A DNA stretch of 32,765 nt, from NCBI GenBank assembly GCA_903830425.1, contig CAIKTR010000160.1, forward strand, positions 1 to 32,765, read 5' to 3'. This document shows positions 1 through 32,765 of this stretch, one piece after another (position 1 is the first letter of the stretch; each line of letters begins with the position of its first letter). A model generated the notes under the pieces. The model was not told the origin of the DNA and ran no database searches. It saw only the letters and a list, made by a program, of their open reading frames with translations. The DNA comes from an uncultured Opitutia bacterium (GTDB lineage: Bacteria; Verrucomicrobiota; Verrucomicrobiia; Opitutales; Opitutaceae). The position numbers were made by a program, and so were the translations under genes.

Positions 1-2
1 CC

Positions 3-665
<663 letters not shown>

Positions 666-735
666 GCCCGCGCCCTTCCGGATTTTCCGCGCTTCCGTTC
701 CACCGCCTCCGCGTGCAAGACTGGGGGACTCCATC

Positions 736-1725
736 ATGAAATTCCGCCCATTCGGTCCTTCCGGCTTCCAGTGCTCCGAGATCGGCTTCGGGGGCTGGGC
801 CATCGGCGGCGCCTGGGGCGCCCAGGCCGATGCCGACTCCCTCGCCGCGCTCCATCGCGCGCTCGACCTCGGCTGCAACTTCATCGACACCGCCGCCGGC
901 TACGGCAACGGCCGCAGCGAGCGGCTCATCGCCCAGGTCCTCCGCGAGCGCGCCGCCGCCGGCCGGAAGGAAAAGATCTTCGTCGCCACCAAGACCCCGC
1001 CCGGGCCCGGCGCCTGGCCGCCCACCCCGTACTGCCGCGCCGACGAGCGCTACGCCGAGGCCTACGTCCGCGAGAACGTCGCCGACCGGCTGCGCCAGCT
1101 GGGCACGGACCGCATCGACCTGCTCCAGCTGCACACCTGGACCCGCGCCTGGAACCGCGACCCCGCGCCGTTCAAGCTCCTCCGCCAGCTCCAGCGCGAG
1201 GGCCAGATCGGCCTCATCGGGGTCTCCACCCCGGAGCATGACCAGAACAGCGTCATCGCCCTGATGCGCGGCGGCTGGGTGGACAGCGTCCAGGTCATCT
1301 ACAACCTGTTTGAGCAGGAGCCCGCCGCCGAGCTGCTCGACACCGCCAAGGAGTGCGGCGTCGGCGTCATCGTGCGGGTCGCCTTCGACGAGGGGGCCCT
1401 CACCGGCAAGTTCACGATGCTCACGAAGTTTGCCGACGACGACTTCCGGAAAAACTACTTCGCCGGCGACCGGCTCGGCCGCGTGGTCGTGCGCACCGAG
1501 CGGATCCGCCACGACCTCGACGGCAGCGGGTTCACCCTGCCCCAGGCCGCGCTCAAGTGGGTGCTCGCCCATCCCGCCGTCTCCACCGTCATCCCCGGCA
1601 TCCGCAACCCCGCCCAGGCCGAGGCCAACTGCGCCGTGAGCGACCTGCCCGACCTCCCCGGTCCGCTGCAGGAGCGGCTCCGCCGCCACAACTGGCGCCG
1701 GGCCTTCTGGTACGCCGGGAAGTGA
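736..1725 (+). CDS. Aldo/keto reductase
   Basis: A 329-residue NAD(P)H-dependent oxidoreductase of the AKR superfamily with a TIM-barrel fold, normal in length. The catalytic tetrad is visible: Asp in FIDTAAGYGNGRSE, Tyr in the same segment, Lys in VATKTPPGP and His in DLLQLHTW. The cofactor-binding C-terminal part contains VIPGIRNPAQAEANC. The ATG is preceded by GGGGGA about 8 bases upstream, one of the few recognisable ribosome binding sites in the window. The sequence resembles the sugar or oxidoreductase-like AKR branch common in Verrucomicrobia, but the substrate cannot be read from the sequence. A small membrane-protein gene starts 21 bases downstream and may be cotranscribed. Confidence 0.9.
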   Translation: MKFRPFGPSGFQCSEIGFGGWAIGGAWGAQADADSLAALHRALDLGCNFIDTAAGYGNGRSERLIAQVLRERAAAGRKEKIFVATKTPPGPGAWPPTPYCRADERYAEAYVRENVADRLRQLGTDRIDLLQLHTWTRAWNRDPAPFKLLRQLQREGQIGLIGVSTPEHDQNSVIALMRGGWVDSVQVIYNLFEQEPAAELLDTAKECGVGVIVRVAFDEGALTGKFTMLTKFADDDFRKNYFAGDRLGRVVVRTERIRHDLDGSGFTLPQAALKWVLAHPAVSTVIPGIRNPAQAEANCAVSDLPDLPGPLQERLRRHNWRRAFWYAGK

Positions 1726-1745
1726 CCGGGCCGCCCGGCCGCCCC

Positions 1746-2114
1746 ATGACTTTCCTGCTCCTCGCCGCCCCGCTGTTCCTCGGCTTCGAGCTCTGGCAGC
1801 TGGTCATGAGCGAGCGCTACGTCGGCATCAAGCAGATCGCCCGCCAGGGCGACCCGCGCAAGCTCGGGCTCGCCGAGCTCACCGCGTTCGGCTGGACCTC
1901 CGCCCTGTTCCTCTACTGGGCCTGGATGCTCGCCCTGCTCGGCTCGCCCTTCACCCGCATCCACGGCCTCGTCCTGCTCATCGTCTCCGTCATCGGCTTC
2001 TCCGTGCGCCGCGGCTGCGGGCTCAGCTGGCTCCTCGTCGTTCTCACGCTCGAGGGCGCCGTGCGGATCGGCCTGCTCGTGTCCCTGCTCGGCCAGGCCT
2101 GGCGCCACCTCTGA
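1746..2114 (+). CDS. Small integral membrane protein of unknown function
   Basis: A 122-residue protein I do not recognise. It starts with a hydrophobic segment (MTFLLLAAPLFLGFELWQLV) and has further likely membrane segments around LFLYWAWMLALLG, IHGLVLLIVSVIGFSV and the leucine-rich tail, giving about four helices. The loop YVGIKQIARQGDPRKLGLAE is hydrophilic. The same frame runs open upstream inside the aldo/keto reductase gene. The ATG used here lies 21 bases after that gene's stop and gives a typical membrane-protein N-terminus. It sits between the aldo/keto reductase and an amidase on the same strand. Function unknown. Confidence 0.7.
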   Translation: MTFLLLAAPLFLGFELWQLVMSERYVGIKQIARQGDPRKLGLAELTAFGWTSALFLYWAWMLALLGSPFTRIHGLVLLIVSVIGFSVRRGCGLSWLLVVLTLEGAVRIGLLVSLLGQAWRHL

Positions 2115-2132
2115 CCCGGCGCGCGCCCCGCG

Positions 2133-2624
2133 ATGTTTCCCGAGATCTCCCGCCCGTCGCCCCACCACGACGCCACCGTGCCCCACGAGCGCCGGGGCGT
2201 GGTGTTCCACCACAGCGTCCTCCCCTTCGACGCCACCATCGCGCGGATGACCGACCCCGCCAGCCGGGTGAGCTACCACGTCCTCATCGCCCCCGACGGC
2301 ACGCGCTGCACGTTCGTCGCCGACGCCCACGTCGCCTGGCACGCGGGCGTGTCGTCCTTCCGCGGCCGCGCCGGCTGCAACGCCTTCCTGCTCGGGCTCT
2401 CCTTTGCCGGCGACACCTACGCCGCGCCGCTGACGGCGGCGCAGCTCGCCTCCGCGCTCGAGTGGCTCGCGCCGCGCTGGGCCCGGCACGGCTGGACCCT
2501 GGAGCAGATGACCGACCACCGCCAGATCGCCCCCGGCCGCAAGGACGACCTCCAGCCCGCCGAGTGGGAGCGCCTCCACGCCGCCCTCGCGGCGCGTTTC
2601 GCGCCGCCTGCAATCCGTGGTTGA
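2133..2624 (+). CDS. N-acetylmuramoyl-L-alanine amidase (Amidase_2/AmpD-like)
   Basis: A 163-residue zinc amidase of the Amidase_2 family, which cleaves the bond between N-acetylmuramic acid and the L-alanine of the peptide stem. Seen in the sequence are the first zinc ligand region VVFHHSVLPFD, the family segment SYHVLIAPDGTR, the AWHAG motif, and the closing TDHRQIAPGRKDD with the second His and the Asp ligand. These correspond to the His/His/Asp zinc site of AmpD. There is no signal peptide, as in cytoplasmic AmpD used for recycling anhydro-muropeptides, but the protein is more divergent than true AmpD. It may instead be a general peptidoglycan amidase. The start 18 bases after the upstream membrane-protein gene is the only early ATG. 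Confidence 0.85.
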   Translation: MFPEISRPSPHHDATVPHERRGVVFHHSVLPFDATIARMTDPASRVSYHVLIAPDGTRCTFVADAHVAWHAGVSSFRGRAGCNAFLLGLSFAGDTYAAPLTAAQLASALEWLAPRWARHGWTLEQMTDHRQIAPGRKDDLQPAEWERLHAALAARFAPPAIRG

Positions 2625-2671
2625 AAAGTTCCCGCCCGCGCCGCACATCATTGCCACGCCCGCGGCGCCCC

Positions 2672-4063
2672 ATGATGTCTTCCTCCCCGTCCCCCAAACT
2701 GCCCCAGTGGATTTTTTTTCTGACTGACGCGGTCCTGCTGTTCACGGCCTGGCTGATCGCCAACCGCAGCACCGGCCCCCTGTCGTCCTCCGCCGTCTAC
2801 GCCATCACCGCCTGCGTGATCGCCGGGGCGGTCATCGGCGTCATCCCCCTCGTGCTGCGCTACGAGCGGGTGAAGAACGAGACCCTGGACGACCGGCAGC
2901 GCGGGCTGGAGGCGCTCGCCCTCACCCTGACCACCGCCGCCGAGCAGATCAGCATCGCCGCCGCCGGCCTGCATGAGATCGCCGAGCTGGCGCAGAAGAA
3001 TCTCGCCCAGGCCAAGCAGGTGCCCCAGGTGCTGCAGGACAAGGTGACCGAGTTCTCGGCCCAGCTCACCAGCGCGCGGGACGAGGAGCGCGACGAACTG
3101 AAGCGCGAGCTCGCCGCCCTCCGCGCGGCCGAGAGCGCCCAGCTCACCCAGACCGCCGCCAAGGTCCAGCAAGCCGCCGCCGAACTGGGCCGGCTGGAGG
3201 GCGGCGCCAAGCAGACCTTCGCCGCCGCCCAGGAAGCGCTCGCCCAGGCCCCCGCCGCCCTCACCGCGGCCGCCGCCGCCGCCCTCACCGAGATCGAGAG
3301 CCGGCTCGCCGCCCGCACCGCCGCCACTTTGGCCGCCATCGAGGCCGCCACGGTAGCCGCCGAGACCAAGCGGACCCGCCGGCCGCGACCCGAGGAACCG
3401 GCCCCCGCCGAGCTTGCCGCCCCGGTAGCCGTGACTGCCCCCGAGCCGGCTCCGGTCGCTCCCGAGGTCATCACCCACATCGAGCCGGTCGTGCCCCCCA
3501 CCGTGGCTCCCTTCGCCGACCATCTGATCGTCCTCACGCCCGCGCCGGCTGAGCCCGCGCCGGACGTCGCCCCCCTGGAACCGGCGGCCGCGGCCGACCC
3601 GGCCCCCGCCACGCCCGAGGCGCCCGCCGACGGAGCGGAGGAACCCAAGCCCGTCCGGAAGCGCGCGGCCCGCAAGCCGAAGCCGGTGGAGACCCCCGCG
3701 CCCAGTTTGGAACTCGGCATCGCCGAGCCCGCCGCCCCGGCCCCCGCCGACGAGTTCAGCCAGGTGGCCCCCGACGAGGTCGCCGAGAAGGTGGTCTCCT
3801 CCGATGGCGCGACGCGGCTGCTGGTCACCGCCTACATCGGCATTGGCAACCGGCTCTTCATCCGGGGCGAAGGCCCCGGGCTCAGCTGGGACAAGGGCGT
3901 GCCGCTCCAGTTTGTCTCCATCGGCAAATGGCGCTGGGAGTCCGCCGAAGCGGCGGCCCCGGTGAAGTTCAAGCTCTACAAGAACGACGAGATCGAATGC
4001 GCGGCCCTCGGCACCCAGCGGCTCGAGTCCGGCCAGCAGCAGGAAGTCACCGCGACGTTCTGA
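2672..4063 (+). CDS. Membrane-anchored coiled-coil protein with C-terminal carbohydrate-binding-like domain
   Basis: A 463-residue protein without a recognised name. Two membrane helices lie near the N-terminus (WIFFLTDAVLLFTAWLIA and an Ala/Val/Ile-rich one ending at VIPLVLRY). They are followed by a long alanine-, glutamate- and glutamine-rich helical region of about 200 residues, likely coiled coil. A Pro/Ala-rich linker follows with basic patches KRTRRPRPEE and VRKRAARKPKP. The last 90 or so residues form a compact beta-rich domain (TAYIGIGNRLFIRGEGPGLS, GVPLQFVSIGKWRWE, VKFKLYKNDE) reminiscent of starch-binding or Ig-like modules. The frame continues open upstream into the amidase gene. 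I chose the first of two consecutive ATGs just before the hydrophobic N-terminus. It could be an envelope-spanning structural protein, but that is inference. Confidence 0.75.
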   Translation: MMSSSPSPKLPQWIFFLTDAVLLFTAWLIANRSTGPLSSSAVYAITACVIAGAVIGVIPLVLRYERVKNETLDDRQRGLEALALTLTTAAEQISIAAAGLHEIAELAQKNLAQAKQVPQVLQDKVTEFSAQLTSARDEERDELKRELAALRAAESAQLTQTAAKVQQAAAELGRLEGGAKQTFAAAQEALAQAPAALTAAAAAALTEIESRLAARTAATLAAIEAATVAAETKRTRRPRPEEPAPAELAAPVAVTAPEPAPVAPEVITHIEPVVPPTVAPFADHLIVLTPAPAEPAPDVAPLEPAAAADPAPATPEAPADGAEEPKPVRKRAARKPKPVETPAPSLELGIAEPAAPAPADEFSQVAPDEVAEKVVSSDGATRLLVTAYIGIGNRLFIRGEGPGLSWDKGVPLQFVSIGKWRWESAEAAAPVKFKLYKNDEIECAALGTQRLESGQQQEVTATF

Positions 4064-4065
4064 CG

Positions 4066-4080
4066 GCCCGCGGCGCGGGC
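4066..4080. terminator. Candidate hairpin between convergent genes
   Basis: GCCCGC and GCGGGC form a 6-bp stem with a 3-base loop and fill the whole 17-base gap between two converging stop codons (plus-strand coiled-coil gene and minus-strand slyX). There is no T tract on either side, so it is at best a weak or factor-assisted terminator. Confidence 0.3.
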
Positions 4081-4284
4081 TCAGTAATGCGGCGGACGTT
4101 CGTCCGCCGGCTCCCGGTCGCCTTCCCCGGGGCTGCCACTGCCGGCGCGCTCGCGCAGGGCGCGCAGCTCCAGGCGCAGCTTCACCAGCAGGTCGCCCAG
4201 CTCCAGCATGGCCTTGTCCTGCTCCGTCACATGGCGTTCGAGATACGCCACCTTCTCCTCCAGTCGCTGCACGCGCTCGTTCAT
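4081..4284 (-). CDS. slyX: SlyX family protein
   Basis: A 67-residue protein, the usual length for SlyX. The N-terminal half is a heptad-rich helix (MNERVQRLEEKVAYLERHVT) and the protein ends in the family's typical PPHY tail. The molecular function of SlyX is not established. The start is fixed by a 4-base ATGA overlap with the stop of the upstream response-regulator gene (4281-4284), so the two are very probably translated from one message. The frame can be extended 19 codons further upstream inside the regulator gene, but that extension has no SlyX character. Its coupling to a signalling gene is the main clue to context. Confidence 0.85.
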   Translation of the reverse strand: MNERVQRLEEKVAYLERHVTEQDKAMLELGDLLVKLRLELRALRERAGSGSPGEGDREPADERPPHY

Positions 4285-4859
4285 GTGGCGTCGGGCGCTT
4301 TCAGGCTCTCGATCTCCGGGATCACCACGCGCTGGTAGCAATCCGGGCAGATCGAATGGCTGAACTCGCTGCCCGTGCGCTCGTTGATGTAGCCCTCGAT
4401 CTGCTGCCAGTAGTTTTTGTCGTCGCGGATCTTCTTACAGTACGAGCAGATCGGCATCATCTCCTCCAGCTGCCGGACCTGCGTGGCATAGCGCAGGATG
4501 CGCTCCGCCACGCGCAGCCGGTTCCAAAGCTCGTTCACGTCCAGCGGCTTGGTCAGAAAGTCGTCCACCCCCGCCTCCGCCGCGGCCAGCTGGTTTTCCC
4601 GACTGGCATCACGGGCCGTCAGGAGAATGAAATAGGTGTAGCCGGCCCCCACCTTCGCCCGGATCCGGCGGCAGAGCTCAAGCCCGTCCATCGTGGGCAT
4701 CGACCAGTCGCTCACCACCACCCGCACCGGTTCCTGCGCCAGCATCTTCCACGCTTCCGCGCCATCGACCGCCTCCACCACCTCGTGTCCGAGCTTGCGC
4801 AAAGCCAGGCGCAGGATCGTGCGGGACACGGCATCATCTTCGACAGCGAGAATTCTCAC
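4281..4859 (-). CDS. Orphan response regulator with C-terminal Cys-rich (CxxC-CxxC) module
   Basis: About 192 residues. The receiver domain occupies the first 120 or so: acidic pair in VRILAVEDD, phosphoacceptor Asp51 in VVVSDWSMPTMDG, Thr in LLTARD and Lys in FLTKPLD. After a short helix (AERILRYATQVRQLEEMM) comes PICSYCKKIRDDKNYW and later HSICPDCY, a two-CxxC segment often seen at the ends of bacterial sensor and regulator proteins and probably metal binding. No DNA-binding output domain and no kinase neighbour are present. The start is uncertain. I give a GTG that matches the usual receiver beginning; TTG codons at 4865 and 4895 are alternatives. A strong AAGGAGG lies at about 4884-4890, too far from the GTG for ideal spacing. 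The gene overlaps slyX by ATGA. Confidence 0.85.
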   Translation of the reverse strand: MRILAVEDDAVSRTILRLALRKLGHEVVEAVDGAEAWKMLAQEPVRVVVSDWSMPTMDGLELCRRIRAKVGAGYTYFILLTARDASRENQLAAAEAGVDDFLTKPLDVNELWNRLRVAERILRYATQVRQLEEMMPICSYCKKIRDDKNYWQQIEGYINERTGSEFSHSICPDCYQRVVIPEIESLKAPDAT

Positions 4860-4991
4860 ATCCAAAGCGTGAGGCGCGATGCCTCCTTGGCGCAACGGGG
4901 AAATCCGCCCGCCCGCGCCCGCAGGCGCTTTCCGCCCCTCCGCCTCGCCCGGCGCCGGCCCGTCCCGGCTCAGGGTCGCCGCAAGCCGGGA

Positions 4992-7148
<2,157 letters not shown>

Positions 7149-7225
7149 CGGGCTAGACCGTCGCGCAAAGCCGCCGGGACGCAAAGATTTTGGGCGGAAA
7201 CCGGACCCGGCGGACCGCGGGCGGC

Positions 7226-8272
7226 TTATTGCCCCAGCACCCAGGCGAAGACCAGCGGCGCCACGATCGTGGCATCGCTCTCGACGATGAACTTCGGCGT
7301 CTTCGCCCCGAGCTTGCCCCAGGTGATCTTCTCGTTGGGCACCGCGCCGGAATAGCTGCCGTAGCTGGTGGTCGAGTCGCTGATCTGCGCGAAATAACCC
7401 CAGAGCGGCACGCCCGTGCGCTGCAGGTCCTGGTGCAGCATCGGCACCACGCAGATGGGGAAGTCCCCCGCGATGCCGCCGCCGATCTGGAAAAAGCCGA
7501 TGCTGCCCTCGCCGTTGCGCAGGCGCTTCGCCGTCTTGGTGTACCACTCGGCCAGCACCGCCATGTACTCGATCCCGGTGCGGACGGTGTGGACGTGCTT
7601 GATCTCGCCCGTGATCACGCGGCCGGCATACATGTTGCCCAGCGTCGCGTCCTCCCAGCCCGGGACGATCATCGGGAGGTTCTTCTCGCACGCGGCGAGC
7701 ATCCACGAGTGCTTCGGGTCGATCTGGTAGCTCGCCTTCAGTTTTCCTCCCCGGAGGATCTTGTACATGAACTCGTGCGGGAAGTAGCGCTCGCCGGCCT
7801 GGTCGGCCTTCGTCCACTCGTCGGCCACCACGGCCTCGATCCGGCGCATGGCCTCCATCTCCGGGATGCAGGTGTCCGTCACGCGGTTCATGTGCCGGTC
7901 CAGCAGGGCCTGCTCGTCCCCCGCCGTCAGGTGCCGGTAGTGCGGCACGCGCTCGTAATAGTCGTGGGCGACGAGGTTGAAGATGTCCTCCTCCAGGTTC
8001 GCGCCGGTGCAGACGATGGCGTGGACCTTGTCCTGCCGGATCATCTCCGCGAGGGAGATGCCCAGCTCGGCGGTGGACATGGCCCCGGCGAGGGTGACGA
8101 GCATCTTGCCGCCGGCGGCGAGGTGGGTCTCGTAGCCCTTCGCGGTGTCGAGGAGGGCGGCGGCGTTGAAATGGCGGTAATGCCGGGCGATGAACTGGGA
8201 AACCGGGCCCTTCCGGGCCGCCAGCGCGGCGTTCACCGCCTCCGGCTTCACTTTGGCTTTCTTGGCTTTCAT
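7226..8272 (-). CDS. Deoxyhypusine synthase-like protein
   Basis: A 348-residue protein of the deoxyhypusine synthase family, which in eukaryotes and archaea transfers the aminobutyl group of spermidine to eIF5A/aIF5A using NAD. Recognisable segments are [56 protein letters not shown] and [19 protein letters not shown]. The lysine of TWGKLG (about Lys320) aligns with the catalytic lysine of the human enzyme (SWGK). Bacteria have no eIF5A, so the substrate is unlikely to be that protein. The family also includes plant homospermidine synthase, which makes a polyamine role plausible. The N-terminus is lysine-rich (MKAKKAKVK). The upstream intergenic region faces a divergent transporter gene. Confidence 0.92.
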
Positions 8273-8328
8273 CTGGGCCCATGACTACAAATTCCCCCGG
8301 CCAATTAGCCACATTAAACCGGGTGCCG

Positions 8329-8343
8329 CCGGCCGAAGGCCGG
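8329..8343. other. Small GC-rich hairpin in a divergent intergenic region
   Basis: CCGGCC-GAA-GGCCGG is a perfect 6-bp stem with a 3-base loop. It is nested inside a wider pair, CCGGGTG at 8319-8325 and CACCCGG at 8352-8358. It sits in the 155-164 base spacer between the divergent deoxyhypusine-synthase-like and DMT transporter genes. It could be a regulatory structure or simply GC-rich chance. I see no clear promoter in the spacer. Confidence 0.3.
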
Positions 8344-8436
8344 GGCAAATTCACCCGGCCAAAGCGGCGACGGCCGGGGCGGAGCCGGCGCGGGGGACGA
8401 TAAACCGGACTGGTATTTGTTGGTTTCGTGGCTGTT

Positions 8437-9363
8437 ATGGCACTGCCTCCGATGTTCGCCTCGTTTCTCGCCGCCTTCTTCTTCGCCCTCAACGCGACCT
8501 GCGCCAGCCACAGCGTTCGCGGCCTCGGCGCGCTGCGGGCCAACCTCGGCCGGCTGCTCGTCGCCCTCCTGATCCTGGGCCTCTTCGCCCACACCGTCGG
8601 GCACGGCTTCGCCAGCGCCAGCCTCGGCTGGTTCCTCTTGAGCGGCCTCATCGGGATGGGCCTCGGCGACCTCGGCGTCTACTCCGCCCTGCCGCTGCTC
8701 GGCTCGCGGCTCACCGTGCTCATGACCCAGTGCCTCGCCGCCCCGATCGCCGCCTTCGGGGAATGGCTGTGGCTCGACACCCGGCTCACCAGCCTGCAGC
8801 TCGTCTGGGGCCTCGTCATCCTCGTCGGCGTCGCCGTGGCCCTCATGCCCAGCGCGGCCCACCCGCCCCGCGTGCAGATCCAGCCCGTCGGCTTCCTCTT
8901 CGGCCTCCTCGCCGCCGCCGGCCAGGGGTTCGGCGCGCTCGTCAGCCGCAAGGGCGTCACCGCCGCCGCCGCCGCGGGCGAACACGTCGCCAACGCCACC
9001 TTCGGCCTCAACGCCGCCTACCACCGCATCCTCGCCGGCGTGGTGTTCACCGCCCTCTGGTTCCTCGTCCGCCACCTCCTCCGGCGCAACCCGCCCGCGC
9101 CCGTCCTCAGCCCCGCCGCCCGGCGCTCCAGCCGCTGGTGGCTGCTTGCCAACGGCCTCGCCGGCCCCGTCGCCGGCGTCGGCTGCTACCAGTGGGCCCT
9201 CGCCACCACCCCCAGCGGCCTCGTCCTCCCCATCGCCGCCACCACCCCGCTGCTCTCCATTCCCATCGCCTTCTGGCTCGAGGGCGACCGCCCCTCCCGC
9301 CGTTCCCTCGTCGGCGGCGTCATCGCCGTCGCCGGCTGCATCGCCCTCACCCTCAGCCGTTAG
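8437..9363 (+). CDS. DMT family (EamA-type) transporter
   Basis: About 308 residues with roughly ten hydrophobic segments arranged as two EamA repeats, typical for drug/metabolite transporters of the inner membrane. The first repeat includes [36 protein letters not shown] and [15 protein letters not shown]. The second includes [40 protein letters not shown] and [16 protein letters not shown]. The substrate cannot be inferred. The start is uncertain: GTG 8428, ATG 8437 and ATG 8452 are all in frame and none has a ribosome binding site. ATG 8452 ([13 protein letters not shown]) would also give a complete first helix. It stands alone between a divergent gene and the ABC-F gene 85 bases downstream. 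Confidence 0.85.
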
Positions 9364-9408
9364 CACCTGCCGGCCGGGGGCGGGTTTCGACAGGACAAAA
9401 TCTGCGCA

Positions 9409-9437
9409 TTGACGCGGGCCCCGCCCTTCCGTGTGAT
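9409..9437 (+). promoter_or_regulatory. Candidate sigma-70-type promoter of the ABC-F gene
   Basis: TTGACG (9409-9414), a 17-base spacer and TGTGAT (9432-9437) match 5 of 6 and 4 of 6 consensus positions. Transcription would begin only a few bases before the ATG at 9449, which would make the message nearly leaderless. That fits the absence of any Shine-Dalgarno sequence there. Weak evidence in such GC-rich DNA. Confidence 0.3.
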
Positions 9438-9448
9438 GACCCGTTTCG

Positions 9449-11317
<1,869 letters not shown>

Positions 11318-11323
11318 CCCGCC

Positions 11324-11343
11324 GGCCGGAGCGGGCTCCGGCC
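11324..11343. terminator. Candidate bidirectional terminator hairpin
   Basis: GGCCGGAGC and GCTCCGGCC form a perfect 9-bp inverted repeat around two central bases, 6 bases after the ABC-F stop and 29 bases beyond the stop of the convergent phosphorylase gene. No T tract follows on the plus strand, where a C-rich run follows instead. The position and stem strength favour a terminator role; the missing T run argues for caution. Confidence 0.4.
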
Positions 11344-11372
11344 CCTCCCCCCCGGCTCCACCGCGGCTCGCT

Positions 11373-12689
11373 TCAGCCGATGATCTCGGCGACGAGGGGC
11401 GGCAGCGCGCCCGGCGCCTCGCCCACGACGATGGCCGCGGCCAGCAGGGCCCTGGCCTCCGCCAGCGCAGCCTCGTCGTTGGCATGGATCACGCAAAGCG
11501 CGCCGCCGGCCGCCACCGGTTCGCCCACCTTCAGCAGGTGGCTCACGCCCACCGCCGGATCAATCGGGTCGGACACCCGGGTCCGGCCCGCGCCGAGCCG
11601 CAGCGCGGCCAACGCCACGCCTCGCGCATCCACGCCCTGCACCATGCCCGCCCGCGGCGCCGGCAGCGGCACCTGGAGCCGCGCCGCCGGCAGCCGGCCC
11701 GGCTCGTCCACCACCCGGACGTCGCCCCCCTGCCCGCGGACCATCTGGCGAAATTTTTCCAGCGCCGTCCCCTGCGTCAGGCTCGCCGCCAGCTGGCGGT
11801 GCGCCTCGGCCGGCGTGGCCGCCACCCCGGCGAGCACCAGCATCTGCTCCCCGAGCGCGTACGTGACGGCCATCGTGTCCGCGGGGCCGCGGCCCCGGAG
11901 GCAGTCGATGGACTCCGCCACCTCCAGCGCATGGCCCACTGCGCGGCCCAGCGGCTGCTCCATCGCCGTCAGCACCGCGCGCGTCGGCTTACCCAGCGCC
12001 GTGGCCACCGCCACCAGCGCCAACGCCAGCTCCCGCGCCCGCGCCCGGTCCGGCATGAACGCCCCCCGGCCGAACTTCACGTCGAGCACCAGCACATCAA
12101 TCCCCTCGGCCAGCTTCTTCGCCAAAATGCTCGCACAGATCAGCGGGATGCTCTCCACCGTCGCCGTCACGTCGCGCAGCGCGTAGAGCTTCTTGTCCGC
12201 CGGCGCCAGCTCCGCCGTCTGCCCGATGAGCGCCAGCCCGCAGCCGGCCAGCTGCGCCCGGTACTCGTCGAGCGACAGGTTCACGCGGAACCCGGGGATC
12301 GCCTCGAGCTTGTCCAGCGTGCCGCCGGTGTGGCCGAGGCCGCGGCCGGAGATCATCGGCACCGCCACCCCGCAGGCCGCGACCATCGGGGCGAGATGCA
12401 GCGAGATCTTGTCGCCCACGCCGCCGGTCGAGTGCTTGTCGGCCTTCGGCTGCGGCAGGAAGGAAAGATCGGCCACGGTGCCGGAGCGCATCATCGCCGT
12501 GGTCAGCCCGGTGGTCTCCTCCGGGGTCATGCCCCGGAGAAAAATCGCCATGAGCAGGGCCGTGAGCTGGTAGTCGGCCCAGGAGCCGTCGGTGGCGCCG
12601 CGCACAAACGCCTCGATCTCGGCGGGCGTGAGCACGCCGCCGTCGCGCTTCCGGGCAATGATGTGCTGGGGATAGACCGGAGAGGACAT
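11373..12689 (-). CDS. deoA: Thymidine/pyrimidine-nucleoside phosphorylase
   Basis: About 438 residues. It catalyses phosphorolysis of thymidine (or pyrimidine nucleosides) to base plus (2-deoxy)ribose-1-phosphate in the cytoplasm. The family signature is present as SGRGLGHTGGTLDKLEAIPG, preceded by the phosphate-site motif KADKHSTGGVGDK and followed by ALRDVTATVESIPLI and DVKFGRGAFM. The N-terminal helix domain (PQHIIARKRDGG) and C-terminal domain are complete. The start could also be an ATG 15 bases upstream (12704); neither has a ribosome binding site. Whether it is DeoA or the broader Pdp type cannot be decided here. DeoC and aldehyde dehydrogenases of the same catabolic route lie 5-8 kb away on the same strand, not in the same operon. 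Confidence 0.92.
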   Translation of the reverse strand: MSSPVYPQHIIARKRDGGVLTPAEIEAFVRGATDGSWADYQLTALLMAIFLRGMTPEETTGLTTAMMRSGTVADLSFLPQPKADKHSTGGVGDKISLHLAPMVAACGVAVPMISGRGLGHTGGTLDKLEAIPGFRVNLSLDEYRAQLAGCGLALIGQTAELAPADKKLYALRDVTATVESIPLICASILAKKLAEGIDVLVLDVKFGRGAFMPDRARARELALALVAVATALGKPTRAVLTAMEQPLGRAVGHALEVAESIDCLRGRGPADTMAVTYALGEQMLVLAGVAATPAEAHRQLAASLTQGTALEKFRQMVRGQGGDVRVVDEPGRLPAARLQVPLPAPRAGMVQGVDARGVALAALRLGAGRTRVSDPIDPAVGVSHLLKVGEPVAAGGALCVIHANDEAALAEARALLAAAIVVGEAPGALPPLVAEIIG

Positions 12690-12731
12690 GGCAACCCCGG
12701 TCATAAGCGCCCCCCCGGGCCCCTGCCGATT

Positions 12732-12758
12732 AAAAACGGGCCGGCCGGGCGCGGCCCG
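12732..12758 (-). terminator. Intrinsic terminator downstream of the coiled-coil gene
   Basis: Read on the minus strand, CGGGCCG, an 8-base loop and CGGCCCG form a 7-bp GC stem followed immediately by TTTTTA. It begins 7 bases after the stop of the gene ending at 12766 and precedes the phosphorylase gene. This is the most canonical rho-independent terminator in the window. Confidence 0.75.
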
Positions 12759-12765
12759 CGGCCGG

Positions 12766-13317
12766 TCACTCCGCCTTGTGCTTCGCGCTGAAGACCGACT
12801 TGGCGATGGCGAAGGGCGCCTGCGTGAAGCGGGTGAGGGCCGAGGCCTTGGTGCTCTCCGCCAGGCTGGCGTCCACCGCGGCGCTGAACTGCTCCTCGCG
12901 CTGGGCCAGGCGGGCCTCGCGCTGCTCCAGGGCCTCCTCGCGGCGCTTGAGGACGGCCGCGGTCTCCTTGAGGTTGAGCCGGTCGTCGCGCAGATGGGCC
13001 TGCTCGGTCTCGAGCAGCTCGCGGGCGCGGATCAGCTTGTCCCACGCGGTCTGCAGGGCCGGATCGTTTTCCACCGGGGTGCCGGCCGGCGACCGGGTGA
13101 GCCCCACCGGGGAGAAGGCCGGCGCCGGGCCCAGGTCGATCTGCGCCTGCCATTCGCGCAGCCGGATCTCGTACTCGCGGAGGTTGGCCTCGCGCATGCG
13201 CAGGCCCTCGTAGTCCTCGTCCATGCGCCGACGGTGCTCGAGCGGGTGCGGCTCAGCGCCGTGGGAGGGTAGCTTCAGTTCGGGCTTCGGGGCGGGAAAT
13301 GCGATCGGAGTGTTCAT
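12766..13317 (-). CDS. Hypothetical coiled-coil protein
   Basis: A 183-residue soluble protein that I do not recognise. A short Pro/Lys-rich N-terminus (MNTPIAFPAPKPELKLPSHG) is followed by charged helices: HRRRMDEDYEGLRMREANLR, then from about residue 85 a long heptad-like stretch rich in Glu, Arg, Leu and Gln (ARELLETEQAHLRDDRLNLK, KRREEALEQREARLAQREEQ). The C-terminus is TRFTQAPFAIAKSVFSAKHK. There is no signal peptide and no membrane helix. It has its own strong terminator and a 163-base upstream spacer, so it is probably a single-gene unit. It may be a structural or scaffold protein; nothing more can be said. Confidence 0.75.
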   Translation of the reverse strand: MNTPIAFPAPKPELKLPSHGAEPHPLEHRRRMDEDYEGLRMREANLREYEIRLREWQAQIDLGPAPAFSPVGLTRSPAGTPVENDPALQTAWDKLIRARELLETEQAHLRDDRLNLKETAAVLKRREEALEQREARLAQREEQFSAAVDASLAESTKASALTRFTQAPFAIAKSVFSAKHKAE

Positions 13318-13406
13318 GGGTGTGGACTGCGGAGATTACTTAGCGCGCGCAGGCTAGACCGATTCCGCCCCAAATAGCCATGCAGCCGCCCGGTTTTTAC
13401 GCGTTG

Positions 13407-13446
13407 TTTACCAGGGGCCGGCCGGTTTTCGGAGGATTTTTACCAG
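13407..13446. repeat. Pair of TTTACCAG direct repeats in an intergenic spacer
   Basis: TTTACCAG occurs at 13407-13414 and 13439-13446, 32 bases apart (about three helical turns). A partial copy TTTACGCG lies 11 bases upstream at 13396. The spacer (13318-13480) lies downstream of the ABC-2 permease gene and upstream of the coiled-coil gene, both on the minus strand. The face-matched spacing would suit a protein-binding site for the coiled-coil gene, but short repeats can arise by chance. Confidence 0.3.
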
Positions 13447-13480
13447 CGGCCGCCCGCCGCCGCCCCGCCGCCGGCCCGGC

Positions 13481-14719
13481 TCAGGTGCGAAACATCACGT
13501 CCTCGCGCTGGAACATCTTCACCGCCAGCCCCAGCGCCCCCGCGGCATAGAGGCACGAGGAGCCGAAGATCAGCGCGAGGTAGTTCCAGTGCCACACGCC
13601 GGACAGCATCTCCTTGCACACGAGCGAGACGTTGAGCAGCGGCACGAGGGCGAGCCGGACGTTGAGGTCGATGCCGGGCAGCATGCCGACCACCGCCGGC
13701 ATGATCACCACGATCATCATCGGCGCGAGGTAGCTCTGGGCCTCCTTGTAGCTCTTCGCGAAAAGCGAGATCGTGAAGGCCGCCGCCGCAAACATCACCG
13801 CCACGGGCAGCACCATCGCCAGCACGCCCACCAGCCCGAGCGGGTCGATCATCGGCATCGCGCCGGCGGCCGCGGTCCGGCCGGCCGCGGCCGCCGCCGC
13901 CTTCCCCGCGCCGCCGGACAGCAGGAGCGTGCCGCCGACCGCCGCGGTCAGGCCCATCGAGAGCAGCAGGCAGGCCATCGCCGCCAGCGACCCGGTCAGC
14001 ACCATCAGGAACTTGCCCAGCACCAGGTCCACCCGGGCCACCGGGCTGCAGAGCAGCGTCTCCATCGTGCCGCGCTCCTTCTCGCCGGCGGTGAGGTCCA
14101 TCGCGGGGTACATCGCCCCGCTGAAGCAGAGGATGATGATCAGGTAGGGCACGATGCCGCCAAAGAGGTTGCCCCCCACCTTCTCGGGCGGGGCCACGTT
14201 CTCGCGGGCAAACTCAAACGGCCGCGCCAGCGTCGGCGCGAGGCCGCGCTCCGCCAGCCGCTGCGCCACGGTCTGCTCGCGCAGGTCGGTGAGGAACCGC
14301 TCGACCGCCCGCGCGCCGAGGTCGGACTTGAGCTCGCCCGAGTAGTGGTAGACGTGCACCGCCGGCGCCGCCCCGGCCCGGAGCCCCGCCTCGAAGCCCG
14401 CCGGCAGCTCCACCGCCGCCCGCAGCTGCTTGTCGCTGATCGCCCGCCGCCAGTCCGCCGGCGCCGGCACGATGCGCAGCTTGGGCGCGCGCCGCAGCGC
14501 CGCCGCCACGCCGGGCGAGTCCGCGCCGCCCAGGATCGCGATCGTCGGGATCTCCTCCTGGGCCCGCGTCACAATCGTCGCCATGACCTTGCCCAGGCCC
14601 AGCGTCAGCAGCGGGATCACCAGCGTCGGGATGATGATGGTGGACAGCAGCGTGCGCCGGTCGCGCAGCGAGTCCTTCAGCTCCTTCCGGTAAACCGTGA
14701 CAATGTTGCTCCAGTTCAT
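13481..14719 (-). CDS. natB: ABC-2 type permease, NatB-like
   Basis: A 412-residue inner-membrane permease of the ABC-2 family. One N-terminal helix (SLRDRRTLLSTIIIPTLVIP) is followed by a large extracytoplasmic domain of about 150 residues, then five or so helices from PYLIIILCFSGAMYPAMDLT onward. The cytoplasmic loop TAGEKERGTMETLLCSPV is the typical NatB/ABC-2 signature. NatB with NatA extrudes sodium in Bacillus; many homologues export other substrates, so the ion is not proved. A low-complexity Ala/Gly stretch (GGAGKAAAAAAGRTAAAGAM) lies in one loop. Its ATG overlaps the stop of the ATPase gene by 4 bases (ATGA, 14716-14719), which fixes both ends and implies coupled translation. Confidence 0.88.
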   Translation of the reverse strand: MNWSNIVTVYRKELKDSLRDRRTLLSTIIIPTLVIPLLTLGLGKVMATIVTRAQEEIPTIAILGGADSPGVAAALRRAPKLRIVPAPADWRRAISDKQLRAAVELPAGFEAGLRAGAAPAVHVYHYSGELKSDLGARAVERFLTDLREQTVAQRLAERGLAPTLARPFEFARENVAPPEKVGGNLFGGIVPYLIIILCFSGAMYPAMDLTAGEKERGTMETLLCSPVARVDLVLGKFLMVLTGSLAAMACLLLSMGLTAAVGGTLLLSGGAGKAAAAAAGRTAAAGAMPMIDPLGLVGVLAMVLPVAVMFAAAAFTISLFAKSYKEAQSYLAPMMIVVIMPAVVGMLPGIDLNVRLALVPLLNVSLVCKEMLSGVWHWNYLALIFGSSCLYAAGALGLAVKMFQREDVMFRT

Positions 14720-15459
14720 GGGCTGCCCTCCGCCCCGACGATCTTGACGAAGACCTCCTCGAGGTCCTGCTCGCCGTGCTTCGCCCGCAGCTCGGCCACG
14801 GTGCCCTCAGCGCAGAGCCGGCCGCCATGGATGACGCCGACCGTGTCGCAGAGCTTCTCCACCTCGCTCATGACGTGGGTCGAGTAGATCACGGTCTTGC
14901 CGCGGTCCCGGCACTCGCGCACGAAGCGCACGATCGCCCGCGCCGTCATCACGTCCAGGCCGAGCGTCGGCTCGTCAAAGATCATCACCGCGGGGTCGTG
15001 GATCAGGGTCCGGGCGATCGACGTCTTCTGCTTCATGCCGGTGGAGAACTGGTCGCAGCGCCGGTCGAGGAACTCGTCCATGTCGAGCTCGGCCGCAATC
15101 CGCCGGAGGCGGGCCTTGATCTCCGCGGGCGCGAGGCCGTTGAGCGCGCCAAAGTAGGTGATCATCTCGCGCGCGGTCAGCCGGCCGTAGAGCGCGGTGC
15201 TCGCCGCGAGGAAGCCGACGTGGGCGCGGACCTTTTCCGGCTCCCGCGCGACGTCGAACCCCGCCACCGTGGCCGTGCCGGCGGTCGGCCGCAGCAGCGT
15301 CGCCAGCAGCCGGAGCGTGGTGGTCTTGCCCGCCCCGTTGGCGCCCAGCAGCCCGTAGATCCGCCCGGGGGCGGCGCGAAACGACACCCCGTCCACCGCC
15401 CGGATGGCGCCGCGCTTCCGGTCCTGGAAAATCTTGGTGAGCTGGTGGACTTCGATCAT
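14716..15459 (-). CDS. natA: ABC transporter ATP-binding protein, NatA-like
   Basis: A 247-residue ABC ATPase. Walker A is GANGAGKTT (preceded by GRIYGLL), the signature region reads [19 protein letters not shown], Walker B is [12 protein letters not shown] and the switch His is in [14 protein letters not shown]. The FSTGMKQK variant of the LSGGQ motif is typical of the NatA and ABC-2 export group. It energises the permease encoded directly downstream, overlapping by ATGA. The two-component regulator gene ends 37 bases upstream, so all four genes are likely one operon in the order kinase, regulator, ATPase, permease. No ribosome binding site is visible. Confidence 0.92.
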
Positions 15460-15496
15460 GGGGATCAGTGGATGGGCGGGCCGGGGGCGGGCCGCC

Positions 15497-16219
15497 TCAC
15501 AGGCTCATTTTCTCCCGGAACTCCTGGGCCTGCCGGCGGCTGAGCTCGACCTTGGAGCCGCCCTTGAGGTTGACGAGCAGGCCGCCGCTGAACCACGGCT
15601 CGATCTTGTCGATCCAGGCCAGGTTGATGATCTGGCGGCGGTTCGCGCGAAAGAAGTACTTCGGGTCCAGCCGCTCCTCCATCGCGTTGAGCGAGCGGAA
15701 GAGCTGCGGCTGCGCGGTGTCGAAATGCACCCGCGTGTAGTTGCCCTCGCTCTCCAGCAGCCGGATCGACTTCACCTCGACGAACCAGCAGCGGTCGCCC
15801 TCGCGGACGAAGACCTTGTCCTCCGCGGCCAGCTTGGCCGCGCGGTCCGCCGGGGTGGACGGGCGGCCCGGCGGCAGGCGGTGCTTGTCGAGCGCGCCGG
15901 CCAGCCGCGCCGGGTCCACCGGCTTGAGCAGGTAGTCGAGCGCGTTGAGCTCAAACGCCTTCGCCGCAAACTCGTCATAGGCCGTGGTGAAGATGACGCG
16001 GGGCACCGGGGGCTCGAGCGACGCGAGCAGTTCCAGGCCGCTCTCGCCGGGCATCTGGACATCGAGGAAGATCAGGTCGGGCGCCAGGGTGGCCAGGAGC
16101 TCGCGCGCCTGCCGGGCGTTGGCCGCCTCCCCCGCGACCACCACGTCGGGAAAAACCGCCAGCAGCCGCCGCAGTTCGCTGCGGGCGAGGCGCTCGTCGT
16201 CGATCAGCAGCACCTTCAT
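15497..16219 (-). CDS. natR: LytTR family response regulator, NatR-like
   Basis: A 240-residue regulator. The receiver domain (about 1-115) has the acidic pair in VLLIDDERLARSE, phosphoacceptor Asp53 in DLIFLDVQMPGESG, Thr in FTTAYDEFA and Lys in DYLLKPVDP. A Pro/Ala linker leads to a C-terminal LytTR DNA-binding domain from about residue 137 (KVFVREGDRCWFVEVKSIRL, ESEGNYTRVHF, FRANRRQIINLAWIDKI). The start is set by an ATGA overlap with the kinase gene stop at 16216-16219. The open frame continues further upstream as a shadow of the kinase gene. It probably controls the transporter genes downstream. Confidence 0.92.
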   Translation of the reverse strand: MKVLLIDDERLARSELRRLLAVFPDVVVAGEAANARQARELLATLAPDLIFLDVQMPGESGLELLASLEPPVPRVIFTTAYDEFAAKAFELNALDYLLKPVDPARLAGALDKHRLPPGRPSTPADRAAKLAAEDKVFVREGDRCWFVEVKSIRLLESEGNYTRVHFDTAQPQLFRSLNAMEERLDPKYFFRANRRQIINLAWIDKIEPWFSGGLLVNLKGGSKVELSRRQAQEFREKMSL

Positions 16220-17358
16220 GCGGAGGCCGCGGGCAGCGGGATGATGGCCTCGGCCACGACGTGGCCGGGCAGGCCCACCCGGAGCTGGAGGGAGGCCCGG
16301 TCGCCAAACAGCAGCCGGAGGCGGTGCGCGGCGTTGGCCAGGCCCAGCCCGGTGGACTCCCCGGGCGGACGCACCCGCGCCGGGGCGGAGGCCAGCACCC
16401 CGGGGTTCGTGACCTGCAGGCGGAGGGAGCCGTGCTCGCGGCGGGCGATGATCGCAATCTCCCCGCCCTCCGGCCGCATGGAGATGCCGTACTTCACGGC
16501 GTTCTCCACCAGGGTCTGCAGCAGCAGCGGCGGAATCGGCAGCTGCAGGGTCTCCGGCGCCACGTCGAGCCGGAGGCGCAGCCGCTCCTCGTGGCGGACC
16601 TGCTCCAGCGCCAGATAGTCGTTCACCACCCGGAGCTCGTCCTCGAACGGCACGGTCTCCAGCTGGCCGCTCTGCAGCGAGTAGCGCAGCAGGTTCGCCA
16701 GCTGGGTGACGGCCTGCCGGGCCCGCCGCGGGTCCTCCTCGATCAGGGCGCGCAGCGAGTTCAGCGCGTTGAAGATGAAGTGGGGGTTGACCTGCGACTT
16801 GAGCGCGCGCAGCTCGGCCTCCTTCACGTGCGTGGCCAGCCGGAGCTGCTCGATCTGCAGGCGGTTGAAGCGGTCGAAGAGGTGGTAGAAGAAATAGACG
16901 CACCACCAGCCGCAGAGCAGGATCAGGCCGTTGAGCACGCTGAACGTGAAGGCCAGCCCCAGCGACACATGCCCGGTCCACGGCAGCCCCACGATCCCGT
17001 AGGGGTAGCCATAACCCGCCACACTCCAGACCAGGGACTGGATGGCGCTGACCGCGAGGATCCGGGGAAACAGCGCCCGCCAGCCCAGCGTCTTCCACCC
17101 CCAGCGCGCCACCCAGGGGCGCGTGAAGTGCGTGATCAGCCAGCCCAGCATGATCATCTCGAGGACGAGGCCGAAGCTGTACAGCGTGTCGCTCGGCACC
17201 GCGTGCTCCTTGCTCGGGAACGCCAGGATCAGGAAAACCTGCAAGCCGAGGAAAAACAGCCAGCCGCCCGACTGGCAGATGACATAGAGCCGGTCCTTCG
17301 CCCGGAGCCGGCGAGGCTCGTCGTCGAGCAGGACGTTCGTCAGGGACGCGTTTTCCAT
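16216..17358 (-). CDS. natK: LytS/YehU-type sensor histidine kinase, NatK-like
   Basis: A 380-residue membrane sensor kinase. Four or more helices occupy about residues 30-160 (WLFFLGLQVFLILAF, FGLVLEMIMLGWLI, ILAVSAIQSLVWSVAG, VLNGLILLCGWWCVYFFYH). A short coiled coil leads to the His_kinase domain with the phosphoacceptor in SQVNPHFIFNALNSLRALI (about His193). The HATPase region has LVENAVKYGI and STGLGLANAAHRLRLLFG. This arrangement is typical of kinases that phosphorylate LytTR regulators, and such a gene follows with an ATGA overlap. I chose ATG 17358 (MENASLTNVLLDD) rather than the in-frame start at 17460. The latter would overlap the upstream gene and add a Pro/Arg-rich stretch unlike the family. 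Confidence 0.9.
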   Translation of the reverse strand: MENASLTNVLLDDEPRRLRAKDRLYVICQSGGWLFFLGLQVFLILAFPSKEHAVPSDTLYSFGLVLEMIMLGWLITHFTRPWVARWGWKTLGWRALFPRILAVSAIQSLVWSVAGYGYPYGIVGLPWTGHVSLGLAFTFSVLNGLILLCGWWCVYFFYHLFDRFNRLQIEQLRLATHVKEAELRALKSQVNPHFIFNALNSLRALIEEDPRRARQAVTQLANLLRYSLQSGQLETVPFEDELRVVNDYLALEQVRHEERLRLRLDVAPETLQLPIPPLLLQTLVENAVKYGISMRPEGGEIAIIARREHGSLRLQVTNPGVLASAPARVRPPGESTGLGLANAAHRLRLLFGDRASLQLRVGLPGHVVAEAIIPLPAASA

Positions 17359-17449
17359 CGGTGGCACAGTACAGGGCCCCGGACGGCCGAGCGCAAACTT
17401 TGGACGAGCGGTCGGCCCGGACCGGCGAACGGCGCCCGCCGGCGGCGCG

Positions 17450-18328
17450 TCACGCGCCAATCGGGTGCCAGGTGGTCTTGTACTCCAGCGTGTCGCCCAC
17501 CGCCGCGAGGCTCTGCGCGTCCGCGGCGTACCAGTCGATCCGGTCCTCGGCCGGCCGCAGCCGCGTGCGCTTCACGCTCTCCGCCGCGCCCAGCCGCAGC
17601 GCCCGGCGCTCCCCGGCCGTGGCAACCCCGCTGAGGGCGCGGAGATGGGTGTGGGTCGCAAAGGTCGGCACCAGCTCCCGGCGAAACCCGGTGAGCAGGT
17701 TGACCACGCCGCCCGGCAGGTCGCTGGTGGCCAGCATCTCCCCGAGGAGGATCGCGGGATACGGCTGACTCTCCGAGGCCAGCGCCACGACCGTGTTGCC
17801 GCTGACGATCGCCGGGGCGAGGAGCGACGCCAGGCCCAGGAGCGCCGGGGTGGCGGGCGCCAGCACCCCCACCACGCCCATCGGCTCGGTGACCGTGAAG
17901 TTGAAATACGGCGCCGCCACGGGGTTCACGCTGCCGAGGAGCTGCTCATACTTGTCCGCCCAGCCGGCATAATAAATGATCCGGTCGATGGTCGCCGCGA
18001 CTTCCCGCGCCGCCGCCGCCCGCGCGCGGGGCGTGGCCTTCACCCCCACCAGCAGCGCCGCCGCCAGCTCGGCGGACCGGGCCTCCAGCATCTCCGCCAG
18101 CCGGTAGAGGATCTGGCCGCGGTTGTAGGCCGTGCGCTTCGCCCAGCCCGGGCCGGCCGCGGCCGCGGCCTCGATCGCGTTGCGCAGGTCCTTGCGCGTG
18201 CATTGCGGGATGTGGGCGAAAAAGGCCCCGGCCGCGTCCCGGAGCGGAAACACGCGCGCGCTCTCCGAGCGGATGAAGGCGCCGCCGACATAGACCTTGG
18301 GCGTTTTGGTGATGGGAAGTCTGCTCAT
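17450..18328 (-). CDS. Non-catalytic, short aldehyde dehydrogenase-like protein (second ALDH16-type domain)
   Basis: A 292-residue protein that aligns with roughly the first 260 residues of aldehyde dehydrogenases (YVGGAFIRSESARVFPL, TAYNRGQILYRLAEMLEARS, DRIIYYAGWADKYEQLLG, EPMGVVGVLAPATPALL, LPGGVVNLLTGF). It then ends in a short unrelated tail rich in Trp, Tyr and Arg. It lacks the catalytic Cys and general-base Glu regions altogether. The position of the conserved PWN Asn is replaced (APATPA), and the NAD-site Lys (KPAE) is replaced by ASES. It should therefore be inactive as a dehydrogenase. It lies 76 bases downstream of a complete ALDH gene; together the two match the layout of the bidomain ALDH16. 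It is probably a structural partner rather than a pseudogene. Confidence 0.85.
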   Translation of the reverse strand: MSRLPITKTPKVYVGGAFIRSESARVFPLRDAAGAFFAHIPQCTRKDLRNAIEAAAAAGPGWAKRTAYNRGQILYRLAEMLEARSAELAAALLVGVKATPRARAAAAREVAATIDRIIYYAGWADKYEQLLGSVNPVAAPYFNFTVTEPMGVVGVLAPATPALLGLASLLAPAIVSGNTVVALASESQPYPAILLGEMLATSDLPGGVVNLLTGFRRELVPTFATHTHLRALSGVATAGERRALRLGAAESVKRTRLRPAEDRIDWYAADAQSLAAVGDTLEYKTTWHPIGA

Positions 18329-18404
18329 GGGAAAAGGGCCGGGCCGGGGGCCGCAGGGCCGGCCGAGGTGGGGTGCGTGGACATGGGGGCGGCGGCGGGT
18401 GGCC

Positions 18405-19901
18405 TCAGGCCAGACGGCAATAGTCGAGCAGGCCCTGGCGGCCGCCCTCGCGGCCGAAGCCGCTCTCCTTGTAGCCGCCGAAGGGCGAGGCGGGGTCGAA
18501 CTTGTTGTAGGTGTTGGCCCAGACCACGCCGGCCTTCAGCTCCGTCGCCAGCTTCAGGATCCGCGCGCCCTTGTCCGTCCACACCCCGGCGCTGAGCCCG
18601 TAGGCCGTGTTGTTGGCCTTCTCCACCGCCTCCTCCGGCGTGCGGAAGGTCAGGATCGAGAGCACCGGGCCGAAGATTTCCTCGCGCGCGATGCGCTGGC
18701 TCATCGTCACCCCGGAAAAGAGCGTGGGGCGGAAATACCAGCCCCGCGCCGGCAGTACGCACGCCGGCTGGTACAGCTCGGCCCCTTCCCGCACGCCGGC
18801 TTTGACCAGCGCCGTGATCTTGCGCAGCTGCTCCCGCGAGTTGATCGCGCCGAGGTCCGTGTTCTTGTCCAGCGGGTCGCCCACCCGCAGCACCTGCAGG
18901 CGCTGCTTGAGCTTCGCCAGCACCCGGCCGGCGATGGACTCCTGCACCAGCAGGCGCGAGCCGGCGCAGCAGACGTGCCCCTGGTTGAAGAAGATGCCGT
19001 TGATCACGCCCTCGACCGCCTGGTCCAGCGGCGCGTCGTCAAAGATGATGTTCGCCGCCTTGCCGCCCAGTTCCAGGGTCATCTTCTGGTCGGTGCCCGC
19101 CAGCGACCGCAGGATGCTCTTCCCCACCTCGGTCGAGCCGGTGAACGCGACCTTCGCCGCGGTCCGGTGGCCCATGACCGCGGCGCCCACCTCGCCCGCC
19201 CCCGTCACGATGTTCACCACGCCGGGCGGCAGGTCGGCGTCCTGGATGATCTCCGCCAGCTTCAGCGCGGTGATCGAGGTCGTCTCGGCCGGCTTCAGCA
19301 CCACGCAGTTGCCCATCGCCAGGGCCGGCGCGAGTTTCCACGCGCACATTAGCAGCGGGAAATTCCACGGGATCACCTGCCCCACCACCCCCAGCGGCGC
19401 GACCCGGCGGCCGGGGGCCACGTAGTCGAGCTTGTCCGCCCAGCCCGCGTGATAGAAGAAATGCGCCGCCGCCATCGGCACGTCGAAGTCGCGCGACTCC
19501 TTGATCGGCTTGCCCCCGTCCATTGTCTCCGCGACCGCAAATTCGCGGGCCCGGTCCTGCAGCAGCCGCGCGATGCGGAAGAGGTACTTGGCGCGCTCGC
19601 GCCCGGGCATCCGTCCCCAGGTGGTGTCGAACGCCCGCTGGGCCGCGGCGTAGGCGGCGTTCACGTCGGCCGTCCCGGCCCGCGCCAGCTCGGCCAGCTT
19701 CCGCTCGGTGGCCGGGTTGATGGAGTCGAAGACCTGCCCCGACTTCGCCGGGGTGAACCGGCCGTTGATGAACAGCCCGTAGCGGGCCAGCAGCTTGGGA
19801 TCCGCGGTCTCCGGCGCGGGATCGTACGGCCAGAGGTCGCCAAAGATGAGTTCGGGCGCGGGCCGGCCGCGACGGCGCGGGTTCAGGGTGAAGGTGGCCA
19901 T
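18405..19901 (-). CDS. Aldehyde dehydrogenase (catalytic, ALDH16-like first subunit)
   Basis: A 498-residue NAD(P)-dependent aldehyde dehydrogenase of normal length. Visible catalytic features are Asn180 in VIPWNFPLLM, Lys203 in VLKPAETTS, FTGSTEVGK, general base Glu277 in LELGGKAAN and nucleophile Cys311 in FFNQGHVCCAGSR. The C-terminal EEIFGPVLS, FGGYKESGFGREGG and the oligomerisation tail are present. The N-terminus carries an unusual 40-residue lead with FGDLWPYDPAPE before the usual LFINGRF. It follows deoC by 28 bases, so its likely substrate is acetaldehyde released by the aldolase, giving acetate. That is inferred from context only. A non-catalytic ALDH homologue follows. Confidence 0.93.
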   Translation of the reverse strand: MATFTLNPRRRGRPAPELIFGDLWPYDPAPETADPKLLARYGLFINGRFTPAKSGQVFDSINPATERKLAELARAGTADVNAAYAAAQRAFDTTWGRMPGRERAKYLFRIARLLQDRAREFAVAETMDGGKPIKESRDFDVPMAAAHFFYHAGWADKLDYVAPGRRVAPLGVVGQVIPWNFPLLMCAWKLAPALAMGNCVVLKPAETTSITALKLAEIIQDADLPPGVVNIVTGAGEVGAAVMGHRTAAKVAFTGSTEVGKSILRSLAGTDQKMTLELGGKAANIIFDDAPLDQAVEGVINGIFFNQGHVCCAGSRLLVQESIAGRVLAKLKQRLQVLRVGDPLDKNTDLGAINSREQLRKITALVKAGVREGAELYQPACVLPARGWYFRPTLFSGVTMSQRIAREEIFGPVLSILTFRTPEEAVEKANNTAYGLSAGVWTDKGARILKLATELKAGVVWANTYNKFDPASPFGGYKESGFGREGGRQGLLDYCRLA

Positions 19902-19929
19902 GGTGGGTAAGGGGTCTGCGCCGCGGGGG

Positions 19930-20868
19930 TCAGTAGCTCGTCGCCGCTTCGCTGAAATAATACGGCGCCTGGTAGGCCCCGGTCCGCTCCTTGGCCAGCT
20001 GCCGGACCAGGTCGTTGAGCAGCGCGCTCGCCCCGAACCGGTAGCGGCGGTTGTTCAGCCAGGCGTCGCCCAGCGTCTCCTTCACCGCCACCAAAAACTG
20101 CAGCGCCTGCTTCGCCGTGCGGATGCCGCCCGCCGGCTTCATCGCGATCGGGATGCCGGTGTCGAGGTAGAAGTCGCGGATCGCCTCCAGCATGACCTGG
20201 TTGTTGCCCAGCGTGGCGTTGAGCGCCGTCTTGCCCGTGCTCGTCTTGATGAAGTCGCCGGGCCGGAGGACCGTCATGGCCAGAAAGGAGGCGGCCCGGA
20301 TCTTGTCGTACGTCTCGAGCTCGCTGACTTCGAGGATCACCTTGAGCGTGGACCGGCCGCACGCGTCGCGCACCGCGGCGATCTCGTCCTGCACGCGGGA
20401 AAACTCCCCGGCCAGGAACGCCCCGCGGTTGATCACCATGTCGATCTCGTCGGCCCCGTCGGCCACCGCCGCCCGCACCTCGCCGAGCCGCGTGGCCAGC
20501 GGCGCCTGGCCGGACGGGAAGGCCGTCGCCACCGAGGCGATCCGCACCTTCGCCCCCGGGCCCAGCGCCCGGCGGGCGTGGCGCACCATCGCCGGATACA
20601 CGCAGACCGCCGCCACCGGCGGCACCGCCGGGTCGTCGGACGGCCGCAGCGCCTTCCGGCAAAGCGAGGCCACCTTGCCGGGCGTGTCCTTGCCCTCGAG
20701 CGTCGTCAGGTCGACCATCGCCACGGCGGTCCGCAGCCCCCAGAGCTTGGCCGCCTGCTTCAGGCTCCGGGTGGCGTATTTGGCGACACGCTCCTCGACC
20801 CCGACGCTGTCGACCGGGCCGACTTCATCGAACAGCCGGCGAAACGACGCTGACGGGCCTGCGTTCAT
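19930..20868 (-). CDS. deoC: Deoxyribose-phosphate aldolase
   Basis: A 312-residue class I aldolase that splits 2-deoxyribose-5-phosphate into glyceraldehyde-3-phosphate and acetaldehyde. The Schiff-base lysine is Lys208 in FIKTSTGK. The second active-site lysine is Lys244 in AMKPAGGIRT, and the proton-relay Asp143 is in ADEIDMVINRG. The protein is longer than E. coli DeoC (259 aa) because of an N-terminal helical extension with DLTTLEGKDTPGKVASLC, the long form common in several phyla. I chose ATG 20868 (MNAGPSASFRRLFDEVG); an in-frame start at 20934 would add a non-conserved hydrophobic lead. It heads an operon with two ALDH-family genes and faces a divergent thioesterase gene. Confidence 0.93.
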   Translation of the reverse strand: MNAGPSASFRRLFDEVGPVDSVGVEERVAKYATRSLKQAAKLWGLRTAVAMVDLTTLEGKDTPGKVASLCRKALRPSDDPAVPPVAAVCVYPAMVRHARRALGPGAKVRIASVATAFPSGQAPLATRLGEVRAAVADGADEIDMVINRGAFLAGEFSRVQDEIAAVRDACGRSTLKVILEVSELETYDKIRAASFLAMTVLRPGDFIKTSTGKTALNATLGNNQVMLEAIRDFYLDTGIPIAMKPAGGIRTAKQALQFLVAVKETLGDAWLNNRRYRFGASALLNDLVRQLAKERTGAYQAPYYFSEAATSY

Positions 20869-20975
20869 TAGGTCGCGGAGGATGCCGCCGCCCGCCGGCG
20901 AAAACAACGGAAAACTCGCCGCGGCCCCGCGCATGCGGCTTGCACGGCCTCCCCGGCGGGGATTGTTTACCCCCC

Positions 20976-21374
20976 ATGACCGCGCCCGCCTCCCCCTCCC
21001 CGGCCACGCCCAGCGGCGAGGTCGTCATGCGCACCATCGCGATGCCCGCCGACACCAACAACAACGGCGACATCTTCGGCGGCTGGCTCGTTTCCCAGCT
21101 GGATCTCGGCGGCGCCATCCTCGCCCGCAGCACCGCCCTCAGCCGCGTGACCACCGTCGCGATCGATGCCCTCACCTTCCACCGGCCGGTGGCCGTCGGC
21201 GACATCGTCACCTGCTACGCCCGGCTGGACCGGGTCGGCCGCACCTCGATGAAGATCGCGGTCGAGGCCTGGGTCCACCGCTACTCCGCCGCCGACCAGC
21301 AGCAGGTGACCTCCGGGCACTTCACCTACGTCGCCATCGACGGCGAGGGCCGGCCCCACCCCGTCAAGCGCTGA
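20976..21374 (+). CDS. yciA: Acyl-CoA thioesterase, YciA type
   Basis: A 132-residue hot-dog fold acyl-CoA hydrolase of the YciA/BACH group. The diagnostic segment MPADTNNNGDIFGGWLVSQL contains the catalytic Asp of the family, followed by DLGGAILARS, DALTFHRPVAVGDIVTCYA, GRTSMKIAVEAWV and a closing FTYVAIDGEGRPHPV. It hydrolyses acyl-CoAs of various lengths in the cytoplasm. The ATG 20976 gives a short leader before EVVMRTIAMP as in relatives; a TTG at 20940 is in frame but unlikely. It is divergent from deoC, with about 107 bases between starts, and is followed by an NTF2-like gene 5 bases after its stop. Confidence 0.92.
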   Translation: MTAPASPSPATPSGEVVMRTIAMPADTNNNGDIFGGWLVSQLDLGGAILARSTALSRVTTVAIDALTFHRPVAVGDIVTCYARLDRVGRTSMKIAVEAWVHRYSAADQQQVTSGHFTYVAIDGEGRPHPVKR

Positions 21375-21379
21375 CCGCC

Positions 21380-21838
21380 ATGGGCCGCCTTTCCTGCCTG
21401 CTGGGGCTCGCCCTCCTCGCCGCGTCGCCGCTCCGGGCCGACCCGTGGGCGCAGGAGGTCCGCGCCGCCGACACCGCCCGCGTGCTCGCCACCATCGCCG
21501 GCAACTCCGCCCGGCTCGAGCCGCTGCTCTCCGACGCCCTGTCCTACGGCCACACCGACGGCCGCGTGCAGACCAAGGCCCAGTTCCTCGCCGCCGTGAA
21601 AACGGCGCGCCTCAAGTACGAGGCCTATGACTACGACGACGTCCAGGTCGCGCGCGTGACCGCCGACGTGGCCACGATGACCGGCCGCGCCCGCCTCCGG
21701 GCCAGCGCCGGCGGCGTCCGCGTCCAGTTCGCCCTGAAATTCCTCTCGGTCTGGCGGCGCGAGGACGGCGCCTGGCGGCTGTTCGCCTACCAGTCCGCCC
21801 AGCTGGCCGAGCCCGCCATCGTGCCGCCGGCCAAATAG
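21380..21838 (+). CDS. Secreted NTF2-like (SnoaL/DUF4440-type) protein
   Basis: A 152-residue protein with a clear signal peptide (MGRLSCLLGLALLAASPLRA, cut probably after RADP or nearby). The remainder has the pattern of the NTF2-like fold used by DUF4440 proteins: an initial helix (VRAADTARVLATIAGNSARL), LLSDALSYGHTDGRVQTKAQ, then strands ending in RVQFALKFLSVWRREDGAWR and LFAYQSAQL. Such proteins bind small molecules or act as ketosteroid-isomerase-like enzymes; no catalytic role can be assigned. It starts 5 bases after the thioesterase stop and is likely cotranscribed. It ends 19 bases before a convergent gene. Confidence 0.8.
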   Translation: MGRLSCLLGLALLAASPLRADPWAQEVRAADTARVLATIAGNSARLEPLLSDALSYGHTDGRVQTKAQFLAAVKTARLKYEAYDYDDVQVARVTADVATMTGRARLRASAGGVRVQFALKFLSVWRREDGAWRLFAYQSAQLAEPAIVPPAK

Positions 21839-21857
21839 GTCCGCCCGGCGCCCGGCG

Positions 21858-23177
21858 CTACTCCGCCCCCACGTCGGCGAACACCGTCGGGTTGCCCAGC
21901 ACGGCGCGCACCAGGATCGAGGGATACTCGCAGTAGCCGCGCGGCCCGGTCATGTCCACCCGCGCCACTTGCAGCGGATGGTAGCGCTCGTGCCAGAAGC
22001 CGCCGCACTTGAGCCCCATCTGGCAGACCTTCAGCACCGACTCGCGCAGACGCTTCGTCTCGCCGCGTTTCACGCAGGCCTGCCACTCGAGGAACCACAC
22101 CCGGCCCATGGCCGCGGCGTCGTAGAGCGGGCCGTTGGGGATCTCGAAGCCGACGTCCTCGTGGGAGGAGTGGAACTCCCACTCCTGGTAGGTGAACGGC
22201 TTCGACACCGTCTGCGTGGGCATGTCGCCGTGCCAGAACGACCGCTCGGCCATCATCCGCGGCCACAGCGCATCGGCCTGCGCCGGCGTCGCCACGTCGT
22301 AGGCCACCGCCGCCCAGTTCACGTCGGACAGGCCGTGCAGGTCGACCACGCCGCGCTCCGGATGCACGTACTCGGCAAAGTGGTCGCCGCGCCAGAAGAC
22401 CTCGCGGAAGCGCGCGGCCAGCGACTCGGCCGCGGCCGTCCAGCGCGCCGCCGCCGGCTTCCGGCCCAGGGCCTGGCACAGCCGGGCCAGCTGGCGCAGC
22501 GCGTGGATCGCGTAGCACTGCGCGACCCCGTCCCACTGGTGCCGCGGCGGCAGCTCGGTGTAAAACCCCGCGCCCGCCACCAGGCCGTTCTCGCTCCGGC
22601 GCGACAGCAGGAAGCTCCCCGCCGACTCCAGCGACGCGAGCTTCGCCTCCAGCCAGGCCTCGTCCTGCGCGGTGAAAAAAATCTCCCCGCCCATCAGGAT
22701 GAAACTGGTCGCCCCGAGGATGCTCAGCGGGTTGATCCCCGCGATCCAGTGGCTGTAGCAGCCGATCCACCGCCGCGGGGCGTACCCCGCGCATTTCGGA
22801 TCAAAGGTGAAGACGTCCTGCGGGTACCGGATCCCCTTCAGGTAGGTGGTGAGATGCTCCGGCGGCGGGTCGGCCGGAAACACCGCGAACGGGATGTTGC
22901 CGTCCGCCCGCTGCGTCGCCTGCACAAAATCGAAGTAGCCGCGCACCAGCGCCGCCTTCCCCAGCAGCAGGTAGGCGCCCGCCATCTGCCACGAGTCGAG
23001 CCCCGGCCAGGTGTTTTCCGCCCCGAACCAGTGGCCGTCGGCCACAATCGTGAAGTGCCCCGGATAGGCCCGCTCCGTGGCGGCCGGCTCGAGCGACTGC
23101 CGGATCGCGGCGGTCAGGCCCTGGCGGATGATCGTCGCGTCATCGGACGCGGGCACGGGGGATTCGGCGGTCGGCAT
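21858..23177 (-). CDS. Putative six-hairpin glycosidase-like protein
   Basis: A 439-residue protein without signal peptide. The pattern suggests an (alpha/alpha)6 barrel of the six-hairpin glycosidase class (GH15/GH63/GH37-like): FGAENTWPGLDSWQMAGAYL, FVQATQRADGNIPFAVFP, RRWIGCYSHWIAGINPLSIL, SENGLVAGAGFYTELPPRHQ, a repeated LARLCQALGRKPAAARWTAA segment and HSSHEDVGFEIPNGPLYDAA. Acidic residues in ENTWPGLDSW, SHEDVGFE and near the C-terminus (GPRGYCEYPS) are candidates for catalysis, but the exact family is not recognised. The gene starts 3 bases after the stop of the PhyH dioxygenase gene, so the two form an operon. The enzyme probably acts on an internalised glycoside. Confidence 0.75.
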   Translation of the reverse strand: MPTAESPVPASDDATIIRQGLTAAIRQSLEPAATERAYPGHFTIVADGHWFGAENTWPGLDSWQMAGAYLLLGKAALVRGYFDFVQATQRADGNIPFAVFPADPPPEHLTTYLKGIRYPQDVFTFDPKCAGYAPRRWIGCYSHWIAGINPLSILGATSFILMGGEIFFTAQDEAWLEAKLASLESAGSFLLSRRSENGLVAGAGFYTELPPRHQWDGVAQCYAIHALRQLARLCQALGRKPAAARWTAAAESLAARFREVFWRGDHFAEYVHPERGVVDLHGLSDVNWAAVAYDVATPAQADALWPRMMAERSFWHGDMPTQTVSKPFTYQEWEFHSSHEDVGFEIPNGPLYDAAAMGRVWFLEWQACVKRGETKRLRESVLKVCQMGLKCGGFWHERYHPLQVARVDMTGPRGYCEYPSILVRAVLGNPTVFADVGAE

Positions 23178-23180
23178 GGG

Positions 23181-23942
23181 TCAGGCGGGGTTGGGCGGAG
23201 CGAAGCTCAGGATCGAATCATCCGGCGACAGGGTGATCGGCACGGGCTGGCCGTGGCCGCCCCGGCCGTACGGGATGTTCGAGCGCGCGTTGTAGCAGCA
23301 GATGTAGGCCCGGCGGGGCCGGTCCGAGAGATTGGCTTCGGAAGCGTGAAACGTGTTCCCGTGGAAAAACAGCGCGCTGCCGGCGGGCGCCTCACAGTAC
23401 GTCACGCCGAGCCGCTCCATCACGGCCGCCACCCGCGCCTGGTCCGCCCCCGCCTGGCCGCCCACGCGGCCGTGCTCCAGCCGGCCGAGCTGGTGCGAGC
23501 CGGGAATCACCTTCAGGCAGCCGTTCTCCCGGGTGGCGGGATCCAGCGCGATCATGCAGGAAATCATCCGCGGGTAGAGGCACCCGTCGCCGTACCAGTA
23601 GCCGTAATCCTGGTGCCATTCCCACGCGCCGCCCACCCGCGCCTCCTTCAGCATCACCTTGCTGTGCCAGTGATACACGTCCTCGCGCAGCAGCTGCCGC
23701 ACGCTGGGGACAATCCGCGGGCTGGTGGTCACCGCGCCGAAGACGTCGGGGCTCACGTCCGACCACAGCGACAGCTTGCTCAGGCGGCCGCTGGCATCCG
23801 GCAGGTTGAACTGGTGCTGGGTCGCCCGGCCTTCCTGCGTGACATTGGCCAGCAGGATCTCGACCTCCCGCGGGGTGAAAACGTCCGGCACGAGGACAAA
23901 GCCGTCGCGGTCGTACGTCTGGATCTGGTCGGGGGTCAGCAT
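23181..23942 (-). CDS. Phytanoyl-CoA dioxygenase (PhyH) family protein
   Basis: A 253-residue Fe(II)/2-oxoglutarate-dependent oxygenase. The N-terminus MLTPDQIQTYDRDGFVLVPD is typical. The iron site is visible as His110-x-Asp112 in WEWHQDYGYWYGDG and distal His199 in FFHGNTFHASEANLS, with the 2-oxoglutarate-binding Arg in DRPRRAYICCYNAR. The segment RENGCLKVIPGSHQLGRLEH is also family-typical. The substrate is unknown; bacterial PhyH proteins hydroxylate diverse metabolites. ATG 23942 matches the family start, and the frame is open further upstream without conserved sequence. It is the first gene of a pair with the glycosidase-like gene. Confidence 0.9.
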   Translation of the reverse strand: MLTPDQIQTYDRDGFVLVPDVFTPREVEILLANVTQEGRATQHQFNLPDASGRLSKLSLWSDVSPDVFGAVTTSPRIVPSVRQLLREDVYHWHSKVMLKEARVGGAWEWHQDYGYWYGDGCLYPRMISCMIALDPATRENGCLKVIPGSHQLGRLEHGRVGGQAGADQARVAAVMERLGVTYCEAPAGSALFFHGNTFHASEANLSDRPRRAYICCYNARSNIPYGRGGHGQPVPITLSPDDSILSFAPPNPA

Positions 23943-24066
23943 GGGGCCGGCGGCGGGGTTGGGAGGCAGCGCAAAACGGCCGCAGCTTGCCCGCGGCGAA
24001 GACGACCGCAAGTCGCATCCGCCGGGAGATAATTGGCGGCCAGGCCCCGCCGTATTTTCCCGGCCT

Positions 24067-24738
24067 TCACTTCCCGCCGGCGGCGCGGAGCAGACCCGCA
24101 ATCACCTGGTTCCCGGCCCGCTCGGCGTGGGCCAGCGGGGTCACCCCCTGGTGGTCGGGCAGGTTCGGGTTGGCTCCCGCCGCGAGGAGCAGGCGCGTGA
24201 TCTCCGCGTGGACCGGGCCCCGGTTCTTCTTCATCGCCGTCTCCATCAGCGCCGTCCACCCGAGGCGGTTGACGTGGTTGACGTCGATCTTCGTCCCGAG
24301 CAGCTCGCGCACGTTTTCCAGATGACCTTTTTCACAGGCCGGGATGAGGGCGGTGCCGCCAAAGCGATTGGTGCTTTTCAGGTCCGCCCCGGCCGCCAGC
24401 GTGAGCCGGAGGATGGCGAGCCGGCCCTGCGCCCCCGCATACAGAAAGGGGCTGTCCGCGAGCGCGTCCTTCGCGTTGACGTCGGCGCCGGCCCCGATGA
24501 GCAGGGCGGCGGCGCCGACCTGGTTGGCCTGGGTCGCCACCAGCAGGGCGGTGCGGCCCAGCTCATCCCGCGCCTCGACGCGGGCGCCGCGCGCCAGCCA
24601 GTCCTGCACGCCCGCGACGTCGCCCCGGGCGGCGGCCGCCCGCAGCTGCGCGTCGGCCCGGGCCGCCGGCGCCTCCCCGCCGGCGACCACCGGGCGGAGC
24701 AGCAGGAGTCCCAGCAATAGCAGCAGACCGGATCGCAT
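24067..24738 (-). CDS. Secreted ankyrin-repeat protein
   Basis: A 223-residue protein with a signal peptide (MRSGLLLLLGLLLLRPVVAG) followed by about five ankyrin repeats. Repeat landmarks are DAQLRAAAARGDVAGVQDWL, ARVEARDELGRTALLVATQA, ADVNAKDALADSPFLYAGAQ, ADLKSTNRFGGTALIPACEK, IDVNHVNRLGWTALMETAMK and ANPNLPDHQGVTPLAHAERA. Ankyrin proteins mediate protein-protein contacts; this one would act in the periplasm or outside. No partner is evident. It is separated from the PhyH gene by 124 bases and faces a divergent secreted-protein gene 120 bases away. Confidence 0.88.
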   Translation of the reverse strand: MRSGLLLLLGLLLLRPVVAGGEAPAARADAQLRAAAARGDVAGVQDWLARGARVEARDELGRTALLVATQANQVGAAALLIGAGADVNAKDALADSPFLYAGAQGRLAILRLTLAAGADLKSTNRFGGTALIPACEKGHLENVRELLGTKIDVNHVNRLGWTALMETAMKKNRGPVHAEITRLLLAAGANPNLPDHQGVTPLAHAERAGNQVIAGLLRAAGGK

Positions 24739-24858
24739 GGCAGACTCGGATCAGGGCCGAAACGCCCGGCGTCGCCAGAAAATTCCCGGCGGGCCCCCCG
24801 CCGCCCGTACCCGCCCCGGGCTCGCGCCGCGGACATTTTTCCCCTATCCCTGCCCCCG

Positions 24859-26730
24859 ATGAAATCCCTGCGCCCGTTCGCCGCGGCCTTCGCGTCCCTC
24901 TGGGGCGCCGTGCTGGTCAGCGCCAGCCTCGCCTCCGTCCCGGGACCAGGGCCCGACGACGACGCCTACCGCGCCCAGTTCCGCGAGCGCTGCACCGCCG
25001 CCCGCGAGACCATGGCCCGCCAGTCGTGGCAGCCCGGCATGGACTCCCGCATGCGGATCTACCTGGGCGTCGTGAAGCTCGCCTCGGGCCACGACGCCGC
25101 CACCGGCCTCCGCTACCTGGCCGACGCGGTCGCCGACCCCCAGCCCCAGTGGGGCAGCTTCGAGACCTATGCGTTCATGGACGCCGTGCTCCGCCTCGGG
25201 CCCAAGCTCCCGGCCCCGCTGGTGGCCCAGATCCGCGCGCGGCTCGCGGCCAGCTTCACGCCGGACTTCGGCTTCACCGACAACCACATGCTGCAGTTCC
25301 GCACCGCCCGCTATCTCTTCGGGCAGACCTGGCCGGAGGGCGCGGCGCTGGCCGACGGGACCACCCCCCGGCAGTCGCAGCAGGAGGCCGCCGCCTGGAT
25401 CGAGCGGTGGATCGACGCCACCGCCACGCGGGGCATGTACGAGTACGACTCCCCCAACTACCACCACCTCTACCTCCTCTGCCTCGCCAGCCTCCACGAG
25501 TACGCCCAGGATGCGCACCTGCGGAAAAAAGCCTGGATGATGCTGCAGGTGCTCCTGGTGGACTGGGCCTCCGAGTACCTGGACGGCGTCTGGGTCGGCG
25601 CCCACAGCCGCGAGAAATACAACCAGGTCCTCCACACCCGCGAGCACACCGGCGCCGCCACCCAGTTCGGCCGGCTCTTCTTCGGCGGCGCGCCCCTCCG
25701 CCTCGAGCTCGCCGAGACCTACTACATGGCGCTCGGCTCGCTCCAGGCATTCGCGTGCCTGCCGATGGTCGGCCGCATCGCCACGGACCGCCGCCAGCCC
25801 TACGTGCTGCGCGCGCTCAAGCCGCCCCGCCGCGGCCCGGGCATCGCCTACGGCGAGCCCACCTGGACCTACACCTACGTCGCCCCCGAGTTCGCCGTCG
25901 GCTCGTCGTGGGGCGACCTGACCGATGTCGAGAACCACCGCTGGGACCTGACCTGGCGGTCCCCGCAGGACGGCGCCACCTGCTTCTTCCTCAACCCGTC
26001 CTACTCGGCGGCCCAGCTCAGCCGGTATTTTCCCACCCCGCCCAACCTCGTGCTCGCCGACATCGTGCGCCAGCGGCCCTACTACGCCGACCCCCTCAAG
26101 TGGATCGAGGGCTCGCCGTACGAGGATGTGTTCCAGCACGAGAACACCGTCCTCGCGCTCTACGACCTGCCGCCCGACACGGCGCGCCCGCAGGTCAACG
26201 GGTTCTTTCCCCACGTCATCGCCGAGCGGCGCGAGGCGGCGGGCTGGATTTTCGCCCGGGCCGACGGCATTTTTTTCGCCGTCTGGACCAGCGTGCCGGG
26301 CACCTGGCATCCGGCCCCGGACCATGACCGGCTGACCCTGCAGCATCCCCGGACCGCGGTCATCCTGGAGGCGATCCCCGCGCGGGAGGCGACGGACTTC
26401 GACGCGTTCTGCGCCGAGCGACGCCAGCACCCGCCGGCCTTCGACGAGCGGACCCTGACCGCAGCGTACACCACGACCCGCGGGCACCGGATCCAGTTCA
26501 CGCACCGCGGCGCCCGCGTCGTGGACGGGGTCGCCGCCCAGCTGGCCGAGTGGCCCCTGTTTGCGGGACCGTGGATGAACGCCCGCATCGGCACGGGCGT
26601 GATCACCCTGCAGGAGGGGTCCGAGCGGGTGACACTCGACTTCAACACCGCGACCGTCCGCACCGAGGTCATCCGCCCCGAGACCATCCGCCCTGAGACT
26701 GCCCGCCCCGAGACTGCCGCCCCCCGCTAA
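24859..26730 (+). CDS. Large secreted protein, possible polysaccharide lyase or hydrolase
   Basis: A 623-residue protein with an N-terminal signal peptide (KSLRPFAAAFASLWGAVLVS). The first 330 or so residues look alpha-helical (FGFTDNHMLQFRTARYLFGQ, YEYDSPNYHHLYLLCLASLH, LDGVWVGAHSREKYNQVLHT). The rest looks beta-rich (WTYTYVAPEFAVGSSWGDLT, GWIFARADGIFFAVWTS, VTLDFNTATVRTEVI). A helical toroid followed by beta-sandwiches is the layout of several polysaccharide lyases, and the N-Y-H-H cluster could be catalytic. I cannot name a family and do not claim one. The C-terminus ends in a short RPET repeat. The neighbouring convergent operon encodes a glycoside hydrolase, which supports a carbohydrate role. 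Confidence 0.75.
   Translation: MKSLRPFAAAFASLWGAVLVSASLASVPGPGPDDDAYRAQFRERCTAARETMARQSWQPGMDSRMRIYLGVVKLASGHDAATGLRYLADAVADPQPQWGSFETYAFMDAVLRLGPKLPAPLVAQIRARLAASFTPDFGFTDNHMLQFRTARYLFGQTWPEGAALADGTTPRQSQQEAAAWIERWIDATATRGMYEYDSPNYHHLYLLCLASLHEYAQDAHLRKKAWMMLQVLLVDWASEYLDGVWVGAHSREKYNQVLHTREHTGAATQFGRLFFGGAPLRLELAETYYMALGSLQAFACLPMVGRIATDRRQPYVLRALKPPRRGPGIAYGEPTWTYTYVAPEFAVGSSWGDLTDVENHRWDLTWRSPQDGATCFFLNPSYSAAQLSRYFPTPPNLVLADIVRQRPYYADPLKWIEGSPYEDVFQHENTVLALYDLPPDTARPQVNGFFPHVIAERREAAGWIFARADGIFFAVWTSVPGTWHPAPDHDRLTLQHPRTAVILEAIPAREATDFDAFCAERRQHPPAFDERTLTAAYTTTRGHRIQFTHRGARVVDGVAAQLAEWPLFAGPWMNARIGTGVITLQEGSERVTLDFNTATVRTEVIRPETIRPETARPETAAPR
26671..26715 (+). repeat. Three tandem 15-base units encoding (I/A)RPET
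   Basis: Three near-identical 15-base units (26671-26685, 26686-26700, 26701-26715) encode IRPET, IRPET and ARPET at the extreme C-terminus of the secreted protein, 12 bases before the stop codon. The units differ at only a few positions, suggesting recent slippage. Copy number may vary between strains. Confidence 0.85.
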
Positions 26731-26784
26731 CCCCCGGCGCCCCGCCGCGCCGGCACTCGCCCAGTCCCCCCTCCTCTCTCCGGG

Positions 26785-26811
26785 CAATTGTCACGTAATA
26801 CGTGACAATTG
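26785..26811. promoter_or_regulatory. Perfect 12-bp AT-rich inverted repeat (operator or terminator)
   Basis: CAATTGTCACGT, three bases (AAT) and ACGTGACAATTG form a perfect palindrome. It is conspicuously AT-rich against the surrounding GC-rich DNA. It sits 54 bases after the stop of the secreted-protein gene and 57 bases from the stop of the convergent GH172 gene, in the centre of the gap. No T tract flanks it on either strand, so it is not a standard intrinsic terminator. The exact symmetry resembles a binding site for a dimeric regulator. A second small hairpin follows at 26815-26830. Confidence 0.6.
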
Positions 26812-26814
26812 CTT

Positions 26815-26830
26815 CGCGCAGGTTTGCGCG
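26815..26830. repeat. Second hairpin next to the palindrome
   Basis: CGCGCA, GGTT loop and TGCGCG form a 6-bp stem just 3 bases after the AT-rich inverted repeat. The two adjacent hairpins could act together as a convergent transcription stop or represent a REP-like intergenic element. Confidence 0.4.
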
Positions 26831-26868
26831 CGCACAACCCCCCGGAGCGGGAGGAAAGGAGGCGCCGC

Positions 26869-27846
26869 TCAGACGGTGAGGGCGTCGACCGGCGCGTCCT
26901 GGAACCAGTACGTGACGATGCCGAACCGCACCTGGCCGCTGCCTTCCGCCCGGGCCAGCCGCAACTGATCGTTGTGGATCTCGTGCCGGTAGTTGATCCG
27001 CGCCCGCAGCGACGTGGTGAACCGCACCGGGTCGTTGAGCAGGAACCGATAGCAGGCGAGCCGCGTCTCCCCGTCCGCATCGCGCAGATAGGTCGTCCCG
27101 GAATGGTGGTCGGCCCAGACTTGGTGCCAGCTCCAGCTGAAGCCGAAGAAATCCTCGGTGCCGAGATAGTTGCAGGTCGGCGCGACGGCGTCGTCCACCC
27201 AGAATTCATCGTTGCCCTCGCAGATGCCCTGCTTGTCGGCGAAGTGCGGGCAGCGGCTCACGGCGGTGAGGTGGCACCCGAAGAATTGCCCGCGGCCCCG
27301 GGTGTGCAGCAGCGGCACCTCCTCGTCCGGCAGCGACACGGTGCGGTCCAGCCACCGGGCATGGAAATAGCCGGAGTCCTCCTCCCAGGCCGGCAGCGCC
27401 TCGGCCGTGACGTAGCCGTAGCCCATCACCAGCTGGTCCGTGGTGTTGACCAGCGACAGCTCGATCCCCCGCCGGAAGGGCATCGGGAGGTAGCTGAACC
27501 ACGAGTGGGTCGGGCGCTTCGCCATCACGATGCTGGCATAGTGGAGCGATTCGCCCCCGAAGGAGTCGCAGAAGAAATCGCCGACCGGCACGTGCACGGA
27601 GTCGAAGGGGAGCCCGTCGTAGCGGACCTGGAGGAAGACCCCGCGCAGCAGCGCGGCGCGGTTGCCGTCGGCGATGTTGAGCGTGAGGTGGATGGTGCGC
27701 ACCACCCCGGGTCCGTCGAAGCGGCCCAGCTCAATCCGGCCGCGCGGCGCCAGGTCGGGCAGTTCCGGGTAGGCGTCCCAGTGCCAGAGGCTGTTTTGCA
27801 TCAGCGATCGGTAGGGCCGGATTTTGCAGAAGTCCGCGGGGTTCAT
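26869..27846 (-). CDS. GH172-type (DUF2961) glycoside hydrolase family protein
   Basis: A 325-residue protein of the DUF2961 family, members of which were shown to be GH172 enzymes acting on D-fructofuranose or D-arabinofuranose linkages. Family landmarks are GRFDGPGVVRTIHLTL, VRYDGLPFDSVHVPVGDFF, SYLPMPFRRGIELSLVN, CEGNDEFWVDDAVAPTC and LGTEDFFGFSWSWHQ. The glutamates of the EGNDEF segment (about Glu210, Glu214) and GTED (about Glu231) are the likely catalytic residues by family comparison. There is no signal peptide, so it acts in the cytoplasm. ATG 27846 gives the family N-terminus MNPADFCKIRPYRS; the frame is open further upstream without conservation. It is the last gene of the UroD-like operon, 115 bases after the preceding gene. 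Confidence 0.88.
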   Translation of the reverse strand: MNPADFCKIRPYRSLMQNSLWHWDAYPELPDLAPRGRIELGRFDGPGVVRTIHLTLNIADGNRAALLRGVFLQVRYDGLPFDSVHVPVGDFFCDSFGGESLHYASIVMAKRPTHSWFSYLPMPFRRGIELSLVNTTDQLVMGYGYVTAEALPAWEEDSGYFHARWLDRTVSLPDEEVPLLHTRGRGQFFGCHLTAVSRCPHFADKQGICEGNDEFWVDDAVAPTCNYLGTEDFFGFSWSWHQVWADHHSGTTYLRDADGETRLACYRFLLNDPVRFTTSLRARINYRHEIHNDQLRLARAEGSGQVRFGIVTYWFQDAPVDALTV

Positions 27847-27961
27847 GGTTATTTTTCGCCCCGGCCACGGCACGCTGCGCCGGGTGGAGGCGGTGCCCTC
27901 CAAGCTAGTCCGCCCCGGGCCGCGGTCGAGATTTTGCTGCAGCGAAGGGGCCCCGGCCCGC

Positions 27962-29080
27962 TCACTGCGGCCGGCCGCCATGGTGGCGGCACAGCTCCGC
28001 CACCAGCTGGAGGCGCGACCAGGAGGTCGTGATCGCGGTCTGGCAGGCGGCCGCGAACACGAAGCTGTCGAGCCCCCGGACCTGCGGGAAAAAATCCGCG
28101 TAGAAGCGCCGCACCTCGTCGTCCGTCATGAGCACCTGCTCCCGCGCGGAAAAGCCGCCGTCGTAGATGAACCCCGCGGGCATCGCGCGGGCGTCCGCCA
28201 CGGTCCAGTCGCCGAAGGGCGCGTGGGCCATGCCGTCGAGCCCGTCGAGGCCGGCGGCGATGAAGGCGGGCCGCAGCTGGTGCAGCTTGCCGCAGGCGTG
28301 GGCGAGCACGCGCTTGCCCCCGGCGTGAAACAGGTCGGCCGCCTCGCGGACGTACCGCACCCAGTAGCGATCCACCATCTCGCCGGGCGGGTAAAAGGGC
28401 GCGTCGACGTTGTCGGCCCCGAAACAGACGACCTCCACCCGCGGGTCGGCGGCCAGTTCGCGCAGCACCGGCCACAGCCGGCTCCAATACAGGTCGCAGA
28501 CCTCCTGCGCCGCCGCCGGATGGTCGAGAAGGAACAGGCAGGCGCCATCGAGCCCGAAGTCGACATGCAGGCGCTTGAGCGGCGTGTGCGGCAGCGAGGC
28601 CATGACCACGCCGTCGTCGCCGATCTGCCGGAGCGTCTCGGCAAAAACGTCCTGGTCCCAGCGGAAGGTCAGGCGCTCCAGCATCCAGCGGTAGGCCGCG
28701 CCGTCCTGCGCCCAGTCCTTGACGAGGTCCTCCACCGCATAGCTCGAGGTGTACTGGGTCTGCACTTCCGTGAGCCGGCTGAGCTCGCCGTGGGGCGTGC
28801 GCAGCGTGTCGGTGGTGCGCGGCCCCAAGGCGCCCAGCTCGGTCCGGGTCTGCCACGCCGCCCCCTCCAGCCGGTCCAGCACGCCGGCCGGGTTGCGGAT
28901 GAACAGGTCGCAGCCCAGCCGGCGCATCACCTCGAGGTGGTCGCGGGCGTCGGCCAGCTCGGCCGGCAGCGACCCGAAATTCCGGTGGTGCAGGAACCAT
29001 TGCCCGACATTGAGGCTGCAGGGGACCCAGGCGGGGCGCTGCCCGCGCAGCAGGCGCCGGAGGTTGTCGCGTTTCGTCAT
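27962..29080 (-). CDS. Uroporphyrinogen decarboxylase-superfamily protein, array member 1 (zinc-site type)
   Basis: A 372-residue TIM-barrel protein of the URO-D superfamily, which includes HemE and the cobamide-dependent methyltransferases. The start MTKRDNLRRLLRGQRPAWVP is typical. His261-x-Cys263 in LAHACGKLHQL and Cys346 in FAAACQTAITTSW match the His-x-Cys...Cys pattern that binds zinc in methyltransferases of the MtaA/MtbA type. The HemE signatures for binding porphyrin are not visible, so heme synthesis is unlikely. This protein is longer and more divergent than members 2 and 4. It lies 42 bases after member 2. Its substrate is unknown; it may handle methyl groups or be a divergent decarboxylase. 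Confidence 0.85.
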   Translation of the reverse strand: MTKRDNLRRLLRGQRPAWVPCSLNVGQWFLHHRNFGSLPAELADARDHLEVMRRLGCDLFIRNPAGVLDRLEGAAWQTRTELGALGPRTTDTLRTPHGELSRLTEVQTQYTSSYAVEDLVKDWAQDGAAYRWMLERLTFRWDQDVFAETLRQIGDDGVVMASLPHTPLKRLHVDFGLDGACLFLLDHPAAAQEVCDLYWSRLWPVLRELAADPRVEVVCFGADNVDAPFYPPGEMVDRYWVRYVREAADLFHAGGKRVLAHACGKLHQLRPAFIAAGLDGLDGMAHAPFGDWTVADARAMPAGFIYDGGFSAREQVLMTDDEVRRFYADFFPQVRGLDSFVFAAACQTAITTSWSRLQLVAELCRHHGGRPQ

Positions 29081-29122
29081 GGGTGGGAGGCGCGGGGCGC
29101 GGGCCCGCGGGGTGGAGCCGGC

Positions 29123-30154
29123 CTACCCGGACACCGCGCCGATCAGCGCCTCGACATTGGCGAAGGGGGTTTCCACCGCGAGCGTGCAGCCCGAGCCGAG
29201 CACGAAACGCCCGGGGCGGACCGCCGCCGCGGCGGCCAGCGCCTGCCGCGCGACCCGCCGCACCTCCGCCGGGTGGCCGCGCACCAGCACGCCCACCGGG
29301 TCGAGGTTGCCCCAGAGCGCGATGTCGGGGCCGACCGCGCGGCTGGCCTGCGCCAGGTCCGTGCGGTAGTCGATTTCCAGGAGATCGGCCCCGCTGCGCG
29401 CGAGGTCGGCCAGGAGGGGGCCGGTCTCGCCGCAGATGTGGAGGGAAACCGGCTTGCCGGTGGCGGCCTGCAGCCCGGCGATCAGCCGCTGCTCATACGG
29501 CAGGGCGAACTCGCGGTAGCGCCGCGGCCCGATCAGCCCCGCCGGGGAGTCGCCGCCGCTGAGCACGTCGGCGCCCGCCGCCGCCAGGGCGCGGCCGTAG
29601 GCCAGGCCGTAGTCGAGGCAGCGCTCCATCAGCGCCCGCACCAGCGGCGGATCGTCGTCGAGCGCGAGCATGAGTTCGTTGATGCCCATGAGCGCCGCCG
29701 CCAGCGAGAACGGGTACTGGTCAAAGCAGGCCACGACGGCGGCCTCGTCGCCGACCCCCGCGACCACGCGGCGCAGCGCCTCGAGCATCAGCGGGTAGCG
29801 CCCTTGCCGCTCAGCGTCGGGGGGCGGCAGGCGGTCGATCTCCGCCGCGGTCCGCACGCGCGCCTCGCCCAGCCCGCCCCACGGCTGGTCCTCGCCGAGG
29901 GCCCCCACCCGCGCCCCCATCGCCTGCGCGCTGACCCAGGTGTCGGCCGACAGGCAGACGGCGTCGGGCCGGAAGCGCTCGTGGGTGCGGAGCACCGCGT
30001 CGGCCAGAGCGCCCGCGTCGCTGGTGTAGCGATGCAGCGAGATCCCCGCGACCCGCGCGCAGAAATGCACCGCGAGCGGCGCCACCGGCACCCGCGGTGT
30101 CGGCCGACCCTGCAGGGCGCCGAGAAAAAGCTGCTTGGAGGTGGGGGCGGCCAT
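29123..30154 (-). CDS. Uroporphyrinogen decarboxylase-superfamily protein, array member 2 (MtaA/MtbA-like methyltransferase)
   Basis: A 343-residue protein of normal length for the MtaA/MtbA branch, enzymes that move a methyl group from a methylated corrinoid protein to a thiol such as coenzyme M. The zinc ligands are seen as His239 and Cys241 in SLHICGETGPLL and Cys323 in VLGSGCTLAVETP. Other branch features are WGNLDPVGVLVRGHPAEV and the closing FANVEAL. The natural methyl acceptor in a non-methanogen would differ from coenzyme M and is unknown. ATG 30154 (MAAPTSKQLFLGALQG) fits the family start; it follows member 3 by 10 bases. It resembles member 4 more than the others. Confidence 0.88.
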   Translation of the reverse strand: MAAPTSKQLFLGALQGRPTPRVPVAPLAVHFCARVAGISLHRYTSDAGALADAVLRTHERFRPDAVCLSADTWVSAQAMGARVGALGEDQPWGGLGEARVRTAAEIDRLPPPDAERQGRYPLMLEALRRVVAGVGDEAAVVACFDQYPFSLAAALMGINELMLALDDDPPLVRALMERCLDYGLAYGRALAAAGADVLSGGDSPAGLIGPRRYREFALPYEQRLIAGLQAATGKPVSLHICGETGPLLADLARSGADLLEIDYRTDLAQASRAVGPDIALWGNLDPVGVLVRGHPAEVRRVARQALAAAAAVRPGRFVLGSGCTLAVETPFANVEALIGAVSG

Positions 30155-30164
30155 GAGGGGGCGT

Positions 30165-31244
30165 TCAGGACGGCGCGTAGACCGCCGGGTGCTCGCGCGC
30201 ATGGCGGTCGATCCCGTCCATGATCGCCTGGCAGCTGTGCTGCCAGCGGGCCGGCGGCATGTCCTCGGTGATCCCGATCAGGAGCCCGTCCACCGTGCCG
30301 GCCTGGTCGAGCAGGTCGAGGGTCATGGCCTCGACGGCGGCGTCGGAGCGGAGGTGGCCCGACGAGGGGAAGTTGATCCAGAGGACCTTCCCGGGCCAGG
30401 CCGCGCGCGCCTCGGCCAGGGTCAGGTCGGTGTCGGGCGCCGGGGTGAAGGCCTCGAGGTAGTCGAGCGGGGTGCCAGCGATCGCCGTCGCGAGCAGCCG
30501 GGTGTTGGCGTCGAAGTGGCAGCCGATGAGCTTGCCGTGGCGGTGCATGACCTCGGCCGCCTCGTGGTAGTGCGGCACGAAATAGGTCTCGAAGTTCTCC
30601 CGGCCGATGATCTCCGGGGTGACGTTCCCGCCGTAGTTGGCATGCTGCGCGGGCGACGCGGCGACCAGCGGGTAGATCTTGCGCCGGTTCTCCACCAGGA
30701 TCCGGTAGAGGCTCAGCACCTCGTCGCGCCGCTCCATCCACTCCTCGCAGTAGGTCTGCATGCCCATCACGCCGCCGGAGATGAGCTCCTGCATGGGCTC
30801 GAGCCCGAAGTTGGCGCGGAAGATGGCGTCCTCGCCAAACGCGGCCTGGGCCTGCGCAAACTCGGCGTACGCCGGCACGTACACCTCGTCCTGCAGCAGG
30901 AAGCGGATGGCGGCGTAGTCCTCGGGCCGCTTGTAGAGCAGCTCGTGGCGCCAGGAGGTGAAGCCGCCGTCCTCGCTGAGCGTCGACAGCGGGCCGGCGG
31001 GGGTGGCGTAGTGGGTCCGGGTGAACTTGCGCTCCCCCTCCCAGTACACCTGCTGCCGCGTCGGCACGTTCGGCCGGTGCGTCTTGAAGACCGGGAGGCG
31101 GTTGACGATGCACAGGCCGCGGTTGCGCAGCGTGCGCTCGGCCGCGCACTGCGGGATCATGCACTCGTACATCGTGAACGGCACCGTGCCGCCATGGCCG
31201 CCATGCAGGGCAGTTTCAACTCGGGCGCGGGGGGTCAGGTTCAT
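30165..31244 (-). CDS. Uroporphyrinogen decarboxylase-superfamily protein, array member 3 (His-x-Asp type)
   Basis: A 359-residue URO-D superfamily protein. It begins MNLTPRARVETALHGG, the common start of this group, and carries TPAGPLSTLSEDGGFTSW. In the position of the zinc motif it has LIGCHFDANTRLL (His243, Asp245), lacking the Cys of members 1, 2 and 4. The downstream segment is LWINFPSSGHLRSDAAVEA rather than a GN-P motif, and no late Cys matching the third ligand is visible. It is therefore unlikely to be a zinc-thiolate methyltransferase and may have a different reaction. The frame stays open upstream, but that stretch is a shadow of member 4. It starts 16 bases after member 4's stop. 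Confidence 0.85.
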   Translation of the reverse strand: MNLTPRARVETALHGGHGGTVPFTMYECMIPQCAAERTLRNRGLCIVNRLPVFKTHRPNVPTRQQVYWEGERKFTRTHYATPAGPLSTLSEDGGFTSWRHELLYKRPEDYAAIRFLLQDEVYVPAYAEFAQAQAAFGEDAIFRANFGLEPMQELISGGVMGMQTYCEEWMERRDEVLSLYRILVENRRKIYPLVAASPAQHANYGGNVTPEIIGRENFETYFVPHYHEAAEVMHRHGKLIGCHFDANTRLLATAIAGTPLDYLEAFTPAPDTDLTLAEARAAWPGKVLWINFPSSGHLRSDAAVEAMTLDLLDQAGTVDGLLIGITEDMPPARWQHSCQAIMDGIDRHAREHPAVYAPS

Positions 31245-31260
31245 GGTCGGAGAGAGCAAG

Positions 31261-32274
31261 TCAGGGCGCGTGGGACCGCGCATAGTCGCAGAGGGCGTGC
31301 AGGTTCGCCGGCGGCGTGTCCGGCGGGACCTCGCAGCCCGCGCCGACGATGAAGCGGGGGCCGGCGGTCCGGTGGCAGGCCGCCACCGCGGCGGTGACCG
31401 CGTCCGGGGTGCCGTTGCGCAGCACGGCCACGGGATTGAGGTTGCCCAGCAGCACCTGGTCCGGGCCCATCTGCGCCCGGGCGTCGGCCAGCGGCACCAT
31501 GGAATCAAGGTCCACGATGGCGCAGCCCAGCCGGCCCATGCCCCCGAGATGGGCGCGGGTGTTGCCGCAGATGTGCAGGCGGGCCGGCACGCCGAGGGCG
31601 CGGATGCCGTCGACCAGCCGCCGCTCGTGGGGCCAGACAAACTCTTGGTACAGCTCGGGACCGATGAGCGAGGCCGCCGCATCGCCGATGCCGATGAGGT
31701 CGGCGCCCGCCGCGACCTGCTCCCGGGCAAACGCCAGCCCCAGCTCCACCACAAAGGCGAAGAGGTCGTGGACGAAGCCGGGGTCGTCGTAGAAATCGAG
31801 CATCAGCGTGTTGATGCCGCGCAGGTCCGCCGCCTCAGCGATCGGCCCCTCGATCCAGCCCTCGACCAGCCGGTCGCGGCCGACGCGCTCCCGCAGCAGG
31901 GCCACGGCCCGGATGCCGTTGTGCATGCGGCCGCCGCCCAGCGGGTCGGGTTGCGCCAGGCCGGCGAGCTGGACCTTGTCGGCCAGCCGCGCCTCCTCCT
32001 CGACGAGCGCCACCGGCTGCGCGTCGAAATACTGCACGCGCGCCCCGCAGTCAGCCGCCTCGCGCGCGGGGTCGGACATGGTGTTGACGTAGTCGAAGCC
32101 GAACTCCTCCGCCGTGCGGAGCTGCGCCGCGGCCAGCACCCGGTAGTCGGTGCAGTACTCGCGGTAGCGCACCCCGGCCCGCCGGGCCGCCAGCATCATG
32201 GTGATGGGCATGAGGGGGAGCCGGTCCACCGGCCGGCCCGCCAGGTGGGCGAGGATGCGTTCGCGGCCGTTCAC
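31261..32274 (-). CDS. Uroporphyrinogen decarboxylase-superfamily protein, array member 4 (MtaA/MtbA-like methyltransferase)
   Basis: A 337-residue protein of the MtaA/MtbA branch. The zinc ligands are His234 and Cys236 in RLHICGNTRAHL and Cys314 in FIVGAGCEVPPDTPPANL, the most classical set in the array. LLGNLNPVAVLRNGTPDAV and the N-terminal LPLMPITMMLAARRAG also fit. The start is a GTG at 32274 (VNGRERILAHLAGRP). The frame can be read from 32385, but that would overlap the upstream gene by 53 bases with an Arg/Ala-rich lead. It lies 58 bases after member 5. Together with member 2 it suggests corrinoid-linked methyl transfer, although no corrinoid protein is in this window. Confidence 0.88.
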   Translation of the reverse strand: MNGRERILAHLAGRPVDRLPLMPITMMLAARRAGVRYREYCTDYRVLAAAQLRTAEEFGFDYVNTMSDPAREAADCGARVQYFDAQPVALVEEEARLADKVQLAGLAQPDPLGGGRMHNGIRAVALLRERVGRDRLVEGWIEGPIAEAADLRGINTLMLDFYDDPGFVHDLFAFVVELGLAFAREQVAAGADLIGIGDAAASLIGPELYQEFVWPHERRLVDGIRALGVPARLHICGNTRAHLGGMGRLGCAIVDLDSMVPLADARAQMGPDQVLLGNLNPVAVLRNGTPDAVTAAVAACHRTAGPRFIVGAGCEVPPDTPPANLHALCDYARSHAP

Positions 32275-32332
32275 AGGGGGCCGGCGCAGCCGGGAGCGGG
32301 AGGCGACGGGCGGGGCCTGGCGAGCGCGGGCC

Positions 32333-32765
32333 TCACGGGCGAAGGGGCGTTTCCGGGTAATTGCCCTCGCGGCGCCAGACCTCAAGCATCAGCTCGTAGC
32401 TGGAGAGGGGCATGCCGGTGTAGATGCAATTGCTCGTGGAGAAAATGTAGCCGCCGCCAGGCATGCCGTGCCGCAGCGCGTACCGCGCCGCGTCCTCGAT
32501 CTGCGCCGGCGTGCCCGTGTCGAGCATGCCGCAGTGGACGTTGCCAATCAGGCAGACGTCGCGGCCGTGGCGCCGCTTGACCTCGGCGAGGTCGACCGCG
32601 CCCTGCGGGTCCAGCGAGTGGAGGGCGTGCGGCCCGGTCTGCACCAGCTGGTCGAGGATCGGCATGATGTTGCCGTCCGTGTGCTTGATCACGTAGTAGC
32701 CGAGCTCCCGGTAGCCGCGGGTGACCGCGGCGAGATAGGGGGTGACGAACTCCGAGAACTGCGCC
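32333..32765 (-). CDS. Uroporphyrinogen decarboxylase-superfamily protein, array member 5 (5' end beyond the window)
   Basis: The C-terminal 143 or so residues of a further URO-D superfamily protein; the reading frame is open to the right edge, so the start is outside. The motif region reads YYVIKHTDGNIMPILDQLVQ, with His-x-Asp-Gly-Asn in place of His-x-Cys-Gly. It continues with LHSLDPQGAVDLAEVKRR, LIGNVHCGMLDTGTPAQIE and GGYIFSTSNCIYTGMP. This is a well-known form among uncharacterised decarboxylase-like proteins of Planctomycetes and Verrucomicrobia. It probably is not a zinc methyltransferase. As the most upstream gene visible, it or a gene before it carries the operon promoter. Confidence 0.88.
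   Translation of the reverse strand, partial: AQFSEFVTPYLAAVTRGYRELGYYVIKHTDGNIMPILDQLVQTGPHALHSLDPQGAVDLAEVKRRHGRDVCLIGNVHCGMLDTGTPAQIEDAARYALRHGMPGGGYIFSTSNCIYTGMPLSSYELMLEVWRREGNYPETPLRP

Follow-up and report, generated by a model that had tools for sequence, protein, structure and literature searches.

Five divergent UroD-superfamily genes in a conserved Opitutaceae array and their candidate partners in a corrinoid hub

The locus described here raises the question of what five consecutive, dissimilar genes of the uroporphyrinogen decarboxylase (UroD) superfamily might do together in one bacterium. The window is the whole of one contig (C160; 32,765 nucleotides) from an uncultured lake-dwelling member of the Opitutaceae. 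At a probability of roughly 0.65, we propose that all five array genes specify UroD-fold methyltransferases, which would differ in their metal ligands and demethylate several substrates onto a corrinoid hub shared by about fifty paralogues in the same genome.

A conserved array of five UroD-superfamily genes

The minus strand carries five UroD-fold open reading frames head to tail, and the ORF listing places gaps of 42, 10, 16 and 58 bases between them, in agreement with the coordinates and the 10 to 58 bases given by the initial annotation. The last gene was also said to run off the window, and it does: the final 141 bases of C160 are identical to the initial 141 bases of contig C32. Because this exact overlap joins the two contigs, URO5 is completed to a full length of 323 aa.

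27962..29080, minus strand: URO1, 372 aa, divergent UroD-like protein by own-genome profile and hhalign; H-C-C
29123..30154, minus strand: URO2, 343 aa, MtaA-clade UroD protein by Pfam and MtaA match; H-C-C
30165..31244, minus strand: URO3, 359 aa, divergent UroD-fold protein by profile and structure model; H-D-E
31261..32274, minus strand: URO4, 337 aa, MtaA-clade UroD protein with a GTG start; H-C-C
32333..32765, minus strand: URO5, 3' part, UroD-superfamily protein by Pfam URO-D; its start lies on C32 at about position 680

URO2, URO4 and the URO5 fragment match Pfam URO-D with 226, 214.6 and 67.4 bits (cut-off 23.9). At E 0.001 neither Pfam nor NCBIfam yielded a family for URO1 or URO3, and searches of both against PDB sequences returned no UroD relative. 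Their scores of 194.7 and 170.3 bits come from a profile built by iteration on the UroD-like proteins of this genome, a kind of profile that can drift. For URO1, which hhalign relates to URO2/URO4 with a probability of 56.6, the profile match suggests a UroD-like protein. For URO3, a structure model predicts the UroD TIM-barrel fold independently of the profile match: built from a 49-row alignment, it reaches a pLDDT of 95.8 (8 near-identical rows had earlier given 57), and it superimposes on MtaA with Z 22.4 and on HemE, over 300 residues, with Z 23.1.

The initial annotation had made the idea of a dedicated pathway depend on the presence of the array in other Opitutaceae, and it is indeed retained, with variations, in 13 related MAGs. 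Gene order is conserved, and pairwise dN/dS is low for URO1-URO4 (about 0.11-0.28), which rules out decaying copies for these four genes; the array is thus more than a chance arrangement. URO3 and URO5 are adjacent, or separated by URO4 only, in all 14 array genomes, and URO1 is found in 5 of the 14. URO3 also turns up in other phyla unaccompanied by the remaining array genes, and the 20 neighbouring proteins scanned there shared no theme. In a tree, the five proteins sit in separate parts and belong to several subfamilies. The array is therefore an assembled module, and tandem duplication of a single gene is ruled out.

Putative metal ligands, neighbouring genes and candidate substrates

The aligned ligand columns read H-C-C in URO1, URO2 and URO4, H-D-E in URO3 and H-D-N in URO5, where a Cys adjoins the N. 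For four of the five proteins, these residues do not vary within orthologue groups: the His-Cys-Cys zinc-site residues of URO2 and URO4 are invariant in 14/14 aligned rows, H243, D245 and E327 of URO3 in 21/21, and H261, C263 and C346 of URO1 in 5/5. A profile of URO2/URO4 matches MtaA at 6.8e-49 (169.9 bits) versus 6.7e-29 for the best HemE, and the two proteins cluster with MtaA in the tree (support 99/95). They thus resemble the methylcobamide:coenzyme M methyltransferases MtaA and MtbA in fold, in the aligned H-C-C and in their nearest solved relative, which for URO2 is MtaA (PDB 4ay7). However, their scores of 163.1 (URO2) and 161 bits (URO4) lie below the cut-off of 235.4 for the MtaA/CmuA family TIGR01463, a model that gives 29.3 for the URO5 fragment and has no match in URO1 or URO3.

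Because URO2 and URO4 match and group with MtaA and the ligand residues are invariant, we read the array proteins as probable methyltransferases. Each would demethylate a particular substrate, the O or S being held on a metal whose ligands vary from gene to gene. PMC13222342 describes CdmB as active without zinc, so metal use by the array proteins is not certain. The same paper and PMC10418091 include corrinoid methyltransferases among UroD-fold proteins, and the kind of enzyme proposed here is therefore not new.

Among the closest precedents are the type 1 mlp clusters of Kountz and Balskus (PMC10418091), which likewise hold several UroD methyltransferase lineages per cluster, with MtaA-related members and H-C-C sites. 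Those clusters include a corrinoid protein and a reactivase, and their members are nearly all H-C-C, whereas two of the five array proteins carry carboxylates and the array's partners lie elsewhere in the genome. A type 1 mlp cluster is recognized by an Mlp2 and an Mlp3 and by a corrinoid protein together with a Ram/RACE protein; C160 contains no B12-binding or RACo_C_ter match. A rival reading is a methyl-sulphur or methyl-selenium system operating like the mlp clusters, in which the H-C-C trio would demethylate thioethers or selenoethers onto a corrinoid protein and URO3 and URO5 would be accessory. H-C-C is the pattern that PMC10418091 associates with S/Se chemistry, and it is rare in this genome, where it recurs in C55:44254-45270 and, by eye, in C122:22158-23042; the placement of URO2/URO4 in the MtaA clade and the homocysteine S-methyltransferase-type genes on contig C55 point the same way. 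We consider this explanation unlikely, given that URO3 and URO5, with their carboxylates, stay together in every array genome and that the neighbouring genes are of carbohydrate type. The neighbours, with their frequencies among the 12 array loci compared, are as follows.

21858..23177, minus strand: six-hairpin, rhamnosidase-like protein (Bac_rhamnosid6H, a weak 31.6 bits, cut-off 24.5); 3/12 loci
23181..23942, minus strand: PhyH-type dioxygenase (138.4 bits); 6/12 loci
24859..26730, plus strand: 623-aa protein matching no Pfam/NCBIfam family; 5/12 loci
26869..27846, minus strand: DUF2961 protein beside the array (152.8 bits); 5/12 loci

The oligogalacturonate-lyase-like neighbour is absent at the locus in the window, which counts against our main reading. 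Around UroD genes in general, a Pfam tally gives only a weak sugar signal: for example, GFO_IDH_MocA occurs in 4 of 133 near genes (133 of 137 near genes being covered) and is not among the 25 families listed for 110 far genes. Because the array's neighbours are of carbohydrate type, we favour carbohydrate substrates, most likely the methyl ethers, and perhaps the thioethers as well, of carbohydrates from plant cell walls. Nothing in our analyses supports the carboxylated substrates that had been suggested as an option. O-methylated sugars are found in pectin and in algal glycans, and we know of no established oxygen-independent enzyme that demethylates them.

A proposed corrinoid hub on another contig

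Family-model matches place a corrinoid protein, an activator and a methyl-tetrahydrofolate enzyme in this genome, all on C55. The first is a methyl-carrier-type stand-alone corrinoid protein (C55:38709-39290) with best PDB matches to 1y80 and methylamine corrinoid proteins; the others are a RACo-type reactivase (C55:40257-41888), the sole RACo_C_ter protein of the genome, and a MeTr-like protein (C55:26188-27051), also present once. Their scores are below the NCBIfam equivalog cut-offs (193.5/370, 340.3/800 and 109.4/259, respectively). FTHFS and MTHFR-type proteins are encoded on C55 as well, as are 12 Pfam URO-D matches (one under the cut-off), and UroD genes there neighbour the hub partners. 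A B12-binding protein on C88 resembles the C55 corrinoid protein weakly (20% identity over 168 columns); it comes closest to CarH, a light-dependent regulator, and we therefore count one methyl-carrier corrinoid protein. The initial annotation's reading is supported as regards methyltransferase-type members and diverse paralogues fit for several substrates, and unsupported as regards a self-contained pathway, since the reactivase and methyl-carrier protein are on C55 and neither is on C160.

In the mechanism we propose, the methyl group would be handed to the corrinoid protein, encoded away from the array, and the reactivase would keep that protein in its active Co(I) state. The MeTr-like protein may then move the methyl group to tetrahydrofolate; oxidation by MTHFR-type proteins would follow, and formate-tetrahydrofolate ligase would finally yield formate and ATP, if flux runs in this direction. 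The array would be one plug-in module in a bank of about fifty paralogues using the same hub, making methyl groups usable without oxygen.

The genome holds about 55 UroD-superfamily genes, with the array as one UroD cluster among several. This count derives from 56 ORFs found with the own-genome profile, two of which are pieces of URO5 and some of which are contig-end fragments; C55:42959-44221 is a doubtful member with a long branch and none of the usual ligands, and one UroD Pfam match on C122 is missing from the gene-caller set. Among the 9 RACo-positive genomes in the genus, 8 have a UroD gene no more than 4 kb from RACo. Across the phylum, 93 genomes have at least two UroD genes and RACo, 9 have UroD only, 12 have RACo only and 174 have neither; UroD numbers for the phylum come from first-look candidates or from matches limited to about six per genome, and are to be read as "at least" values. 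The hub reading rests on this linkage and co-occurrence and on the shared location of the corrinoid protein, RACo, MeTr-like, FTHFS, MTHFR-type and UroD genes on C55. We do not treat the co-occurrence as decisive, because the anaerobe marker POR_N and FTHFS, each present in 8 of 12 genus genomes, split nearly as RACo does; co-occurrence is confounded with anaerobic life. One genome (G004) has 11 UroD genes and RACo without POR_N or FTHFS; the formate branch is thus not present throughout. The number of B12 domains does not increase with UroD number, which would also be expected if most UroD proteins bypass the hub.

Counting against the hub are the array locus itself, with neither a corrinoid nor a reactivase gene, the 9 phylum genomes with at least two UroD genes and no RACo, and the sub-cut-off scores of the three hub proteins. 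The first two observations also favour corrinoid-free chemistry, such as the decarboxylation or rearrangement of sugar acids or a MetE-like direct transfer of methyl groups, and the URO3 model does resemble MetE and 3-keto-glucoside lyases (Z 13-16). Yet URO2 and URO4 group with a corrinoid-dependent enzyme and UroD genes adjoin RACo in many genomes, and we regard this alternative as less likely still than sulphur or selenium chemistry.

The corrinoid-hub reading has parallels in the MtvB, OdmB, VdmB, MtoB and CdmB O-demethylase and haloalkane systems, which, as described in PMC13222342, combine a UroD-fold methyltransferase I with a corrinoid protein, a methyltransferase II, an activating enzyme and a tetrahydrofolate acceptor. 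There cdmBCA forms a single cluster, whereas here the partners are single-copy on C55 and the UroD genes are spread across many contigs; partners lie beside the UroD genes of C55 and not beside the array. More tentatively, and with the odds somewhat against it, Opitutaceae and other Verrucomicrobiota may share a hub-and-spoke form of oxygen-free demethylation, in which dozens of diversified UroD methyltransferases of varied metal sites serve one corrinoid protein and one reactivase. Each enzyme would then cut a different methyl ether (or thioether) of plant or algal polysaccharide sugars, the array perhaps acting on pectic ones. In open-licence PMC, titles and abstracts yielded no study of an expanded UroD family in either Verrucomicrobia or Opitutaceae, and dozens of UroD methyltransferases per corrinoid hub were not found in that literature. 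If the reading is correct, genes routinely labelled uroporphyrinogen decarboxylase would flag an economy of methyl groups, so far uncharted, in anoxic lakes and sediments, and a single hub would give dozens of orphan enzymes one common assay partner.

Relationship to HemE

The URO3 model shares the HemE fold, the array proteins share the superfamily annotation, and a divergent radical SAM gene of coproporphyrinogen-oxidase type adjoining the array on C32 (PRK08629, 418.6 bits) is conserved in 5 of 12 loci, but a role as HemE paralogues in a heme or tetrapyrrole pathway is very improbable and we reject it: against hemE TIGR01464 (cut-off 302.95) URO2, URO4 and the URO5 fragment score only 92.0, 73.7 and 20.6 bits, metal-ligand-like residues replace those of HemE, and a complete HemE is encoded at C59:8574-9602 (369.1 bits). 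The initial annotation was therefore right that none of the five is a HemE. The letters RQAG, which we take to be a HemE motif, are in none of the five array proteins and are present in HemE and two other genes.

A five-gene array of divergent UroD-superfamily proteins

Five UroD-superfamily genes lie at the right end of the window, and their head-to-tail arrangement on the minus strand, for which the initial annotation gave gaps of 10 to 58 bases, is borne out by intervals of 42, 10, 16 and 58 bases.

27962-29080, minus strand, URO1, open reading frame
29123-30154, minus strand, URO2, open reading frame
30165-31244, minus strand, URO3, open reading frame
31261-32274, minus strand, URO4, open reading frame
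32333 to contig end, minus strand, URO5, open reading frame completed on contig C32

The window comprises the whole of contig C160 (32,765 bases). Its last 141 bases match the opening 141 bases of C32 exactly and in the orientation needed for a join, which yields a URO5 of 323 amino acids, in agreement with complete URO5 orthologues at the same place in relatives. On C32 (locus L022), a radical SAM gene of the coproporphyrinogen III oxidase family (891-2210, plus strand; PRK08629, above cut-off) is divergently oriented to URO5 and conserved at 5 of 12 array loci.

URO2, URO4 and URO5 are Pfam URO-D matches. For URO1 and URO3 no family match was found at E 0.001 in Pfam or NCBIfam, and both were picked up by a profile grown from the UroD-like members of their own genome. 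Aligned with hhalign to a URO2/URO4 profile, URO3 orthologues reached 96% probability and URO1 only 57%; URO1 is a putative member, by profile evidence only. The predicted structure of URO3 (49 aligned sequences, pLDDT 95.8) resembles human UROD (Z 23.1, rmsd 3.4, 300 residues aligned) and the methyltransferase MtaA (Z 22.4, rmsd 3.6, 291 residues), the next-best folds being of the MetE type (Z up to 15.8). The earlier view that none of the five is HemE also holds, since the array's top score against the hemE model is 92.0 bits versus a cut-off of 302.95; the genome's own HemE lies elsewhere (C59:8574-9602, 369.1 bits). Pairwise dN/dS for URO1 to URO4 is about 0.11-0.28.

The array is composed of members of different subfamilies. 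In a tree of 53 rows, URO2 and URO4 group with MtaA, a gene on C50 and C55:44254-45270 (support 99/95), URO4 pairing with the last of these (100/100), and URO5 pairs with a gene on C74 (100/99). URO1 and URO3 fall in a five-row clade with genes on C20, C99 and C101 (100/96), although some placements, theirs included, are unsure owing to long branches. At the columns aligned with the zinc ligands of MtaA, URO1, URO2 and URO4 have H-C-C, URO3 has H-D-E and URO5 has H-D-N. H-C-C is invariant in orthologues of URO2/URO4 (14 of 14 rows) and of URO1 (5 of 5), as is H-D-E in those of URO3 (21 of 21). Other UroD genes of the genome carry H-C-H (9), D-D-H (6), H-D-H (5), H-C-D (3) and further sets. One report associates H-C-C sites with S/Se substrates and carboxylate ligands with O substrates (PMC10418091), and another describes CdmB as active without zinc (PMC13222342).

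Conservation of the array and the genomic UroD bank

As the initial annotation had proposed checking, the array recurs in other Opitutaceae. It is present in this genome and 13 other metagenome-assembled genomes (MAGs), titled Opitutae, Opitutaceae, Cephaloticoccus or Verrucomicrobia and, judging by names, several from lakes. URO5 and URO3 are adjacent, or separated only by URO4, in all 14; URO4 is present in 9 and URO1 was found in 5. URO2 comes straight after URO3 in 10 and at a greater distance in 3; the 10-kb contig of the remaining genome showed none. All five genes occur in the window's order and with no large gap in two genomes, our own and that of L082. The remaining 13 loci, of 26 compared from other MAGs, carry a URO3 relative (44-69% identity) without other array genes, some of these stretches being only 3-10 kb; an exception is L097, with a weak URO5-like match (31%). 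Their titles include Kiritimatiellaeota, Chloroflexi, Anaerolineae, Lentisphaerae, Planctomycetes, Phycisphaerae, Firmicutes and Armatimonadetes, among others. In a Phycisphaerae MAG (L090:4688-9093, plus strand), a URO3 relative lies between a transposase and another UroD gene on one side, ahead of it, and a B12-binding radical SAM protein after it.

Pfam URO-D gives 46 matches in the genome, 45 above cut-off and two being halves of URO5, and the genome's own profile adds 10 open reading frames. The total is about 55 UroD-superfamily genes, HemE included, a figure that takes in one Pfam match outside called reading frames (on C122), a small number of fragments at contig ends and one or more members that are doubtful. 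The C122 gene (locus L038; 22158-23042, plus strand; H-C-C by eye) has a G+C content of 49.6%, against 65.3% for its contig, and looks horizontally acquired. Among 12 genomes of the genus, URO-D matches number one in three (G002, G006, G008), 11 in G004 and at least 21 in eight; among 45 other genomes, 24 have one, 5 none and 16 two or more, with at least 29 in G031, of another genus. Large banks also occur outside this family, since seven genomes of the phylum (G331, G188, G222, G171, G162, G274, G250) have 53-74 first-look UroD candidates each, with only 1-3 B12-binding_2 domains.

A proposed single corrinoid hub

The most likely reading is that the array encodes substrate-specific methyltransferases feeding a single shared corrinoid hub. 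Three B12-binding domains are encoded in the genome: one belongs to MetH (C133), one to a CarH-like protein (C88) and one to a stand-alone C55 protein, which among PDB entries most resembles methyl-carrier corrinoid proteins. C55 also encodes the genome's single RACo_C_ter protein, a RACo-type corrinoid reactivase (hereafter RACo), and a MeTr-like protein that with MetH accounts for both Pterin_bind matches; all three hub proteins are named by likeness, as they score under NCBIfam equivalog cut-offs. The same contig carries 12 Pfam URO-D matches, FTHFS, two MTHFR-domain and two homocysteine S-methyltransferase-domain proteins, an MFS transporter and DUF1638. DUF1638 may belong to the corrinoid system, because it lies immediately before the RACo gene on C55 and, in a Lentisphaerae MAG (L087:1500-4253, plus strand), is fused to an ASKHA-type hydantoinase/oxoprolinase directly after a URO3 relative.

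In 288 genomes of the phylum, RACo accompanies at least two UroD matches in 93 and is absent from 9 that have two or more; a further 12 carry RACo but fewer than two UroD matches, and the remaining 174 have neither (Fisher p 1e-50, uncorrected for kinship). Within the genus, the genomes that have RACo are precisely those with at least 11 UroD matches (9 of 12). This association alone is confounded with anaerobic life, because the anaerobe marker POR_N and FTHFS, each found in 8 of the 12, divide the genus in almost the same way. The one genome that tells the markers apart is G004, with 11 UroD matches and RACo and no POR_N or FTHFS match; it may be an intermediate or have another methyl outlet. 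Physical linkage is better evidence than co-occurrence. Of the 9 RACo-positive genomes of the genus, 8 have a UroD match no more than 4 kb from RACo, the exception being G005, where the matches are listed on different contigs. By eye, among the matches listed, the two lie within 10 kb in at least 14 other genomes of the phylum (G031, G017, G014, G030, G204, G117, G129, G103, G123, G179, G058, G247, G077, G139).

In the 31 phylum genomes with at least 20 UroD candidates, B12-binding_2 domains, MetH included, number one in 13, two in 11, three in 5 and four in 2, and across 95 genomes their number does not correlate with that of UroD (Spearman -0.03). This flat number fits a shared hub, and would equally be seen if many UroD proteins bypass it. 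Both the class of enzyme and the parts of the hub are already known; for the scale, the dozens-to-one ratio and the carbohydrate setting, no match was found in the titles and abstracts of the open-licence literature searched.

Neighbours and substrate setting

In the window, the array is flanked by genes for DUF2961 and PhyH dioxygenase proteins, for a protein weakly similar to rhamnosidases and for a 623-residue protein without family. Among 12 array loci compared, some of them incomplete, an oligogalacturonate-lyase-like protein occurs in 7 (our own locus lacks it), a Gfo/Idh-aldo/keto reductase fusion in 9, a shorter Gfo/Idh protein in 4 and PhyH in 6, and two MFS transporters are also present. 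This context suggests a setting of plant cell-wall sugars, perhaps pectin, though not one particular substrate. Elsewhere in the window, genes for thymidine phosphorylase, two aldehyde dehydrogenase-type proteins and a DeoC aldolase (11373-12704 and 17450-20934, minus strand) look like a deoxynucleoside breakdown set.
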